Part shown: one piece after another, positions 1-64,000 of the stretch
Numbering within the stretch: the stretch's first letter is position 1
How the letters are laid out: every line of letters begins with the position of its first letter
Notes under the pieces: model-generated
Told to the model about the DNA's origin: nothing
The model's database searches: none
What the model saw: the letters and a program-made list of their open reading frames with translations, nothing else
NCBI GenBank assembly: GCA_021770845.1
Contig: JAETQF010000003.1
Span: 62,001-126,000, forward strand
Reading direction: 5' to 3'
Source: Oscillospiraceae bacterium
GTDB taxonomy: Bacteria > Bacillota > Clostridia > Oscillospirales > Oscillospiraceae
Length of the DNA stretch: 64,000 bases
Translations under genes and position numbers: made by a program

Positions 1-2
1 GC

Positions 3-1604
3 ATCCTGGTTCTGGACACCATCTCCGGCGGCAGCGCCCGCCAGGCGGGGCTGAAGGCCGGGGATCTGATCGTGGAGATCGACGGCCAGTCCTGCGTCCC
101 GGCCAATGAGGAGAACGCCGGCCGCCTCACCGGGGCGGAGGGCACCCAGGTCACCATCACCGTCCTCCGGGACGGGCAGACCAGCCAGTACACCCTCACC
201 CGCCGCCCGGTGGTGGAGCCCAACCTGGAGCTGAACATACAGGGCCGGGTGGGGTACATCGACTGCAACAGCTTCGGCCAGAACACCGGCAGGGAGTTTG
301 CCAAGCTGGTGAAGGACAACGACGGCCAGGTGGACATCTGGGTGGTGGATCTCCGGGGGAACGGCGGAGGGTACACCAAGGCGGCGGTGGATCTGCTGGG
401 GGCGCTGATGGGCCCGGGCTACCACCTGTATTTTGAGGCGGCGGGGGGCGCGGTGGAGGCCCAGCCCTCCCTGGATCGGGCGGCCACCGCCAAGCCGGTG
501 ATCGTCCTCACCGACGGTTCCAGCGCCAGCGCCTCCGAGCTCACCGCGGGCAGCCTCCGGGACGGGGATCGGGGCCTGCTGGTGGGCGGGCGCACCTACG
601 GCAAGGGCGTGGCCCAGATCATCCTGGATCAGGAGGCGCTGTCCCGGCTGCCCGGATATGAGGACTATTTCCAGGGGGACGGCCTGAAGGTCACTGTCTA
701 CCGCTTCTACACGGAAGGGGCCAACAGCCCGGACAGAACCGGCGTGATCCCCACCCTGCTGGTGGACGACGAGGACGCCGCGGCGGTGGCCCTGGCCCTG
801 TGCGGCAGCCAGAAGGACGCCAGGCTGTGCGTCATGGTGGGGGCCACCCCCTACTACGTGGATCCCAACGCCGGGACGGACACCCTGGCCGCGCTGCTGG
901 CCGCCCTGCCGCCCCAGGCCACCCTGTTCTACTCCGACGGCGGGGACTTTGAGCAGACAACCGTGACGGAGGCGGCGGACAAGCTGGGGGTAAGCTACCA
1001 CAGCCGCTGGTTCACCGACGTGGGGGACAGCCGGTACGCCGCCGCCATCAACGCCATGGGCACCTACAAGCTGCTCCAGGGGGACGGCAGGGGGCACTTC
1101 AGCCCCAAGGACGGCCTGACCCGGGCGGAACTGTGCACCATGCTGGCCAATGTGCTGAACGTGTCCTACCGGGGGGAGAGCCTGTTTAACGACGTGGATC
1201 AGGCCGCTTGGTACGGCCCCGCGGTCAACGCCATGGCCTACCTGGGCATTGTGGAGGGCGTGGGCGGCGGACGGTTCAACCCCGGCGGCGCCCTCACCCA
1301 GGAGGAGTTCCACACCATCCTGGGCCGGGTGGCCCGGTTCTTCAACCTCCAGCTGGACGCCTTTGCCGACTGGGTGGAGGAGGGCAACCTGACCCTGGGC
1401 CAGCGCGCCGCCCTGAACGGCTACTCGGATTGGGCCCGGAACAGCATGGCGGTGCTGGCCTGGGGGCTGGAGGACGCGCTGAACGGCACGGGGGATCTGC
1501 TGTTTGCGTCGCTGAAAGACCTGTCCCCCAAGGCCCCCATGCTCCGGGAGGAGGCCGCCGCCGGGATGTACGCGGTGCTGTCCGGCTTGGAGATTTTACC
1601 CTGA
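3..1604 (+). CDS. S41 family peptidase (CtpA-like) with PDZ and SLH domains, 5' truncated
   Basis: The gene runs in from the left edge, so its N-terminus (signal peptide expected) is missing; the reading frame is open from base 3. The first residues are a PDZ domain (GGSARQAGLKAGD). The S41 tail-specific protease core follows: SSASASE near 515-540 supplies the nucleophilic Ser, and TYGKGVAQ near 594-615 supplies the catalytic Lys and the conserved Gln of the family. From about 1030 to the end there are S-layer homology repeats (LLQGDGRGHFSPKDGLTRAE; then VEGVGGGRFNPGGALTQEEF), with a weaker third unit. This predicts an exported serine protease held on the cell wall. A dispersed hairpin repeat follows the stop codon. 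Family assignment is firm; the substrate is unknown. Confidence 0.9.
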   Translation: MLVLDTISGGSARQAGLKAGDLIVEIDGQSCVPANEENAGRLTGAEGTQVTITVLRDGQTSQYTLTRRPVVEPNLELNIQGRVGYIDCNSFGQNTGREFAKLVKDNDGQVDIWVVDLRGNGGGYTKAAVDLLGALMGPGYHLYFEAAGGAVEAQPSLDRAATAKPVIVLTDGSSASASELTAGSLRDGDRGLLVGGRTYGKGVAQIILDQEALSRLPGYEDYFQGDGLKVTVYRFYTEGANSPDRTGVIPTLLVDDEDAAAVALALCGSQKDARLCVMVGATPYYVDPNAGTDTLAALLAALPPQATLFYSDGGDFEQTTVTEAADKLGVSYHSRWFTDVGDSRYAAAINAMGTYKLLQGDGRGHFSPKDGLTRAELCTMLANVLNVSYRGESLFNDVDQAAWYGPAVNAMAYLGIVEGVGGGRFNPGGALTQEEFHTILGRVARFFNLQLDAFADWVEEGNLTLGQRAALNGYSDWARNSMAVLAWGLEDALNGTGDLLFASLKDLSPKAPMLREEAAAGMYAVLSGLEILP

Positions 1605-1644
1605 TTTTTCCGACAGCCAAGACCGGGATCGGCCTTGGCTGCTC

Positions 1645-1697
1645 GTTACTTTTTCTCGAGAGAAAAAGTAACCAAAAAGAGCTTGAAGCTCGCTGAC
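1645..1697 (+). repeat. Dispersed hairpin repeat, copy 1 (CTCGAG loop)
   Basis: Two 12-nt arms (GTTACTTTTTCT and AGAAAAAGTAAC, 1645-1672) enclose a CGAG loop. They are followed by an AAAAAGAGCTTG segment ending GCTGAC. A second copy of the same 53-nt length lies at 44750-44802 on the other strand. The arms differ by a paired change (A-T here, C-G there), which keeps the stem intact. Both copies sit just downstream of a gene in the same orientation, here the S41 protease. A role as a 3'-end or termination element is inferred. Confidence 0.7.
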
Positions 1698-1784
1698 GAT
1701 AAGTGTCCGGCGACATACGTTTACGCCCGGTGACGGACGGCGGATGTGTGCGGGAAGCATTTTGATTTTAGGAGGGGCGGTTGT

Positions 1785-2372
1785 ATGTCTGTTCTGCTCC
1801 ACATCTGCTGCGCCCCCTGCTCCGTGGGCTGTATCAAGCTGCTGCGGGAGGAGGGGGTGGAGCCCGTCGGGTTCTGGTATAACCCCAATATCCACCCCTT
1901 CCAGGAGTACAAGGCCCGCCGGGACACCCTGCGGCAGTACGCCCAGGACATCGGCCTGGAGCTGCGGGAGGAGGATTTCTACGGCCTGCGGCAGTTCACC
2001 GCCGCCGTGGCTCAGGACAGCGACCACCGCTGCGGCTACTGCTACGCCTGCCGGATGGAGCGCACCGCCCAGTACGCGGCGGAGCACGGCTTTGCACGCT
2101 TTACCACCACCCTGCTGGTGTCTCCCTACCAGAACCGGGAGCTGATCTGCGCCACCGGGGCGCAGATGGGGGAGCGGTACGGGGTGGAGTTTGTCCCCTA
2201 TGACTTCCGCCCCCGCTTCCAGGAGGGGCAGGAGGAGGCCAGGGCGCTGGGCCTCTATATGCAGAAATACTGCGGCTGTGTGTACAGCGAGGAGGATCGG
2301 TTCTCCAACCGCCGCAAAAAGGAGCTGCACAAGCTCCACAAGGCCCAGGGGAGGGAGAATACCCAATGTTGA
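1785..2372 (+). CDS. queH: Epoxyqueuosine reductase QueH
   Basis: 195 aa. QueH reduces epoxyqueuosine to queuosine in the wobble position of GUN-anticodon tRNAs, replacing the cobalamin enzyme QueG. The start is the ATG at 1785, eight bases after AGGAGGGG; an in-frame start 39 bases upstream has no ribosome binding site. The N-terminal HICCAPC and the CGYCYACR motif provide the Cys residues that bind the Fe-S cluster and second metal in this family; a further CGC follows near the C-terminus. The length is normal. The stop overlaps the rlmD start, so the two RNA-modification genes are translationally coupled. A queT transporter is also present at 30031-30561. Confidence 0.9.
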   Translation: MSVLLHICCAPCSVGCIKLLREEGVEPVGFWYNPNIHPFQEYKARRDTLRQYAQDIGLELREEDFYGLRQFTAAVAQDSDHRCGYCYACRMERTAQYAAEHGFARFTTTLLVSPYQNRELICATGAQMGERYGVEFVPYDFRPRFQEGQEEARALGLYMQKYCGCVYSEEDRFSNRRKKELHKLHKAQGRENTQC

Positions 2373-3985
2373 AGGAGGGCAAGAGATACCCCGCCGTTAT
2401 CGAGGGCTATGCCAGCGGCGGCGAGGGGGTGGCCCGGATCGACGGCGTGGCGGTGTTTGTCAAGGGGGCCCTCCGGGGGGAGCGGGGGGACGTGAGGATT
2501 GAGCACGTGGGCCGCAGCGCCGCCTGGGGACACATGGAGAAGCTGCTGGAGCCTTCCCCTTTCCGGGTGGAGCCGGACTGTCCCTATTACGGTCAGTGCG
2601 GCGGGTGCCAGTTCCGGCATATGACCTACGCCGAGGAGCTGGAGGCCAAGCGGCAGCGGGTGGAGGACGCCCTGCGGCGGATCGGCGGCGTGGATCTCCC
2701 GGTTTCTGTGATACACGGGGCGGAAAATACCCTGCGTTATCGAAATAAGGTGCAGTTCCCCATCGGGGACGGGGCGGTGGGCTACTACCGGGGGGGCACC
2801 CATCAGGTGGTGGACATCGCCGACTGCCTGCTCCAGCCGGAGGCGGACACCGCCTGCCGCGCCGCTTTCCAGAGCTGGATGGAGCGGTTCCGCGTCCCGG
2901 CCTATGACGAGCGCACGGGGAAGGGGCTGCTGCGGCACCTGTTCCTGCGCACCAACCGGGCGGGGGAGGCGCTGTGCTGCGTGGTGGCCAACGGGCGGAC
3001 GCTTCCCCACGAGGGGGAGCTGGCGGCGGCCTTGCGGGAGGCCGCGCCCGGGCTGGCGGGGGTGGTGCTGTCCGTCAATACCCGGAAAACCAACGTGATT
3101 CTGGGCGGGGAGTACCGCACCCTCTGGGGCCGGGACTGGCTGGAGGAGGAGCTGTGCGGCCACCGGTTCCGGCTGTCGGTGCCCTCCTTCTTCCAGGTGA
3201 ACCGGGCGCAGACCGAGGTGCTGTACCGCCGGGCGCTGGACTTCGCCGCCCTCACCGGGACAGAGACGGTGGTGGAGCTGTACTGCGGCATCGGCACCAT
3301 CTCCCTGGCCATGGCGGAGAGGGCCGGGCGGGTCATCGGGGTGGAGGTGGTGCCCCAGGCGGTGGCGGACGCCAAGGAGAACGCCCGGCGGAACGGGCTG
3401 GCGGACAGGACGGAGTTCTACTGCGGGGACGCCGGGGCGCTGGCGGCGAAGCTGGAGCGGGAGGGCGTCCGCCCGGATGTGGTGGTGGTGGATCCGCCCC
3501 GGAAGGGGCTGGCCCCCGAAGTGGTGGAGGCCATCGGCCGCATGGGGCCGGAGCGGGTGGTGTACGTGTCCTGCGACCCGGCCACCCTGGCCCGGGACGT
3601 GGGGCGGTTCGGGGCGCTGGGCTACGGGGCAGTGGGGGCGGAGGCGGTGGATCTGTTTCCGCGGACGGCCCATGTGGAGACGGTGGTTCTTCTTTCCAAG
3701 GGAGAAATCGACTCGCAGAAGGTGCGGGTGGAGTTCTCCCTAGAAGATATGGATATGTCCGACTTCAAGAAGGGCGCGACCTACAGTGAAATCAAGGCAT
3801 ATGTGTTAGAAAAATTTGAGCTGAAGGTGTCCAACTTGTATATCTCACAGGTCAAGCGTAAGTGTGGGTTGGAGGTTGGTGAAAGCTATAACCGCCCCAA
3901 AGGTGAAGAACAAAAAGTGCCGCAATGTCCACAGGAAAAAGAAAAAGCAATTTTGGCAGCACTGGAACATTTTCGGATGATTTAG
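2366..3985 (+). CDS. rlmD: 23S rRNA (uracil-C5) methyltransferase, RlmD/RumA type, with IME-derived tail
   Basis: 539 aa as it stands. SAM-dependent formation of m5U in 23S rRNA. In order: N-terminal TRAM domain; 4Fe-4S motif CPYYGQCGGCQ (C-x5-C-x2-C); SAM loop ELYCGIGTISLAMA; VVDPPRKGL; catalytic-Cys motif YVSCDPATLARD; and the usual family end HVETV. At that point (3677-3685, GAGACGGTG) the host gene is interrupted. The last 99 residues (from VLLSKGEIDS) are AT-richer and come from the integrated element. Joining codons up to 3685 to 16016-16042 restores a 448-aa protein ending YLLHQKRT, a normal length for the family. The domain core is intact, so the enzyme is probably active. Whether the new tail alters function is unknown. 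The start overlaps the queH stop. Confidence 0.9.
   Translation: MLKEGKRYPAVIEGYASGGEGVARIDGVAVFVKGALRGERGDVRIEHVGRSAAWGHMEKLLEPSPFRVEPDCPYYGQCGGCQFRHMTYAEELEAKRQRVEDALRRIGGVDLPVSVIHGAENTLRYRNKVQFPIGDGAVGYYRGGTHQVVDIADCLLQPEADTACRAAFQSWMERFRVPAYDERTGKGLLRHLFLRTNRAGEALCCVVANGRTLPHEGELAAALREAAPGLAGVVLSVNTRKTNVILGGEYRTLWGRDWLEEELCGHRFRLSVPSFFQVNRAQTEVLYRRALDFAALTGTETVVELYCGIGTISLAMAERAGRVIGVEVVPQAVADAKENARRNGLADRTEFYCGDAGALAAKLEREGVRPDVVVVDPPRKGLAPEVVEAIGRMGPERVVYVSCDPATLARDVGRFGALGYGAVGAEAVDLFPRTAHVETVVLLSKGEIDSQKVRVEFSLEDMDMSDFKKGATYSEIKAYVLEKFELKVSNLYISQVKRKCGLEVGESYNRPKGEEQKVPQCPQEKEKAILAALEHFRMI
3677..3685 (+). repeat. Left attachment-site core of the IME (attL)
   Basis: GAGACGGTG, read as E-T-V in frame with rlmD. 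The identical 9-mer occurs at 16007-16015, in frame with the recombinase. It marks the likely crossover core used by the element's serine recombinase. Confidence 0.75.
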
Positions 3986-4008
3986 ATAATTGGAAAGTAG
4001 GTTCTAAA

Positions 4009-5109
4009 ATGGACAGCACCTTGATAAACACATTTCGCAATGAAGTCAATGACCAGGACCTGGTTCTACAAATGTATCATAGCCGTGATGGAAAAGCTTT
4101 GTGGAATATTATATGCTCTGCCATGGACTGGATTGATGTCGTCGTTGGTGAAATTGATGTCCACAAACTTTTGCGAGGGAATGATAATAAATCCAGCATC
4201 CATTTTATTACATTTATTTCTTGCGCAGATGTATTGTGGGAAGCGATTCAGCAATTGCACCGTGTATTTTTTTGCACAGATAGTATTCCATTTGCTGATG
4301 ATAGTTCCGTATTTAAAAACAAATTATTTCCAGCAACTGACAACGAATATTTCAAAACAATACGAGCTTGTTTTGCCGCTCACCCAATAAATCTAAGTGA
4401 TAATTTTAGTGGCACAGGAAAAAAAGAACGTAGGTATGCCAGTTGGTCTGGTGGCGGATTTGGTAATGGTGATTTTTCTGTATTTTTATATAGCAATCAA
4501 GTGAATGAGAAACCCGTTCCTTTGGATATCTATTTTGATGAATTGATCACTTTTTCTCAAAAACGGTATGACTATTTGTATACCATAATAGATGAAATGA
4601 ATCGGCAAAAAAGAACTTATCTAACTGAGTGGTGCAGCAAAAAGATTCCTCAAAATAAAAATCCTTTAACACAAATAGAAATATTGATCGAGGAAGTTTC
4701 TTATAGATATTACTCTCATGACTATTATAATTATGTGCTAAAAAAACTTCAGATTATTTTTTCGACAACCATCACGGCTCCCAAGAATAAATTACTAGTC
4801 GAAAAATATAGAGCAGCACTTATGCCAGAAATCAAGGAGATTTACGAGAATTTGCAAAATATGATTTCTAAGGAACTTCAAAGCGAAGCAGATGTAAATG
4901 ATTCGTACCCATTTGTCTGCCAATATGCCTTCTCAAAATTGAGCGATGCCGTATATGGTGATGGACATCCTTCACTTATCAATGCTGATGCATTTCAATC
5001 TCACCTGCAAGAGTTGGTTGACTTTTCAGAAATTTTTTCTGTAGAAGAGCTTTACACAGTTGTTTGTGCAGGATTTTTTGCCGCCAACGCAAAAGTAAGC
5101 TATAAATGA
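4009..5109 (+). CDS. Uncharacterised IME cargo protein with an RxxxxxHP motif
   Basis: 366 aa, AT-rich, no family recognised. I chose the ATG at 4009 because GGAAAG lies about 11 bases upstream; an in-frame ATG at 3925 would overlap the rlmD tail and lacks a good site. No signal peptide or membrane segment is evident. Residues around 120 read TIRACFAAHPINL, which matches the R-x(4-6)-H spacing of HEPN ribonucleases. The protein is otherwise rich in helices and aromatic residues. It is the first gene inside the left end of the element, converges on the DUF4238 gene, and is followed by a hairpin terminator. A nucleic-acid or defence role is inferred only from the motif and setting. Confidence 0.6.
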   Translation: MDSTLINTFRNEVNDQDLVLQMYHSRDGKALWNIICSAMDWIDVVVGEIDVHKLLRGNDNKSSIHFITFISCADVLWEAIQQLHRVFFCTDSIPFADDSSVFKNKLFPATDNEYFKTIRACFAAHPINLSDNFSGTGKKERRYASWSGGGFGNGDFSVFLYSNQVNEKPVPLDIYFDELITFSQKRYDYLYTIIDEMNRQKRTYLTEWCSKKIPQNKNPLTQIEILIEEVSYRYYSHDYYNYVLKKLQIIFSTTITAPKNKLLVEKYRAALMPEIKEIYENLQNMISKELQSEADVNDSYPFVCQYAFSKLSDAVYGDGHPSLINADAFQSHLQELVDFSEIFSVEELYTVVCAGFFAANAKVSYK

Positions 5110-5180
5110 CAATTGGACTGTGTATGATAACTATAGGTCAGGGGACTGCTTCTCTGCGCGGACTCTCAGATGAAATCGGG

Positions 5181-5220
5181 AAAGCAGATGCACCAACTTA
5201 AATGGCTGGGCATCTGCTTT
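5181..5220 (+). terminator. Hairpin terminator between convergent IME genes
   Basis: Perfect 11-bp arms AAAGCAGATGC (5181-5191) and GCATCTGCTTT (5210-5220), followed by GTTTTCCC. It lies between the 366-aa gene and the DUF4238 gene, which converge, and may serve both. The rest of 5110-5305 shows nothing further. Confidence 0.6.
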
Positions 5221-5305
5221 GTTTTCCCGTATTCTATTTCTATCCCGGGTGGGAATTTCAGCGTATGAGATGCGTATCAGTATAGTAAGGATAAACAGGA
5301 ACCTT

Positions 5306-6247
5306 TTAATCTCTCTGCTTCACCCACACGGGTGCCAGTTTTCTCATAGCATATTGCTTTAACACATCTTCCGACCGCGCAAATGCGTGTTGAGAACACT
5401 GCTCGATTTGCTTCCGATTTATCGTGGATATAAACCGAACTTCCCTATCAGAATCAAGATCAACAAGGCAGCAATCTTTTTCTGAAAAGGCTCCAAAAGT
5501 AAGCTCTGGGTGAAGTACGCAAAGTAACAACTTTGGTGAAATCGGATAATAAACAGCCGTACCTATTTTTAGAAGCCCATTCGCAAAAGGACGGGCATTG
5601 CCCGTTATGTTGTTCACTAGCATAACAGGGTTATCGCTGGTGATAAATTCCAAACCACCTAGGATTCTGTAAAAAACAAAATCATGATTACAGATTATTT
5701 CTGTATACCGTGTAATTCGTTTTGAATCCAACGCTAAATCCATAGATGTCCGTTTGAAATAGTAATCATCATTTTCGTAAGCTTGCAATAGCGCCTTCTG
5801 CTTTTCACTTAGTGGACCAAACTTTTCTTTGGTTTTCTTTAGTGTGTCTGGTAAATAGCTCTGGTAGAGTTTGCGTTCATAATCACGGGTCTGTTTACCT
5901 CGAAGCATTTGCATAACCATAATGGCTGCAAGCTGTACTTTTTCTGAATCATTTAGAATAACCGTACCATTGCGAACTAAAATATTGCTTTGAGAAATAA
6001 TCTTTGGAATAAGTTCTCCCATCTGTGGCTCTACGCCGTTTGCATAGATATGTTCCCAGCAATATTGATCGCTCATCTTTTCCAATGTATAAAAATCATT
6101 TTCTGCACCTACAGCGCGAATTCCTGTGGAAAATATCTTTTGACTATATTTATCCATAACCGCAATAAGTTTGGATGCATTACAAAAACTCCTTAAATAC
6201 ACCTGGGGTACATGATGTTGTCTGATGGGATTATCCTTTTTGCTAAT
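5306..6247 (-). CDS. DUF4238 domain protein, apparent ATT start
   Basis: 313 aa from the proposed start. The N-terminus reads SKKDNPIRQHHVPQVYLRSF; the HxVPQxYLRxF sequence is the hallmark of DUF4238. No ATG, GTG or TTG precedes this signature in frame: the frame is closed by TAA at 6250-6248, and the first codon after it is ATT (6247-6245). That ATT sits 8 bases after GGAGG (6260-6256), an ideal spacing. A GTG at 6202 is in frame but cuts into the signature and lacks a ribosome site. Either ATT is used or an ATG has mutated. DUF4238 proteins are uncharacterised and often sit in defence or mobile regions. Confidence 0.75.
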   Translation of the reverse strand: MSKKDNPIRQHHVPQVYLRSFCNASKLIAVMDKYSQKIFSTGIRAVGAENDFYTLEKMSDQYCWEHIYANGVEPQMGELIPKIISQSNILVRNGTVILNDSEKVQLAAIMVMQMLRGKQTRDYERKLYQSYLPDTLKKTKEKFGPLSEKQKALLQAYENDDYYFKRTSMDLALDSKRITRYTEIICNHDFVFYRILGGLEFITSDNPVMLVNNITGNARPFANGLLKIGTAVYYPISPKLLLCVLHPELTFGAFSEKDCCLVDLDSDREVRFISTINRKQIEQCSQHAFARSEDVLKQYAMRKLAPVWVKQRD

Positions 6248-6283
6248 TTATCTCGCCTCCTACATGGACATCGTCTACCCCAA

Positions 6284-7156
6284 TCACTCCACTAATGGGT
6301 AGTCAAAAAAATCAAGTAAGTTGTCTAAGATGAAAAACAATTGAATACAATCTCGTTTCAAAACAGGCCGTTGATTCATGCCATGGTCTATGTAGTTGCG
6401 GTTGATAATGGCAGGTTCATTTTCGAAATTCTTTCCATTGGCAAAGACAGTTTCAAGACAGGAAAAAAGATTTGCAAACCGCAGTAATGAGAAAAAACCA
6501 TAACGACCATTTTCTTGTTCATATTGCGTTTTCAATTTTTTCGCTGCTCTTTCACCTGCTGGACGATAACTTCCTATCACGGCCTGTTTTCTTATCAGCT
6601 TGGCATCGATCATTCCAAACAGCATAAGCGCACATGGTTTATACTGACGATTTTGGTAGCAGAAAATAGCTGAATCTAAATCTGTTTGTCTTAACTTCTT
6701 AGAATGTAAACGATCAAAGAGTTTCGCTATTTCCAGATTGGAATGATATGGCTTTATGCGCCTATTCGCGTCTGCAACATTTTGCGGCGGTGTATTATAG
6801 AATTTCATTGGCGTAATTCCTATCCATGACCAACCACACTTTCCCCATGCGCAGTAACTTTCGGTAAGCCGTTTTCTGCGTTCCTCCGGAAAACTAGAAG
6901 CCTGAATTAATGTTGCTGTTTCCGCAATATATGTAGATATTGATGATTGAAGGGCTTGCATTACTGACTCTACTGAAGCGGGAGATACCACATCTAATGA
7001 AGCTGTGGACATCACAGGAACAAGCTCACTTGCAGCACATATGAATTCCTGCTGAGTTTGCATTGCGATGGATGATAATTGGATGATCTCCTTGATTCTT
7101 TCAGGAGATAGATCAGCATTTGCATTCATATCAGAAAACTCGTCATGTTCTTTCAT
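6284..7156 (-). CDS. HEPN-like protein coupled to the MmeI-like enzyme
   Basis: 290 aa. Its ATG overlaps the stop of the MmeI-like gene by 4 bases (ATGA), so it is translationally coupled and probably acts with it. The first 90 residues look helical and polar; the middle has a KCGWSWIG segment. The C-terminus reads NRNYIDHGMNQRPVLKRDC, where R-N-Y-I-D-H fits the R-x4-H motif of HEPN ribonucleases and the following hydrophobic helix fits that fold. No membrane segment or signal peptide. I know of no described type IIL system with such a partner. The HEPN reading rests on a short motif and helical pattern and needs a profile search. Confidence 0.6.
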   Translation of the reverse strand: MKEHDEFSDMNANADLSPERIKEIIQLSSIAMQTQQEFICAASELVPVMSTASLDVVSPASVESVMQALQSSISTYIAETATLIQASSFPEERRKRLTESYCAWGKCGWSWIGITPMKFYNTPPQNVADANRRIKPYHSNLEIAKLFDRLHSKKLRQTDLDSAIFCYQNRQYKPCALMLFGMIDAKLIRKQAVIGSYRPAGERAAKKLKTQYEQENGRYGFFSLLRFANLFSCLETVFANGKNFENEPAIINRNYIDHGMNQRPVLKRDCIQLFFILDNLLDFFDYPLVE

Positions 7157-9930
7157 GAGGACTTCCTCTCAGTCAGCATTTGATACATCCTCATCAACTC
7201 CGCCACACAAGCCGGTTCGGAGTTCAGCTTTCCCCAAAAGCCGTAAGCCTGCATCACAGCCTTGTCGTTCTGCTGGTGGGCCTTTCGCAGTTCCGGGGGC
7301 ATGGTGGTTTCATCGTAGAGATCAGCCAGGGAGCTGTCCGGGTAAAGGGCGCGGGCGTCGAGAATGGCCTGGGCGGTCTGCTCAATTTTGGCCTTCTGCT
7401 GATCCGTAAGGGTAGGCCATGGGAAGTTGTTATAAACAACATCTTTGGAATAGCGGTAATCGCTTTTTAGCCGTCCGCAGACAGCGCGCATCCAGGCCAT
7501 ATGCACGTTAGAAGTTAGAACACCAAAATGATAAAGGCTTGCATTTGGAATGGTTATCACAAGATTTGTTGCAATCGTGTCTTTGTTTAGAAAACCAATT
7601 GGCACATATCGCCGCCGTTCGGAGGAAACGGCAGGAACCACGATGAAAGTATCTGGATTATTGATTTCTCGAAATTGTGTTGGACGCTCTGCGAGTTTTC
7701 GCCTCCCCGCATCGGGCGCGTTTTCGCGGTCAGCTTTGCAGGCTTCTACTCGTTGAAGCACTAACGGCATCTTCCGCAACTCCGCAGGACTGATTCCAAC
7801 GAGCCATAAACACCAGCGTTTCTTGTTGTTTATGAACTCAGCAGAACCAACCAACTTTTTGATATACGGTAGTGCCATTGGCTCTTTTGCGATAAACTCG
7901 TCATAGTCGTCAGCCTCAATAATCAAATGTCCGCCATCAGCAGGACGGTTGCCTGTTGTCATTAAAGGAACATCACAAAGCGGTTTATTTCTGTTTTCAA
8001 TAAAAACAATGGGAGCGTCAATCAAGTAAGCGTTGATATTTTCAACGACCTGCACTCTCTCAGATGTAAACAGCCGCCGTTCTTGACTGTTTGAGGCAAT
8101 ACTAAAGCCGACGATCACACAATGCACATGAGCCTTTAAGCTGGCCTCGCTGTCCCAGCGGAATGTTCGATGGGCAAAATCAATATGAATCTCAAACCGA
8201 TCATATAACGGTTTCCAAACACCTACCACCTGTTCCCCTTGGGTGATAGAGTTGGTAGACACAAAAGCGGTTCGGCTGTTTGCCCCTTGCATAAACTCTG
8301 CTGCCTTGAAATACCAGCCGGAAACATAGTCAATTTTTCCTGTTGCTTTGTAAGGCTTGCCTTTCTCATCAATGTAGATAGAAAGTATATCCTCTTTTTG
8401 CTCCTTGCTCTGAAAAGAGTATCCTACAAAGGGCGGATTACCCATGATGTAATTCAATTCATATTTGGGAATAACACTCCCCCAATCTACCCGCAGAGCG
8501 TTGGCTTCGGTAATGTTGGCATAGGATTTCAGCGGCAGGAAATCCAAGGTCATGTGTACTACGTCCTCGGTTTCCTTCATCATCTGACTTTCAGCGATCC
8601 ACAGCGCGGTCTTTGCCACCGTCACGGCAAAATCATTGATTTCAATACCGTAGAATTGACCGATTGACACCTGGATAGGGTTTCCCATATCCAACATGAT
8701 TTGTCCCTTATGGAGCAAGGAAATTGTTTCGTTTTCCAGCCGCCGCAGGGAGATGTAAGTTTCCGTCAGGAAGTTGCCGGAACCACAGGCCGGGTCCAGA
8801 AATTTCAGCCCTGCCAGTTTCCGCTGAAACGCCTCTAACTTTGCTTTGCGGGTGCGTTCCACCGTGACCGTTGCAATCTCCGCGAACTCCGCTTTCAGCC
8901 CATCCAGAAACAGCGGGTCAATCAGCTTGTGAATGTTCTCAATGCTGGTGTAGTGCATTCCGCCGGAGCGCCGGGTTTCCGGGTTCAGCGTACTTTCAAA
9001 GACAGCACCGAAAATCGTGGGACTGATAGCGGACCAGTCAAAGTCCTCGCTTGCTTTCCGCAGAATCAGGTCAATGATGGTTTCATCCAGCCGGGGAATC
9101 ACGATGTTTTCATCTGCGAACAAACCGCCGTTGACATAGGGAAACGCGGCAAGGTCCTCGTCCATGTACGGGTCCCGATCCTCCGGCTTTGTATCCAGTA
9201 CTTTGAACAGGTCAATAATGGCGCGGCGGGCGTCCCGTTCATGCCCCTGCAAGTAGTCATGGAACATACTCCGGTTTCCAAAAATGCCAGCGTCCTCCGC
9301 ATACAAGCAGAACACCAGCCGGACACACAGCTTGTTCAGGCTTTTCAGCGTTTCCGGGTCGCTGGGGTCCTTGTACTGTTTTAAGAGCGCGTCATAGAGT
9401 ACCCCCACCAGCTCGCCAGCTTGCAGGGAGATTTCCATTTCCTTTTTGATATGCTCGCTGCCAGTGTCAATCAGGAATTGCAGACGGTGGAACTCCTTCT
9501 CCAAGTCTGCCAGCTTGAGGACTTCCGGCTCATCATTGGGGCGGTTCATGTCGTGGATACGGAACTCCTGGAAGTTGCAGACCACAATCCAGCGGGGGAC
9601 CTGATTATAGGGCAGATACCCGGCATAGCGGCGGGCTTGCTGGAAGGGAGTTAACATGGCCCCGTCCGACTGCTTGTAGCCCCGTGACAGGTCAATGTCC
9701 CGCCCCTTCTGCTCGATCAGGACACGGGTGGATTCGATATAGCCGTCAATGAAGCTGGTATGGTCCAGCTTCACGGGGACCTCAAAAGAAATGGCTGTGG
9801 AACCATCAACGCCAAAAACCTTTGTCAGCAGTTCGATCCAAAACCGCTGTGTCTCCTGCTTTTCGTCGCCCCGACCATTCCAATCCGCTGCGAATCGGGC
9901 AGCGGCAGTGCGTTTTTCCATATCAGTCAT
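7153..9930 (-). CDS. MmeI-like type IIL restriction-modification enzyme
   Basis: 925 aa, close to MmeI (919 aa). A single protein carries both DNA cleavage and adenine methylation. The N-terminal nuclease region has FIDGYIESTRVLIEQKG (D ... ExK) around residues 60-80. A helical spacer follows, then a gamma-class methyltransferase with motif I FLDPACGSGNFL near 390 and motif IV NPPFVG near 510, then a target-recognition region and a C-terminal domain. The start is the ATG at 9930, six bases after GGAGGG; an upstream in-frame extension of 28 codons has no ribosome site. It lies 80 bases downstream of the SLOG gene and overlaps the HEPN-like gene. All motifs look intact, so it is probably active; its recognition sequence cannot be read here. 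Confidence 0.88.
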   Translation of the reverse strand: MTDMEKRTAAARFAADWNGRGDEKQETQRFWIELLTKVFGVDGSTAISFEVPVKLDHTSFIDGYIESTRVLIEQKGRDIDLSRGYKQSDGAMLTPFQQARRYAGYLPYNQVPRWIVVCNFQEFRIHDMNRPNDEPEVLKLADLEKEFHRLQFLIDTGSEHIKKEMEISLQAGELVGVLYDALLKQYKDPSDPETLKSLNKLCVRLVFCLYAEDAGIFGNRSMFHDYLQGHERDARRAIIDLFKVLDTKPEDRDPYMDEDLAAFPYVNGGLFADENIVIPRLDETIIDLILRKASEDFDWSAISPTIFGAVFESTLNPETRRSGGMHYTSIENIHKLIDPLFLDGLKAEFAEIATVTVERTRKAKLEAFQRKLAGLKFLDPACGSGNFLTETYISLRRLENETISLLHKGQIMLDMGNPIQVSIGQFYGIEINDFAVTVAKTALWIAESQMMKETEDVVHMTLDFLPLKSYANITEANALRVDWGSVIPKYELNYIMGNPPFVGYSFQSKEQKEDILSIYIDEKGKPYKATGKIDYVSGWYFKAAEFMQGANSRTAFVSTNSITQGEQVVGVWKPLYDRFEIHIDFAHRTFRWDSEASLKAHVHCVIVGFSIASNSQERRLFTSERVQVVENINAYLIDAPIVFIENRNKPLCDVPLMTTGNRPADGGHLIIEADDYDEFIAKEPMALPYIKKLVGSAEFINNKKRWCLWLVGISPAELRKMPLVLQRVEACKADRENAPDAGRRKLAERPTQFREINNPDTFIVVPAVSSERRRYVPIGFLNKDTIATNLVITIPNASLYHFGVLTSNVHMAWMRAVCGRLKSDYRYSKDVVYNNFPWPTLTDQQKAKIEQTAQAILDARALYPDSSLADLYDETTMPPELRKAHQQNDKAVMQAYGFWGKLNSEPACVAELMRMYQMLTERKSS

Positions 9931-10010
9931 AGTGTTCCCTCCGTAGAGATTATCCTTTGACTTAGTGTAACACATTTTGTAGAAAAATGGGAGGCCCTTT
10001 TTAAAGGGAT

Positions 10011-10541
10011 TCAAGCATTTCGGTTTGCGACTGTTTCCGTACGAGGGTCAAGCACGATGATCTTCCGTCCCAGCTTTTGCGCATATCGCACGGTCATTGC
10101 CGTTCCACCCCGCCGTTCGCCGTTGTAAACGGCCAGCAGGCAGGCGGTATGATCGACCAGGTAGCGGTTTCGTTTCAGCATACAGTTCTTGCTGTACTCC
10201 CGGCTCACATATATAACCTCATCTGCCCGCCCCAAAATAGAAATATAAAGTTCCCGCGCCGAAGCCGACCACCCGTCCGTCTGCCCTTCACAGGGCAGGA
10301 CACAGTGGAGCTTCAGCGCGGGATTTTCTTTTTTCAAGGCCAGAACAGCCAGTGCCGCCCAGGTGTCGGTCCCTTCTGCCATACCCGTGAAGAAATCTGT
10401 ATATCCGGCATCTACCAGCTTGGCAATTTCTCCGGCAAGGGCTTTTTTCAAAGCGACGCACCTAGTGTCCGCTTCGTTGTAGCCCCAGGGAAGCTTCCTC
10501 GGACGGTGACCTGTGAACGCACAGCATCTTTCAAACATCAT
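10011..10541 (-). CDS. SLOG family protein (DUF1273/YpsA-like)
   Basis: 176 aa. It begins CCAFTGHRP and contains DFFTGMAEGTDTWAA, the nucleotide-binding pattern of the SLOG Rossmann fold found in YpsA/DUF1273 proteins. SLOG proteins bind nucleotide-derived ligands and recur in mobile elements and defence loci; this one's role is unknown. GGAGG lies 7 bases before the ATG at 10541. It is divergent from the small XRE gene, with an inverted repeat between them, and upstream of the MmeI-like gene on the same strand. It may form an operon with it. Confidence 0.82.
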   Translation of the reverse strand: MMFERCCAFTGHRPRKLPWGYNEADTRCVALKKALAGEIAKLVDAGYTDFFTGMAEGTDTWAALAVLALKKENPALKLHCVLPCEGQTDGWSASARELYISILGRADEVIYVSREYSKNCMLKRNRYLVDHTACLLAVYNGERRGGTAMTVRYAQKLGRKIIVLDPRTETVANRNA

Positions 10542-10567
10542 AGTTTTGCCTCCGCCTCAATTTAGAT

Positions 10568-10610
10568 ATGGGGGTTATATCCCCTTAACATTGGAGATTA
10601 TAACCCCCAT
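10568..10610. promoter_or_regulatory. Candidate operator between divergent SLOG and XRE genes
   Basis: Perfect 12-bp inverted repeat ATGGGGGTTATA (10568-10579) and TATAACCCCCAT (10599-10610) with a 19-bp spacer. It sits in the short divergent promoter region. Binding by the adjacent XRE protein is inferred. Confidence 0.55.
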
Positions 10611-10639
10611 ACTGAGTGGTGTCAATCGGGGGTGAAGCG

Positions 10640-10846
10640 ATGATTATTTTTGATAAGCTGTGGGATGTTATGAAAGTGAAAGGCGTTTCCACATATCAGC
10701 TGAGAGAAAAGTGTGGTATCGACAGCAAGACCGTTCGGCGGCTGAAAGCCAACGACAACATGGAAACAAAGACACTGAACAAATTGTGTATGGTCCTTGA
10801 TTGCCGTCTGGAAGATATTGCCGAATATGTTCCAGACGAGCGCTAA
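10640..10846 (+). CDS. Small XRE family regulator
   Basis: 68 aa, one Cro/C1-type helix-turn-helix (YQLREKCGIDSKTVRRLK, residues about 17-34), with the short C-terminal tail LEDIAEYVPDE typical of this small family. I chose the ATG at 10640 after GGGGGTGA; a GTG 24 bases upstream is poorer. It is divergent from the SLOG gene and is probably autoregulated through the inverted repeat at 10568-10610. It likely controls IME functions. Confidence 0.85.
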   Translation: MIIFDKLWDVMKVKGVSTYQLREKCGIDSKTVRRLKANDNMETKTLNKLCMVLDCRLEDIAEYVPDER

Positions 10847-11160
10847 CAACTCCACGGCTCTGCGGATGCAGAATCGTGGGGTTGTTAGCATTTTCGGGGC
10901 GGGGTATCCAAGCTGCACTCTGGCAGCATGGACACCCAACGCCCCGAAAATGGAGGGGGAATCCAAAGGGGGGCGGTCCCCCCTTTGGCACACGACTTTC
11001 GGAGAAAGTCTAGTGTGTTATACCTTTTGTCCCGGCTGGCGCAGGAAAGGGGCGGCGCGGTCTGGCGCAGTCACTTTCCCGCACCAGAAAATCAGGCGGC
11101 AGGATGGAGCGAAGCAATCATCCTGCCGCCTGATTTTGGGAGGGACAAAAGGTATATAAA
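10847..11160. repeat. Array of nested inverted repeats, no gene
   Basis: This gene-free stretch holds at least five strong stems. TAACAACTCCACG pairs with CGTGGGGTTGTTA (about 10845-10889). CATTTTCGGGGCG pairs with CGCCCCGAAAATG (about 10889-10952), with further inner pairing. A perfect 10-bp repeat is built on CCAAAGGGGG/CCCCCTTTGG (about 10965-10995). A perfect 18-bp repeat lies at 11088-11105 and 11120-11137. A 15-bp outer pair, TATACCTTTTGTCCC (11020-11034) and GGGACAAAAGGTATA (11142-11156), encloses the last. It could be a structured RNA, a transfer origin, or paired terminators between the two regulators. The remaining bases to 11245 show nothing I recognise. Confidence 0.6.
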
Positions 11161-11245
11161 ACCCCCGTCCCTCGTCTCCCGTCCCGCCGCAGCGGCATTG
11201 GCGGTACCCGAAACGCACCCGTCTGGGTATGCGCTGGGGGAGCGT

Positions 11246-12064
11246 TCAGGTGTCCCCGGTATTATCACCCCTGGGTAGTGTCTCAAAGGCGGACAGTAAC
11301 CCGCCCCGGAGGGCTTCGGCCCCCTCTGCGTTCAGTCCAGCGCCGCTCGCCGTGTGTACAATGGCATCCACGATTTGCTCCGGAGTGATGGCGGTCAGAG
11401 TCACATCCTGATCCTTAGCCAACTCCGCCATCATCTGCTTGACAACCTCGCTTGTGACCGCTTTGGCCGGTTCCAGGTTTGACTCGGCCTCACGCTTTAT
11501 CTCCTTCAGCATGGTCATAAACGTGTTTTGAATCTTCGCCAGCTCTACCTGATGGGGCGGCGACTTGGACAGCTTCACAGCGCGAGCCGCTTCTCTCGCC
11601 ACCTTCTGTCCAAAATCGGACGGGCCAGCGCTCAAAAGAATATCGCCCATGAAATCAAATAGTTCATTCTGCGCGGCCACTCCGGCGGCAAACGTATCAT
11701 CCAGATACTGTGCGATCATGGCGGTCAGTAGCGGAAACCTCGGTTGTTCCAGCAAACGGTTCACCACGTCCACATTGACTCTGCCTGTATAGAGGTTCCG
11801 CGCCGCCTGAGCGGAAAGCCCCAGAGCACCGATTTCATAATTCTTTCGGTCTGGAATATCCGTCAGGCCCAGCAGATAATCTGCGGAAACTTGGAACTCC
11901 CGCGCCAGTGCCGTCAGCACATCACTGCCTACTTTCTGTGTCTGCCCCTTCTCTATGCGTCCCAGCGTGGTGGCGTTGACGCCGACGTTCGCCGCTAATT
12001 CCTCCAAGGTCATGTCCCGCCGTTCCCGGAGTCCGGTGATGCGTCGGCCAATCGTTTCAAGCAT
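11246..12064 (-). CDS. XRE family regulator with long C-terminal region
   Basis: 272 aa. An N-terminal helix-turn-helix (MTLEELAANVGVNATTLGRI) with the usual VSADYLLGLTD after it, then about 170 residues of helical sequence that probably binds a ligand or partner. The ATG at 12064 follows GGGAGGGG; an in-frame extension of 40 codons upstream runs through the inverted repeats and is rejected. It is divergent from the ParB-like gene, with a 13-bp inverted repeat between them. It is probably a repressor of the mobilization genes. Confidence 0.82.
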   Translation of the reverse strand: MLETIGRRITGLRERRDMTLEELAANVGVNATTLGRIEKGQTQKVGSDVLTALAREFQVSADYLLGLTDIPDRKNYEIGALGLSAQAARNLYTGRVNVDVVNRLLEQPRFPLLTAMIAQYLDDTFAAGVAAQNELFDFMGDILLSAGPSDFGQKVAREAARAVKLSKSPPHQVELAKIQNTFMTMLKEIKREAESNLEPAKAVTSEVVKQMMAELAKDQDVTLTAITPEQIVDAIVHTASGAGLNAEGAEALRGGLLSAFETLPRGDNTGDT

Positions 12065-12110
12065 ATCGTCCCCTCCCATCCCGCTGATTTTATCACACCC
12101 CCACCTCAAA

Positions 12111-12154
12111 GGCCAGCCCGGAACCTGCATTTTTGCAGATTTTCCGGGCTGGCC
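12111..12154. promoter_or_regulatory. Inverted repeat in the divergent XRE/ParB-like region
   Basis: Perfect 13-bp arms GGCCAGCCCGGAA (12111-12123) and TTCCGGGCTGGCC (12142-12154) enclose a smaller CTGCA/TGCAG stem. A second hairpin, TTCCGGC/GCCGGAA, follows at 12161-12180. These may act as operator or as terminator. Confidence 0.5.
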
Positions 12155-12258
12155 GTTATTTTCCGGCTTTTCCGCCGGAATCAAGGACTATAGACAATTT
12201 TTCGGTATATTGGGGGCAGGCGGGAAACCGTCAATTCAAATCGGGAGGTATCAAGTAA

Positions 12259-13128
12259 TTGCGTATTCCAATCAGTGAGGTCAAAATCAATTCCGGGCGG
12301 CGGAAGGCTGACCCAACCCATGTCAGCGAGTTGTCCAAAAGTATCGCTGACGTTGGCCTGCTCAATCCAATCACGGTCGACAGCAGCTACACTCTGATCG
12401 CCGGCCTGCACCGGCTGGAAGCGGCGGAGCTGCTGAGTTGGACAGAAGTTGAGTGTACTGTGTGCGATATTGACAGCATACGGGCAGAACTGGCGGAGAT
12501 CGACGAGAATGTGATCCGTAGAAATCTGACGAACACAGAAGTGAGCGGCTTGCTTGCCCGCCGAAAGAAACTCTATGAAACTCTTCACCCGGAAACGATT
12601 GCCCGGAACCGTCCTGGCCATGTGAACAACCACCAGGGTTCGAGCGACAATGTGTCGCTCGAACCCAAAGCGAAATCTTTTGTTGAGGATACCGCCGAAA
12701 AGCTGGGTGTCTCCACTCGGACCGTTGAACGGCACCTGTTTCTGGCCGAACATTTGACACCGAAGGCCAGTGAAATTCTCAAGAAAATGGACAAACAGCC
12801 TCCACGGTGCGAACTGATGAAACTGGCCCGCTTGGAGCCAGACCAGCAGGCCGAGTGTGCCGCACAGCTTCTGTCCGGCAAGATCAAATCGGTGGACACG
12901 TATTTGAAGCAGGGAGAGCCGGAAGCAATCGGGGCGGATACACTCCCGGCCTTTGATACATTTATGGAAAGTTCAAGCCTACTCCTTGACGGGATCAAGC
13001 AGCTTTTCTCACTTTTAGCGGAAAATTCTGGTTTTACTGACAAGCAGAAGTCAACCACCCGGATGCAGGTCGACAAACTGCGTGAGGCGGTGGACACTCT
13101 GACTGCACAGCTTGAGGACGGGCGGTGA
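12259..13128 (+). CDS. ParB/Srx-fold partition-like protein
   Basis: 289 aa. The ParB N-terminal domain is seen in VSELSKSIADVGLLNPITV and IAGLHRLEAAELL. A helix-turn-helix follows at about 130-155 (VEDTAEKLGVSTRTVERHL). The start is TTG at 12259, about 10 bases after GGGAGG. The stop overlaps the start of the relaxase gene, so the two are coupled. In mobile elements such proteins bind DNA near the transfer or partition site. No ParA partner is present, so a role as a transfer or regulatory DNA-binding protein is as likely as partition. Confidence 0.82.
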   Translation: MRIPISEVKINSGRRKADPTHVSELSKSIADVGLLNPITVDSSYTLIAGLHRLEAAELLSWTEVECTVCDIDSIRAELAEIDENVIRRNLTNTEVSGLLARRKKLYETLHPETIARNRPGHVNNHQGSSDNVSLEPKAKSFVEDTAEKLGVSTRTVERHLFLAEHLTPKASEILKKMDKQPPRCELMKLARLEPDQQAECAAQLLSGKIKSVDTYLKQGEPEAIGADTLPAFDTFMESSSLLLDGIKQLFSLLAENSGFTDKQKSTTRMQVDKLREAVDTLTAQLEDGR

Positions 13129-14096
13129 GCACGATGCAGAAGCCGCAATACGCTATCCTCCGATTCGCAAAATATAAGGGGCCGGAAATTGGGCAAATCG
13201 AAGCCCACAACGAACGCACCAAGGAAAAGTACGCCAGTAATCCGGACATCGACGCCAGTCGCAGTCACTTGAATTTTCATCTGATCCAACCTGAGCGGAA
13301 ATATCGCGCCGAAGCTGAGAAGCAGATCGCTGATGCTGGGTGCCGTACTCGCAAGGACAGCGTTCGGGTGGTCGAGGCCTTGGTGACAGCCAGCCCGGAG
13401 TTTTTCAAGGGAAAGAAAAGAGCCGAAGTCCGGGCATTTTTTGAAGAAGCAGTGCGTTTTATTGAGAAATATCAGGGCAAAAGCACGATGATCTCCGCTG
13501 TGGTCCATATGGACGAGAAAACGCCGCATATGCACCTATCCTTTGTCCCTTTGACGAAGGATGGGAGGCTAAGCGCCAAGGACATTGTCGGTAACAAAAA
13601 GAAGCTGACATGGTGGCAGGACAACTTTTGGAAACATATGGTCAGGAAGTATCCTGATCTGGAGCGGGGTGAAAGTGCAAGTGAAACTGGCAGAACACAC
13701 ATCCCGCCCCGGCTGTTCAAGGAGGCGGTACATCTCAACCAGCAGAGGGATATGTTGATGAAACTGCTGGATGAAGTCAATCCCCTCAACGCCAAGAAGA
13801 AAAGCGCCGAGATAGAGGCTTTGCTGGAGCAGTACATCCCCGGTGTGGAGCGAATGCAAACGCAAATGCGGAAGTATGATGCCGCGTATAAAGCACTCCG
13901 GGCCGAGAACGCTGGATTAAAAAAGCAAGTCAATTCCGGCAAGGAGAGTATCAAACGCCAGTTGGAAGTATCTCAGCAGCTCCAGGAGCTGGAAGAACTG
14001 AGACGAACAATAAAAAATATCCCACAGGAGGTTTTAGATGCCTATGCACAGATTTCATCAGTAAAAAAGGAGCAGCCTATTGAAGAAATACTATGA
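13125..14096 (+). CDS. MobV family relaxase (Pre/Mob)
   Basis: 323 aa. The relaxase nicks one strand at the transfer origin and pilots it to a recipient. Conserved motifs are visible: IEAHNERTKEKY near the N-terminus, SHLNFHL near residue 45, and the metal-binding HMDEKTPHMHLSF near residue 128 (HxDExxPHxH). A long coiled-coil-like region follows from about 230. It starts at GTG 13125 overlapping the ParB-like stop, with ATG 13134 as an alternative. With no secretion genes here, transfer must rely on a helper conjugative system. Confidence 0.9.
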   Translation: MSTMQKPQYAILRFAKYKGPEIGQIEAHNERTKEKYASNPDIDASRSHLNFHLIQPERKYRAEAEKQIADAGCRTRKDSVRVVEALVTASPEFFKGKKRAEVRAFFEEAVRFIEKYQGKSTMISAVVHMDEKTPHMHLSFVPLTKDGRLSAKDIVGNKKKLTWWQDNFWKHMVRKYPDLERGESASETGRTHIPPRLFKEAVHLNQQRDMLMKLLDEVNPLNAKKKSAEIEALLEQYIPGVERMQTQMRKYDAAYKALRAENAGLKKQVNSGKESIKRQLEVSQQLQELEELRRTIKNIPQEVLDAYAQISSVKKEQPIEEIL

Positions 14097-14235
14097 TGAT
14101 CCCCAATATAATGCGGCATTTGATCGTTTTATTGATGTGATGACGCAATTGATGCAGAAATACGGCCCTAAATTGCTGGAAAAGCAGTCAGAAAAACAGC
14201 GGGATGACCAAGGTGGTGTGGACCACGCTGCATAG
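14080..14235 (+). CDS. Small IME protein of 51 aa
   Basis: An open frame with TTG start at 14080 after AAAAAAGGAG, overlapping the last codons of the relaxase gene in another frame. The product is charged and probably helical (KKYYDDPQYNAAFDRFIDVM, then QLMQKYGPKLLEKQ). No family recognised. The overlap, ribosome site and amphipathic pattern suggest a real gene coupled to the relaxase. Confidence 0.6.
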   Translation: MKKYYDDPQYNAAFDRFIDVMTQLMQKYGPKLLEKQSEKQRDDQGGVDHAA

Positions 14236-14274
14236 GGTACATATATCATAGTAGACTAAAATTATTCCTATTTC

Positions 14275-14321
14275 CACGTTGCACATTTATTGACAATATG
14301 CTACAATAAATGTGCAACGTG
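14275..14321. promoter_or_regulatory. 18-bp inverted repeat upstream of the serine recombinase
   Basis: Perfect 18-bp arms at 14275-14292 (CACGTTGCACATTTATTG) and 14304-14321, with an 11-nt spacer, followed by GTGTTTTCTT. It could terminate the mobilization operon or be an operator for the recombinase promoter. Confidence 0.55.
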
Positions 14322-14365
14322 TGTTTTCTTGTCAAACTAATCACTAAGGACAGAATGGAGTACCT

Positions 14366-16042
14366 ATGAGAAAGAAACAGACAAAGTGCTATCTCTATAC
14401 ACGGGTGTCTACTTCGATCCAAGTGGATGGCTATAGTTTGGATGCCCAGCGGGAAAAACTACGAAAATATGCAGAGTACGAGGATATGGCAATTGCGGGT
14501 GAGTATTCTGACGAAGGATTTTCGGGTAAGAATATCCAGGGCCGTCTGGAATTTCAGCGGATGCTGAATGACATTCAGGACAACAAAGACGGCGTAGCAT
14601 ATGTGCTGGTATTTAAGTTGTCCCGTTTTGGCAGAAATGCCGCCGATGTGTTAAACTCCTTGCAGTTGATGCAGGATTTCGGAGTTAATCTGATATGCGT
14701 GGAGGATGGCATTGACAGTTCCAAGGACTCCGGCAAGCTGATGATCTCTGTTCTGTCTGCTGTTGCCGAAATAGAACGGGAGAATATTCGGACACAGACG
14801 ATGGCAGGACGGGAGCAGAAGGCCCGGGAGGGAAAGTGGAACGGCGGCTTTGCGCCCTATGGCTACCGCCTTGAAAACGGGAAGATGCTGATCGCCGAGG
14901 ATGAGGTTGATGTGATCCGCGCCATTTATGATCGATATATCCACACGAACGATGGTGTGAGTGGCGTAGCAAAGCACCTTAATAGCCACGGCTATACGAA
15001 AAAACTCCGCCAAAATGGTACGATTCCTGGGTTTTCTGCTAATTTTGTGAAAGATGTTCTGGATAATCCGATTTATATGGGAAAGATTGCTTATGGCAGG
15101 CGAAGAACTGAGAAAAAGCTGGGGACTCGGAACGAGATGCACATTGTAGAGCAATCAGAGTTTCCGATTTACGATGGGCAGCATGAGGCCATTATTTCTG
15201 AGGAAGATTGGAATTTGGCCCATGAAAAGCGGAAGATCAACGCCTACCGGCGGGAGAAAATACATGATCCCAGTCACGCCCATATCCTATCCGGAATTTT
15301 GAAATGTCCCTGCTGCGGCAAGAGCCTATACGGGAATATCTCCAAGGCTCACAGCAAGGACAAAAAGACCAGATACTATTACTATTGCAAAAATACAGTC
15401 ACGCCAACTGGACATAGCTGCACTTTCCGTGTAAACTTAGAGCAGACGGAAATCAACGATATGGTTGCGGCTATTGTATCGGCTATGGTGAATAATCCCC
15501 GTTTCTCTGAGGCTATTCAAGCAAAAATCGGCTCCGCTGTGGATACAGCGGACATGGAAAAGCAACAAGAAACCTTGCAGGCGCAGCTTCGTCAGACGTT
15601 TGGCACAAAATCCAGGCTAGAGCGGCAAATGGACAGCCTAGATGTAGCCGACCCGTATTACGACCGAAAGATTTTGGACTTGCAACGTCGGTATGACGAG
15701 CAGTATGGTAAGATTGAAGAAATCGAAATCCAAATTGACGATCTCCAAAGCAAAATTCGGAGCATCAAACAGGAGAAGATTTCAGGCGACAATATCTATC
15801 GGCTCCTGCTGGTATTCGACCAGGTATATGCCTCCGCCTCCGAAGTGGAACGAAAAGGATTCATGCGGGCATTCCTTGAACGAATAGATTTGTTCCCAGA
15901 GAAACGGAAAGACGGCTGCTGGATCAAGAATATCGTCTTTAACTTCCCTGTTCCTGTCAACGGAAAAGATGTGACCGAATTGCCCTTGGAAAATGAGACA
16001 ACAATTGAGACGGTGTACCTGCTCCACCAGAAAAGGACTTGA
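14366..16042 (+). CDS. Large serine recombinase (IME integrase)
   Basis: 558 aa as integrated. The resolvase domain starts with YLYTRVSTSIQVDGYSLDAQ (nucleophilic Ser in RVSTS). GFSGKNIQGRLEFQRM and KLSRFGRNAADV follow. Then come the recombinase DNA-binding domain (GFAPYGYR, LDNPIYMGKIAYGR), a zinc ribbon (LKCPCCGKSL ... paired Cys) and a coiled-coil region. The final codons cross the right junction: after ETV at 16007-16015, the last eight residues YLLHQKRT belong to the host rlmD end. In the excised circle the frame would continue into 3686-3985, giving a 649-aa protein. It catalyses site-specific integration and excision. Confidence 0.93.
   Translation: MRKKQTKCYLYTRVSTSIQVDGYSLDAQREKLRKYAEYEDMAIAGEYSDEGFSGKNIQGRLEFQRMLNDIQDNKDGVAYVLVFKLSRFGRNAADVLNSLQLMQDFGVNLICVEDGIDSSKDSGKLMISVLSAVAEIERENIRTQTMAGREQKAREGKWNGGFAPYGYRLENGKMLIAEDEVDVIRAIYDRYIHTNDGVSGVAKHLNSHGYTKKLRQNGTIPGFSANFVKDVLDNPIYMGKIAYGRRRTEKKLGTRNEMHIVEQSEFPIYDGQHEAIISEEDWNLAHEKRKINAYRREKIHDPSHAHILSGILKCPCCGKSLYGNISKAHSKDKKTRYYYYCKNTVTPTGHSCTFRVNLEQTEINDMVAAIVSAMVNNPRFSEAIQAKIGSAVDTADMEKQQETLQAQLRQTFGTKSRLERQMDSLDVADPYYDRKILDLQRRYDEQYGKIEEIEIQIDDLQSKIRSIKQEKISGDNIYRLLLVFDQVYASASEVERKGFMRAFLERIDLFPEKRKDGCWIKNIVFNFPVPVNGKDVTELPLENETTIETVYLLHQKRT
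16007..16015 (+). repeat. Right attachment-site core of the IME (attR)
   Basis: GAGACGGTG, identical to 3677-3685 and in frame with the recombinase. The downstream bases TACCTGCTCC and the TGA at 16040-16042 are the original 3' end of rlmD. Confidence 0.75.
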
Positions 16043-16103
16043 CGGGCCGCCCTTCTTTTTATAAAATGTGGGGGAACAAACTAAAACGCAGGAGGTATTT
16101 GCT

Positions 16104-16967
16104 ATGAAGGCCAAGGTATATTTTACCCGTGAGCTCACCCCGGAAGCCCTGCTCCGGCTGTACGGCGCCCTGGGCGTCCAGCTGCCGGGCAAGGTGGCGG
16201 TCAAGCTCCACTCCGGCGAGCCGGGGAACCAGAACTTCCTCCGCCCCGACTTCTGGAAGCCCATGATCGACAAGGTGGGGGGCACCATCGTGGAGTGCAA
16301 CACCGCCTATGACGGCGGCCGGAACACCACCGCCGCCCACTGGGAGACGATGAAGAAGCACGGCTGGTCGGACGCCGCCGCTGTGGACATCCTGGACGAG
16401 AAGGAGGACATGGAGCTGGCCGTCCCCGGCGGCAAGGTCATCCAGAAGAACTTCGTGGGGGCGAACCTGAAGAACTACGACTCCCTGCTGGTGCTCACCC
16501 ACTTCAAGGGCCACCCCATGGGGGGCTTCGGCGGGTCGCTGAAGAACATCTCCATCGGCCTGGCCTCCTCCCGGGGCAAGCAGTATATCCACGGCGCCGG
16601 CGACATGGACAAGTTCTGGGACTCCGATCACGATGCCTTCCTGGAGTCCATGGCGGACGCCGCCTGGTCCATCCACGATCACTTCAAAGGTAAAGTGGCC
16701 TATCTCAACGTGATGAAGAATATGTCGGTGGACTGCGACTGCTGCGCCGTGGCCGCCGACCCCAAGATCGGGGATATCGGTATGCTGGCCTCCCTGGATC
16801 CGGTGGCGCTGGATCAGGCCTGCCTGGATCTGGTGTACGCCTCCGATGACCCGGGCAAGGCGGATCTCATTGAGCGCATCGAGTCCCTCAACGGCGTCCA
16901 CACCGTGGAGGCCGCCGCCGACCTGGGCATCGGCACCCGGGAGTACGAGCTGGTGACCCTGGACTGA
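16104..16967 (+). CDS. DUF362 domain protein
   Basis: 287 aa. Matches DUF362 proteins: VAVKLHSGEPGNQNFLRPDF, NTAYDGGRNTT, LTHFKGHPMGGFGGSLKN and the CDCC segment near residue 210. These are described as Fe-S centre proteins of unknown function. The usual ferredoxin-type cluster is absent or reduced to the CDCC motif. The ATG at 16104 follows GGAGG at 16091. It is the first host gene right of the IME and converges on mnmA across a terminator. Confidence 0.8.
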   Translation: MKAKVYFTRELTPEALLRLYGALGVQLPGKVAVKLHSGEPGNQNFLRPDFWKPMIDKVGGTIVECNTAYDGGRNTTAAHWETMKKHGWSDAAAVDILDEKEDMELAVPGGKVIQKNFVGANLKNYDSLLVLTHFKGHPMGGFGGSLKNISIGLASSRGKQYIHGAGDMDKFWDSDHDAFLESMADAAWSIHDHFKGKVAYLNVMKNMSVDCDCCAVAADPKIGDIGMLASLDPVALDQACLDLVYASDDPGKADLIERIESLNGVHTVEAAADLGIGTREYELVTLD

Positions 16968-16991
16968 TTGACTTCCACTCAGATGAAAAAC

Positions 16992-17024
16992 AGCGGCCCC
17001 CGGTGCATTGCGCCGGGGGCCGCT
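16992..17024. terminator. Bidirectional terminator between DUF362 gene and mnmA
   Basis: Perfect 12-bp arms AGCGGCCCCCGG and CCGGGGGCCGCT, with T-rich sequence on the right side and A-rich on the left. Confidence 0.8.
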
Positions 17025-17031
17025 TCTTCTG

Positions 17032-18084
17032 TCATTGGAAAACCTCCGTAATGGTGCCGCCGCCCAGCACCGCGCCGTCGTCGTCGTAAACCACCGCCGA
17101 CTGTCCCGGCGTCACCGCCCGCTGGGGCTGCTCAAACTCCAGCCGCACCCGATCTCCCCCCGGAATCACTTGGGCGGGCTGCTCCCGCTGGCGGTAGCGG
17201 GTTTTCACCAGGGCGGCGAAGGGGGCCGCCGGCGGATCCATCAGCCAGTTCCAGTCCGCGGCGGCGCAGCCGGTGGAGTACAGCGCCTCCTCCGGCCCCA
17301 CGGTGACGGTGTTGTCCGCCATGCACTTGGAGCACACGTAGATCCGCCCGGACGAGGACACCCCCACCCCCCGGCGCTGGCCCAGGGTGAGCCCCGCCGC
17401 CCCCTTATGGCGGCCCACCACCTTGCCGTCCAGATCCAGGATGTCCCCCTCCGGGAAGGGCTGGCCGGTGTACCGCTCCAGGAAGGACAGGTAGTCCCCG
17501 TCGGGAATGAAGCAGATGTCCTGGCTGTCCCGCTTGCCTGCGTTGGCAAAGCCCGCCCGGGCGGCGACGGCCCGGGCCGACCCCTTGGTGAGCCCGCCCA
17601 GGGGAAACAGGGTGCGGCCCAGCAGTGAGCGGGGGATGGGATAGAGCACGTAGCTCTGATCCCGGGACAGGTCGGCGGCCTTGGTCAGCCGGAAGCCCCC
17701 CGCTCCGTCGTCCACAATCCGGGCGTAGTGCCCGGTGGCCAGATAGCCGCAGCCCAGCTCCCGGGCCTTGGCGTGGAGCAGGCCGAATTTCAGATAGCGG
17801 TTGCAGTCCACGCAGGGGTTGGGGGTCTCCCCCCGCCGGTAGCCCTCCACGAACCGGCGGATCACCTGCTCCTCGAACTCCCGGCACAGGGGGAGGACGT
17901 GGTGAGGGACGCCCATCCGCTCCGCCGCCGCCCGGGCGTCGTCCAGCGCCTCGGGCGGGGTGCCGTACAGCTCCATGGTGGCCCCCACGCAGTCATAGCC
18001 CTGCTCCTTCAGCAGGCACACCGCCGCGCTGGAGTCCACCCCGCCGCTCATGGCCACCAGAACCCGCCTGCCGTTCTGTTCCAT
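17032..18084 (-). CDS. mnmA: tRNA-specific 2-thiouridylase MnmA
   Basis: 350 aa. It uses ATP and a persulfide to form 2-thiouridine at position 34 of tRNAs for Lys, Glu and Gln. PP-loop SGGVDSS at the N-terminus; catalytic Cys in NPCVDCNRYLKFG and the partner Cys in DSQDICFIPDGDY; GHYAR is also conserved. The ATG at 18084 is chosen because family homology begins there; a longer in-frame start 20 codons upstream covers the promoter. A TATAAT lies in the upstream gap at about 18115. No iscS-like partner is adjacent. Confidence 0.95.
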   Translation of the reverse strand: MEQNGRRVLVAMSGGVDSSAAVCLLKEQGYDCVGATMELYGTPPEALDDARAAAERMGVPHHVLPLCREFEEQVIRRFVEGYRRGETPNPCVDCNRYLKFGLLHAKARELGCGYLATGHYARIVDDGAGGFRLTKAADLSRDQSYVLYPIPRSLLGRTLFPLGGLTKGSARAVAARAGFANAGKRDSQDICFIPDGDYLSFLERYTGQPFPEGDILDLDGKVVGRHKGAAGLTLGQRRGVGVSSSGRIYVCSKCMADNTVTVGPEEALYSTGCAAADWNWLMDPPAAPFAALVKTRYRQREQPAQVIPGGDRVRLEFEQPQRAVTPGQSAVVYDDDGAVLGGGTITEVFQ

Positions 18085-18127
18085 ACCCGTCACTTCCCTT
18101 TGGTTAGTCCCTATATTATAAACCACG

Positions 18128-18156
18128 AGGCCCCCGGTACGCAATACCGGGGGCCT
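18128..18156 (-). terminator. Terminator of the ABC exporter operon
   Basis: 12-bp arms AGGCCCCCGGTA and TACCGGGGGCCT lie between mnmA and the end of the permease gene, in the correct place to end the minus-strand ABC operon. Confidence 0.65.
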
Positions 18157-18172
18157 TGCAAAAGGCAGGAAC

Positions 18173-19765
18173 TTACAGCGCCCGCAGCATGGCGGGGCCC
18201 TTTTTCGCCAGGATCAGGGCGGACGCCGCCGCGAACGCCGCCAGCAGCACCAGTGGCAGGGCCAGCGCCGCCGCCGGGGCGATGAGGCCGCCCAGCCAGT
18301 ACAGCAGGGCGCACACCCCCAGCGCCGCCATGGGCACGAACATCCCCAGGGTGACGGCCAGGGACTGCTTCACCACCACCGTCTCGTTCACCGCGTCCAG
18401 CTTGGGGAAGGTCAGGCCCATGAGCACCCCGAAGGCGGCGTGGATCACGCAGAACAGGAGGGCGGCCAGCAGCAGCACTGCCGCATCCCCGATGGACAGC
18501 CGCAGGGCGATGGTGAGGCACACCCCGGCGATGACGGTGCAGGGCACGGTGAGCAGCAGCTCAAAGCCGGTCTTGATCCACAGCAGGGGCTGCTCCCCCA
18601 CCGGGGCCTCCCGGAGGATCCACAGGTACTTGCCCTCCAGGCTGATGGACGGCGCGGCGATGACGCAGGTGCACAGGCAGAAGCCCATCACCGCCGCCGC
18701 GATGGGCATGACGGGAAGCGCGCCTCCCGCCATGGCGAGGAACTCGTCCAGCTTCCCCTGCATCACGATGGCCGCCACCCCCATGCCCACCAGCATGATG
18801 AGGCCGATTCCGGCGTTCCACAGGTACATGGGGGTGCCGAAGAACCGGCGGGCCTCCTTCACCAGCAGGGCCTTTTTCTGGCCGGAGGCGGCCTGGGCGG
18901 ACAGCTTGTAGTCGTTCCGGGCCGAGCGGGCGGCGAAGCCGGTGACCGCCTGCCGGTACACCTTACCCAGGCCGAACACCACCAGGGCAAAGGGAACGAT
19001 ACAGCAGGCCGTAAAGGCCAGCAGCCTGCCCCAGTCCCCCAGAATGCCGTCCGCCATCCACAGCATGGGGGCGGCCCAGGACAGGGACTCTTTTACCCCG
19101 GCGGCGTTTTCCGCCAGACCCTGGATCATGCCGTTGAGGTTGAAGGCGAACCAGAACACCGCCGCCATGTAGATGCCCATGACAATGTTCTGCCCCAGCG
19201 CCCCGCGGGTGACCCGGGCGGACAAAAAGGCCACCAGTGCCCCCAGCAGCACGGACAGCGCCGTGTCCAGCAGGGGCAGGGCCACCACCGCGACGAGCAG
19301 CCGCACCCAGAACAGCAGGCTGCGGCCCACCCCGCTCTGGGTCATAAAGGCGCACACCGCCCCGGCGGGGGCCAGCACAAACAGGGAGAACAGCAGATTC
19401 TCCAGATAGATGGCCGCCACCCGGCTGGCCATCAGCGCGGTGGTGGACACAGGCATACTCAGCAGCAGGTCGTTGTCCTTCCCGCCGAACACCACGCCCT
19501 TCACGGCAAAGGCGGTGAACAGCAGTCCGCCCACCAGCGCCCCCATGCCCATGAAGATGAACACCAGCACCTCCATATGGATGGGGGCCAGCACCTGCAT
19601 CAGCATGGAGCTGTACAGCCCGGACAGATAAAGCCCCAGAAAGGCGATGAGCAGAATGGCCCCCGCGCCGGTGGCCGCCTTCTTCCGGCTTTTCCCCCGG
19701 GAGTTGGTGGAGGACAGCAGCATGGACTTGACGCTCACCTTCAGCAGGGCGAAGAACTTTTTCAT
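18173..19765 (-). CDS. ABC transporter permease (ABC-2-like exporter)
   Basis: 530 aa, strongly hydrophobic with many membrane segments and long polar loops. It partners the ATPase encoded just upstream, whose stop overlaps its start by 4 bases. The true start is MKKFFALLKVSVKS at 19765; the 58-codon in-frame extension is a shadow of the ATPase gene. The substrate is unknown; similar pairs export peptides, drugs or lipids. Confidence 0.85.
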   Translation of the reverse strand: MKKFFALLKVSVKSMLLSSTNSRGKSRKKAATGAGAILLIAFLGLYLSGLYSSMLMQVLAPIHMEVLVFIFMGMGALVGGLLFTAFAVKGVVFGGKDNDLLLSMPVSTTALMASRVAAIYLENLLFSLFVLAPAGAVCAFMTQSGVGRSLLFWVRLLVAVVALPLLDTALSVLLGALVAFLSARVTRGALGQNIVMGIYMAAVFWFAFNLNGMIQGLAENAAGVKESLSWAAPMLWMADGILGDWGRLLAFTACCIVPFALVVFGLGKVYRQAVTGFAARSARNDYKLSAQAASGQKKALLVKEARRFFGTPMYLWNAGIGLIMLVGMGVAAIVMQGKLDEFLAMAGGALPVMPIAAAVMGFCLCTCVIAAPSISLEGKYLWILREAPVGEQPLLWIKTGFELLLTVPCTVIAGVCLTIALRLSIGDAAVLLLAALLFCVIHAAFGVLMGLTFPKLDAVNETVVVKQSLAVTLGMFVPMAALGVCALLYWLGGLIAPAAALALPLVLLAAFAAASALILAKKGPAMLRAL

Positions 19766-20475
19766 TTCTCTCCCTCCAGCTCCAGGAACACGTCCTCCAG
19801 GGAGGAGTCGCCCACCAGATCCTCGGTGGGGCCGGATCGGATCAGCCGCCCGTCCTTGATGATGGCGATCTGGTGGCACAGCTTCTCCGCCACCTCCAGC
19901 ACGTGGGTGGAGAAGAACACCGCCGAGCCGTTCTGGCACAGCTCCGCTAAGTACCCCTTCATCAGGTGGGAGGCGGAGGGATCCAGGCCCACGAAGGGCT
20001 CGTCTAAAATCAGCAGCTTGGGGCGGCGGATAAAGGCGGAGATCAGCGCCAGCTTCTGCCGCATTCCGTGGGAGTAGCTGCCGACGGGGGAGCCCAGGTT
20101 CCCCGTCAGCTCAAAGGCGTCCCCGTACTTGGCGATGTCCTTCGTCCGCTGCTCCGCCGGGATGTCGTACAGGTCGGCGATGAAGTTCAGGTAGTCGATG
20201 CCCTTCATGAACTCGTACAGATCCGGGTTGTCGGGCAGGAAGGCGGTGACCCGCTTGGCCCCCACCGGATCCTTCTTGATATCGTGTCCGTCGATGGTGA
20301 TGACGCCCTCGGTGAAGTCCATCACCCCGGCCACCGCCCGCAGGGTGGTGGTTTTACCCGCCCCGTTGTGGCCGATGAAGCCGTAGATCTCGCCGGGGCG
20401 CACGTGGAGGGACAGGTCGTCCACCGCCTTTTTGCCGCCGGGGTAGGTCTTGGAATAGTGTTCGATGCGAAGCAT
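19762..20475 (-). CDS. ABC transporter ATP-binding protein (export type)
   Basis: 237 aa. Walker A GHNGAGKTTT, signature YSHGMRQKLAL, Walker B LLILDEPFVGLD, and the H-loop in FFSTHVLEVAEKLC. It belongs to the CcmA/BcrA/YtrB-like single-domain ATPases. It powers the permease encoded downstream. The ATG at 20475 follows GAAGG; upstream codons read through a dispersed repeat and are not used. Confidence 0.93.
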   Translation of the reverse strand: MLRIEHYSKTYPGGKKAVDDLSLHVRPGEIYGFIGHNGAGKTTTLRAVAGVMDFTEGVITIDGHDIKKDPVGAKRVTAFLPDNPDLYEFMKGIDYLNFIADLYDIPAEQRTKDIAKYGDAFELTGNLGSPVGSYSHGMRQKLALISAFIRRPKLLILDEPFVGLDPSASHLMKGYLAELCQNGSAVFFSTHVLEVAEKLCHQIAIIKDGRLIRSGPTEDLVGDSSLEDVFLELEGEK

Positions 20476-20512
20476 AAAAGAACCTTCTTTCTGAAAACAA
20501 ACGGTTTGTGCT

Positions 20513-20591
20513 ATGTAGGGGAGGGGCTTGCCCCTCCCGGGGAAAGGGTTTTGACCCTTCAAAGCGGGAGGGGCAAGCCCCTCCCCTACAT
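20513..20591. repeat. Dispersed GTAGGGG palindromic repeat, copy 1
   Basis: Perfect 27-bp arms (20513-20539 and 20565-20591), built on GTAGGGGAGGGGCTTGCCCC, around a 25-nt loop that has its own AAGGGT/ACCCTT stem. A related copy lies at 61488-61560. It sits in the upstream region of the ABC ATPase gene. Confidence 0.8.
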
Positions 20592-20602
20592 GGTCGTGCG
20601 GT

Positions 20603-20658
20603 GGTTCTCGTCTTCGACTCGGTCGGCGATGGACGAGCGCCGCCGGCGCTCATTGCCC
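20603..20658 (-). repeat. Dispersed 56-nt hairpin repeat, copy B
   Basis: Read on the minus strand it begins GGGCAATGAGCGCC and ends CGAGAACC. It matches 33889-33945 on the plus strand at all but about eight positions. GAGCGCC and GGCGCTC form the inner stem. It lies directly beside the GTAGGGG repeat. Confidence 0.65.
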
Positions 20659-20698
20659 CTTTCCCTACAGATATTCAAAGGTTACAGCGGGTCAAAGG

Positions 20699-21010
20699 TC
20701 ATTTGTACCGCACCGCCGTGCCGTACACGGTGATCTCCGCCGCCCCCTGCATGATGGACGCGGAGGCGTAGCGGATGTTCAGCACCGCGTCCGCGCCCAG
20801 GGCCTCCGCCTCGTCCACCATCCGCTTGGTGGCCAGCTGCCGGGCCTCGGTGAGCATGGCGGTGTACGCCTCGATCTCGCCGCCCACGAAGGTCTTCATC
20901 CCCGCCATAAAGTCCTTGCCGAAGCTCTTGCACTGCACCACTGAGCCCTTCACGATGCCCAGCGGCTCGATCTCCCGTCCGGGAATGTGATCAATATTGA
21001 GAAGCAGCAT
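20699..21010 (-). CDS. YbjQ/UPF0145 family protein
   Basis: 103 aa, the usual length. Typical features are IDHIPGREI, GIVKGSVVQCKSFGKD and LGADAVLNIRYASASIMQG. The family is a small pentameric fold sometimes called heavy-metal-binding; its role is unknown. Its start lies 20 bases inside the end of the MerR gene, so the two are co-expressed. Confidence 0.85.
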   Translation of the reverse strand: MLLLNIDHIPGREIEPLGIVKGSVVQCKSFGKDFMAGMKTFVGGEIEAYTAMLTEARQLATKRMVDEAEALGADAVLNIRYASASIMQGAAEITVYGTAVRYK

Positions 21011-21641
21011 CTTCTTCCCCTCCCTTGATCTGCTTGATGCGCTGGTACAGCGCCGCCAGCACGCCGATGATGATCACCACCGGCACCGCCGCCAGGGCGA
21101 TGACCACCCCGATGGGGGGCGCGTCCGCCGGATCCACGGTGAAGCCCCACACGATCAGGGCGATCACCGCCGCCATCATGGCCAGCACCACCACCGCCGC
21201 CCCCACGGGGCTGACGTACCGGGTGAGCTTATCCTGTTTTCCCACGTTCATAAACTTTGTCCCCTCCTGTTCCTGCCGCTCCATGCTCTCCAGCACCCCG
21301 TCGGCGTCCAGGCTGTCCAGCTGGCGGCCGCTGTCCCGGATCTGGGCGCATACGCCCTGGGCCGCCGCCAGGTTGGCCTGCCTGCGCTGGAGCTGGATGA
21401 TGTGCCGCCCCATGGCGTCCTCCAGGGTCAGCGTCCCGGCCTTGAGGAGGCGGATCTCCTCGATGGGTACGTCCAGCATCCGCAGCAGTTTGATTTTTTT
21501 CAGCCACGCCACGTCGGCGTCGCTGTAGTCCCGGTAGCCGTTGTCGTGATTACGGCCGGGGGTGAGCAGCCCTTCCTTTTCATAGAAGCGGATGTTGCCC
21601 TTGGTGATTCCCACCAGCTGCTCCACCTGATTGATCTTCAT
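20991..21641 (-). CDS. MerR family regulator with C-terminal membrane segments
   Basis: 216 aa. MerR helix-turn-helix at the N-terminus (VEQLVGITKGNIRFYEKEGL), dimerization helix, then two hydrophobic segments (about residues 132-152 and 164-186) that predict membrane attachment. A membrane-bound MerR regulator is unusual. The ATG at 21641 (MKINQ) is preferred over one six codons upstream. A MerR-type promoter with a 19-bp spacer precedes it, implying autoregulation. Confidence 0.85.
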   Translation of the reverse strand: MKINQVEQLVGITKGNIRFYEKEGLLTPGRNHDNGYRDYSDADVAWLKKIKLLRMLDVPIEEIRLLKAGTLTLEDAMGRHIIQLQRRQANLAAAQGVCAQIRDSGRQLDSLDADGVLESMERQEQEGTKFMNVGKQDKLTRYVSPVGAAVVVLAMMAAVIALIVWGFTVDPADAPPIGVVIALAAVPVVIIIGVLAALYQRIKQIKGGEEDAASQY

Positions 21642-21665
21642 CTGCGTTCCTCCCTCCACGGACGT

Positions 21666-21696
21666 ATCCTACACCTTCCACAAGGTGAAAGGTCAA
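21666..21696 (-). promoter_or_regulatory. MerR-type promoter of the merR-ybjQ operon
   Basis: Minus strand: TTGACC (21696-21691), a 19-bp spacer, then TAGGAT (21671-21666). The spacer carries the ACCTT ... AAGGT dyad typical of MerR operators. A related CACCTTCCACCTGGTGG lies 40-50 bases further upstream. Confidence 0.75.
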
Positions 21697-21769
21697 GAGG
21701 TTTCTCAAAATTTTTCCGCCCTCCACCAGGTGGAAGGTGGGGGGCGGGTTCCCTGATGGGGCCCCGCCG

Positions 21770-22654
21770 TTATCCGGCCGACAAGGGCCCCGACAGATCC
21801 AGCCCGCCATAGGCCGTCAGCGCGCTGCCCTCCACCAGCAGCCGCACCTGCTCCACCTTGTCCAGGCTGCACAGCGTCTCCACGATGGATGAGATCACCA
21901 GCTCCTGTTCCCCGGCGTCCTCCGGCGGCGCCGCCAGCAGGGCGGCGGACAGGTCGGCGTAGCACACCCCGTCGTCCACCCAGGCCGCCCGCACCGTCAG
22001 ATCCGGGGGCAGCAGGGCGGACAGCCCCTCGTCCTCCGGCCCGGCAATCAGCGCCTCCAGCACCGCCTTGGCCGGGGCCTCCTCCTCGGTGAGCCGGAAC
22101 ACCCGCAGCTCATAGCCCAGGGTGCGCCCGTCCGCCCGACGGAAGTAGAGGGCGGCGGTCACGTCCACCGGCTCCTCCTCCGCGCCGGAGAAGATGGCGT
22201 CCCCCGTCCGGAGCAGGCGGCCGCCGTCCCCCTCCCCGGCGGACAGCCGCACCCCGTCCACCCCGGGCAGCTGGCACAGGGTCAGGGCCACGCAGTAGTC
22301 CGCCAGCGTCCGGTCGATGCCCGCCAGGGCGCTGTACTCCTCCGACAGCTCCACCTGGGCCGTCCGGTTCTCCACCGCCCACCGCACCGCCCGGGTGCCC
22401 TCCGGTATGGCCCGGATCAGCCCGCTGTCCTGGGGCGGCCCCGCCAGCAGCGCCGCCAGCAGGGCGGACACGCTCTCCTCCCCGCCGTAGGGGCAGGAGG
22501 ACAGCGCCGCCGACACCTCCCGGCTCTGCTCCGCCGCCGGGACGGCGAACCACAGGCGCAGGCCGTCGTCCTCCTGCCCGCCCTGGGCGAGGCAGGCCGT
22601 GGCCAGCGCCAGCAGCAGCGCCGCCGCCAGCAGCGCCCCCATCCGTTTTCTCAT
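21770..22654 (-). CDS. GerMN domain lipoprotein
   Basis: 294 aa. A hydrophobic N-terminus ending ALATAC suggests a lipoprotein signal. Two GerMN-like units follow: LWFAVPAAEQ ... VQVELSEEY-type sequence, then ALYFRRADGRTLGYELRVF ... ICYADLS-type sequence. The start at 22654 overlaps the kinase stop (ATGA). The order regulator, kinase, GerMN lipoprotein resembles mtrA-mtrB-lpqB of Actinobacteria, where the lipoprotein modulates the kinase; that role is inferred here. Confidence 0.82.
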   Translation of the reverse strand: MRKRMGALLAAALLLALATACLAQGGQEDDGLRLWFAVPAAEQSREVSAALSSCPYGGEESVSALLAALLAGPPQDSGLIRAIPEGTRAVRWAVENRTAQVELSEEYSALAGIDRTLADYCVALTLCQLPGVDGVRLSAGEGDGGRLLRTGDAIFSGAEEEPVDVTAALYFRRADGRTLGYELRVFRLTEEEAPAKAVLEALIAGPEDEGLSALLPPDLTVRAAWVDDGVCYADLSAALLAAPPEDAGEQELVISSIVETLCSLDKVEQVRLLVEGSALTAYGGLDLSGPLSAG

Positions 22655-24105
22655 GGCCTGTCCCCCTCCTTCAGGGCGGGGAATTCCGCCTCGAACCGGG
22701 CGCCCTTCCCCGCCGGGTTGGGCCCCACCTTGATGTCCCCGCCGTGGAGGCGGGCGGTGTCCCGGGCGATGGACAGCCCCAGGCCCGTGCCCCCGGCGGC
22801 CCGGGAGCGGGCCTTGTCCACCCGGTAGAACCGGTCGAAGATCTTGGGCATATCCTCCGGGGGGATGCCCACCCCGGTGTCGCACACCACCAGGGACGCC
22901 TTGCCCCCCAAGCGCCGCACCGTCACGTCCACCCGGCCCCCGGGCTGGTTGTACTTGATGGCGTTTTCCATCAGGTTGAAGGCCACCTGGTAGACGTCGT
23001 CCTCCGTGGCCAGCAGGGCGCAGGCGGGCTCGATGCGGCACTTCAGCTCCACCCCTGTGGCCTGGGCCAGGGGGGTGAGCATATGGGCCACCTTTTCCGC
23101 CACCGCCCCCAGCTCCACCGGCTCCCGCTGCCGCTCCGGGCCGCCGTCCAGCCGGGTGAGGGCCAGCAGGTGCTCGCTGATGCGGGTGAGGCGGTCGGCC
23201 TCCTCCCCGATGTCGGACACGAACTCCCGGACGGTGCCCATGTCCACGCTGTCGTTCTGCAAAATGGAGTCGGTGAGCAGGCGGATGGAGGCCAGGGGGG
23301 TTTTCAGCTCGTGGGAGGCGTCGGACACGAACCGCCGCCGGGCCTCCTCCGTGGTCTGCAAGCGGTCGGTGAGCTGGTTGAACTCGTCGGCCAGCTGGGC
23401 CATCTCGTCCCGCCCCCGGGCGTCCACCCGGTGGCTGTACTCGCCCTCCCGCACCCGGCGGATGGCGGACAGCAGCCGCCCGGTGCTCCGGGTGAGGGCC
23501 TTGGACAGCAGCAGCACCAGCGCCGCCGCCGCCACGCCGATCACCAGCGAGATATACCGCAGGTTGGACTGGATGGACAGCAGCACCTGGGCCTGCTCCG
23601 CGTCGTATTCATAGAGGTACACCGCCCCCAGGGTGGCCCCGTGGTACAGCACGGGCACCGCCGCCCGGCAGCGGATGGCCCCCTCCCGGTACTCGCTGCG
23701 GGCCACGTCCTTGCCTCGCAGGGCGGCCACCACCTCTCCCATGAGGGCGTAGTGGCCCAGGCGGTTGTCCAGGGTGGAGCTGTCGTACAGGATGAGGCCG
23801 GAGGCGTCCGCCACCAGCACCCGGGTGCCCTGGGCCTTCTCCAGCACCGCCATGGTCTGCTCCACCCCCTCCCGGGTGAGGGTCTCGGACACCGCCAGGG
23901 CGGAGCCGATGACCAGGGCCTGCCGCTTCAGGTTGCTCTCCTTGGAGGAGAACACCATGTTCTCCACCATCAGCAGGGGGTAGGTGTTCATCACGATCAG
24001 GATGGCCGCCACCACCAGCAGGTAGGTCAGGGCGTATTTGACCTGGATGCTGCGAAAAAAGGGCACCCGGGGTTCCCGGCCCTGCTGCTTTGCCGCTGTT
24101 GTCAT
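22651..24105 (-). CDS. Sensor histidine kinase (WalK/PhoR type)
   Basis: 484 aa. Membrane segment about 22-45, extracytoplasmic sensor region, second membrane segment about 183-204, HAMP linker, phospho-acceptor SDASHELKTPLASI near 265, N-box NLMENAIKYNQ, and G-box DTGVGIPPEDM with GGTGLGLSI. It partners the response regulator encoded upstream. The intervening 90 bases hold a GGCGCGGGC/GCCCGCGCC stem that may tune relative expression. Confidence 0.93.
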   Translation of the reverse strand: MTTAAKQQGREPRVPFFRSIQVKYALTYLLVVAAILIVMNTYPLLMVENMVFSSKESNLKRQALVIGSALAVSETLTREGVEQTMAVLEKAQGTRVLVADASGLILYDSSTLDNRLGHYALMGEVVAALRGKDVARSEYREGAIRCRAAVPVLYHGATLGAVYLYEYDAEQAQVLLSIQSNLRYISLVIGVAAAALVLLLSKALTRSTGRLLSAIRRVREGEYSHRVDARGRDEMAQLADEFNQLTDRLQTTEEARRRFVSDASHELKTPLASIRLLTDSILQNDSVDMGTVREFVSDIGEEADRLTRISEHLLALTRLDGGPERQREPVELGAVAEKVAHMLTPLAQATGVELKCRIEPACALLATEDDVYQVAFNLMENAIKYNQPGGRVDVTVRRLGGKASLVVCDTGVGIPPEDMPKIFDRFYRVDKARSRAAGGTGLGLSIARDTARLHGGDIKVGPNPAGKGARFEAEFPALKEGDRP

Positions 24106-24195
24106 GGCGATCCCTCCTTTCCCGGCGCGGGCGGCTCCCTTCGAAAGCGCCTGCCCGCGCCCTCTCCCCGCGAGGCGGCCGGACGGCTTCGCGGC

Positions 24196-24897
24196 TTACG
24201 GATTATTGGCCAGATAGTACCCCACGCCCCACTTGGTGAGGATGTGCTCCGGGTTGGCGGGGTCGGGCTCCAGCTTCTCCCGCAGGCGGCGGATGTGCAC
24301 GTCCACGGTGCGGAATTCCCCAATATACTCATAGCCCCACACCAGGTTCAGCAGGTTCTCCCGGCTGTACACCCGGCCCGGGTTCTGCATCAGCAGCACC
24401 ATCAGGTCGAACTCCTTGGCGGTGAGATCCACCGGCCTGCCGTCCCGCCAGGCCGCCCGCTCCGCCAGATCCAGGGTGATGCTGCCCTGGGTGAGCCGGT
24501 CGGCCTCCCGCTGCTGCTGGGCGGAGGAGGCCGCGCGGCGCAGCAGGGCCCGGATGCGGGCCTTCAGCTCCAGGATGTTGAAGGGCTTGGTGATGTAGTC
24601 GTCCGCCCCGCACTCGAAGCCCATGATCTTGTCCGCGTCCTCCCCCTTGGCCGTCAGCATGATCACCGGCACGTTGGAGAACTCCCGGATCTTCATGCAG
24701 GCCTGGAGTCCGTCGATCTTGGGCATCATGAGATCCAGGATGATGAGGTCGAACTGGCCCGTGCGGGCCTTGTCCACCGCCTCCTCCCCGTCGGAGCCCG
24801 TCTCCACCTGATAGCCCTCGTTTTCCAGATTGAATTTGATGCCCTTCACCATGACGCGCTCGTCGTCAACCACCAGAATCCTCGGCACCGCCTTCAC
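24196..24897 (-). CDS. OmpR/PhoB family response regulator
   Basis: 233 aa. Receiver domain with acidic pocket VVDDE and phospho-acceptor in [10 protein letters not shown], Lys in ITKPFN, then a winged-helix DNA-binding domain ([27 protein letters not shown]). Its start overlaps the end of comEA by 32 bases. It is part of the comEA-regulator-kinase-GerMN operon. Confidence 0.93.
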
Positions 24898-25240
24898 CTC
24901 CTGTTGTAATCTGCTCCAAAATTCCGGACAGGATTCCCTCTCCGATGCCCTTCACCCGGATCAGCTCCTCCGGGTAGCGGAAGGGGCCGTGCTCCGCCCG
25001 GTAGTCCAGAATGGCCTGGGCCCGCGCCTCCCCGATGCCGGGCAGGGACATGAGCTCCTCCAGCCCCGCGGTATTGACGTCCACCGCGCCCGCCGGAGCG
25101 GACAAGACCGCCGGCGGCGTCCGGGGAACGGGATCCAGAGGCGCTGCCGTTGTGCTTCGCCCTGCGAAGCACAGGATCATGGCGGCCCCAGCCGCCATGA
25201 TAATGGCTAATACCCGGCGCGCCGCGCCTGACTGCTTCAT
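24866..25240 (-). CDS. ComEA-like helix-hairpin-helix protein
   Basis: 124 aa. N-terminal membrane segment ([18 protein letters not shown]), a Pro-rich linker, then [23 protein letters not shown]..., the ComEA double helix-hairpin-helix. ComEA binds DNA at the cell surface during uptake; no other competence gene is nearby. The start is the ATG at 25240. Confidence 0.82.
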
Positions 25241-25431
25241 CCGCGTTCCCTCCCCCGCAGAAACCTGTATCCCCCAGTTGCGCCGGGGCACACTTTCTGA
25301 TATAATGGCGTTGATATGGCCCGCGGACAGGCCGCGGAGCCGCACGCCGCTTTATTTAGCATAGCTGCGAGCTGTTTTTACGGCTTGCGCGGCGATTGCT
25401 GTTATTATATCACAGATGACGGGAGATTCCT

Positions 25432-26808
25432 ATGAAAAAATATCGTTTTCTTTCTCTGCTGCTGGCAGGGCTGATGGCCCTGGCCCTCACCGTTCCCGCC
25501 GCCGCCCTGGAGGATCCCCAGCCCCACGCCCGGGCGGTGGTCATTGTGGACGGCGACACCGGCGAGGTGCTGTACGATTTTAACGCCCGCCAGCGGATGT
25601 ACCCCGCCTCCATCACCAAGATCATGACCTCTTTGGTGGTGCTGGAGGCGGTGGACAGGGGGGAGCTCTCCCTGGACACCCCCGTCACCGCCTCCGCCCA
25701 GGCGGTGAACCTGCCCCTGGGCAGCTCCACCGCCGACATCAAGGCGGGGGAGACCCTCACCATCCAGCAGCTGCTGTACTGCGACCTGCTGCCCTCGGGC
25801 AACGACGCCTGCAACATTCTGGCGGAGGCCCTGGGAGGCGTCACGGACTTCGCCGCCCGGATGAACGCCAAGGCCCAGGAGCTGGGCATGGGGGACACCC
25901 ACTTCACCAACCCCCACGGCCTCCACGACCCGGAGCACTACACCACCGCCTATGACATCTACCTCATGTCCCGGGCCGCCATGGACAACGAGATCTTCCG
26001 CACCATCGTGCGCTCCCCGTCCTACACCATCCCCGCCACCAATATGCAGCCCGAGCGCACCATCTACACCACCAACGGCCTGCTGGGCAGCTGGTACTTC
26101 ACGGGCTACCTCTACTCCAAGGCCATCGGCATCAAGACGGGCAACACCGAGGAGGCGGGCCGCTGCCTGGCCTCCGCCGCCGTGGACGAGCTGGGCCGCA
26201 CCTTCTACTGCGTGGTGCTGGGCTCGGAGGTGGTCACCGACGAGAACGGGAACCGGGACTACAAGCACCTGTCCGAGTCCAAGCGGCTGCTGGAGTGGGC
26301 CTTCCAGAACTTCCACCGGATCACCTTGTTGAACCAGGATACGGAGGACGTGCTCCGGGAGGTGGCCGTCTCCCTGTCCGACGAGGGGGACTACGTGCTG
26401 GCCCAGCCGGTGGGGGAGATCTCCGCCACCATGCCGTCGGACTACGACCCCAAACAGGCGGAGCTGATCTTTGACCTGCCCACCGAGCCCATCGAGGCCC
26501 CCATCACCGCCGGGGACAAGCTGGGCACCGTCACCCTGAAGTACGACGGGGTGGAGTACGGCACCCTGGACATGGTGGCGGCGGACAGCGTGGCCCGGTC
26601 GGACTTCCTGTACACCGTCCAGCAGATTGAGATCTACTGGGGCAAGTGGTGGGTGAAGGCGGCGGTGATCGGCGGCGTGATCCTGATCCTGCTGCTGATC
26701 CTTTACATAGCCGTCCTGCGGCCCAAGCGCCGCCGGGCCAAGCGGTACAGCTACTCCGGCGGGGGGCGGCGGGGGAGCGGGCGCTCCAACTACCGGGGCC
26801 GGCGTTAA
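25432..26808 (+). CDS. D-alanyl-D-alanine carboxypeptidase (S11, DacF-like)
   Basis: 458 aa. Signal peptide to about residue 25; active-site SITK, SGNDAC and KTGNT motifs in the right order; then the PBP5-type C-terminal domain. It ends with a membrane segment (about 405-428) and a very basic tail rich in Arg and Gly. It trims the terminal D-Ala of peptidoglycan stem peptides. GGGAG precedes the ATG. Paralogues act in vegetative growth or sporulation; which applies here is not visible. Confidence 0.93.
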   Translation: MKKYRFLSLLLAGLMALALTVPAAALEDPQPHARAVVIVDGDTGEVLYDFNARQRMYPASITKIMTSLVVLEAVDRGELSLDTPVTASAQAVNLPLGSSTADIKAGETLTIQQLLYCDLLPSGNDACNILAEALGGVTDFAARMNAKAQELGMGDTHFTNPHGLHDPEHYTTAYDIYLMSRAAMDNEIFRTIVRSPSYTIPATNMQPERTIYTTNGLLGSWYFTGYLYSKAIGIKTGNTEEAGRCLASAAVDELGRTFYCVVLGSEVVTDENGNRDYKHLSESKRLLEWAFQNFHRITLLNQDTEDVLREVAVSLSDEGDYVLAQPVGEISATMPSDYDPKQAELIFDLPTEPIEAPITAGDKLGTVTLKYDGVEYGTLDMVAADSVARSDFLYTVQQIEIYWGKWWVKAAVIGGVILILLLILYIAVLRPKRRRAKRYSYSGGGRRGSGRSNYRGRR

Positions 26809-26988
26809 CGTGAGTTTGGGAACTTTTGGAGGGGAATTCCGGCGGCTTTTGCCGAGTTCTGCCTGTATTCACAAAAATTTCACAGAAGGTTCTTAAATTG
26901 TCCAACATTCCTCCCCCGCGGTCTGGTATTATCATCATGTCAGGAAGAAAGCCAGACAATCTCTATCCTCCCTCTCTCTTTTCTCAAA

Positions 26989-27030
26989 AAATGAAAGCCC
27001 TCCGGCGTGAGCCGGGGGGCCTTTCATTTT
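26989..27030. terminator. Bidirectional terminator after the carboxypeptidase gene
   Basis: The stem AAATGAAAGCCCTCCGGC with its near-complement at 27011-27029 is followed by T-rich sequence. It serves the S11 gene and the convergent ECF gene. The rest of 26809-27050 shows no gene I can support. Confidence 0.75.
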
Positions 27031-27050
27031 TGCGGGGGGACGGCCTTCCC

Positions 27051-27647
27051 TCAGACGGGCTTTGAGGGGAGGGACAGCTTTTCCTCCAGGTGGGCCGCCT
27101 TCAGCGCCTTGTGGAGGGCCACCCCCAGGATGGGGGCGAACACCACCGCCACAATGCCGTTAAAGACCGAGTTGGGGATCCGCCCCAGCACCGCCAGCCA
27201 CGCCGCGTCGGCGGTGAGGCCCTTGATGAGCAGGCCGTTGTAGAAAAAGCTCTTGGACAGATAGAGGACGATGTAGCTCACCGCCGCCGCCCCGCTGGCA
27301 ACGGCCTCGTTCACATAGTTGCTCCTGCCCTTGAATAACTTGAAGAATACCGCCCCGGCCACCAGGCCGTACACCCCCTTGGTGACAAAGGTGATGGGGG
27401 CCTCGGTGATGCGGATGGGGTCGAACAGGTCGAAGATGGCGGAGCCCAGCCCCGAGGCCAGCGCCCCCCACCAGGGCCCCAGCAGCAGTCCGGACAGGGC
27501 GCACATCACGTTGCCCAGGTGGAAGCGGTCGCTGCCCAGGATCGAGGGGATTTGAATTTCCGCCTTGGAGCCCACCGCCACCAGCGCCGCCATCATGGCC
27601 GTGAGGCACAGCATCAGCACGGCCTGTTTGCCTTTGGATTGGTTCAT
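27051..27647 (-). CDS. ECF transporter S component
   Basis: 198 aa, about six membrane segments. It is the substrate-binding subunit of an energy-coupling factor vitamin transporter. RFHLGNVMCALSGLLLGPWW is typical of S components. The start is the ATG at 27647. It is divergent from a MocR-type regulator, a setting that in Firmicutes often marks vitamin B6 uptake; that substrate is inferred. The shared ATPase/T module is not in this window. Confidence 0.82.
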   Translation of the reverse strand: MNQSKGKQAVLMLCLTAMMAALVAVGSKAEIQIPSILGSDRFHLGNVMCALSGLLLGPWWGALASGLGSAIFDLFDPIRITEAPITFVTKGVYGLVAGAVFFKLFKGRSNYVNEAVASGAAAVSYIVLYLSKSFFYNGLLIKGLTADAAWLAVLGRIPNSVFNGIVAVVFAPILGVALHKALKAAHLEEKLSLPSKPV

Positions 27648-27695
27648 CTTACCCAGCTCCTTCCGGGGCCTTGACGGGCCCCTGGTTCTGGTGCT

Positions 27696-27731
27696 ATTAT
27701 AGGCAAAACTGGCATTGCTTCCAGTCCCAGT
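27696..27731. promoter_or_regulatory. Candidate MocR operator over the ECF promoter
   Basis: One ACTGG (27708-27712) and two direct CCAGT repeats (27721-27725, 27727-27731) lie just upstream of TATAAT (27701-27696) on the minus strand. MocR/PdxR sites often combine direct and inverted repeats like this. Confidence 0.5.
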
Positions 27732-27748
27732 TTTCAACTTTTTTATGG

Positions 27749-27770
27749 GGTCAGATTTTGACATCTGACC
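27749..27770. promoter_or_regulatory. Inverted repeat before the MocR gene
   Basis: Perfect 8-bp arms GGTCAGAT and ATCTGACC with a 6-base loop, 27 bases before the MocR start. It may be an autoregulatory site. Confidence 0.45.
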
Positions 27771-27796
27771 CTCCCGACCCGTTTGGAGGTGTCCCT

Positions 27797-29176
27797 ATGG
27801 CCCAGTCTTTTCCCCTCCCGGTGTTCCACAGCGGCGCGCCGCTGTACCATCAGCTCTACCGCCACATCGCCGGGGCCATCCAGTCCGGCGCCCTGTCCCC
27901 GGGGGCGAAGCTGCCCTCCAAGCGGCGGATGTGCGCCCTGGCGGGGGTGAGCATGAGCACGGTGGAGACGGCCTACTCCCTGCTGGCGGCGGAGGGCTAC
28001 GTGCTGGCAAAGCCCCGCAGCGGCTATGTGTGCGCCGACCTGCTGCCCCCCGCCCCCGGCCTGGCCGTCCCGCCGGTGAGGGCCGCCGGCCCGGCCCCCT
28101 CCCGGTGGGCCTACGACTGCTCCACCTCGGCGGTGGACGTGTCCGCCTTCCCCTTCTCCTCCTGGGCGCGGATCACCAAGGAGGCGGTGTATGAGAACCC
28201 CGGCCTGCTCCAGCGGGGCCACCCCCAGGGGGACGAGCCCCTCCGGGAGGCCCTGGCCTCCCTGCTGGCCCAGTACCGGGGGGTGCGGTGCGATCCGGAG
28301 CAGATCGTGGTGGGGGCGGGGGCGGACTACCTGCTGTCCCTGCTGCTCCAGCTCCTGCCCGAGCAGCGGGCGGTGGCGCTGGAGGATCCGGGCTATCCCG
28401 CCGCCTATGCCGCCGCCACCCTCCACGGGCGGCAGGCCGTCCCCATCCCCGTGGACGGGGAGGGGATGTGCCCCGAGGCCCTGGCGGACAGCGGCGCGGG
28501 GTTGGCCTACGTCACCCCCTCCCACCAGTTCCCCCTGGGGGTCACCATGCCCGTGGGGCGGCGCAGCCGGCTGCTCCACTGGGCGGCCTCCGCCCCGGAT
28601 CGGTGGATCATCGAGGACGACTACGACAGCGAGTTCCGCTGGTCGTCCCGGCCCATCCCGGCCATGCAGGGGCTGGATCGGGCGGGGCGGGTGGTGTATC
28701 TGGGCACCTTCTCCCGCTCCATCGCCCCGGCCATCCGGGCGGCCTACCTGATCCTGCCCCGCTCCCTGCTGGAGCGGTACCGGAGCACCTTCTCCCACGG
28801 GGCGTGCACCGTGTCCCGGTTCGAGCAGGAGAGCCTGCGCCGCTTCCTGGTTCAGGGGCTGTACGGGCGGCACCTGCGGCGGACGGGGAACCTGTACCGG
28901 AAAAAATGCGCCCTGTTCACCGGGGCGCTGTCCGCCATCCCCGGCGCGTCCATCTCCGGGGCGGAGGGGGGGCTGCACTTCCTGCTCACCCTGCCCCGGT
29001 ATTCGGAGGGGGAGCTGGTGGCCCGGGCGGCGGAGAAATCCGTCCGCGTCCACCCGTTGAGCCGGTACTGCCACGCAGCCCCCCCGCGGCCCTCCACCGT
29101 GGTGCTGGGCTTCGCGGGGCTGGGCATGGAGGAGATCGGCAGGGCGGCGGAGCTGCTGCGGGAGGCGTGGGCGTAA
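27797..29176 (+). CDS. MocR/PdxR-type regulator (GntR + aminotransferase) lacking the PLP lysine
   Basis: 459 aa. GntR winged helix at the N-terminus (PLYHQLYRHIAGAI; LAGVSMSTVETAYSLL), linker, then a class I aminotransferase-like domain (VTPSHQFPLG, IIEDDYDSEFR). The site where the family carries the PLP-binding Lys (GTFSK) reads YLGTFSRSIAP, with Arg. The Arg may preclude the usual PLP Schiff base, so ligand sensing could differ. The ATG at 27797 follows GGAGGTG. Divergent from the ECF S component it may control. Confidence 0.88.
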   Translation: MAQSFPLPVFHSGAPLYHQLYRHIAGAIQSGALSPGAKLPSKRRMCALAGVSMSTVETAYSLLAAEGYVLAKPRSGYVCADLLPPAPGLAVPPVRAAGPAPSRWAYDCSTSAVDVSAFPFSSWARITKEAVYENPGLLQRGHPQGDEPLREALASLLAQYRGVRCDPEQIVVGAGADYLLSLLLQLLPEQRAVALEDPGYPAAYAAATLHGRQAVPIPVDGEGMCPEALADSGAGLAYVTPSHQFPLGVTMPVGRRSRLLHWAASAPDRWIIEDDYDSEFRWSSRPIPAMQGLDRAGRVVYLGTFSRSIAPAIRAAYLILPRSLLERYRSTFSHGACTVSRFEQESLRRFLVQGLYGRHLRRTGNLYRKKCALFTGALSAIPGASISGAEGGLHFLLTLPRYSEGELVARAAEKSVRVHPLSRYCHAAPPRPSTVVLGFAGLGMEEIGRAAELLREAWA

Positions 29177-29194
29177 AAATTTTTGAAAACCCCC

Positions 29195-29225
29195 TTGACT
29201 CTCCCGTTACGTCATGGGGTAGAGT
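29195..29225 (+). promoter_or_regulatory. MerR-type promoter with 19-bp spacer
   Basis: TTGACT (29195-29200), 19 bases, TAGAGT (29220-29225). The spacer has the partial dyad CTCCC ... GGGG and GTTACGT, as in TipA/Mta promoters. The gene follows after GGAGG. Confidence 0.75.
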
Positions 29226-29245
29226 GTCCCTTGGAGGTGAGAAGG

Positions 29246-29980
29246 ATGCGTTATTCCGTGAGCCAGGCGGCGCGGCTGGCGGGCGTCAGCGTCCGGACGC
29301 TGCGCTGGTACGACGAGATCGGGCTGCTGAAGCCCACCGAGGTCACCCCCGCCGGATACCGGTTTTACGGCGGGGAGGCCATGGCGGCGTTACAGCAGAT
29401 CCTGTTTTACCGGGAGCTGGGCGTGCCCCTGGAGCAGATCGGGCGCATTCTGACCGCCCCGGACAACGACCGGGCCGAGGCGCTGCGAAAACACCGGAAT
29501 CTGCTGCTGATGAAGCGGCAGCGGCTGGACGATATGCTTCGGCTGGTGGACGAGACGATTGGAGGGACTATCATGTACAACGAGAGGCCCAAGCCCACCC
29601 GGGTGGACTGGGAGAAGGTGCGGGATCAGTATGCCCAGGAGGCGGCGGATCGCTGGGGCAGCACCGAGGCGTTCCTGGAGAGCCGGGAGAAACACAAGGA
29701 CTATACGCCCCAGCAGGAGGAGGCCATCCGGGCGGAGATGGAGGAGATTTTCACCGCCTTCGGCCAATGCGCCGACCCCGAGGGGGAGGAGGCCCAGGCG
29801 CTGGTGCGCCGCTGGCAGGAGCACATCACCAAGTACCACTACAACTGCACTGACAGCATCCTGGCCTGCCTGGGGGAGATGTATGCCAACGACCCCCGGT
29901 TCCGGGAGAACCTGGACAAGTACGGCCCCGGCACGGCGGAGAAGATGAGCGCAGCCATAGCCGCGTACTGCAAGAAGTGA
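29246..29980 (+). CDS. MerR family regulator with TipAS domain
   Basis: 244 aa. MerR DNA-binding domain (SQAARLAGVSVRTLRWYDEI), dimerization helix, then a TipAS-type ligand domain from about residue 115. The TipAS fold binds thiopeptides or other drugs and activates multidrug-response promoters. The start is the ATG at 29246. The long-spacer promoter suggests autoactivation. No efflux gene is adjacent. Confidence 0.88.
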   Translation: MRYSVSQAARLAGVSVRTLRWYDEIGLLKPTEVTPAGYRFYGGEAMAALQQILFYRELGVPLEQIGRILTAPDNDRAEALRKHRNLLLMKRQRLDDMLRLVDETIGGTIMYNERPKPTRVDWEKVRDQYAQEAADRWGSTEAFLESREKHKDYTPQQEEAIRAEMEEIFTAFGQCADPEGEEAQALVRRWQEHITKYHYNCTDSILACLGEMYANDPRFRENLDKYGPGTAEKMSAAIAAYCKK

Positions 29981-29989
29981 GAAACGCGA

Positions 29990-30023
29990 AAATCCCCCGG
30001 ACGCTCCACCGTCCGGGGGATTT
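29990..30023. terminator. Bidirectional terminator
   Basis: Perfect 13-bp arms AAATCCCCCGGAC and GTCCGGGGGATTT between the MerR gene and queT. Confidence 0.85.
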
Positions 30024-30030
30024 GAGTCGT

Positions 30031-30561
30031 TCAAGCTGTCGGGGTCTGGGCCTGGGGGCGCAGAGCGGGCTTGAGCACGCTGATTTTGGGCAGCAGCTTC
30101 AGCAGCGGCGTGCCCAGCGCGTAGCACACCAGCGCCTCGGCAGGGATAAAGGTGAGGGCGTTCCAGCCGCAGGCCGTCCAGAACGCCCCGTTCAGCGCGC
30201 CCACCTCCGTCCAGGCCCACATGGGGGACAGGATCAGGGCGTTGATCAGGATGGGGGGCAGGGCCGCCAGATACCACCTGGGCATTTTCATGGTCAGCCA
30301 CGCGGCGATGGCGGTGGCCAGGGTGCCGAACAGCCAGTCCAGCGGGCCGAAGGGGGACAGCAGGTTGGTGAGGAAGCACCCCACCACCAGCCCCGGCGCG
30401 GCGGCGGGGAACAGGAAGGGCAGCACGGTGAGGGCCTCGGCAAACCGGCACTGGAACACCAGAAAGTTCAGGCCGAAGATGTTGGCGAAATAGCCCATCA
30501 CGGTGTAGAGCGCCGCCGCCATGGCGGCAATGGTCAGATCACGGACGGAAAATTTGCGCAT
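30031..30561 (-). CDS. queT: QueT family queuosine-precursor transporter
   Basis: 176 aa, several membrane segments. The signature CRFAEALTVLPFLFPAAAPG with GCFLTNLLSPFGPLDW matches the QueT S-component family that imports queuosine precursors such as preQ1. It is expressed from its own promoter with a long structured leader. With queH at the left end it supports salvage of queuosine. GGAGG precedes the ATG. Confidence 0.88.
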   Translation of the reverse strand: MRKFSVRDLTIAAMAAALYTVMGYFANIFGLNFLVFQCRFAEALTVLPFLFPAAAPGLVVGCFLTNLLSPFGPLDWLFGTLATAIAAWLTMKMPRWYLAALPPILINALILSPMWAWTEVGALNGAFWTACGWNALTFIPAEALVCYALGTPLLKLLPKISVLKPALRPQAQTPTA

Positions 30562-30690
30562 AAAACTACCTCCAATTTATGTTTAGAGCGCCATCGCGTT
30601 GGCGCAGCGGCGGGCGTTCCTTCCGGGCGGGAACGCGCTTTCCCGCCCGCGGCTCTCTGCCCGCCGGTTGGACCGAAGTGGAGGTCGGTC
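30562..30690 (-). ncRNA. Structured 5' leader of queT, candidate riboswitch
   Basis: About 130 nt. In transcript order: hairpin GACCG/CGGTC; a long-range pair CGGCGGGC/GCCCGCCG enclosing a CGGGCGGGAA/TTCCCGCCCG hairpin; hairpin GCGCCAACGCGATGGCGC; then an A-rich stretch running into GGAGG. The gene family makes a preQ1 riboswitch plausible, but I cannot match it to a known preQ1 class. Confidence 0.45.
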
Positions 30691-30696
30691 GTGCTT

Positions 30697-30725
30697 ATTT
30701 TATCACAGGCTTCGCCTCGTGTCCA
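30697..30725 (-). promoter_or_regulatory. Promoter of queT
   Basis: TGGACA (30725-30720), 17-bp spacer, TAAAAT (30702-30697) on the minus strand. Confidence 0.7.
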
Positions 30726-30728
30726 GCT

Positions 30729-30902
30729 CTATTGTCCATCCAGCAGCTCCGGATTCAGCACCGCAAAAACAATGGCACCGGGGATAATAGTTAGCATTGA
30801 AATAGTTCCGATAAAGTATTCCAGAATCCATGACAGGATGGCTGACCCGGCTAATGCGGCTGCGCCAATCAAAATTCGTGCGGCTTGGGGAAGTTTTTTC
30901 AT
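30729..30902 (-). CDS. Small membrane protein of 57 aa
   Basis: Begins MKKLPQAARILIGAAALAGS; two hydrophobic stretches with WILEYFIGTIS between, ending LLDGQ. GGAG precedes the ATG at 30902. No family recognised. It is in an AT-richer patch and divergent from an XRE regulator. It could be a small membrane toxin-like or accessory protein; function unknown. Confidence 0.65.
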   Translation of the reverse strand: MKKLPQAARILIGAAALAGSAILSWILEYFIGTISMLTIIPGAIVFAVLNPELLDGQ

Positions 30903-31006
30903 TTATGCCAACTCCTGCATAAAAAATTCGCCATTGCGAAACATTATATCACCACAATTTGTTAAAATCAAGAAAAATTCTTAATAACGAATTTTGCGGT
31001 GGTATC

Positions 31007-31243
31007 ATGCAAAAGTTGAGATCTGATTTGGATATTGGCCATAATATCAGCAGATTACGCAAGGACGCTGGACTGACCCAAGAGCAGACCATTGCGAAAA
31101 TGCAGATTATGGGGCTTAAAATATCAAAAAGCACCTATGCGAAAATTGAAACCAATCGGATGAATATCAAGGTAAGTGAGCTGGTTGCGCTGAAGCGGAT
31201 TTTTCATGTGGAGTTCAATGCATTTTTTAATGGTTTGGAATAA
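31007..31243 (+). CDS. Small XRE family regulator
   Basis: 78 aa. Cro/C1 helix-turn-helix (LRKDAGLTQEQTIAKMQIMG, then SKSTYAKIE). The ATG at 31007 (MQKLRSD) is chosen; the frame upstream lacks a ribosome site. AAGAA-AAA-TTCTT at about 30971-30983 may be its operator. It is divergent from the 57-aa membrane protein, and both are AT-richer than the surroundings, suggesting acquisition. Confidence 0.8.
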   Translation: MQKLRSDLDIGHNISRLRKDAGLTQEQTIAKMQIMGLKISKSTYAKIETNRMNIKVSELVALKRIFHVEFNAFFNGLE

Positions 31244-31244
31244 A

Positions 31245-31274
31245 AAGGGCCGCCGGCGTCTGCCGGCGGCCCTT
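31245..31274. terminator. Terminator of the L11-L1 operon
   Basis: Perfect 13-bp arms AAGGGCCGCCGGC and GCCGGCGGCCCTT; lies between the XRE gene and rplA and can serve both strands. Confidence 0.85.
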
Positions 31275-31287
31275 TGTTATGTTAGGA

Positions 31288-31983
31288 TTACGCGAATTTG
31301 CCGGTGTTCAGCTTCACGCCGGGGCCCATGGTGGACGCGGCGACGCAGCTCTTGACGTACTGGCCCTTGGCGGCGGCGGGCTTGGCCTTGACAATGGCGC
31401 CCATGAGGGCGTTCAGGTTGTCGGACAGCTTCTCGGGGCCGAAGGACACCTTGCCGATGGGGCAGTGGATGATGTTGGTCTTGTCCAGGCGGTACTCCAC
31501 CTTACCGGCCTTGATCTCGTTGACGGCCTGGGTCACGTTGGGGGTGACGGTACCGGCCTTGGGGGAGGGCATCAGGCCCTTGGGGCCCAGCACCTTACCC
31601 AGACGGCCCACCACGCCCATCATGTCGGGGGTGGCCACGACGACGTCGAAGTCGAACCAGTTTTCCTTCTGGATCTTCTCCACCATATCCATATCGCCCA
31701 CGTAGTCGGCGCCGGCGGCCTTGGCCTCCTCCGCCTTGTCGCCCTTGGCGAACACCAGCACCCGGGCGGTCTTGCCGGTGCCGTGGGGGAGGACGATGGC
31801 GCCGCGAACCTGCTGGTCGGCGTGGCGGGAGTCCACGCCCAGCTTCACGTGCAGCTCCACGGTCTCGTCGAACTTGGCGGTGGCGGTCTTGATCACCAGC
31901 TCCATGGCCTCGTTCACGTCATACTGGGCGGCGCGGTCGATGAGCTTGGCGCTGTCCACATACTTTTTGCCTTTCTTAGCCAT
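31288..31983 (-). CDS. rplA: Ribosomal protein L1
   Basis: 231 aa. L1 stalk protein of the large subunit and often a translational repressor of its own operon. Conserved [35 protein letters not shown] and [10 protein letters not shown]. It is the last gene before a strong terminator. In most Firmicutes rplJ and rplL follow directly; here they do not. Confidence 0.97.
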
Positions 31984-32001
31984 TGTAATTCCTCCTCTCC
32001 C

Positions 32002-32427
32002 TTATTCTTCCACCGTCACGCCCATGGAGCGGGCGGTGCCGGCGATCATGCTCATGGCGGCCTCCAGGCTGGCGGCGTTCAGGTCGGGCATCTTGGTCTC
32101 GGCGATCTTCTGGCAGTCGGCCTTGGACAGGGTGGCCACCTTGGTCTTGTTGGGCACGCCGGAGCCGGACTCAATGCCGCAGGCCTTCTTGATGAGCACG
32201 GGGGCGGGAGGGGTCTTGGTGATGAAGGAGAAGGAGCGGTCGGCGTACACGGTGATCACCACGGGGATGATCAGGCCCATGTCCTTCTTGGTGCGCTCGT
32301 TGAACTCCTTGGTGAAGGCGGCGATGTTCACGCCGTGCTGGCCCAGGGCGGGGCCCACAGGGGGGGCCGGAGTTGCCTGGCCGGCGGGGATTTGCAGCTT
32401 GACATATCCAGTAATTTTCTGTGCCAT
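32002..32427 (-). CDS. rplK: Ribosomal protein L11
   Basis: 141 aa, the standard length. Binds the GTPase-associated region of 23S r[23 protein letters not shown] and [12 protein letters not shown] are typical. The start is the ATG at 32427; the alternative GTG upstream lies within the ribosome site GGAGGTG. Confidence 0.97.
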
Positions 32428-32464
32428 TTGAAACAGCACCTCCTACATAAAATGTGGTGGTGAC

Positions 32465-32508
32465 GAAATCCACGTCAGGATTTCTCCCACGGGCGGGTCT
32501 TACCCGCC
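32465..32508 (-). promoter_or_regulatory. Hairpins in the rplK leader, possible L1 operator
   Basis: Two stems in the nusG-rplK gap: GGCGGGT/ACCCGCC (32508-32492) and GAAATCC/GGATTTC (32484-32465), separated by CGTGGGA. L1 commonly represses rplK-rplA by binding the mRNA here; that role is inferred. Confidence 0.4.
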
Positions 32509-32517
32509 TCTTGTTTG

Positions 32518-33099
32518 TCAGATTGTCTCGACCTGATCCAGATCCAGCTCCGCGGGGATCTCCCGGCCGAACATGGACACCACGACCCGAACCTTGCCCC
32601 GCTCGGCGTCCAGATCCTCCACCGTGCCGAACTGGCCGGCCAGGGCGCCGTCGTTGATGCGCACGCTGTCGCCCACGGCGTAGTCCACCTCCACCAGGGG
32701 GCGCTTCTCCGGGCGCAGGGCGGCCATCTGATCCTCCCCCAGGGCGGTGATCTCCTCCTCGTGGGACTCGATGCCCATGGCGGCGATCTCCTCGTCGGTG
32801 AGGGGGATGGCCTTGTTGGCGGCGCCCACGAAGCCGGTGACGCCCCGGATGTTGCGCACCAGGTGCCAGGTCTCGTCGGTCATGATCATCTTCACCAGCA
32901 CGTAGCCGGGGAACACCTTGCGCTCCACGGTTTTGGGGCCGTTGTCGGTGATCTCGGTGACCGTCTCCAGGGGGATGGACACCTCGGCGATCAGATCGTG
33001 CATATTGCGGTTCTCCACAGCCTGCTGGATGGACACGGCCACCGTGTTCTCATAGCCGGAGTAGGTGTGGGCCACGTACCACTTCAGTTCGTCCGCCAT
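32518..33099 (-). CDS. nusG: Transcription factor NusG
   Basis: 193 aa. N-terminal NGN domain (WYVAHTYSGYE, KVFPGYVLVKMIM) and C-terminal KOW domain (GDSVRINDGALAGQFGTVED). Binds RNA polymerase and modulates pausing and coupling. Six bases downstream of secE. Confidence 0.97.
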   Translation of the reverse strand: MADELKWYVAHTYSGYENTVAVSIQQAVENRNMHDLIAEVSIPLETVTEITDNGPKTVERKVFPGYVLVKMIMTDETWHLVRNIRGVTGFVGAANKAIPLTDEEIAAMGIESHEEEITALGEDQMAALRPEKRPLVEVDYAVGDSVRINDGALAGQFGTVEDLDAERGKVRVVVSMFGREIPAELDLDQVETI

Positions 33100-33105
33100 G
33101 GCCCG

Positions 33106-33396
33106 TTACGCCCCAAAGAGCTCGAGCAGGGCGCCAACCACCGCGTGGGCCAGGTAGTCAAACACCCAGATGCACACGCCCACGATGAGGACGCACACGA
33201 TCACAATGCCCACGCTCTTGATCACGTCTTTGGCGGAAGGCCAGGTGACCTTCTTCAGCTCGCCCTTCAGATCCTTGAGCCAGCGCAGGACGCGGTTCGG
33301 CTTCTTGGCGTCCTTCTTCTTGGGCGCCTTGGCCTTCTTGTCGGAGCTTACGGTCTCCTTCTCAGCGGCGTTGTCCCGCTTCTCCTGTTCAGACAT
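33106..33396 (-). CDS. secE: Preprotein translocase subunit SecE
   Basis: 96 aa. A charged, Lys-rich N-terminal extension, then LKGELKKVTWPSAKDVI and a single membrane segment (about 60-85). Part of the SecYEG channel. Confidence 0.96.
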   Translation of the reverse strand: MSEQEKRDNAAEKETVSSDKKAKAPKKKDAKKPNRVLRWLKDLKGELKKVTWPSAKDVIKSVGIVIVCVLIVGVCIWVFDYLAHAVVGALLELFGA

Positions 33397-33432
33397 TCAG
33401 TTCAACCCTTCTTTCGTTGTGAGCGGCGCTCA

Positions 33433-33597
33433 TTACTTGGTTTCGGTGTGCAGAGTGTGCTTTCTGCAGAAGGGGCAGTACTTGTTGAGCTCCAAACGCT
33501 CGGTGGTGTTGCGCTTGTTCTTCTTGGTGTTGTAATTGCGCTGCTTGCACTCGGAGCAGCGCAGCACGACCTTTACACGGTTCCCGGCTTTCGCCAT
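33433..33597 (-). CDS. rpmG: Ribosomal protein L33
   Basis: 54 aa. [18 protein letters not shown] and [11 protein letters not shown], the four-Cys zinc-binding form. Start at the ATG 33597 after GGAGG. First gene of the rpmG-secE-nusG-rplK-rplA operon. Confidence 0.96.
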
Positions 33598-33811
33598 TCT
33601 CGGCACCTCCTTTTGAATTTGGCCTGACCGGCGAAAAAGCGCCGGACGGCCTATGCCGATCCGACGCCTCACACTGGGCACAGCACGCCCAGCATATCGC
33701 TACGGGGGATCGGCGCATTGCCTCCCTGCGGCCTCCCGGGGAGGATCAGGGTTTTTGCCCGCGTCCCGTAAAAACGCGCGCAAAAAGAAAGCCCTGCACA
33801 CAGGTGCTGAT

Positions 33812-33840
33812 AGCATATCACACCTGCGGGGGCTTGTCAA
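33812..33840 (-). promoter_or_regulatory. Promoter of the rpmG-secE-nusG-rplKA operon
   Basis: TTGACA (33840-33835), 17-bp spacer, TATGCT (33817-33812). Its -35 shares bases with the divergent ruvX promoter. The 200-odd bases to rpmG contain several GC-rich stems. Confidence 0.8.
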
Positions 33841-33862
33841 GGGTTCTTTTTTTTATTATAAT
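33834..33862 (+). promoter_or_regulatory. Promoter of ruvX
   Basis: TTGTCA (33834-33839), 17-bp spacer, TATAAT (33857-33862). Confidence 0.7.
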
Positions 33863-33873
33863 GTGTTGACTGC

Positions 33874-33954
33874 GTTTCCCGCGCCGCAGGGCGATGAGCG
33901 CCAGTGGCGCTCGCCCATCGCCGGCCGAGCCGACAGGCGAGAACCGCGGGAAAC
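33874..33954 (+). ncRNA. Structured leader of ruvX
   Basis: Outer arms GTTTCCCGCG (33874-33883) and CGCGGGAAAC (33945-33954) enclose GGCGATG/CATCGCC and GAGCGCCA/TGGCGCTC stems. The inner part is the dispersed repeat. It lies within the transcribed leader. Confidence 0.5.
33889..33945 (+). repeat. Dispersed 57-nt hairpin repeat, copy A
   Basis: GGGCGATGAGCGCC ... CGAGAACC; matches 20603-20658 (minus) at about 86% by eye. Confidence 0.65.
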
Positions 33955-33984
33955 AGGGAACACTTCCTGATTGGAGGGGATGAA

Positions 33985-34404
33985 ATGCGCGTCATGGCCA
34001 TCGACTACGGCGACGCCCGGACGGGGGTGGCGGTGTCCGACGCCGCCGGGACGCTCACCGGGTACACCACGGTGATTCCCAGCCGCGTGCCGGAGCGGGC
34101 GGCGGAGGAGCTGGCCCGGATCGCCCGGGAGCGGCAGGCGGAGGAGCTGGTGATGGGCTTCCCCCGGAACATGGACGGCACGGAGGGGCCGAGAGCGGAG
34201 CTGTACCGCTCCTTCGCCGCGCTGGTGGAGGAAAAGGCGGGTATGCCGGTGCGCCTGTGGGACGAGCGGCGCACCACCATCGAGGCCCACCAGATCCTCC
34301 ATGCCGCCGGGAAGCGGGAGAAGGCCCACAAAAAGAACGTGGACGCGGTGGCGGCATCCCTCATTTTGGAGGGGTATCTTGCGTTCCGGGCGCGGAACCC
34401 GTAA
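33985..34404 (+). CDS. ruvX: RuvX/YqgF Holliday junction resolvase-like RNase
   Basis: 139 aa. RNase H fold: VMAIDYGDARTGVAVSDAAG, GFPRNMDGTEGPRAE, WDERRTTIEA and KNVDAVAASLILEGYL carry the acidic residues of the family. Involved in rRNA processing or junction resolution. The ATG at 33985 follows GGAGGGG. Confidence 0.93.
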   Translation: MRVMAIDYGDARTGVAVSDAAGTLTGYTTVIPSRVPERAAEELARIARERQAEELVMGFPRNMDGTEGPRAELYRSFAALVEEKAGMPVRLWDERRTTIEAHQILHAAGKREKAHKKNVDAVAASLILEGYLAFRARNP

Positions 34405-34405
34405 A

Positions 34406-34439
34406 AAAAGCCCCCGGCGGAGCTCCGCCGGGGGCTTTT
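34406..34439. terminator. Bidirectional terminator between ruvX and ackA
   Basis: A perfect 34-bp palindrome with arms AAAAGCCCCCGGCGGAG and complement. Confidence 0.9.
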
Positions 34440-34450
34440 CTTGTCTTGCG

Positions 34451-35653
34451 TTACGCCAGCGCCGCGGTGTCCAGCGCGATCATCAGCTCCTCGTTGGTGG
34501 GGATGAGCAGCACCTTCACCTTGGAGTCGATGGCGGAGATGATGGCCTCCTTGCCCCGGACGTTGTTGGCGTCCGCGTCCATCTTGATGCCCATGAACTC
34601 CAGGCCGGAGGCGATGGCCATGCGCTGCTGGCCGTCGTTCTCGCCCACGCCGGCGGTGAAGATGACGGCGTCCACCCCGCCCATGGCGGCGGCATAGGCC
34701 CCGATGTACTTCTTCACGCCGTAGCTGAACATATCCAGGGCCAGGGCCGCCCGGGTGTTGCCCTGCTCGGCGGCGGAGCCCAGATCCCGGAAGTCGGACG
34801 ACACGCCGGACACGCCCTGCACGCCGGACTTCTTGTTCAGCACGTTGAGCATCTCCTTGATGTCCATGTTGTACTTGTTCATCAGGAACTCCAGGATGCC
34901 CGCGTCCAGGTCGCCGGAGCGGGTGCCCATGGGCAGGCCGGCCAGGGGGGTGAAGCCCATGGAGGTGTCCACGCTCTTGCCGTGGCACACGGCGGCGATG
35001 GACGAGCCGTTGCCCAGGTGGCAGGAGATGAGCTTCAGGGACTCGATGGGCTTGCCCAGCATATCCGCCGCCCGCTGGGTGACGTATTTGTGGCTGGTGC
35101 CGTGGAAGCCGTAGCGGCGCACCTTGTCCTTCTCGTAGTACTCATAGGGCAGGGCGTAGGTGTAGGCCACCGGGGGCATGGTCTGGTGGAAGGCGGTGTC
35201 GAACACGGCCACCTGGGGCACGTCGGGGCCCATGACCTTGGTGCACGCCTTGATGCCGGTGATGTTGGCGGGGTTGTGCAGGGGGGCCAGGGGGATGCAC
35301 GCCTCCATGGCGGCCATCACCTTGTCGTCGATCTTCACGGAGGAGGCGAAGGTCTCGCCGCCGTGAACCACCCGGTGGCCCACCGCCTCGATCTCCTTCA
35401 TGGAGCCCACCACGCCGTTGGCGGGATCCACCAGGGCGTCCAGCACGGCCTGGATGGCCTCGGAATGGGTGGGCATGGCCACGTCCCTGGCGTCGATGGT
35501 CTCCTTGCCGGGGGCCTTGTAGGTGAACTTGCCGTCGATGCCGATGCGCTCGCACAGGCCCTTGGCCAGCACTTCCTGCGTGTTGGTGTCCAGCAGCTGG
35601 TACTTCAGGGACGAGCTGCCGGCGTTGATTACCAGAACTTTCATGTTCCGCAC
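34451..35653 (-). CDS. ackA: Acetate kinase
   Basis: 400 aa. Converts acetyl phosphate and ADP to acetate and [20 protein letters not shown] at the N-terminus, [30 protein letters not shown] and FTAGVGEND are conserved. No pta next to it. Start is the ATG at 35653. Confidence 0.97.
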
Positions 35654-35882
35654 TCCTTTGAATCGTGATGCTTTGCAGAGACGATCCGCACAACCCTCTC
35701 TCCACGGAATTATGCGGTTTTACTTTACTTCGACCGGCCTTTTGGATTATAATACCCGCAGGCGGCCGAAGGGGACGAATCGAATTCGCCCCATACCGGA
35801 CATATTATACTACGGAGGCCGGAATATCGCAAGTATTTTTCTCAATTTTGCCAAAGAGAGTCTGCGGAAAGGGGGATGGGCC

Positions 35883-37004
35883 ATGGATGTAGTGGGAATT
35901 GTGGCGGAATATAACCCCTTCCACGGCGGGCACGCCTACCAGATCGCCCAGACCCGGAAGCTGCTGGGGGAGTGCGCGGTGGTGTGCGTGATGAGCGGAC
36001 ACTTCGTCCAGCGGGGGGAGTGCGCCGTGCTGGACAAGTGGGCCAGGGCCCGCTGGGCCCTGGAGGGGGGCGCGGATCTGGTGCTGGAGCTGCCCACGGT
36101 ATGGGCGGCGTCCTCGGCGGAGTCTTTTGCCCGGGGGGCCATCGCTGTTTTAGCGGCCGCCGGCGTCGTCACCCACCTGTCCTTTGGCAGCGAGCGGGGC
36201 GATGTGGACGCCCTCCGGCGGGTGGCGGCCTGTTTGGACAGCCCCCGGTATCCCGACGCGCTGCGACGGTTTCTGGATCAGGGGCTGCCCTTCGCCGCCT
36301 GCCGTCAGGCGGCGGTGGACGAGCTGCTGGGGCCCGGGCTGGCCCAATTGCTGGCCCAGCCAAACAACAATCTTGGGATCGAGTATATCCGGGCGCTGAA
36401 CGCCGCGAAAAGCGGAGTCCGGCCCATTGCCATCCCCCGGGCGGGGGCGGGGCATGACGGGGGAGAGCACCCGGACTACCCCTCCGCCTCCTTTGTGCGG
36501 GGGGAGATGCTGTCCGGGCGGCTTCCGGCGGACAACCCCGCCAGCCTGAAGTGGGGGGAGCGGTGGGCGCTGGGCCGCCTGCGCGTTCTGGACGAGGAGG
36601 ACTTCGCCGCCCTGCCCGACTGCGGGGAGGGGTTGTCCCACCGCTTGTACCGGGCGGCGCGGCAGGGGCGGACGCTGGAGGAGGTCTATGAGCTGGCCAA
36701 GACCAAGCGGTACGCCCACGCCCGCATCCGGCGGGCTGTCCTGTGGGCCGCCCTGGGCCTGAGGGCGGGGGACAGGCCGGACAAGCCCCCCTATCTCCGG
36801 GTGCTGGGGGCCAACGAACGGGGGCGGACGCTCCTGCGGGAGATGAAGGGAAAGGCCGCCCTGCCCGTGATCACCAAGCCCGCCCACGGACGGGGGATCC
36901 CCCTGCTGGAGCTGGAGGGGCGGTGCACCGACCTATACCAGCTGTGCCGCCGGGAACCCGGGCCCTGCGGCCTGGAGTGGACGACGAACCCGGTGATGCT
37001 GTAA
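35883..37004 (+). CDS. tmcAL: tRNA(Met) cytidine acetate ligase TmcAL
   Basis: 373 aa. Makes N4-acetylcytidine at the wobble position of elongator tRNA(Met) from acetate and ATP. VGIVAEYNPFHGGH carries the HIGH-like motif; SGHFVQRGECA and QPNNNLGIEYIRAL are conserved. The ATG at 35883 is chosen as homology begins there. Its substrate, acetate, is the product of the divergent ackA. The gap contains TATAAT and TATACT candidates but no clear single promoter. Confidence 0.92.
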   Translation: MDVVGIVAEYNPFHGGHAYQIAQTRKLLGECAVVCVMSGHFVQRGECAVLDKWARARWALEGGADLVLELPTVWAASSAESFARGAIAVLAAAGVVTHLSFGSERGDVDALRRVAACLDSPRYPDALRRFLDQGLPFAACRQAAVDELLGPGLAQLLAQPNNNLGIEYIRALNAAKSGVRPIAIPRAGAGHDGGEHPDYPSASFVRGEMLSGRLPADNPASLKWGERWALGRLRVLDEEDFAALPDCGEGLSHRLYRAARQGRTLEEVYELAKTKRYAHARIRRAVLWAALGLRAGDRPDKPPYLRVLGANERGRTLLREMKGKAALPVITKPAHGRGIPLLELEGRCTDLYQLCRREPGPCGLEWTTNPVML

Positions 37005-37031
37005 TCTTTTTACGGAAAGGAAGTTTGTGAT

Positions 37032-38249
37032 ATGCGCGCTTACGAACGCCTGCTGAAGTATGTGAAGGTCAACACCCAGTCCTCGGAGGAGACGGGGGTC
37101 ACTCCCTCCACCCCCGGCCAGTGGGAGCTGGCCCGGCTGCTGGTGGACGAGCTGACCGAGCTGGGGCTGGAGAATCCCTCCGTCAACCAGTTCTGCACCG
37201 TCACCGCCTGGCTGCCCGCCACCCCGGGGCTGGAGCACGCCCCCGCCCTGGGCCTGCTGGCCCACCTGGACACCGCCCCCGCCTTCTCCGGGAAGGACGT
37301 GAACCCCATCGTCCATGAGCACTATGACGGCGGCGACATCGTTCTGCCCAAGGAGGGCCGGGTGATCCGGGCGGCCGACTTCCCCTGGCTGTCCCGCCTC
37401 CAGGGCAAGACCGTCATCACCGCCGACGGCTCCACCCTCTTAGGGGCGGACGACAAGGCGGGCATCGCGGAGATCGTCACCCTGTGCGAGCGGCTCATCG
37501 CCGAACAGATCCCCCACGGGCGGCTGTGCATCGCCTTCACCCCCGACGAGGAGATCGGCGAGGGCCCCGACCACTTCGACGTGGCCGCCTTCGGGGCAAA
37601 GTACGCCTACACCGTGGACGGCTCCACCCCCGGCGTCATCGCCTACGAGAACTTCAACGCCGCCTCCGCGGTGGTGGACATCACCGGCGTGTCCGTCCAC
37701 CCCGGCGCGGCCAAGGGGATCATGGAGAACGCCCTGCTCATCGCCCAGGAGTTCAACGCCCTGCTGCCGGCGGACGCCGTTCCCGGCAAGACCGAGGGCT
37801 ATGAGGGCTTCTTCCACCTGGATGCGCTGAACGGCACCGCCGCCGCCTGCCGGATGGAGTATATCGTCCGGGATCACGACAAGGGCGAGTTCACGGTAAA
37901 GCAGGGGCTGATGAAGCGGGCCGCCGCCCAGGTGCAGGCCGCCCACCCCACCGCCAGGATCGAGCTGACCCTGACGGACAGCTACTACAACATGAAGGAG
38001 AAGCTGGCGGACTGTATGCACTTGGTGGACAACGCCAACAAGGCGGCGGAGCTGGCGGGACTCACCCCCGCCGCCGAGGCCATCCGGGGCGGCACCGACG
38101 GGGCACGGCTCAGCTTTATGGGCCTGCCCTGCCCCAATTTGGGCACCGGGGGCTATAACTTCCACGGGCCCCTGGAGCTGTGCTGCGCGGAGGAGATGGA
38201 CACGGTGGTGGACATCCTGCGGAACATTGTCCGGCTGTACGCGGAATGA
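37032..38249 (+). CDS. pepT: Peptidase T (tripeptidase)
   Basis: 405 aa. M20 metallopeptidase that removes the N-terminal residue of tripeptides. ALGLLAHLDTAPAFSGKDV, LLGADDKAGIAEI and FTPDEEIGEGPDHFD bear metal and catalytic residues; GGTDGARLSFMGLP is conserved. It lies 27 bases after tmcAL and is likely co-transcribed. Confidence 0.96.
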   Translation: MRAYERLLKYVKVNTQSSEETGVTPSTPGQWELARLLVDELTELGLENPSVNQFCTVTAWLPATPGLEHAPALGLLAHLDTAPAFSGKDVNPIVHEHYDGGDIVLPKEGRVIRAADFPWLSRLQGKTVITADGSTLLGADDKAGIAEIVTLCERLIAEQIPHGRLCIAFTPDEEIGEGPDHFDVAAFGAKYAYTVDGSTPGVIAYENFNAASAVVDITGVSVHPGAAKGIMENALLIAQEFNALLPADAVPGKTEGYEGFFHLDALNGTAAACRMEYIVRDHDKGEFTVKQGLMKRAAAQVQAAHPTARIELTLTDSYYNMKEKLADCMHLVDNANKAAELAGLTPAAEAIRGGTDGARLSFMGLPCPNLGTGGYNFHGPLELCCAEEMDTVVDILRNIVRLYAE

Positions 38250-38332
38250 TTCACAGTTTATTGATTATTTTCCCAGCGGGAAGGGCTATAATTACCCAAT
38301 AACCCAGTCCTCATAAGGAGGGAGTTCCCTTG

Positions 38333-39232
38333 ATGTACCGAAATGACCACTACGGCCCCATCGACAAATTCTGCTCCCGGCACCCCAGGTTCGGCGTGCC
38401 CAACCTGATGATGTACATCGCCTTGGCCCAGGTCGCTGTGTTCTTTGTGGATCTGCTCTTTCGGGGCTGGGGCAGCGGCGTTTTGTGCTTCTGGGGCCCG
38501 GATATCCTCCGGGGGCAGGTGTGGCGGCTGTTCACCTTTGTGCTGGTGCCCAACAGCGGCAACCCCTTCTATCTGCTGCTGGGCTGCTATTTCTACTACT
38601 GGATCGGCTCCATGTTGGAGCGGGAGTGGGGCACCGCCAAGTTCAGCCTGTTCTACCTCAGCGGCATTGTGCTGTCCGCCATCCTGGCCATCATCCTCAC
38701 ATTGATCAACCCGAGAATGGCCGCGGCCCTGGAGCAGATCGGCCTGTCCTACGTAAACCTGGGCTATTACCTGAACCTGTCCATCTTCCTGGTCATCGCC
38801 ACGCTGTACGGCGAGATGCAGGTGCTGCTGTTCTTCATCATCCCGATCAAGATGAAGTGGATGGCCATCATCGATGTGGCGCTGATCCTGGTGGAGGTGG
38901 TGCAGTACGCCCAGGGCGGGTTCTGGCTCTTTGCCCTGGCGCCCCTGGCCAGCTTTATCAACTACTTCATCTTCACCTGGCCCTTCTGGTCGATGAAGCT
39001 GGGCTTCGTCCGCCGACGTGCGGATCCCCAGGTGATCAACTTCAAGAAGGCCCAGAAGCAGGCCCGGAAAAAGGCCCAGGAGACGGGGGGCTACCTCCAC
39101 AAGTGCGCGGTGTGCGGGATTACGGATCAGGACGACCCCAACATGGAGTTCCGCTACTGCTCCAAGTGCGACGGGTACTACTGCTACTGTGCCAACCACA
39201 TCAACAACCATATCCACATTCATGAGGATTGA
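38333..39232 (+). CDS. Rhomboid-like membrane protein with C-terminal zinc ribbon
   Basis: 299 aa. Six or so membrane segments, with WRLFTFVLVP and a rhomboid-like layout (DUF6576-like). The catalytic GxSG serine motif is not seen, so it is probably not a protease. After the last segment a basic linker leads to KCAVCGITD and CSKCDGYYCYC plus a His-rich end (NHINNHIHIHE), a likely metal-binding tail. The ATG at 38333 follows AAGGAGGGAG. Confidence 0.78.
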   Translation: MYRNDHYGPIDKFCSRHPRFGVPNLMMYIALAQVAVFFVDLLFRGWGSGVLCFWGPDILRGQVWRLFTFVLVPNSGNPFYLLLGCYFYYWIGSMLEREWGTAKFSLFYLSGIVLSAILAIILTLINPRMAAALEQIGLSYVNLGYYLNLSIFLVIATLYGEMQVLLFFIIPIKMKWMAIIDVALILVEVVQYAQGGFWLFALAPLASFINYFIFTWPFWSMKLGFVRRRADPQVINFKKAQKQARKKAQETGGYLHKCAVCGITDQDDPNMEFRYCSKCDGYYCYCANHINNHIHIHED

Positions 39233-39234
39233 GG

Positions 39235-39261
39235 GAGCCCCCCGCCGCCGGCGGGGGGCTC
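39235..39261. terminator. Terminator after the rhomboid-like gene
   Basis: Arms GAGCCCCCCGCC and GGCGGGGGGCTC. A second strong hairpin follows at 39286-39318. Confidence 0.75.
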
Positions 39262-39285
39262 TTACACTTGCCGGGATTGGCGTGA

Positions 39286-39318
39286 AGGGCCCCCGCGGTC
39301 ATAGACCGCGGGGGCCCT
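39286..39318. terminator. Second terminator, serving the GT39-like gene
   Basis: Perfect 15-bp arms AGGGCCCCCGCGGTC and complement, then a small CCTCCCC/GGGGAGG stem at 39324-39341. The convergent gene ends at 39346. Confidence 0.75.
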
Positions 39319-39345
39319 TTCTGCCTCCCCCACGGGGGAGGCTTT

Positions 39346-40911
39346 TCATTCCCAATACGCGACGGCGTAGCAGCCGTACCTGTCCACGGCGAACCCCGCC
39401 TGTGCCAGCTCGTCCGCCCAGTCCCCGTCCTCCACCAGGTAGACGCAGGCCGGGTCGGGCTCCCCCAGCCCGGTGAGGAACCGGAACCGGCCGAAGCCCT
39501 CCACGTCCAAAAAGGCGCTGGGGTAGTTTTTGTAGGTGACCGTCTCCCGGTACTCCTCCGGATCCTGGCCGCAGTCAAACAGCACCCGGGCGTAGTTGGC
39601 CCCCCGGGCCACCCGGATTTCCCCCTCATGGGCCAGGGCCGCCTCCACCGCCTGCTCCAGCCCGGCGCCGAAGTGGGCCCGGGACTGCTGGGCGTAGTCG
39701 GTGAAGTAATAGCCCGCGAACCGGAGGAACAGCGCCCCGAAGATCAGCAGGGGCACCAGCAGCGCCCGCAGGTCGAAGCCGCACAGCCACCGCGCCCCCA
39801 GCGCCGTCAGCAGCACCACCGGGATCCACAGGGTATTCACCCGGTTCACGTTGGCGTCCAGGGTCAGCCCCTGCAAGATCCCCGCCAGCAGCTGGATCAG
39901 CAGGAAGGCGGCGGGCCGCAGTTCCCGGCGGGACAGGCCCTCCACCGTCTCCCGGACGGCCCACACCAGCCCCGCCAGAGCCAGGGGCAGGGCGCCGAAG
40001 TAGAACAGCCCGAACCGATCCGTCCCGTTCCACAGCAGCCCGTCCCCCTGGCGCAGCACCAGGGACAGCAGGTTGGCGGCGTGCTCCGGGATCCGGGACA
40101 GGGAGAACTCGCTGTCCCGCATCACCACTAATTTGGGGACGGTGAAGGGGCCCAGGCGCAGCTCGGGCAGCAGGCCCCAGTTCACCAGCAGGAACAGCAC
40201 CAGCGGCAGGGCCAGCGCCAGCAGCACCGCCGCCGCCCCCAGCAGCCACGCCCCCTTTCGGCCCGGTCGGCGCAGCTTGCCGCACCAGAAGCCGTACCCC
40301 GCCTGAAGCAGCAGGATCAGGGGCACGAAGGGCCAGATGGCGGCGTAGCAGTACAGGGACAGCCCGTACATCAGGGCGGACAGGGGGAGCCAGCGGCAGT
40401 CCTCCAGCCCCCGCAGGAAGAAGTACAGCCCGAACAGCAGGAAGCCCGGGGCCAGGTTGGACTCCAGTCCCCACCGGGACAGCATCACGTGCCACGGGCA
40501 CACCGCCAGCAGGAACAGGCCGCACAGACCCGCCCACTTGTCCGCCGTCCGCTTGCCCACGCCGTAGGCGGCGGGCAGGGACAGCAGGGACACGATAAGC
40601 TGGGGCAGCCGCACCGCCAGGGTTGTCCGGCCCAGCAGGGCAAGGCAGGGGATCATGAGGCAGCTCTCCAGGGCATTCATGCCGCTGCCCCAGGCGGTGA
40701 GGTACACCGGCAGGGAATGGCCGAAGGAGTCCCGACCCGTGGTCAGCAGGCACCACGCCTCGTAGGCGGCGAAGGCCTCGTCCTGGTTCAGCCCCTCGGG
40801 AACCGCCCCGAACCGCCAGAGACGGAGGGCGGCCCCCACAAGCAGAAACAGCACCAGCAGCACACGGATCAGCCAGTCCTCCCCCTCCCGGGGGCGCGTG
40901 CGGCCTGTCAT
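39346..40911 (-). CDS. GT39/PMT-family-like membrane glycosyltransferase
   Basis: 521 aa. About ten or more membrane segments. The first loop GAVPEGLNQDEAFAAYEAW contains the acidic Asp-Glu pair typical of the PMT/ArnT superfamily that uses polyprenyl-linked sugars. A soluble C-terminal domain of about 100 residues follows. The acceptor is unknown. The start is the ATG at 40911; upstream in-frame codons lack a site. Confidence 0.75.
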   Translation of the reverse strand: MTGRTRPREGEDWLIRVLLVLFLLVGAALRLWRFGAVPEGLNQDEAFAAYEAWCLLTTGRDSFGHSLPVYLTAWGSGMNALESCLMIPCLALLGRTTLAVRLPQLIVSLLSLPAAYGVGKRTADKWAGLCGLFLLAVCPWHVMLSRWGLESNLAPGFLLFGLYFFLRGLEDCRWLPLSALMYGLSLYCYAAIWPFVPLILLLQAGYGFWCGKLRRPGRKGAWLLGAAAVLLALALPLVLFLLVNWGLLPELRLGPFTVPKLVVMRDSEFSLSRIPEHAANLLSLVLRQGDGLLWNGTDRFGLFYFGALPLALAGLVWAVRETVEGLSRRELRPAAFLLIQLLAGILQGLTLDANVNRVNTLWIPVVLLTALGARWLCGFDLRALLVPLLIFGALFLRFAGYYFTDYAQQSRAHFGAGLEQAVEAALAHEGEIRVARGANYARVLFDCGQDPEEYRETVTYKNYPSAFLDVEGFGRFRFLTGLGEPDPACVYLVEDGDWADELAQAGFAVDRYGCYAVAYWE

Positions 40912-41125
40912 GGGCGATCCTCCCTTCCGCTGGGGGCGAATGCGAAATCTGGCCCGCCGCCCCACGTTTTTCCTTATTATAAGGGGAATTCCGGCGGAAT
41001 GTCAAGCCAACCGCCCCGGCCCGGGCGGCTTTCCCGCCAAAAGCGGGCACCCCGCCGCGGAGCCCGCCATAGGATATGGTGCAGGCCGTCCGCGGGGCGG
41101 CCCGCGCGGGAAAGGAGCATCCATT

Positions 41126-41395
41126 ATGTATGAGACATTGTGCCTGTCCGCCCTCCCCGAGGGGGAGAGCGCTTATGTGACCGAGGTAAACGCCGCGCCC
41201 GCCATGGATCGGCGGCTCACCGACCTGGGGCTGGTGCGGGGCACCCGGGTGACCTGCGTGCTGAGAAGTCCGGCGGGGGATCCCTGCGCCTACCTGATCC
41301 GGGGGGCGCTCATCGCCCTGCGCCGCTCCGATGCGGAGGGGATCACCCTGGAGCGCCGCGCCCAGGAGCAGCCCGCCCGGGCGGTGGCCACATGA
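41126..41395 (+). CDS. feoA: FeoA domain protein
   Basis: 89 aa. SH3-like FeoA fold with MDRRLTDLGLVRGTRVTC and LIALRRSDAEGI. Assists FeoB in ferrous iron uptake. AAAGGAG precedes the ATG; its stop overlaps the feoB start. I do not see a clear Fur or other operator in the 214-base gap upstream. Confidence 0.92.
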   Translation: MYETLCLSALPEGESAYVTEVNAAPAMDRRLTDLGLVRGTRVTCVLRSPAGDPCAYLIRGALIALRRSDAEGITLERRAQEQPARAVAT

Positions 41396-43209
41396 ACCGG
41401 GTGGCGCTGGCGGGTAACCCAAACGTAGGCAAGTCCACCCTGTTCAACGCGCTGACCGGGCTGCGGCAGCATACGGGGAACTGGGCCGGCAAAACGGTGG
41501 CCACCGCCCGGGGAAGCTATACCTATGAGGGGCAGGAGTACCAGCTCATCGACCTGCCCGGAACCTATTCCCTGGCCGCCCACTCCCAGGAGGAGGCGGT
41601 GGCCCGGGACTTCATCGAGAGCGGCCAGGCGGACGGGGTGGTGGTGGTGTGCGACGCCACCTGCCTGGAGCGGAACCTGATCCTGGTGCTCCAGGTGCTG
41701 GAGCTGACGGGGAAGGTGCTGGTGTGCGTCAACCTGATGGACGAGGCGGAGCGGCTGGGCGTCCAGGTGGATCTGCCCGCCCTGTCCCAGCGCTTAGGCG
41801 TGCCGGTGGTGGGCACCGCGGGAGGCCGCCAGGACGGCCTGGAGGAGCTGAAGAAGGCCATCGCCGCCCTGGTTTCCTCGGAGGCCCCCGCCGTGCCGGA
41901 ACGGGCCCCGGCCGAGCGGGTCACCCTGGCGGAGCGGTACGCCGCCCAGGTGGTGCGTAGCCGTTCGGCCCAGCGCCTGCGCCGCCAGCGGCGGATCGAC
42001 CGCTTACTTACCTCCAAGGCCACCGGCATCCCGCTAATGCTGCTGCTGTTCGGGCTGGTGGTGTGGCTGACGGTGGCGGGGGCCAATTTCCCCTCCGCCC
42101 TGCTCACCGAGCTGTTCGCCCGGATCGGCGCGGTGCTGGAGGGCTGGCTGGCGGGGGCTCCGGCGTGGCTGCGGGGGCTGCTGCTGGACGGGGTGTACCG
42201 GGTCACCGCCTGGGTGGTGGCGGTGATGCTGCCCCCCATGGCCATCTTCTTCCCCCTGTTCACCCTGCTGGAGGATCTGGGCTACCTGCCCCGGGCGGCC
42301 TTCGTCATGGATCACGCCTTCCAGAGGGCCAAGACCTGCGGCAAGCAGTGCCTGACCATGTGTATGTCCCTGGGCTGCAACGCCTGCGGCGTCACCGGCT
42401 GCCGGATCATCGACAGCCCCCGGGAGCGGCTCATTGCCATTCTCACCTCCTCCCTGGTGCCCTGCAACGGGAAGTTTCCCACCCTCATCGCCCTGATCAC
42501 CATCTTCTTTGTGGGCGGGCGCACGGGGCTGCTGGCCTCGCTGGAGGGGGCGGCGCTGCTGCTGGGCACGCTGGTGCTGGGGGTGGCGGGGACGCTGGGC
42601 TGCTCCCGGCTGCTGTCCGCCACGGTGCTCAAGGGGGTGCCCTCCTCCTTTGCCCTGGAGCTGCCCCCCTTCCGGAAGCCCCGGGTGGGGCAGGTCATCG
42701 TCCGCTCCATGCTGGATCGCACCCTGTTTGTGCTGGGGCGGGCGGTGTCGGTGGCTGCCCCGGCGGGGGCGTTCATCTGGCTGATGGCCAACCTCACTGT
42801 GGGGGACGCCTCCCTGCTGGCCCACTGCACCGGGTTCCTGGATCCCTTCGCCCGGCTGTTCGGGCTGGACGGGGTGATCCTGATGGCCTTCATTTTGGGC
42901 TGGCCCGCCAACGAGATCGTGCTGCCGGTGATGCTCATGGCCTATCTGGCCACGGGCAGCCTGGTGGAGTTCGACGATCTGGCGGCGCTGGGGGCGCTGC
43001 TGGGTGAGCACGGCTGGACATGGTTGACGGCGGTGTGCGCCATGCTGTTCTCCCTGTTCCACTGGCCCTGCTCCACCACCTGCCTGACCATTTACAAGGA
43101 GACGGGCAGCGTGAAGTGGACGGCGCTTTCCGTGGCGATCCCCACCGCCCTGGGGCTGGGGCTGTGCCTGGTGGTGAGCACAGCGGCCCGGCTGCTTGGG
43201 CTTGCGTAA
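41392..43209 (+). CDS. feoB: Ferrous iron transporter FeoB
   Basis: 605 aa. N-terminal G domain: G1 GNPNVGKS, G3 DLPG, G4 NLMD; then the membrane region with the two Gate (nucleoside recognition) domains and conserved GCNACGVTG, CNGKFPTL and GWPANEIVLPV. Short for the family (often 650-770). The ATG at 41392 overlaps the feoA stop. It imports Fe(II). Confidence 0.95.
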   Translation: MNRVALAGNPNVGKSTLFNALTGLRQHTGNWAGKTVATARGSYTYEGQEYQLIDLPGTYSLAAHSQEEAVARDFIESGQADGVVVVCDATCLERNLILVLQVLELTGKVLVCVNLMDEAERLGVQVDLPALSQRLGVPVVGTAGGRQDGLEELKKAIAALVSSEAPAVPERAPAERVTLAERYAAQVVRSRSAQRLRRQRRIDRLLTSKATGIPLMLLLFGLVVWLTVAGANFPSALLTELFARIGAVLEGWLAGAPAWLRGLLLDGVYRVTAWVVAVMLPPMAIFFPLFTLLEDLGYLPRAAFVMDHAFQRAKTCGKQCLTMCMSLGCNACGVTGCRIIDSPRERLIAILTSSLVPCNGKFPTLIALITIFFVGGRTGLLASLEGAALLLGTLVLGVAGTLGCSRLLSATVLKGVPSSFALELPPFRKPRVGQVIVRSMLDRTLFVLGRAVSVAAPAGAFIWLMANLTVGDASLLAHCTGFLDPFARLFGLDGVILMAFILGWPANEIVLPVMLMAYLATGSLVEFDDLAALGALLGEHGWTWLTAVCAMLFSLFHWPCSTTCLTIYKETGSVKWTALSVAIPTALGLGLCLVVSTAARLLGLA

Positions 43210-43246
43210 AAAACCCGCCGCCGGTCAGGAACCGGCGGCGGGTTTT
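43210..43246. terminator. Terminator between feoB and metK
   Basis: Perfect 16-bp arms (43210-43225, 43231-43246) followed by T residues on both strands. Confidence 0.9.
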
Positions 43247-43257
43247 CGTTTAAAAGG

Positions 43258-44439
43258 TTACAGGGCGGCCTTGAGCTGATCCACCATGTCCAGCTTCTCC
43301 CAGGGGAGATCCAGATCCAGGCGGCCGAAGTGGCCGTAGGAGGCGATCTGCCGGTAGATGGGCCGGCGCAGGTTCAGCCGGTTGATGATGGCGGTGGGGC
43401 GCAGGTCGAACACCTTGTCCACGGCGGCCTCCAGCGCCTCGTCGGGCGCCTTGCCGGTGCCGAAGGTGTCCACCCGGACGGACACGGGCCGGGCCACCCC
43501 AATGGCGTAGGCCAGCTGCACCTGGCACTTGTCCGCCAGCCCCGCGGCCACCACGTTCTTTGCCACCCAGCGGGCGGCGTAGGCGGCGGATCTGTCCACC
43601 TTGGTGGGATCCTTGCCGGAGAAGGCGCCGCCGCCGTGGGGGGCGCTGCCGCCGTATGTATCCACGATGATCTTCCGCCCGGTGAGGCCGGAGTCCCCCT
43701 GGGGCCCGCCCACCACGAAGCGGCCGGTGGGGTTCACCAGGATGCGGGTATGCTCATCCAGCAGGGCGGCGGGGATGGTGGGCTTCACCACCAGCTCAAT
43801 CATGTCCGCCCGGATCTGATCCAGGCTGGCCTCGGGGGCGTGCTGGGTGGACAGCACCACCGTGTCCACCCGGACGGGCTTGCCGTTTTCATCGTACTCC
43901 ACGGTGACCTGGCTCTTGCCGTCGGGCCGCAGGTAGTCCACCAGCCCCTCCTTGCGCACCTGGGCCAGCCGCAGGGCCAGCTTGTGGGACAGGGAGATGG
44001 CCAGGGGCATCAGCTCCTCCGTCTCGGTGCAGGCGTAGCCGAACATCATGCCCTGATCCCCGGCGCCGTTGTCCAGGCCGTCGCTGAGCTGGCCCTCCTT
44101 GGCCTCCAGGGCCTTGTCCACGCCCAGGGCGATGTCGGGGGACTGCTCGTCGATGTTGGTGATGACGGCGCAGGAGTCGCCGTCGAAGCCGCCCTGGCCG
44201 TCCACGTAGCCGATGTCCTTGACCACCTGACGGGCGATCTTGGGGATGTCCACATAGCAGGAGGTGGTGATCTCGCCCATGATGTGAATCAGGCCGGTGG
44301 AGACGGCGGTCTCACAGGCCACCCGGGCGTTGAGATCCTTCTCGATGATGGCGTCCAGGATGGCGTCGGAGATCTGATCGCACACCTTGTCGGGGTGGCC
44401 CTCGGTGACGGACTCAGAGGTGAATAGACGTTTTGCCAT
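43258..44439 (-). CDS. metK: S-adenosylmethionine synthetase
   Basis: 393 aa. Makes SAM from methionine and [34 protein letters not shown] and [19 protein letters not shown] are conserved motifs. The ATG at 44439 follows AGGAG. Controlled by the SAM-I riboswitch in the leader. Confidence 0.97.
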
Positions 44440-44483
44440 GATGTGTTTCTCCTTTCTGTTTTTGAGGGGAAATGAGGGGGATG

Positions 44484-44512
44484 AAAAACCCCCGCCGGGA
44501 AACGGCGGGGGG
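44484..44512 (-). terminator. Riboswitch-controlled terminator of metK
   Basis: CCCCCGCCG/CGGCGGGGG stem followed on the minus strand by TTTTTCATC, between the aptamer and the coding start. Confidence 0.85.
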
Positions 44513-44529
44513 CTGGAGACTCCAGTGCT

Positions 44530-44624
44530 TTCCTCATCTCGCGTTTCCGCCGGACTTGGCACCTTGCAAAGCAGGTTGCCGTGGCTTCATCGGGCCGGTC
44601 CCTCCGCCACTCTTGATAAGGGAA
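44530..44624 (-). ncRNA. SAM-I (S-box) riboswitch
   Basis: The minus strand reads CTTATCAAGAGTGGCGGAGG, then GATGAAGCCACGGCAACC, then AAGGTGCCAAGTCC, the S-box core in order. P1 pairs TTCCCTTATC with GATGAGGAA. SAM binding is expected to favour the downstream terminator and switch off metK. Confidence 0.93.
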
Positions 44625-44642
44625 TATTCAGTTGACGCTTTT

Positions 44643-44670
44643 ATTATAGCACACAGCCGCGCCTTGTCAA
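44643..44670 (-). promoter_or_regulatory. Promoter of metK
   Basis: TTGACA (44670-44665), 16-bp spacer, TATAAT (44648-44643), placed just upstream of the S-box. Confidence 0.85.
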
Positions 44671-44749
44671 TGACACAGCCATAAAAACTGTAAAAATTTT
44701 ATCGCCGTCTCGTTGCCGTCGCAGCAGGCTGCGGTTTGCGCCCAAGTCC

Positions 44750-44802
44750 GTCAGCGGACTCAAGCTCTTTTTCGGTTCCTTTTTCTCTCGAGAAAAAGGA
44801 AC
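44750..44802 (-). repeat. Dispersed hairpin repeat, copy 2 (CTCGAG loop)
   Basis: Minus strand GTTCCTTTTTCT, CGAG loop, AGAAAAAGGAAC, then GAAAAAGAGCTTGAG ... GCTGAC. It starts at the last base of the spoVAE stop codon. See 1645-1697. Confidence 0.7.
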
Positions 44803-45158
44803 TAACCCTTGGGCTTTGGCTTGAAAATCAGGGCCACCAGCACGCCCAGGAAGATGGCGGCGGTGATGCCGCCGGCGGCGGAGGTCACGCCCCCGGTGAG
44901 GGCCCCCAGCAGGCCCTTTGACCCCACCGCCTCCTTGACCCCCTTGGCCAGCAGGTAGCCGAAACCGGTGAGGGGTACCGTGGCCCCCGCCCCGGCCCAC
45001 TCCGCCAGGGGCTTGTAGACCCCGACAGCGCCCAAAATCACCCCGGACACCACGTAGGCCACCAGAATCCGGGCGGGGGTGAGCTTGGTCTTGTCGATGA
45101 GGATCTGGCCGATGATGCAGAAGATGCCGCCCACCACAAAGGCTTTCACATAGTCCAT
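44802..45158 (-). CDS. spoVAE: Stage V sporulation protein AE (SpoVAE)
   Basis: 118 aa. Membrane protein with several hydrophobic segments; FVVGGIFCIIGQILIDKT and TVPLTGFGYLLAKGVKEAV are typical of SpoVAEb. Part of the channel that moves dipicolinic acid during sporulation and germination. One base separates it from spoVAD. Confidence 0.93.
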   Translation of the reverse strand: MDYVKAFVVGGIFCIIGQILIDKTKLTPARILVAYVVSGVILGAVGVYKPLAEWAGAGATVPLTGFGYLLAKGVKEAVGSKGLLGALTGGVTSAAGGITAAIFLGVLVALIFKPKPKG

Positions 45159-45159
45159 G

Positions 45160-46176
45160 TCATTTCCCCCCTTCCAGCGCCAGGGCGTGGCACACGCCGG
45201 GGATGGACTCCCCCTGCATGGTGGCGGTGGGGGAGTGGAGGGCCCCGGTGGGGCAGAACAGGATCCGCCGCCACCGCCCCGCCAGCAGCCCCGGCAGCAG
45301 GTAGCCGCACAGCACCGACGCCGAGCAGCCGCACCCCGACGCTCCGGCGTGGACGTCCTGCTCCTCCCGGTCGAACAGGATCAGGCCGCAGTCGTTGTAG
45401 TTGGCCAGCTTCACCCCGTCCCGCTCAAAGAGGTCGGTGACGATCTCGTGGCCCAGCTTGCCCAGATCGCCGGTGAGGATCAGGTCGTAGTAGTCCGGGG
45501 CGAGGCCGGTGTCCTCAAAGTGGGCCTTCAGCGTCTCGTAGGCGGCGGGCGCCATGGCCGCCCCCATGTTGTTGGCGTCCTTGATGCCCTTGTCCTTCAC
45601 CCGGCCGATGGTCACCCGGGGGATCCGGGGCCCGGGGCGCATCTCCCCGGTCACCACCACCGCCCCAGCGGCGGTGGCCGTCCACTGGGCGGTGGGGGTG
45701 CGCTGGGAGCCGTACTCCAGCGGGGTGCGGTACTGCCGCTCCGCCGAGCAGAAATGGGAGGAGGTGACGGCGGCGGCGTAGGTTCCGTACCCGCCGCTGA
45801 GCAGCAGGGCGGCCAGGGCCAGGCTCTCCCCCATGGTGGAGCAGGCCCCGTACAGCCCGAAGAAGGGCACGTCGGCGGCCCGGGCGGCGTAGCCCGAGCC
45901 GATGCACTGGTTGAGCAGATCCCCCGCCAGCAGGAGATCCAGATCGGTTGTGTGCAGCCTCGCCCGCTTCAGCGCCGCGTCCAGGGCCAGCCCCTGCATG
46001 GCGGACTCCGCCTGCTCCCAGGTCTTGCAGCCAAACGTGTCGTCCTTGCAGGTGTGGTCGAAGTGCCGGCCCAGGGGGCCCTGGCTCTCCTTATTGCCGG
46101 CGGCGGAGCCGAAGCCGATGATCACGGGGGGCGAACCGGGCTGGAAGGTCTGCCGCCCCAGCTTTTGATTTTCCAT
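45160..46176 (-). CDS. spoVAD: Stage V sporulation protein AD (SpoVAD)
   Basis: 338 aa. Thiolase-like fold that binds dipicolinic acid. GPLGRHFDHTCKDDTFGCKT, YGACSTMGESLALAALLLSG and SGCGCSASVL are characteristic. The start is the ATG at 46176 after AAAGGAG. The expected spoVAC is not upstream; instead there is a palindrome-rich gap. Confidence 0.94.
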   Translation of the reverse strand: MENQKLGRQTFQPGSPPVIIGFGSAAGNKESQGPLGRHFDHTCKDDTFGCKTWEQAESAMQGLALDAALKRARLHTTDLDLLLAGDLLNQCIGSGYAARAADVPFFGLYGACSTMGESLALAALLLSGGYGTYAAAVTSSHFCSAERQYRTPLEYGSQRTPTAQWTATAAGAVVVTGEMRPGPRIPRVTIGRVKDKGIKDANNMGAAMAPAAYETLKAHFEDTGLAPDYYDLILTGDLGKLGHEIVTDLFERDGVKLANYNDCGLILFDREEQDVHAGASGCGCSASVLCGYLLPGLLAGRWRRILFCPTGALHSPTATMQGESIPGVCHALALEGGK

Positions 46177-46207
46177 GGATGTGACTCCTTTGGCGTGGTT
46201 TGCCCTT

Positions 46208-46382
46208 ATAGGGAACAAAGTTGAACAAGTGCAATTGCACTTGTTCAAGCAGCGGGCCGCTGGCCCGCTGACGCGCGAAGCGCGCTTTGTTCCCTATGAA
46301 GTGCAAGTTAAGGCCGCGTCCGCGGCCATCGGCGGCGATAAATCGCCGCCGGGTTCAAAAGTATCAAATGATACTTTTGAAC
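46208..46382. repeat. Cluster of perfect palindromes upstream of spoVAD
   Basis: Within 175 bases: outer arms ATAGGGAACAAAG (46208-46220) and complement (46285-46297); a 28-bp palindrome (46221-46248); CAGCGGGCC/GGCCCGCTG (46250-46270); GGCCGCG/CGCGGCC (46312-46327); CGGCGGCGAT/ATCGCCGCCG (46330-46351); and 14-bp arms GTTCAAAAGTATCA and complement (46353-46382). No gene lies in 46177-46516. Confidence 0.75.
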
Positions 46383-46516
46383 TTACTTGACTATAGTGTG
46401 CCCAGGAAATGAGGGTTCATGCATGGGAAAACTATGACATTCTGGGAACTTTGTCTCTGGAAAACCGGGCAAAATGGTGGTATAATCTCCTTTGGAATTT
46501 GTGAGGAGGGATCCCC

Positions 46517-47131
46517 ATGCCCGAAGAAGCCCGCTCCATTGGATACATCTGCCCCGTGTGCGGGCAGGCGGTGATCGCCTCCCGCACCCCCTTTCAGCTG
46601 TGCGCCGGGGACAGCGTGCTGCCCTGCCCCTGCGGCAAGTCGGAGCTGCGCTTTACCCAGCTTGGCGACCGGTGCGAGGTCACCGTGCCCTGCCTGCTGT
46701 GCGCCCGGGATCACACCGCCGTGTGCTCCAATGACGCGCTGCTGACCCAGAAGCTGCTGGCCCTGTCCTGCCCCAAGTCCGGGCTGGGCTGCTGCTACAT
46801 CGGGGAGGAGGGGCCGGTGTTCCGGGCCATGGAGCAGCTGGAGCAGGCGGTGGACAAGCTCCGGGCGGACGACGAGGGGGAGCGGCGGGGCGCGTTCCTC
46901 AACGACGGGGTGATGGCCGAGGTGCTGGCCGAGCTGCGGGACGTGGCCCAGCGGGGCGGCGTGTCCTGCGGGTGCGGCTCCACGGAGTACGGCGTCAAGG
47001 TGGGGTACGCCGCGGTGGACGTGGTGTGCGCCGCCTGCGGGGCGGCCCTGCGGCTGCCCGCCGCCACCGCCGACGATCTGGACGCGCTGTGCGCCCGGTA
47101 TACCATCACCATCCCCGGAAGGAAGGAATAG
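46517..47131 (+). CDS. Cys-rich protein of unknown function
   Basis: 204 aa, family not recognised. Several Cys pairs: YICPVCGQ, LPCPCGKS, PCLLCARDH, LSCPKSGLGCC, VSCGCGS and VCAACGA. They suggest two or more zinc ribbons. The middle is helical. It lies four bases upstream of the acyl-ACP thioesterase gene and is probably in one operon with it. A TATAAT lies at about 46478. Confidence 0.75.
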   Translation: MPEEARSIGYICPVCGQAVIASRTPFQLCAGDSVLPCPCGKSELRFTQLGDRCEVTVPCLLCARDHTAVCSNDALLTQKLLALSCPKSGLGCCYIGEEGPVFRAMEQLEQAVDKLRADDEGERRGAFLNDGVMAEVLAELRDVAQRGGVSCGCGSTEYGVKVGYAAVDVVCAACGAALRLPAATADDLDALCARYTITIPGRKE

Positions 47132-47135
47132 AACG

Positions 47136-47873
47136 ATGGGCACCTTTTACGAAGGACGGTTCCGGGTGGACTCCCGGGACGTGGATCTGTTCAACCAGTG
47201 CCGCCCGTCGGCGCTGCTGGGCATTTTGCAGGAGGCCGCCACCCAGGCCGCGCTGGCCCTGGGGGCGTCCGGCCCCGAGGTTTTGGCCAAGTACAACTGC
47301 CTCTGGATGGTCACCCGGAGCTGGGTGGAGCTGGACGCGCCCCTGCGGTGGAACGACCTGGTGGACGTGAAAACCTGGCACCGGGGGGCCTCCGGCGCGT
47401 CCTCCTACCGGGACTTCGACCTGTTCCGGGACGGGAAGGCCGTGGGCCAGGGCTCCACGCTGTGGGTGATGGTGGACGCGGACAGCCGGAAGCTGTTCCG
47501 CATGAAGGAGCTGGCCGAGTTCCAGGGCACCGACGGCGGCGAGCTGTGCAAGAGCGTGAAGCTGCGCCGCATCCCCATGCCGGAGGAATTTGACCACCGG
47601 GTGCGCCGGGATCTGCGCTACTCCGACACCGATATCAACGGCCACGTGAACAACATCCATTACGCCGACTTCGCCTGCGACAGCCTCCACCTGGAGGAGC
47701 TGGGCCGGGGGAAGTTCGTCCGCTCCCTGCAAATCGGGTACGTGAACGAGTGCCGGGCGGGGGAGACCATCTGGGTGGACACCGCCGCCCGGGGGGACGA
47801 GCTGCTGGCCCGGGGGACGGGGGAGGACGGGGTGGAACGGTTTGAGTTTTCCCTCACCCTGGCGGATTTATAA
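47136..47873 (+). CDS. Acyl-ACP thioesterase family protein
   Basis: 245 aa. Two hot-dog domains: FRVDSRDVDLFNQCRPSALL ... LWMVTRSWVEL, and DLRYSDTDINGHVNNIHYADF, the latter with the conserved Asn and His. Hydrolyses acyl-ACP to free fatty acid. The length matches the bacterial FatA-like family. Confidence 0.88.
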   Translation: MGTFYEGRFRVDSRDVDLFNQCRPSALLGILQEAATQAALALGASGPEVLAKYNCLWMVTRSWVELDAPLRWNDLVDVKTWHRGASGASSYRDFDLFRDGKAVGQGSTLWVMVDADSRKLFRMKELAEFQGTDGGELCKSVKLRRIPMPEEFDHRVRRDLRYSDTDINGHVNNIHYADFACDSLHLEELGRGKFVRSLQIGYVNECRAGETIWVDTAARGDELLARGTGEDGVERFEFSLTLADL

Positions 47874-47880
47874 AAGAATC

Positions 47881-47919
47881 AGGAAGCCCTCCGCGATCAG
47901 GAATCGCGGGGGGCTTCCT
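47881..47919. terminator. Terminator after the thioesterase gene
   Basis: Arms AGGAAGCCCTCCGCGAT and ATCGCGGGGGGCTTCCT, one G-T pair. The end of the convergent Cys-rich gene overlaps it. Confidence 0.8.
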
Positions 47920-48097
47920 CCTGTTTGGGGCACCAGTGGGGGCAGTGCTCCTCCGCCCGCCGTTTTTTCAGCCGGGGATGGACACAGTGGCCGTAATTTG
48001 TGGCGGAATAATGACCTTGATACAGACGAATGTAGTGCTTGCGAAAGTATTTGCAGCTGCCGCAGCGTTCTTCAGGCAGGGCTTGCCAGCCTGTCAT
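47897..48097 (-). CDS. Small Cys-rich protein of 66 aa
   Basis: ERCGSCKYFRKHYIRL ... GHCVHPRLKKRRAEEHCPHW: five Cys with conserved-looking CGxCKYF, GHCxxPRxK and CxHW spacing. I recall similar small proteins in Clostridia, all of unknown function; probably metal-binding. GAGGTGAT precedes the ATG at 48097. Divergent from the ribbon-helix-helix gene. Confidence 0.75.
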   Translation of the reverse strand: MTGWQALPEERCGSCKYFRKHYIRLYQGHYSATNYGHCVHPRLKKRRAEEHCPHWCPKQEEAPRDS

Positions 48098-48130
48098 AGG
48101 GATCACCTCGACTTCAGAATACCACAGACT

Positions 48131-48164
48131 GTCAATGAATGTCAAGCATTTTGACAGTCAATGA
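48131..48164. promoter_or_regulatory. Candidate operator between the two tiny divergent genes
   Basis: Direct repeats GTCAATGA at 48131-48138 and 48157-48164 flank the inverted repeat GTCAA-GCATT-TTGAC (48141-48155). TTGACA (48151-48156) overlaps it and TATAAG lies 15 bases on. Binding by the adjacent ribbon-helix-helix protein is inferred. Confidence 0.55.
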
Positions 48165-48194
48165 TGTACAATATAAGTCAGTGAGGTGAATTGA

Positions 48195-48347
48195 ATGGCA
48201 AAGACAGATACTCAAGTTACGTTTCGAGTGACCTATGAGTTTAAGGCGCGAATAGAAGCCCAGGCGCAAAAAGAACACCGACCTGTCGCAAACCTGATTC
48301 ACAAGATTGTGGAAGAATACCTCGAACAGCAGGAAGAACACGCATAA
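48195..48347 (+). CDS. Small ribbon-helix-helix DNA-binding protein (Arc/CopG-like), 50 aa
   Basis: TQVTFRVTYEFKARIEAQAQ then RPVANLIHKIVEEYLEQQ: a beta strand followed by two helices, the Arc/CopG pattern. GAGGTGAA precedes the ATG at 48195. No toxin partner is seen, unless the divergent Cys-rich protein acts with it. Confidence 0.75.
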   Translation: MAKTDTQVTFRVTYEFKARIEAQAQKEHRPVANLIHKIVEEYLEQQEEHA

Positions 48348-48380
48348 AAGGCCCCGCAGTCACAGACTGCGGGGCCTTTT
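48346..48380. terminator. Bidirectional terminator
   Basis: Perfect 16-bp arms AAAAGGCCCCGCAGTC and complement with a 3-base loop, between the RHH gene and gdhA. Confidence 0.9.
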
Positions 48381-48414
48381 GCGCTTTAATTGTTAGCAGA
48401 ACGCGGAACCTGTC

Positions 48415-49779
<1,365 letters not shown>

Positions 49780-49811
49780 TCATTGAACGTGTCGCGATCA
49801 CGCGATACTGT

Positions 49812-49840
49812 ATTCTACACCAGGTTCGGCGATTTTGCAA
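49812..49840 (-). promoter_or_regulatory. Promoter of gdhA
   Basis: TTGCAA (49840-49835), 17-bp spacer, TAGAAT (49817-49812). Confidence 0.65.
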
Positions 49841-49895
49841 GTCCGAGTACGAAAAATTGCAAAAACGAAGTTCACAAAATTTTTTGGCGAAGGGG

Positions 49896-49923
49896 GGAAC
49901 CTTTTTGGCACTCCCCGCGTCTA
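49896..49923 (+). promoter_or_regulatory. ECF-type promoter of the sigma factor gene
   Basis: GGAACC (49896-49901), 16 bases, CGTCTA (49918-49923). This has the AAC ... CGT pattern and spacing of ECF (SigW-like) promoters and suggests autoregulation. Confidence 0.65.
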
Positions 49924-49970
49924 TAGGATGTCCGGACAACAGACCCACCCACGAGGAGATGAGACAAGGC

Positions 49971-50465
49971 ATGGATTGGACGCGGGAGGAATTCGCCGCC
50001 GCGGTGACAGAGCACAGCCGCCGGATGTTCCGGGCGGCCCGGTCGGTGCTGGACAGCGATGCCGACGCGGAGGACGCGGTGGGGCAGGCGGTTTTGCAGG
50101 CGTGGCAGTCGCTGGACAGGCTGCGGGACAAGGAGGCGGTGCGGCCCTGGCTGGTGAGGATCGCGGTGAACTGCGCCTGCTCCCAGCGGCGGAAGCGGGG
50201 GAGGGTGGTCTACCTGGACGATCTGCCCCAGGAGCCCGCCGCCCCCCAGCCCCGGCGGTACGACGGCCTGTGGGAGGCGGTGTCCGCCCTGCCCCGGTCG
50301 CGGCGGGCGGTGGTGACGCTGTTCTACTACGAGGACATGACGGTGGGTCAGATCGCCAAGTGCCTGGGCGTCCCGGCGGGGACGGTGAAATCCAGGCTTG
50401 CAAGAGCCCGTGCGCAGTTGAAGGAAATGCTGCAAAGTCAGGAGGGCGAATATGGAACAGTTTGA
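49971..50465 (+). CDS. ECF sigma factor
   Basis: 164 aa. Region 2 (DSDADAEDAVGQAVLQAWQS) and region 4 (YYEDMTVGQIAKCLGVPAGT, then VKSRLARARAQLKE). The start at 49971 (MDWTREEF) is preferred; ATG 49959 is possible, but GAGGAG then abuts it. Its end overlaps the start of the downstream gene by 14 bases, so the pair is coupled. Confidence 0.9.
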   Translation: MDWTREEFAAAVTEHSRRMFRAARSVLDSDADAEDAVGQAVLQAWQSLDRLRDKEAVRPWLVRIAVNCACSQRRKRGRVVYLDDLPQEPAAPQPRRYDGLWEAVSALPRSRRAVVTLFYYEDMTVGQIAKCLGVPAGTVKSRLARARAQLKEMLQSQEGEYGTV

Positions 50466-51504
50466 CGAGCTGCTGAGAAGCATGGCAAAAAAGGAGGAAA
50501 TCATTGTGCCGAATGGATTTGACGGGAGAATGCAGGACGTGCTGGACAACCTGCCGGCCAGGGCGAAGAAGGCGGGGCTGGGGGCGGTGAAGACGGCGCT
50601 CCTCGCGGCGGCGGCCTGCGCGGTGCTGCTGGGGACGGCCTTTGCCGCCTCTCCCACCCTGCGGGAGCTGCTGGGGAGCTTTGCCCCCTACGCCCAGGAA
50701 CAGGAGGACAAGGCGTATACCATGGACGGCTTTGAGGTGAAGGTGCTGTCCGCCCTGTCGGACGGCTCCACCATCCGGGCCTGGGTGCAGGTGCGGGATT
50801 TGGAAGGCCACCGGCTCAGCGCGGACATGGTGCCCTGGGGCGAGGTCAACGTGATGACGGACGAGGGGCTGGGCGGGCTGGCCGCCGACGGGGTCTACTG
50901 GTCGTTCAGCTTTGATCCCGGGTACGCGGTCTACAACGAGGAGGACGAGACGGCCCTGCTGGTGTTCACCGGCTGGGGGCAGAACTTCGGGGATCTGTCC
51001 AACGCCACGCTGCGGATCCGGCATATTTATGACTATGTGGATCCTTCCCAACAGGAAATTGTGCCAGACGAGATCCGCCCCGGGCAGGGAGGTGAAAACA
51101 TCGTTGTCGAAAAATACACCTCCGGGTTCAAGCTGAACGACGTGCAGCTCACCATCCCGCTGACGGTGGAGTCCACGGACAAGCTCACGATGGAGAAGGA
51201 CTCGGCGCTGGCCGGGGCCCTCACCGCGGAATGGGTGGAGCTGTCCCCCCTGGGGCTCACCGCTGCCTTCGAGCACGGCGTGCCGGACGAGCTGACCTTC
51301 AACCCCATCCGGGTTCGGATGAAGGATGGCACAGAGCTGGACTGGGAGAAGCAGGGGGGGTGGAACCCTTCCGGGACGGCCACCTATGCCAATCCTGCGG
51401 AAAAGCGTTACGGGGTGCTCCAGATTTGGAACTTCCCCGAAGCGCTGGAGCTGGATCAGGTAGAGAGCGTCTACGTTTGCGGGAAGTATTTCCCCGTCCG
51501 GTAA
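50452..51504 (+). CDS. DUF4179 anti-sigma-like membrane protein
   Basis: 350 aa. A cytoplasmic N-terminus of about 45 residues (FDELLRSMAKKEEIIVPNGF), a membrane segment (about 47-66), then a large extracytoplasmic part with beta-rich repeats. This is the DUF4179 layout, typically encoded beside ECF sigma factors and thought to act as their anti-sigma. The signal it senses is unknown. Confidence 0.82.
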   Translation: MEQFDELLRSMAKKEEIIVPNGFDGRMQDVLDNLPARAKKAGLGAVKTALLAAAACAVLLGTAFAASPTLRELLGSFAPYAQEQEDKAYTMDGFEVKVLSALSDGSTIRAWVQVRDLEGHRLSADMVPWGEVNVMTDEGLGGLAADGVYWSFSFDPGYAVYNEEDETALLVFTGWGQNFGDLSNATLRIRHIYDYVDPSQQEIVPDEIRPGQGGENIVVEKYTSGFKLNDVQLTIPLTVESTDKLTMEKDSALAGALTAEWVELSPLGLTAAFEHGVPDELTFNPIRVRMKDGTELDWEKQGGWNPSGTATYANPAEKRYGVLQIWNFPEALELDQVESVYVCGKYFPVR

Positions 51505-51522
51505 TCCTGCCCCGAAACACAA

Positions 51523-51561
51523 AAAGCGCCCGGCGGCCTCTTGCAGGCCGCCGGGCGCTTT
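51523..51561. terminator. Bidirectional terminator
   Basis: Perfect 17-bp arms (51523-51539, 51545-51561) between the DUF4179 gene and the PadR gene. Confidence 0.9.
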
Positions 51562-51585
51562 GCCGTCCTGCCCGGGGACGCGGGG

Positions 51586-51888
51586 CTACGCCACCCCCAG
51601 CGCCGCCAGCGCGTCCCGGAGGGCCCGCCACTGCTTCAGCAGCCCGCCGTACCGGCCCATGCCGTCGTCGGTGAGGCGGTAGTACTTTCGGGCGGGGCCC
51701 GCCGAGGTGTCCCCCTGGTACTGCTCCAGGCAGCCGTCCCGGCACAGGCCCCGGAGGAGGGCGTAGATGGCGCTCTCCTGGGTGTCGGGGAAGACGGCGT
51801 GGAGGCGGCGCAGCAGGTCGTAGCCGTACTGATCCTCCTGGGACAGCAGGTGGAGGAGGGCCAGCTCCACCAAGTCTTTTTTCAGCAT
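51586..51888 (-). CDS. PadR family regulator
   Basis: 100 aa. Winged helix: ALLHLLSQEDQYGYDLLRRL, SAIYALLRGLCRDGCLE and RKYYRLTDDG. Its start overlaps the end of the membrane-protein gene by 7 bases. It probably represses its own operon through the repeats at 52745-52781. Confidence 0.9.
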   Translation of the reverse strand: MLKKDLVELALLHLLSQEDQYGYDLLRRLHAVFPDTQESAIYALLRGLCRDGCLEQYQGDTSAGPARKYYRLTDDGMGRYGGLLKQWRALRDALAALGVA

Positions 51889-52727
51889 AGGGCCACCCCC
51901 GCGCCCACAAAGCCGACGGCGGCCTGGATCGTCCAGATCCGGAAGTGGGACAGCCCCCAGCCCGGGCCTGCGCCGTCCAGCGACATATCGCTCATAAAGG
52001 TCAGGGTCTGCCAGGACACCAGTACGGCGGTGAGGGCCAGAACGTAAACCGCGGCCCACCGGCGATCCCCCGTCCGGGCCTTCACCAAAGCGTACACCGC
52101 CAGCAGGGCCATGGCGAAACAGCCGCCCCACGTCAGGGAGTCGCCGAGCAGGAGGACTGTGAGCGGCCTTGTCCAGCCCAGGCTGACCCACAACACGCGC
52201 ACAGGCACTTCTCCCAACAGGGCCGAAAAACCCATGGGGTCGTTCAGCCAGAGCCAGTCGGTGAACAGCACGCCCGCGATCCAAATGACCGCCACCGCCA
52301 GCAGGATGGGAACCGCCCTGGGGAGCTTCCCCGGCTTCCGGCCCTTCCAGCGGAACCAGACCAGCGCCACCACCATGCCCAAAGGGGGAAAGACATTGCC
52401 CAAGGTAAAGAGAGCTCTGTCATTCCAGATAACAGAGTTGCTGAGAAGCCGCCAGAGCCGGTTCCCGCCGGGCAGGGGGCTCAGGCCGAGGAGGAGGGCG
52501 CAGGCCGCCGTCACCGCGAACACCGCCAGCCAGATGTGGTACGGCTTTTTCAGGACAAGGGGCTGGATCACTTTCCGGGGTTTGCCCAGGTCGCGGAGCA
52601 GCTCCTCGTAGCTCCGGGGCGGGTCGCCCACAATGTCCCGGTAGTCGGCGATCACGTCCTCCGCCTCCTGCCGGGGGAGCATCCAGCGGGCCCAGCGCTC
52701 CAGACGGGCCATGTAATCCTTTTTCAT
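51882..52727 (-). CDS. Membrane protein with DUF1700-like N-terminus
   Basis: 281 aa. The N-terminal 60 residues (WMLPRQEAEDVIADYRDIVG; SYEELLRDLGKPRKV) resemble the helical HAAS/DUF1700 domain often paired with PadR. About six membrane segments follow. No transport motif is seen. First gene of the operon with padR. Function unknown. Confidence 0.78.
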   Translation of the reverse strand: MKKDYMARLERWARWMLPRQEAEDVIADYRDIVGDPPRSYEELLRDLGKPRKVIQPLVLKKPYHIWLAVFAVTAACALLLGLSPLPGGNRLWRLLSNSVIWNDRALFTLGNVFPPLGMVVALVWFRWKGRKPGKLPRAVPILLAVAVIWIAGVLFTDWLWLNDPMGFSALLGEVPVRVLWVSLGWTRPLTVLLLGDSLTWGGCFAMALLAVYALVKARTGDRRWAAVYVLALTAVLVSWQTLTFMSDMSLDGAGPGWGLSHFRIWTIQAAVGFVGAGVALC

Positions 52728-52744
52728 GGGGAATCGCTCCTTCC

Positions 52745-52803
52745 ACTACTGTATTATTTACTACTGTTAAAAATATAGTAGCACAGCCGGGGCGGGCTGT
52801 CAA
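52745..52803 (-). promoter_or_regulatory. Promoter and PadR-like operator
   Basis: TTGACA (52803-52798), 17-bp spacer, TACTAT (52780-52775) on the minus strand. ACTACTGT occurs at 52745-52752 and 52760-52767, with the inverted ATAGTAG at 52775-52781 over the -10. Arrangement suits repression by PadR. Confidence 0.65.
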
Positions 52804-52819
52804 GGGGGCGGGGGCAAAA

Positions 52820-52850
52820 AAAGCCTGCCGGGGGATTCCCGGCGGGCTTT
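52820..52850 (-). terminator. Terminator of the rubrerythrin gene
   Basis: Arms AAAGCCTGCCGGG and CCCGGCGGGCTTT, with a T-run on the minus strand. Confidence 0.85.
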
Positions 52851-52871
52851 GATGTATGGAAGCCGTTCCGA

Positions 52872-53408
52872 TCAGTAATTCTCGGCGTTGACCTCGAAAT
52901 AGGACTGGGGATGGGCGCAGGTGGGGCAGATGTCCGGCGCGGCGGTGCCCACCACGATGTGGCCGCAGTTGCGGCACTCCCACACCTTGACCTCGCTCTT
53001 TTTGAAGACCTCCAGAGTCTCCACGTTCTTCAGCAGGGCGCGGTAGCGCTCCTCGTGGTGCTTCTCGATGGCGGCCACCAGGCGGAACTTGGCGGCCAGC
53101 TCGGGGAAGCCCTCCTTCTCGGCGGTCTCGGCGAAGCCGGCGTACATATCCGTCCACTCGTAGTTCTCGCCCTCGGCGGCGGACTTCAGGTTGGCGGCGG
53201 TGTCGCCGATGCCCTCCAGCTCCTTGAACCACAGCTTGGCGTGCTCCTTCTCGTTGTCCGCCGTCTTGAGGAACAGCGCGGCGATCTGCTCGAAGCCCTC
53301 CTTCTTGGCCTTGGAGGCGAAGTAGGTGTACTTGTTCCGGGCCTCGGACTCCCCGGCGAAGGCGGCCATCAAATTCTTTTCGGTTTGGGTACCGGCATAA
53401 CGTGACAT
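52872..53408 (-). CDS. rbr: Rubrerythrin
   Basis: 178 aa. N-terminal di-iron four-helix domain ([41 protein letters not shown]) and C-terminal rubredoxin-like domain (CRNCGH and CPTCAHP). Peroxide reductase of anaerobes. GGAG precedes the ATG. Confidence 0.95.
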
Positions 53409-53465
53409 AAGAAACCACTCCTAATCAGTAAAATTTCCCAAGGCAAAGGCCTGTGGGATAACCTT

Positions 53466-53494
53466 ATTATACCAGAGGCCAGGGGGAAAAGCAA
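53466..53494 (-). promoter_or_regulatory. Promoter of rbr
   Basis: TTGCTT (53494-53489), 17-bp spacer, TATAAT (53471-53466). Confidence 0.65.
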
Positions 53495-53502
53495 GGGGAG
53501 TT

Positions 53503-55389
53503 TCACGCCCCCAGCAGCTTTTCCCGGTTGAACTGCAGGGTGTAGAGCTGGTAGTAGCGCCCTTTTTTGGCCAGCAGCTCCTGGTGGTTCCCGGACTCCA
53601 CGATCCGGCCGTGGGACAGCACGATGATCTGATCGGCGTGCTGGATGGTGGACAGGCGGTGGGCCACGATGAGCATGGTGCCAATGGAGCGCATCTTCTC
53701 CAGGGAGTCCTGGATGAGCAGCTCAGTCTCGGTGTCGATGTTGGCGGTGGCCTCGTCCAGGATCATGACGGCGGGCTTGTGGAGGATGGTGCGCACGAAG
53801 CTCAAAAGCTGCCGCTGGCCGGCGGAGAAGTTGCCGCCCCGCTCCCGCACCTCCTCGTCCAGCCCCTTGTCCAGCTTGCGGATAAAGGCGTCGGCGTTGA
53901 CGTATTTGCAGGCCTCCCAGATCTCCGGGTCGGTGAAGCCCTCCTCCCGGAGCGCCAGGTTGGAGCGGATGGTGCCGGAGAACAGGAACACGTCCTGGAG
54001 CATCTGGCCGAACTGCCGCCGCAGGGAGGAGATCTTGATGGTGCGGATGTCCCGGCCGTCAATGAGAATGCGGCCCTTCTGAATGTCGTAGTTCCGGCAC
54101 AGCAGGGAGAGGATGGTGGTCTTGCCCGAGCCGGTGGCCCCCACGAAGGCGACGGTCTGCCGGGCCTCCACATGGAAGGACACTCCCTTCAGCACCCACT
54201 CCCCGGGCTCGTAGGCGAACCACACGTCCCTGAACTCGATCTCCCCCCGGATCCCGTCCAGCTCTACCGCCCCGGGGCCGTCCACCACCTCGGGCTCCAG
54301 GTCGAAGATATCGAAGATCTTCTCCGCCGAGGCAAAGGCGGACTGGAGCGTATTGAACTGCTCCGCCAGGGTCTGGATGGGGTTGAAGAACCGGGAGATG
54401 TACATATAGAAGGAAACCACGGTGCCGCTGGTCATCACCTGTCCCAGGAACACGGTGTCCTGAATGTACCCCTTGCCGCCCAAATAGAACAGGCACAGCA
54501 CCGACGAGATGTACAGCATATACACCATGGGCCGGAAGATGGCGGCCACCAGGATCTGCTTCTGCTTGGCCTTTTTCAGATCGCCGCTGCGCCGCAAAAA
54601 GTCCCTCAGCTTGCGCTCCTCCTGGTTGAAGATCTGGGTGATCTTGATGCCGGACAGGTTTTCGGACAGGAAGGCGTTGATGTCGGTGGTGCGGTTCTTC
54701 ACCACCCGGTTAACCCGCCGGGTGAACTTGCGGAAGATCACCGTAAACAGCACTAGGAAGGGGACAAAGCACAGGATCATCAGCGTCAGCGCGTAGTTCA
54801 GCAGCAGCATGGCCCCCAGCACCCCCAGCGCAATAAAGGTGTTGCGGAGCATATTCACCAGCACGTTGGTGAACACCAGGGAGATGGCGTTGGTGTCGTT
54901 GGTGACGCGGGTGACCAGCTTGCCCACGGGGAGCTTGTTGAGCTGCTCATGGGAGAGGGACTCGATGTGGGTGAACAGATCCTGCCGCAGGGCGGAGAGG
55001 ATCTTCTGCCCCGTCTTTTGCAGCAGGATGGACTGGATGTAGGTACAAACCATGGACACGATGAGCATACCCACGTACAGCGCCACCCAGCGCAGCAGGG
55101 CGGAGGGCTCAAACCGGTTTTTGATCAGCTCCTCCACCCGGCCCATGATCAGCGGGGAGGCCAGCTCATAGGAGATGGAGATCAGCATGATTGCCAGCAC
55201 CAGGACGAACTCCTTTTTATAGGGAACCGCGTATTTCAGCAGCCGGCGGATGATCTCCCCGTCGGCGATGCGGCGGTCAAAATCGGGGGCGGATTTGGTG
55301 CGCAGCTCCCGCCGCCACGCCAGCAGAAAGAGGATGGAAAACGTCCCCACCACGGCCCCCACAAACAAAAGCGGAACATATTCATCCAT
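53503..55389 (-). CDS. ABC exporter half-transporter with canonical ATPase site
   Basis: 628 aa. One membrane domain (six segments) fused to an ATPase: Walker A VGATGSGKTT, signature FSAGQRQLLSF, Walker B VMILDEATANID, H-loop IVAHRLS. Its start overlaps the end of the upstream half-transporter by 8 bases, so they form a heterodimer of the BmrCD/TM287-288 kind. Likely substrate drugs or lipids; not determined. Confidence 0.93.
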   Translation of the reverse strand: MDEYVPLLFVGAVVGTFSILFLLAWRRELRTKSAPDFDRRIADGEIIRRLLKYAVPYKKEFVLVLAIMLISISYELASPLIMGRVEELIKNRFEPSALLRWVALYVGMLIVSMVCTYIQSILLQKTGQKILSALRQDLFTHIESLSHEQLNKLPVGKLVTRVTNDTNAISLVFTNVLVNMLRNTFIALGVLGAMLLLNYALTLMILCFVPFLVLFTVIFRKFTRRVNRVVKNRTTDINAFLSENLSGIKITQIFNQEERKLRDFLRRSGDLKKAKQKQILVAAIFRPMVYMLYISSVLCLFYLGGKGYIQDTVFLGQVMTSGTVVSFYMYISRFFNPIQTLAEQFNTLQSAFASAEKIFDIFDLEPEVVDGPGAVELDGIRGEIEFRDVWFAYEPGEWVLKGVSFHVEARQTVAFVGATGSGKTTILSLLCRNYDIQKGRILIDGRDIRTIKISSLRRQFGQMLQDVFLFSGTIRSNLALREEGFTDPEIWEACKYVNADAFIRKLDKGLDEEVRERGGNFSAGQRQLLSFVRTILHKPAVMILDEATANIDTETELLIQDSLEKMRSIGTMLIVAHRLSTIQHADQIIVLSHGRIVESGNHQELLAKKGRYYQLYTLQFNREKLLGA

Positions 55390-57163
55390 TGTGACGGGCC
55401 CCCTCCTCCTCCAGCTTTTGCAGCTCCACCATCCGGCGGTAGGCGGGGCAGCTCTCGCACAGCTGGGCGTGGGTTCCCACGGCGGTCACCGCCCCGTCCT
55501 CCAGGAAGATGATCTGATCCATGCCCTCCACGGTGGACATACGGTGGGCGATGAGGATGGTGGTGCGGCCCGCCCGCTGCTCCCGCAGATTGGCCAGGAT
55601 CTCCCGCTCGGTGCCGGTGTCCACGGCGGACACCGAGTCGTCCAAGATCAGGATGGGCGCGTCCTTGATCAGCGCCCGGGCGATGGAGATGCGCTGCTTC
55701 TGCCCGCCGGACACGGTGACGCCCCGCTCGCCCAGGACGGTGCCGTAGCCCTGGGGAAAGTCCCGCACGTCGCCGTCCACCCCCGCCAGGGCGGCGGCCC
55801 GCACCACCCGCTCCTGGTCGGGCTCGTTCTCGGTGAAGTCGATGTTCCGGGCAATGGTGTCGCTGAACAGGAAATTGTCCTGGGGCACGTAGGCCGCCGC
55901 CCGGCGCACGTCCCGGATGGGCACCGTGTTCACGTCGTGCCCGTCGATAAACACCGTGCCGTCTGGGACGTTGCAGGTGCGCAGCAGCAGATCCACCACC
56001 GTGGTCTTGCCCGAGCCGGTGCGGCCCACCAGCCCCACCTGTTCCCCGGCGTGGATGGTGAAGGACACGTCCCGCAGGGCGTCGTACTCCCCGTCGGGGT
56101 AGCGGAAGGTGAGGCGGCGGAACTCGATCTCACCCCGCACCTCCCCCAGGGGCCGAACATCCGGGCGGTCGGCCACGCTGCAGGGGGCGTCCAGCAGGGC
56201 GGAGATCCGCTTCAGGGAGGCCCGGCCCCGGCTGGTCATGTCGATGAGCTCGGACACCGCCATAATGGGCCAGACGATGGAGTTGAAGTAGCCGATGAAC
56301 TCCATCAGCTCCCCGGCGTTGAAGTCGCCCTTCCACACCAGCCAGCCGCCGTAGCCCAGGATGATGCAGATCACCGACTCCACAAAGGTGGTCACCAGTA
56401 TGCGCAGCAGCACCGACGAGCGGGTGAAGTCCACGTTGGCCTTCTCGTTCTCCCGGTTCAGCCGCTGGAAGGCCAGCAGCTCCCTGGCCTCCTTCACGAA
56501 GGCCTTGATGACGGCGATGCCGGAAAAGCTCTCCTGGGAGAAGTCGGACAGCTTGGAGAACGCCTCCTGCCGGATGTCCCACTTCTTCATCATGTACCGG
56601 CCCACCACCGCGCTGGAGGCCAGCAGCAGGGCCATGGGGATCATGGACAGGGCGGTCATCACCGGATCCATGATCCACATCTTCGCCACCGACAGCCCGC
56701 CCAGCAGCAGCGCGTCGAAAAACATCAGGAAGCCGGAGCCGTAGCAGTCCTGCACCGTCTCCAGGTCGTTGGTGAACAGGCTCATCAGCCCGCCCACCTT
56801 GTTCTCCGCGTAGAATTGGCGATCCAGATCCTTGACGTGGTTGAACATCTCGTTGCGCAGGTCGGTCTCCACCCGGACGGCCGCGCCGAAAAAGCAGATC
56901 CGCCACAGGAATCGGCAGAACACCATGGCCGCCACAATGCCCACCATGGGCAGGCAGATCCGATCCAGCAGGAAGTCCATGTCAAAGGGGAGGCGGACGC
57001 CGTCCACCGCCACCCAGCCCTGGTTCATGCCGTTGATCACCTGCTGATACAGGTTGGGGATGATGAGCTGAATATAGTCCACCAGCACCAGCGCGGTCAG
57101 CCCCAGCAGGAGCCAGCCGGCGTATTTGAGGTAATACTTGTTGATGCGGCGGCCGAAGATCAT
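55382..57163 (-). CDS. ABC exporter half-transporter with degenerate Walker B
   Basis: 593 aa. Membrane domain then ATPase: Walker A VGRTGSGKTT, signature VSGGQKQRISI, Walker B ILILDDSVSAVD. The catalytic Glu is replaced by Asp, as in the non-hydrolysing half of heterodimeric exporters. The start is the ATG at 57163 (MIFGRR). Its start overlaps the stop of the PaaI-like gene by 4 bases. Confidence 0.92.
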   Translation of the reverse strand: MIFGRRINKYYLKYAGWLLLGLTALVLVDYIQLIIPNLYQQVINGMNQGWVAVDGVRLPFDMDFLLDRICLPMVGIVAAMVFCRFLWRICFFGAAVRVETDLRNEMFNHVKDLDRQFYAENKVGGLMSLFTNDLETVQDCYGSGFLMFFDALLLGGLSVAKMWIMDPVMTALSMIPMALLLASSAVVGRYMMKKWDIRQEAFSKLSDFSQESFSGIAVIKAFVKEARELLAFQRLNRENEKANVDFTRSSVLLRILVTTFVESVICIILGYGGWLVWKGDFNAGELMEFIGYFNSIVWPIMAVSELIDMTSRGRASLKRISALLDAPCSVADRPDVRPLGEVRGEIEFRRLTFRYPDGEYDALRDVSFTIHAGEQVGLVGRTGSGKTTVVDLLLRTCNVPDGTVFIDGHDVNTVPIRDVRRAAAYVPQDNFLFSDTIARNIDFTENEPDQERVVRAAALAGVDGDVRDFPQGYGTVLGERGVTVSGGQKQRISIARALIKDAPILILDDSVSAVDTGTEREILANLREQRAGRTTILIAHRMSTVEGMDQIIFLEDGAVTAVGTHAQLCESCPAYRRMVELQKLEEEGARHNG

Positions 57164-57660
57164 GACAGGGGCTCCTCCCCCCAGGGGAGGCGGCCCCCGG
57201 ACAGGTTGTTGGGCTTGGTACAGTAAGCCCCGCTGGCGGTCACCAGCAGCTTGTCCGGCTGGCCGGCGGGGTACACCTCCGCGGTCAGCTGCCCCGAGGT
57301 GGCCCCGCAGCGCACGGTGCGGGTGCGCACCACGATGGAGGCGTTCAGCGGCACCGGGCGGGCGTAGTTCACCGTCATGGACACGGTGGGGGCGATGAGC
57401 CCGCACTGGACGCCGCAGGTGATGCCCATGCAGGAGTCCACCAGGGCAGCCACCACCCCGCCGTGCACCACCCCCCAGATGTTGGCCATCCAGGGCTTGG
57501 TGTCATAGCCCAGCACCAGGGAGCCGGAGGGGCCGTCACAGTCGATCAGGGTGAGGTCGGCGGAGGGATCGGGCATACCCCCGGGGGTTTCCTCTGAGCG
57601 CCGCTTCAAAAAGGCCAGCGCCTTGCGGCGCAGATCCTCCGTGGTCAGTTGTGTCGCCAT
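57160..57660 (-). CDS. PaaI family thioesterase
   Basis: 166 aa. Hot-dog fold with NIWGVVHGGVVAALVDSCMG and VNYARPVPLNASIVVRTR. Hydrolyses acyl-CoA-like thioesters; the substrate is unknown. The ATG at 57660 follows GGAG; five in-frame codons upstream overlap the rqcH end and are not needed. Confidence 0.87.
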   Translation of the reverse strand: MATQLTTEDLRRKALAFLKRRSEETPGGMPDPSADLTLIDCDGPSGSLVLGYDTKPWMANIWGVVHGGVVAALVDSCMGITCGVQCGLIAPTVSMTVNYARPVPLNASIVVRTRTVRCGATSGQLTAEVYPAGQPDKLLVTASGAYCTKPNNLSGGRLPWGEEPLS

Positions 57661-57671
57661 AGCAATTCTCC

Positions 57672-59420
57672 TCATTTCTGCTTCCGGCCCCGCAGCGTCC
57701 GCACCAGCTCCTCGCTGGGGGTGACGTACAGGGTTTGATAGGTGTTATAGATCACATAGCCGGGCTTGGCCCCGGCGGGCTTTTTCACGACCTTGACCGG
57801 GGTGTAGTCCACCGGCACCTGGCCCGACTCCCGGCCCTGGGAGAACCAGGCCGCCAGCATGGCCGCCTCGGTGAGGGATGCCTCGTCCGGCTGGGCCCCG
57901 CCGGTTTTCAGGATCACGTGGGAGCCGTGGAGCTTCTGGGCGTGGAGCCACAGATCCCGCTTGTCCGCGTCCTTCAGGGTGAGGCGGTCGTTCTGGCTGT
58001 TGTTCTTGCCCACCAGGATGGTCAGCCCCCCGGAGGATGTGAACTCCATGGGCTTGGAGCGGACGAGCTTCTGGCGGCCCTTGGCGGTCATTTTCCGCTT
58101 GTGCTGCTTCAGGTAGCCGTTGTCCATCAGCTCCTGGCGGATCTCCTGTAAGTCCCGATCCCCCTCGGACAGGGTGATCATCTGGAGCACGCTGTCCAGA
58201 TAGTCCAGCTCGGCCCGGTTCTTCTCCAGCTGGAGGGTGAGCATCTCCTCCGCCTTCTGGGCCTTCTTGTACTCCTTATAATACTTGGCGGCGTTCTGCT
58301 GGGGGGTGAGGAGGGGATCCAGGGGTATGTCTATCTCCGGGCAGTCCGGGTCGTAGTAGTCCTGGGCCCGGAGGACGGACTGGCCCTTGGACATCTGGTA
58401 GAAGTTGGTGGTGAGGATGTCCCCGTACCGGCGCAGCTTGTCCCGGTCGGCGGTGCGGGCCAGATCCCCCTCCTGGTTGGCGATCTTCTTGGCTGTCCGG
58501 TTCCGGGCCTGGGTGACGGAGCGGATGAAGTCCTGGCCCCGCTGGCGTACCCGCTCCTGGGCCTCCTTCTGCTCGTAGAAGTCGTCCAGCAGGGCGGAGA
58601 AGGTGGGGTAGCGTTTCAGCTCCACCGAGGGGCCGTATTGCAGCACGGCCTGGAAGGTGAAGTCTATAGGCTTGCCGTCCCGTACCAGCACTGTGGGTGT
58701 AAAGTCCCCGGCCCGTACCCTGTCCATGAGCTGCTCCAGCCGCTGGGCGAGGCCCTCCCGGGTGCCCTCCCCCTGGAAGGCCAGCTCCCGGGCGATGAGA
58801 GGGGACAGGCCGTTGAAGGTATCCAGCAGCCATTTGTCCTGGCCGTCCCCCTCCGGGGCGTTGGCGAGGACGAAGGAGCGCAGTTCCTCCGGCGGCATGG
58901 CGGAGGGATCCAGCCGCCCGGTGGGCTCCGGGGGGGCGTAGAACAGCCCGGGCATCACCGGGCGCTTGGCGGACAGATCCCCGTCGGCCCGGCGCATACA
59001 GTCAGTGATCCGGCCCGCGCCGTCCAGCATGATCAGGTTGGACTTGCGGCCGATGCACTCCAGCACCAGCCGGCGCTCCACCCGGTCACCCAGCTCGTCC
59101 AGGGCCTCGAACCGGAAGTCCAGCAGCCGCTCCATGGAGGGCTGGGTGAGCTCCAGCAGGCGGGCCCCGGTGAAGTGCTTGCGCAGCAGCATACAGAACA
59201 TGGGGGGCGTCTCCGGGTTCTCCCGGGGCACCTTTGTCAGCTGGGCCCGGGGGTGGGCGGGGCTGGCGGACAGCAGCAGCCGCACGTTATCCCGGCCCGC
59301 CCGCATATGGAGCACCGCCTCGTCCCGGGCGGGCTGGTAGAGCTTGTCCACCTTGCCGCCCACCAGGGTGTCCCGCAGCTCCCCCGCTAAGGCTGTCATA
59401 AAGATTGCATCAAAGGGCAT
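57672..59420 (-). CDS. rqcH: RqcH (NFACT/fibronectin-binding family)
   Basis: 582 aa. NFACT-N domain (TALAGELRDTLVGGKVDKLY), helix-hairpin-helix and coiled-coil middle, and NFACT-R domain (GLTILVGKNNSQNDRLTLKD; WLHAQKLHGSHVIL). Part of ribosome-associated quality control: adds Ala tails to nascent chains on split 50S subunits. Overlaps mrnC by 11 bases. Confidence 0.94.
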   Translation of the reverse strand: MPFDAIFMTALAGELRDTLVGGKVDKLYQPARDEAVLHMRAGRDNVRLLLSASPAHPRAQLTKVPRENPETPPMFCMLLRKHFTGARLLELTQPSMERLLDFRFEALDELGDRVERRLVLECIGRKSNLIMLDGAGRITDCMRRADGDLSAKRPVMPGLFYAPPEPTGRLDPSAMPPEELRSFVLANAPEGDGQDKWLLDTFNGLSPLIARELAFQGEGTREGLAQRLEQLMDRVRAGDFTPTVLVRDGKPIDFTFQAVLQYGPSVELKRYPTFSALLDDFYEQKEAQERVRQRGQDFIRSVTQARNRTAKKIANQEGDLARTADRDKLRRYGDILTTNFYQMSKGQSVLRAQDYYDPDCPEIDIPLDPLLTPQQNAAKYYKEYKKAQKAEEMLTLQLEKNRAELDYLDSVLQMITLSEGDRDLQEIRQELMDNGYLKQHKRKMTAKGRQKLVRSKPMEFTSSGGLTILVGKNNSQNDRLTLKDADKRDLWLHAQKLHGSHVILKTGGAQPDEASLTEAAMLAAWFSQGRESGQVPVDYTPVKVVKKPAGAKPGYVIYNTYQTLYVTPSEELVRTLRGRKQK

Positions 59421-59823
59421 TGCTTGCCTCCTCCATCATGGCGTCGAATAACTCGTTGAGCCGGTCGGTTCTGCCCTGCAAATACAGCCAGCCGAACAGG
59501 GACTCCAGGGCCGTGGCGGCGTGGTACTCCCCCACGCTGGCCCCCTTGGGGACGGCGGCGGTGCGGCTGTTGCGGCCCCGGCGGTAGACGGCCTGCTCCT
59601 CCTCGGTCAGCAGGGGGAGGATGGCGTGAATCAGCTTGGCCTGGGCGGGGGCGGCCACGTATTTCACCGCCGCCTTGTGCAGCCCCGCGTTGGTGGCCTT
59701 GCCGTGGAGGCACAGCCAGGAGCGCACCATCAGCTCGTACACCCCGTCCCCCAGATGGGCCAGGCCCAGGGCGCTGATTTTTTCGATGGCGTCCGGTTGG
59801 GCGGACAGGTGAAAGTAGTCCAT
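59410..59823 (-). CDS. mrnC: Mini-ribonuclease 3
   Basis: 137 aa. RNase III catalytic domain without a dsRNA-binding domain: LAHLGDGVYELMVRSWL and ALESLFGWLYLQGR. Matures 23S rRNA ends in Firmicutes. First gene of mrnC-rqcH-thioesterase-ABC. A TATAAT lies upstream at about 59905. Confidence 0.93.
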   Translation of the reverse strand: MDYFHLSAQPDAIEKISALGLAHLGDGVYELMVRSWLCLHGKATNAGLHKAAVKYVAAPAQAKLIHAILPLLTEEEQAVYRRGRNSRTAAVPKGASVGEYHAATALESLFGWLYLQGRTDRLNELFDAMMEEASNAL

Positions 59824-59956
59824 GGGAAGCTCTCCAATCCTGGGGTGTGTCAGCGGCTCTAAGGGCGGGGCCCACGCTCCGCCGCGGGCCGATACGAGCC
59901 CATATTATATCACAAAGGTCAAAAAACGCAAGGGGCAGGGGAGCGGGCCTTCCCTC

Positions 59957-59985
59957 TTGACTTTTTCCCGGTTTGGCAATACAAT
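59957..59985 (+). promoter_or_regulatory. Promoter of proS
   Basis: TTGACT (59957-59962), 17-bp spacer, TACAAT (59980-59985). The leader is only about 25 bases; I see no T-box. Confidence 0.75.
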
Positions 59986-60017
59986 ATGGAAACCATATAT
60001 AAAAGGATGGAGAGGAC

Positions 60018-61460
60018 ATGGCACAGGACAAGAACAAGCAGGTGAGCCAGATCACCGATATGGACGTGGACTTCGCCCAGTGGTACACCGACGTGTGCAC
60101 CAAGGCGGAGCTCATCGGCTATGCCAAAACCAAGGGAATGTTTATCCTCCGCCCTTACGGCTACGCCATCTGGGAGAATATCCAGGCGTATCTGGATCGG
60201 CGCTTTAAGGAGACGGGCCATCAGAACGTCTCCATGCCCATGCTCATCCCGGAGTCCCTGCTCCAGAAGGAGAAGGATCACGTGGAGGGCTTCGCCCCCG
60301 AGTGCGCCTGGGTGACCTACGGCGGCAGCGAGAAGCTGGACGAGCGGCTGTGCATCCGGCCCACGTCGGAGACCCTGTTCTGCGACCACTGGGCGGATAT
60401 CGTCCACTCCTGGCGGGATCTGCCCATGCTCTATAACCAGTGGTGCTCCGTGCTGCGCTGGGAGAAGACCACCCGGCCCTTCCTGCGCCACCGGGAATTC
60501 CTGTGGCAGGAGGGCCACACCCTCCACGCCACCGCCCAGGAGGCCATCGAGGAGACCGAGCGGATGCACCGCATCTATGCCGAACTGTGCGAGGACGTGC
60601 TGGCCATGCCGGTGGTGATGGGCATGAAGACCGACAAGGAGAAGTTCGCCGGGGCGGAGCGCACCTACACCATCGAGTGCATGATGCACGACAAGAAGGC
60701 CCTCCAGAACGGCACCAGCCACTACTTCGGGGACGGGTTCGCCCGGGCCTTCGGCATCTCCTTCGCGGACAAGAACAACCAGCAGGTCACCCCCTTTGAG
60801 ACCTCCTGGGGCATCACCACCCGCACCATCGGCGGCGTCATCATGACCCACGGCGACAACCGGGGGCTGGTGCTGCCCCCCAAGGTGGCCCCCGTCCAGG
60901 TCATTGTCATCCCGGTGGCCCAGCACAAGGAGGGCGTGATCGAGGCCAACGAGGCCGTGATGGAGCGGCTTTCCAAGGCGGGCTTCCGGGTGAAGATGGA
61001 CGCCTCTGACAACTCCCCCGGCTGGAAGTTCGCCGAGTACGAGATGAAGGGCGTGCCCCTGCGGCTGGAGCTGGGGCCCAAGGATATGGAGAAGGGCCAG
61101 TGTGTGCTGGTGCGCCGGGATTCCGGGGAGAAGTCCTTCGTGCCGCTGGAGGGCATCGAGGACACCGTGGCCAGGATGCTGGACGACATCCACGCCGGGC
61201 TGTACGCCAAGGCCAAGAAGAACCTGGAGGACAACACCTATCCCTGCGCCACCCTGGCGGAGGTCAAGGAGAAAATGGAGACCCGGGGGGGCTTCGCCAA
61301 GACCATGTGGTGCGGCGACGTGGCCTGCGAGGTGAAGATGAAGGAGGAGGCGGGGGTGTCCTCCCGGTGCATCCCCTTCCAGCAGGAGCACCTGGGCGAC
61401 GTGTGCGCCTGCTGCGGCAAGCCCGCCAAGAAGATGGTTTACTGGGGCGTGGCGTATTGA
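60018..61460 (+). CDS. proS: Prolyl-tRNA synthetase, archaeal/eukaryote type
   Basis: 480 aa, the short class without the bacterial editing insertion. Class II motifs: [40 protein letters not shown] and [16 protein letters not shown], followed by the anticodon-binding domain and a C-terminal Cys-containing zinc domain ([14 protein letters not shown]). GGAGAGG precedes the ATG. Confidence 0.96.
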
Positions 61461-61487
61461 CGCGGACGGGATAGGTGAATTTGTACC

Positions 61488-61560
61488 TGTAGGGGGCTTG
61501 CCCCTCCCGCCGTTCCGATGTGCCCTCTGTTCCACGGGCGGGGCAAGCCCCGCCCCTACA
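61488..61560. repeat. Dispersed GTAGGGG palindromic repeat, copy 2
   Basis: Left arm TGTAGGGGGCTTGCCCCTCC... (61488-61509), right arm 61535-61560. The left arm has lost a few bases relative to the right. Related to 20513-20591. Confidence 0.75.
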
Positions 61561-61593
61561 AAACGGCGAACCTCGGTACGGGGTTCGCCGTTT
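61561..61593 (+). terminator. Terminator downstream of proS
   Basis: Perfect 12-bp arms AAACGGCGAACC and GGTTCGCCGTTT. A second weaker stem (ACGGTTTCA/TGAAAACCGT) follows at about 61614-61645. Confidence 0.7.
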
Positions 61594-61677
61594 CACGTTT
61601 GGCAATGTTGCACAGACGGTTTCATGGCAAAAGCCTGAAAACCGTGAAAAAACTTTGGGATAGGGGCAAAAAAGTGC

Positions 61678-61707
61678 TTGACTTCCAGGGGGCTCCTGTT
61701 GTACAAT
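61678..61707 (+). promoter_or_regulatory. Promoter of the S10 operon
   Basis: TTGACT (61678-61683), 18-bp spacer, TACAAT (61702-61707). Confidence 0.75.
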
Positions 61708-61713
61708 AGTCAA

Positions 61714-61978
61714 GCGCCTGTCAAAGGGCGCACTGCGATGATGCGGGAGATTGCTCGCGATAAGCGAGGTAACTTCCGCGGAGTATGTCCGTATAATCGG
61801 GCGGCTGAGAGGCTCATGCCATGGCGTATATCGCCCTGGGTGGGTAGAACCGGCTCGCTTTGCGCCGGTTTTATTCATGCCGGGGAGTGATACGCACGGA
61901 AACGTGGATGAAACGTCTCTCACCGTACGAAGCAAGGACAGCCTTACCGTCAACTTCGTATGTCAAGGAGGAAAACAC
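61714..61978 (+). ncRNA. Long structured leader of the S10 operon
   Basis: About 265 nt from the promoter to rpsJ with several stems. ACCGGC/GCCGGT (61849-61869) followed by TTTATT looks like an intrinsic terminator inside the leader, suggesting attenuation. In E. coli L4 controls the operon through such a leader; whether that holds here is unknown. Confidence 0.5.
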
Positions 61979-62293
61979 ATGGCAGCTCAGAAAGAAATGA
62001 TCCGCATCCGGCTGAAGGCCTATGACCATCAGCTCATCGACCAGGCCGCCGAGAAGATCGTGGACACCGCCAAGCGCAGCGGCGCCGAGGTCTCCGGCCC
62101 CATCCCCCTGCCCACCAAGAAGGAGATCGTCACCATCCTGCGCTCCGTCCACGTGAACAAGGACTCCCGGGAGCAGTTCGAGCGCCGCACCCACAAGCGG
62201 CTCATCGACGTGGTGAAGCCCTCCCAGAAGACCGTGGAGGCTCTGATGTCCCTGGAGCTCCCCGCCGGCGTGGACATCGAAATCAAGCTCTGA
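61979..62293 (+). CDS. rpsJ: Ribosomal protein S10
   Basis: 104 aa. [54 protein letters not shown]; also NusE, an antitermination factor. GGAGG precedes the ATG at 61979. A 124-base gap with a CCTGCC/GGCAGG stem and imperfect CACGTT repeats separates it from rplC. Confidence 0.97.
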
Positions 62294-62417
62294 TTTCACC
62301 CGATTTTGTGAGAACCGCAGCCTGCCGCGTTACTGAGGCAGGCGGGTCACGTTGGAAAACCAATGGGAGCCCAAGGCCCACGTTTTTCAACCAATAACCT
62401 AACAAGGAGGAATACAC

Positions 62418-63140
62418 ATGGAAAAGGCCATCATCGGCAAGAAGGTGGGTATGACCCAGATCTTCGACGAAGCCGGTAAGGTCATCCCGGTCACCGTCAT
62501 CCAGGCGGGCCCCTGCACCGTGGTGCAGAAGAAGACCGAGGAGAAGGACGGCTACACCGCCGTCCAGCTGGGATTTGAGGAAGTCCCGGAGAAAAAGCTG
62601 TCCAAGCCCGAGGCCGGGCACAGCAAGAAGGCCGGCAAGTGCCTGCGGGTGCTCAAGGAGTTCAAGCTGGACAACGCCGACCAGCTCAACGTGGGCGACC
62701 AGCTCACCGCCACCGTGTTCGCCCCCGGCGACCGGGTGGACATCACCGGCATCAGCAAGGGCCACGGCTACCAGGGCGCGGTGAAGCGCTGCGGCGGCCA
62801 CGTCCAGAAGAAGTCCCACGGCGGCGGCCCTGTCCACCGCCACTCCGGCTCCATGGGCTCCAGCACCGACCCCTCCCGGATCTTCAAGGGGCACAACGGC
62901 GCCGGCCAGATGGGCAACGAGCAGGTCACCGTCATCAACCTGGACGTGGTGCAGGTGGATGAGGAGCTGGGCGTCATCGCCGTGCGCGGCGCGGTGCCCG
63001 GGCCCCGGGGCGGCGTTGTCGCCCTGCGTACCAGCGTCAAGAAGATCGCCGAGAAGAAGGTCACCGAGGCCGGGCGCGTCAATCCCCAGAAGCAGTCCGC
63101 CCGTGTCAACCCGCAGAAGGCCTCTGCGCGTAACAAGTGA
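62418..63140 (+). CDS. rplC: Ribosomal protein L3
   Basis: 240 aa. IIGKKVGMTQIFDEAGKVIP, SKGHGYQGAVKRCGG and GSMGSSTDPSRIFKG are typical. The C-terminus is longer than usual (about 210) and carries a short tandem repeat, RVNPQKQSA then RVNPQKASA. GGAGG precedes the ATG. Confidence 0.97.
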   Translation: MEKAIIGKKVGMTQIFDEAGKVIPVTVIQAGPCTVVQKKTEEKDGYTAVQLGFEEVPEKKLSKPEAGHSKKAGKCLRVLKEFKLDNADQLNVGDQLTATVFAPGDRVDITGISKGHGYQGAVKRCGGHVQKKSHGGGPVHRHSGSMGSSTDPSRIFKGHNGAGQMGNEQVTVINLDVVQVDEELGVIAVRGAVPGPRGGVVALRTSVKKIAEKKVTEAGRVNPQKQSARVNPQKASARNK

Positions 63141-63158
63141 GAAAGGAGAGAATGACAA

Positions 63159-63773
63159 ATGCCTAAAGCGAACCTTTATAATATGGCCGGTAAGCAGATC
63201 GGCGAGGTCGAGCTCTCCGAGGCCGTGTTCGGCATTGAGCCCAACCAGTCCGTGGTGCACGACGTGGTTAAGAACCACCTGGCCAACTGCCGGCAGGGCA
63301 CCCAGAGCAGCCTGACCCGGGCCGAGGTGTCCGGCGGCGGCCGGAAGCCCTGGCGCCAGAAGGGCACCGGCCACGCCCGTCAGGGCTCCACCCGGGCCCC
63401 CCAGTGGACCCACGGCGGCATCGTGTTCGCCCCCAAGCCCCGCTCCTACCGCTACACCCTCAACAAGAAGGTGCGCCGGCTGGCCCTGAAGTCCGCCCTG
63501 AGCGCCAAGGCCGCCGCCGGCAACGTGCTGGTGGTTGACAAGCTGGAGATGGGCGAGATCAAGACCAAGACCTTCCAGGGCTTCCTGAACGCCGTGGAGT
63601 CCAAGAAGGCCGTCGTCGTCACCAGCGACTCCAACGTGGTGCTGTCCGCCCGGAACATCCCCGATGTGGTGACCAGCCCCGCCAACCTCATCAACGTCTA
63701 CGACATCGTCAACGCCAACCAGGTCATCATCGACCAGGCTGCGCTGGCCGCCATCGAGGAGGTGTTCGCCTGA
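63159..63773 (+). CDS. rplD: Ribosomal protein L4
   Basis: 204 aa. [20 protein letters not shown] and [20 protein letters not shown] form the exit-tunnel loop region. Stop overlaps the rplW start by one base. Confidence 0.97.
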
Positions 63774-64000
63774 TGAAGACCGCATACGACATCATCAAGC
63801 GCCCCATCATCACCGAGCAGTCCATGGCCGCCGCCGCCGAGAAGAAGTACACCTTCGAGGTGGCCAGGGACGCCAACAAGATCGAGATCGCCAAGGCCTG
63901 CGAGGAGATCTTCGGCGTGAAGGTGGCCAAGGTCAACACCCTGAATATGCAGGGTAAGGCCAAGCGCATGGGCCGCTATCCCGAGGGACGCCGCCCCCAG
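63773..64000 (+). CDS. rplW: Ribosomal protein L23, 3' truncated by window end
   Basis: The first 76 residues: [40 protein letters not shown] and [11 protein letters not shown]. Continues beyond the window; rplB is expected next. Confidence 0.95.

Follow-up and report, generated by a model that had tools for sequence, protein, structure and literature searches.

Streptococcal ICEs residing in rumA, also named rlmD, have a single serine integrase and a 2–21 bp direct repeat, one copy of which is in rumA and the other in the integrase gene, as described in the rumA-related part of Ambroset et al. 2016 (PMC4701971). There, the 3′ parts of both genes are stated to be exchanged reciprocally, the excised integrase having a different C-terminus; the replacement alters the reading frame of both proteins, and a functional difference between the two integrase forms was already suggested by the authors. 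The same text mentions phage Mx8, whose attP is inside the integrase gene and whose integration swaps 112 C-terminal residues for 13, with activity lowered. The account of CTn5 in van Eijk et al. 2015 (PMC4320837) reports that movement of this element fused rumA to the element-borne ORF CD1844A, which resembles the C-terminus of another species' RumA; the CTn5 junctions and a subpopulation with intact rumA were detected by PCR. In mycobacteriophage BPs, a phage protein is altered on integration owing to where the attachment site lies, as outlined in PMC4557955, and background on directionality factors is found in PMC5814800.

We examined a window of 64,000 nt (positions 62,001 to 126,000, forward strand, of contig JAETQF010000003.1 in GCA_021770845.1), for which a reading of the sequence alone, hereafter the original prediction, had claimed an IME that swaps C-terminal tails between rlmD and a serine recombinase. 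As shown in Table 1, the 9-mer occurred at both claimed sites, encoding E-T-V in frame with rlmD and with the recombinase, and all coordinates and lengths were right. When joined in silico, both genes stayed open as claimed: the rlmD join encoded 448 aa with the C-terminus HVETVYLLHQKRT, and the recombinase-tail join encoded 649 aa, each with a single terminal stop, while the two alternative frames of the tail contained 4 and 6 stops. The observation underlying the proposed tail swap was confirmed. The 9-mer alone is weak evidence, because six copies were observed in the window versus 0.49 expected from shuffles, and in 436 of 20000 cases, random window pairs matching these sizes had some 9-mer in common. 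The junctions are nevertheless real, because the G+C content shifts at both of them (0.683 left of the core, 0.475 between the copies, and 0.667 to the right), because homologous junctions recur in four other genomes (G751, G350, G665, and G216), and because two near-identical recombinase loci, described below, diverge inside the core.

Table 1. Features at the rlmD locus of the window (window coordinates)
Feature	Coordinates	Strand	Remarks
rlmD (rumA), host-encoded part	2366..3685	+	440 codons, end HVETV; TIGR00479 rumA 394 bits (cut-off 184)
attL core repeat GAGACGGTG	3677..3685	+	E-T-V in frame with rlmD
Element-borne 99-residue tail	3686..3985	+	Fused to RlmD when integrated; predicted recombinase gene end in circle
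Cargo ORF, 394 aa	3925..5109	+	No family found; overlaps tail end
DUF4238 protein	5306..6202	-	PF14022; PADLOC DUF4238-Pers, weak
Cargo ORF, 290 aa	6284..7156	-	No family found
MmeI-like type IIG restriction-modification enzyme	7153..10014	-	PF20473, PF20466, others; REase_MTase_IIG 1184.9 bits
YpsA-type SLOG protein	10011..10541	-	PF06908; PADLOC ShosA, weak
Small Cro/C1-type helix-turn-helix protein	10616..10846	+	PF13443
Helix-turn-helix regulator	11246..12184	-	PF13560, PF01381
ParB-like protein	12259..13128	+	PF02195
Mob_Pre-family relaxase	13125..14096	+	PF01076, E 1e-53; mark of mobilizable element
Large serine recombinase	14366..16042	+	558 aa when integrated; PF00239, PF07508, PF13408; PHROG 95 integrase
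attR core repeat GAGACGGTG	16007..16015	+	E-T-V in frame with recombinase
Host-side end closing recombinase	16016..16042	+	Codons after core: YLLHQKRT
Right flanking host gene	16107..16967	+	In 29/42 genus genomes; colinear with sister G799

The predicted IME was recovered between the rlmD-side and recombinase-side junctions. It has its own integrase, whose three large serine recombinase domains all scored above cut-off, and its own relaxase, and no conjugation genes were found in the Pfam matches of the nine other element proteins, two of which had no match. Whole elements with an rlmD-tail at one end and an 82–85% identical recombinase at the other were found in G751, G350, G665, and G216. 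In seven loci other than the window (these four, G471, G609, and L062), where one contig showed both a tailed rlmD and a lineage recombinase, the RlmD extension formed the left end of an element of this type. Blastn matches longer than 150 bp between the window element and the G350 and G665 elements were confined to the recombinase and the tail/attL region.

A search for the tail on recombinases, proposed in the original prediction, found it there in frame. Of 84 recombinase matches, three without a usable C-end were excluded; the remaining 81 formed 74 clusters at 97% identity, 53 with short ends only, 10 with long ends only, three with both, and eight without an E-T-V-like core. Of the 13 clusters that include long ends, 10 had a full tail, and the rest had a 31-residue end (twice, including L215-L217, one of the three both-end clusters) or a truncated tail. 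The two contigs that diverge inside the core (L226 and L240) are 99.81% identical over 8458 bp; one recombinase ends HVETVVGLQRKDT before its stop, and the other carries a 111-residue tail. Similarly, the G665 recombinase ends VETVCLLSKKP and that of L213, 99.84% identical over 3150 bp, ends VETVVLMSRK, while the L125 recombinase, whose body clusters with G665 at 97% or more and which is 100% identical to it over the first 1878 bp, continues into a tail, its frame being broken further upstream. G350 and L209 form a third short/tailed pair. L125 was considered as a circle of the G665 element and rejected, since the tails of the two differ, which makes an array junction the likelier origin. No exact terminal overlap of 20–399 bases was found in L117, L118, L125, L113, L123, L124, or L126 (a partial record). 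Furthermore, in three two-recombinase loci (L065, L106, and L156), recombinase 1 carries the tail without the exchange core. Conservation of the frame at both junctions held for the window element but not for a distant recombinase lineage (L064 and L116), in which the same tail is out of frame with the recombinase.

The window tail had no match better than E 0.02 in Pfam, NCBIfam, and PHROGs; 49 tails gave only weak Pfam matches (best E 0.0022, in one member), and the best match of the tail profile in a sequence search of solved structures was ribosomal eS24 (E 0.023). A model of the tail had helices at residues 33–44, 50–59, and 83–95 with weak helix-turn-helix likeness, and in a model of a natural tailed recombinase the tail was a separate three-helix unit behind a low-confidence linker. 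The tail is proposed to be a flexibly linked last domain, probably of the helix-turn-helix type. A relative of it was present in 57 of 391 class genomes. The median dN/dS was 0.10 across 762 tail pairs, none of which reached 1, in a set from which four broken or truncated tails and those assigned to two other tail types were omitted, indicating that the tail is a conserved domain under purifying selection. Partner labels there put 35 of 99 tails under "other", mainly owing to an RlmD query whose end was not at the core, and are superseded by a count of 80 tail loci: 66 are RlmD fusions, and 10 are neither RlmD nor recombinase fusions, mostly short ORFs. The best 80 of 144 relatives were retained. 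The tail was not described as a recombinase domain in those parts of the literature that were searched.

We consider it somewhat more probable than its alternatives together (roughly 0.55) that the tail is an integrase domain which integration cuts off the recombinase and parks on RlmD. On this view, the element is an IME that carries a large serine recombinase directed at rlmD (rumA), with attP located within the gene for that recombinase. In this mechanism, attP would sit just 5′ of the codons for the last, flexibly linked domain, and the circle would encode the full 649 aa enzyme. Recombination into the E-T-V codons close to the rlmD 3′ end would sever the tail domain from the recombinase, which would receive a short host-encoded end, while the tail would move to RlmD, replacing in kind its last residues V-L-L-S. 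The tailed enzyme would then be functional in the circle; the tail may bind DNA and may alter the activity or direction of the recombinase, and on RlmD it would be mostly a passenger.

That the tail instead functions on RlmD as an appendage, or has a regulatory role through promoter capture from rlmD when integrated, with the recombinase fusion a by-product of the core position, seems rather unlikely. The predominance of RlmD fusions among tail loci, the out-of-frame tails of the L064/L116 lineage, and a median dN/dS of 0.105 for tails placed next to RlmD (218 pairs) are in its favor. However, tail identity tracked recombinase identity (r 0.85 over nine elements, 0/5000 shuffles), and in a second comparison that included RlmD it again followed the recombinase (r 0.82, 1/5000 shuffles) but ignored RlmD (r -0.10, 2927/5000 shuffles; the same eight elements), which indicates that the tail diverges with the recombinase at the far element end and not with the RlmD to which it is fused. 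The G350 and G665 RlmDs are only 42% identical, whereas their tails are 96% identical, and cut or frameshifted tails occur on RlmD with an open RlmD body in L005, L022, and L039. Moreover, 18 of 29 same-genus RlmD loci (from the best 30, with the RlmD genes of G012 and G024 left out) have no tail, and 17 of these stop 6–25 residues past E-T-V.

These tail-free loci also bear on the expectation that relatives would have an uninterrupted rlmD. This much stood, but the exact empty site, rlmD ending YLLHQKRT, was not found among the genus members examined, and the putative "restored" RlmD end is arithmetic only. It is doubtful that the right junction is something other than a plain rlmD 3′ end, whether through host rearrangement preceding or following integration or through a chimeric assembly near 16016–16027. 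Consistent with such a break, besides the missing end, identity with the closest sister, G799, starts on the right only at 16027, 11 bp beyond the 9-mer in a promoter-like region of the next gene, and this gene, which we take to be DUF362, was not found in the 0.4 to 12 kb stretches read downstream of rlmD in other genus members examined. However, both flanks are colinear with G799 (90.6% for the host part of rlmD), where rlmD ends VLLQRGNS and adjoins another mobile element, with ORFs that are presumably DnaD-like and VirD4-like and contig ends on both its sides; the adjacency of rlmD and the right gene may thus be ancestral. The YLLHQKRT end also fits the usual pattern of RlmD ends. The gene at 16107 had been considered as proof of rearrangement and was dropped to one option, given this colinearity. 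The right flanks of G665, G751, and G350, compared to look for conservation, gave no alignment with any of 23 RlmD loci from the genus of G665, a single locus from that of G751, or the loci of the window genus. In the window's own assembly, the attP join had no match, and the attB join had a single two-mismatch match in an unrelated ORF (glutamate synthase by eye).

The last alternative, that the tail is functionless as a protein and its sequence is kept only through a role of the DNA next to the core as an attP arm, agrees with the first codons beyond the core being shared and with attP arms of serine recombinases lying within a few tens of bases from the core, but is very improbable given that most of the conserved columns are 31–98 codons past the core, that the median dN/dS is 0.10, and that the core-less tail persists on recombinase 1 of the two-recombinase loci.

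If the tail is indeed an integrase domain parked on RlmD, integration could tentatively be viewed as a self-limiting switch, in which recombination strips a DNA-binding domain from the enzyme just used and stores it, translated, on RlmD, two-recombinase elements retaining a permanently tailed partner, perhaps to permit the reverse reaction. A further possibility is a trans-acting role for the stored RlmD-tail fusion, either in regulation or as a directionality factor. The tail swap itself is less surprising, since it has already been published in the rumA accounts of PMC4701971 and PMC4320837; relative to these, what differs is that the frame is preserved on both sides, that the tail is a conserved domain whose divergence tracks the recombinase, and that tailed recombinases occur without the core. 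Direction control is a central question for serine integrases, which are in wide use as tools for genome writing, and a family whose integration product automatically loses a conserved C-terminal domain would provide a ready test of directionality without a separate factor. A mobile-element origin is also offered for the odd RlmD extension of ~100 residues (57/391 class genomes); as it is the left end of an element at the seven loci listed above, the tail should then be kept out of the methyltransferase annotation.

Compared with known systems, SCCmec is likewise a serine recombinase element, and uses the 3′ end of the rRNA methyltransferase gene rlmH through Ccr; the window element has another target gene, rlmD, and its recombinase misses the equivalog cut-offs of CcrB (183.9/900 bits), CcrC (164.5/900), and CcrA (120.9/700). 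In BPs the protein altered by integration is the repressor, whereas here it is the recombinase. The Mx8 integrase is of the tyrosine type, and the account of it in PMC4701971 mentions no conserved domain being handed over to an enzyme of the host. As in CTn5, rumA is fused to an element-borne ORF (PMC4320837), although CTn5 is an ICE and the window element an IME. The rumA ICEs of Ambroset et al. share with it the target and a core lying in both genes, its 9 bp being within their 2–21 bp. For their reciprocal exchange, the integrated state was as predicted and short/tailed pairs were found elsewhere, while the circle and empty site of the window element were not found. The L064/L116 lineage does shift the frame on the recombinase side, as in the Ambroset text (PMC4701971). 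Unlike those ICEs as described there, the window element keeps the frame on both sides, swaps a conserved domain, and resides in a non-streptococcal host.

To examine the junctions of the element inserted in rlmD (rumA, an RNA methyltransferase gene), we checked the original prediction on the sequence. The same 9-mer core, reading E-T-V, was confirmed at both ends, in frame with rlmD and with the large serine recombinase. Both in silico joins were open at the predicted lengths, 448 residues for the empty site (rlmD, core and the host end YLLHQKRT) and 649 for attP, the circle junction, in which the recombinase runs through the core into the 99-residue tail that is fused to RlmD in the integrated state. 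The two other tail frames contained 4 and 6 stops. By itself the repeat was weak evidence for attachment sites: the window holds six copies versus 0.49 expected, and a common 9-mer was found in 436 of 20000 random window pairs (about 2%). Because G+C stepped at both copies (0.683 to 0.475 to 0.667) and homologous junctions occurred in other genomes, the two copies were taken as a real attachment-site pair. The rlmD product scored 394 bits against TIGR00479 (cut-off 184). The element proteins scanned yielded no conjugation gene; thus, the element was classed as an integrative and mobilizable element (IME). Its cargo resembles a small defence set.

Features of the element and of related loci
Record	Positions	Feature	Basis
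Window	3677-3685	core, rlmD side (attL)	
Window	3686-3985	tail	
Window	3686-16015	element	
Window	within 3686-16015	MmeI-like restriction-modification enzyme, type IIG; DUF4238 protein; YpsA-type SLOG protein; two HTH proteins; ParB-like protein; Mob_Pre relaxase; two ORFs without family match	family scan
Window	5306-10541	defence-like cargo: MmeI-like type IIG enzyme adjoining YpsA-type SLOG protein and DUF4238	
Window	14366-16042	large serine recombinase, right end of element	family scan
Window	16007-16015	core, recombinase side (attR)	
L065	6390-10294	tandem recombinase genes	
L106	6293-10294	tandem recombinase genes	
L156	3-3200	tandem recombinase genes	
L116	40377-50667	out-of-frame-lineage recombinase, two tails, RlmD-end-like stretch VDMFP...VETVALLSK	
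L116	57106-58776	recombinase of in-frame lineage	

The tail is element-borne. It began after H-V-E-T-V in 11 of 29 same-genus RlmD loci (some broken or cut by contig ends) and was absent from 18, of which 17 ended 6-25 residues past this motif and one continued for 134 unrelated residues. Within the class, 57 of 391 genomes contained a relative. The suggested profile search did place the tail on recombinases: among the best 80 of 144 relatives, scanned with one genome per species, its partner was RlmD in 66, a recombinase in 4, and neither in 10. Plasmid records with a tail match were from Enterococcus in 90 of 97 cases; in Enterococcus faecium, plasmid pY13 has a multi-resistance cluster in which spw and lsa(E) flank a short ORF belonging to another tail type, HVETCVLLSHKS....

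Although the integrated element has the tail at one end and the recombinase at the other, their identities track each other (r 0.85, 0 of 5000 shuffles) across nine elements, six of them from one recombinase clade, with the recombinase and RlmD being the only genes compared with the tail. In the eight elements also having RlmD, the tail-recombinase correlation was 0.82 (1 of 5000 shuffles) and the tail-RlmD correlation -0.10 (2927 of 5000). When the window element was compared with those of genomes G350 and G665, blastn matches above 150 bp were confined to the recombinase and the tail/attL region: the two element ends travel together. The tails are under purifying selection, with a median dN/dS of 0.10 (762 nonindependent pairs, dS 0.05-1.5). 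Three loci (L065, L106 and L156) have a pair of recombinase genes that either overlap or are separated by no more than about 15 bases, with the distance taken to where the second match starts; in L156 the first of the pair is truncated at its start. A tail lacking a clear E-T-V or att core is found on the first recombinase, and end exchange affects the second. Across the three loci the first recombinases share 49-59% identity, so this arrangement is old.

The same recombinase body exists with either end. Loci L226 and L240 are 99.81% identical over 8458 bp and split within the core, at GAGAC followed by T or G; one recombinase finishes HVETVVGLQRKDT and the other carries a tail of 111 residues. 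The G665 recombinase has three different ends across three records, one being a tail, and G350/L209 forms a third short/tailed pair. All tailed recombinases in these pairs may be array junctions, not circles; the attP join was not found in the window's own assembly. Four genomes (G751, G350, G665 and G216) show rlmD-tail, then about 13-16 kb, then a recombinase 82-85% identical to the window's, which in the first three closes with a short peptide after E-T-V. The G216, G471 and G609 recombinases each continue without a frame change into a second tail and have an rlmD-tail fusion upstream of them; these are tandem arrays. Overall, 81 recombinase C-ends fell into 74 clusters (97% identity): 53 short only, 10 long only, 3 with both and 8 without an E-T-V-like core. 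The full tail was found in 10 of the 13 clusters having a long end, the others having a 31-residue end (L215; L236 and L237) or a truncated tail (L225). Locus L208 is a tandem array of two copies of the same element type (88.6% identity across 2.4 kb), with short ends on both recombinases and cores reading E-C-V; thus, an array does not always yield a tail.

Taken together, we consider it most likely (probability roughly 0.55) that the tail is a domain of the recombinase that can be removed and that serves in the circle. That it acts via RlmD or through promoter capture seems less likely. In L005, L022 and L039 the tail on RlmD is broken and the RlmD body open, suggesting that the methyltransferase needs no tail. 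A distant recombinase lineage (L064, L116; 27-28% identical to the window's) uses the same core in a different frame, and an intact tail follows its recombinases; some of the selection acting on the tail may therefore have another source: RlmD fusion, promoter capture, or exchange of tails between lineages in arrays. L116, the conjugative plasmid pAPRE01 of Anaerococcus prevotii, looks on its gene order like a carrier of an rlmD-type array, with an in-frame-lineage recombinase further along.

The uninterrupted rlmD with the predicted end was not found, nor was an empty site for the window element, among the genomes examined. In the closest sister, G799, the left flank aligns colinearly at 90.6% (window 673-3679) and the right flank at 91.5-96.7% (starting at 16027). 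Its site is occupied by another mobile element, before which rlmD finishes HVEAIVLLQRGNS, with contig ends on both sides. The last host codons here (QKRT and stop) extend into the promoter-like region of the right-flank gene at 16107, which 29 of 42 genus genomes contain. In the genus relatives inspected, this gene was not seen in the sequence read beyond the 3' end of rlmD.

Such swaps have precedents. Passages of PMC4701971 (Ambroset et al.) report reciprocal exchange with a changed integrase C terminus, citing Mx8, and state a reading-frame change for streptococcal rumA elements, like that of the L064/L116 lineage. The relevant parts of PMC4320837 show by PCR a rumA fusion upon CTn5 movement, those of PMC5704250 and PMC5357655 list rumA IMEs, and those of PMC12785378 describe prophages adjoining rlmD. 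The window case is a variant of these published swaps, differing by the kept frame, the conserved domain and divergence in step with the recombinase.
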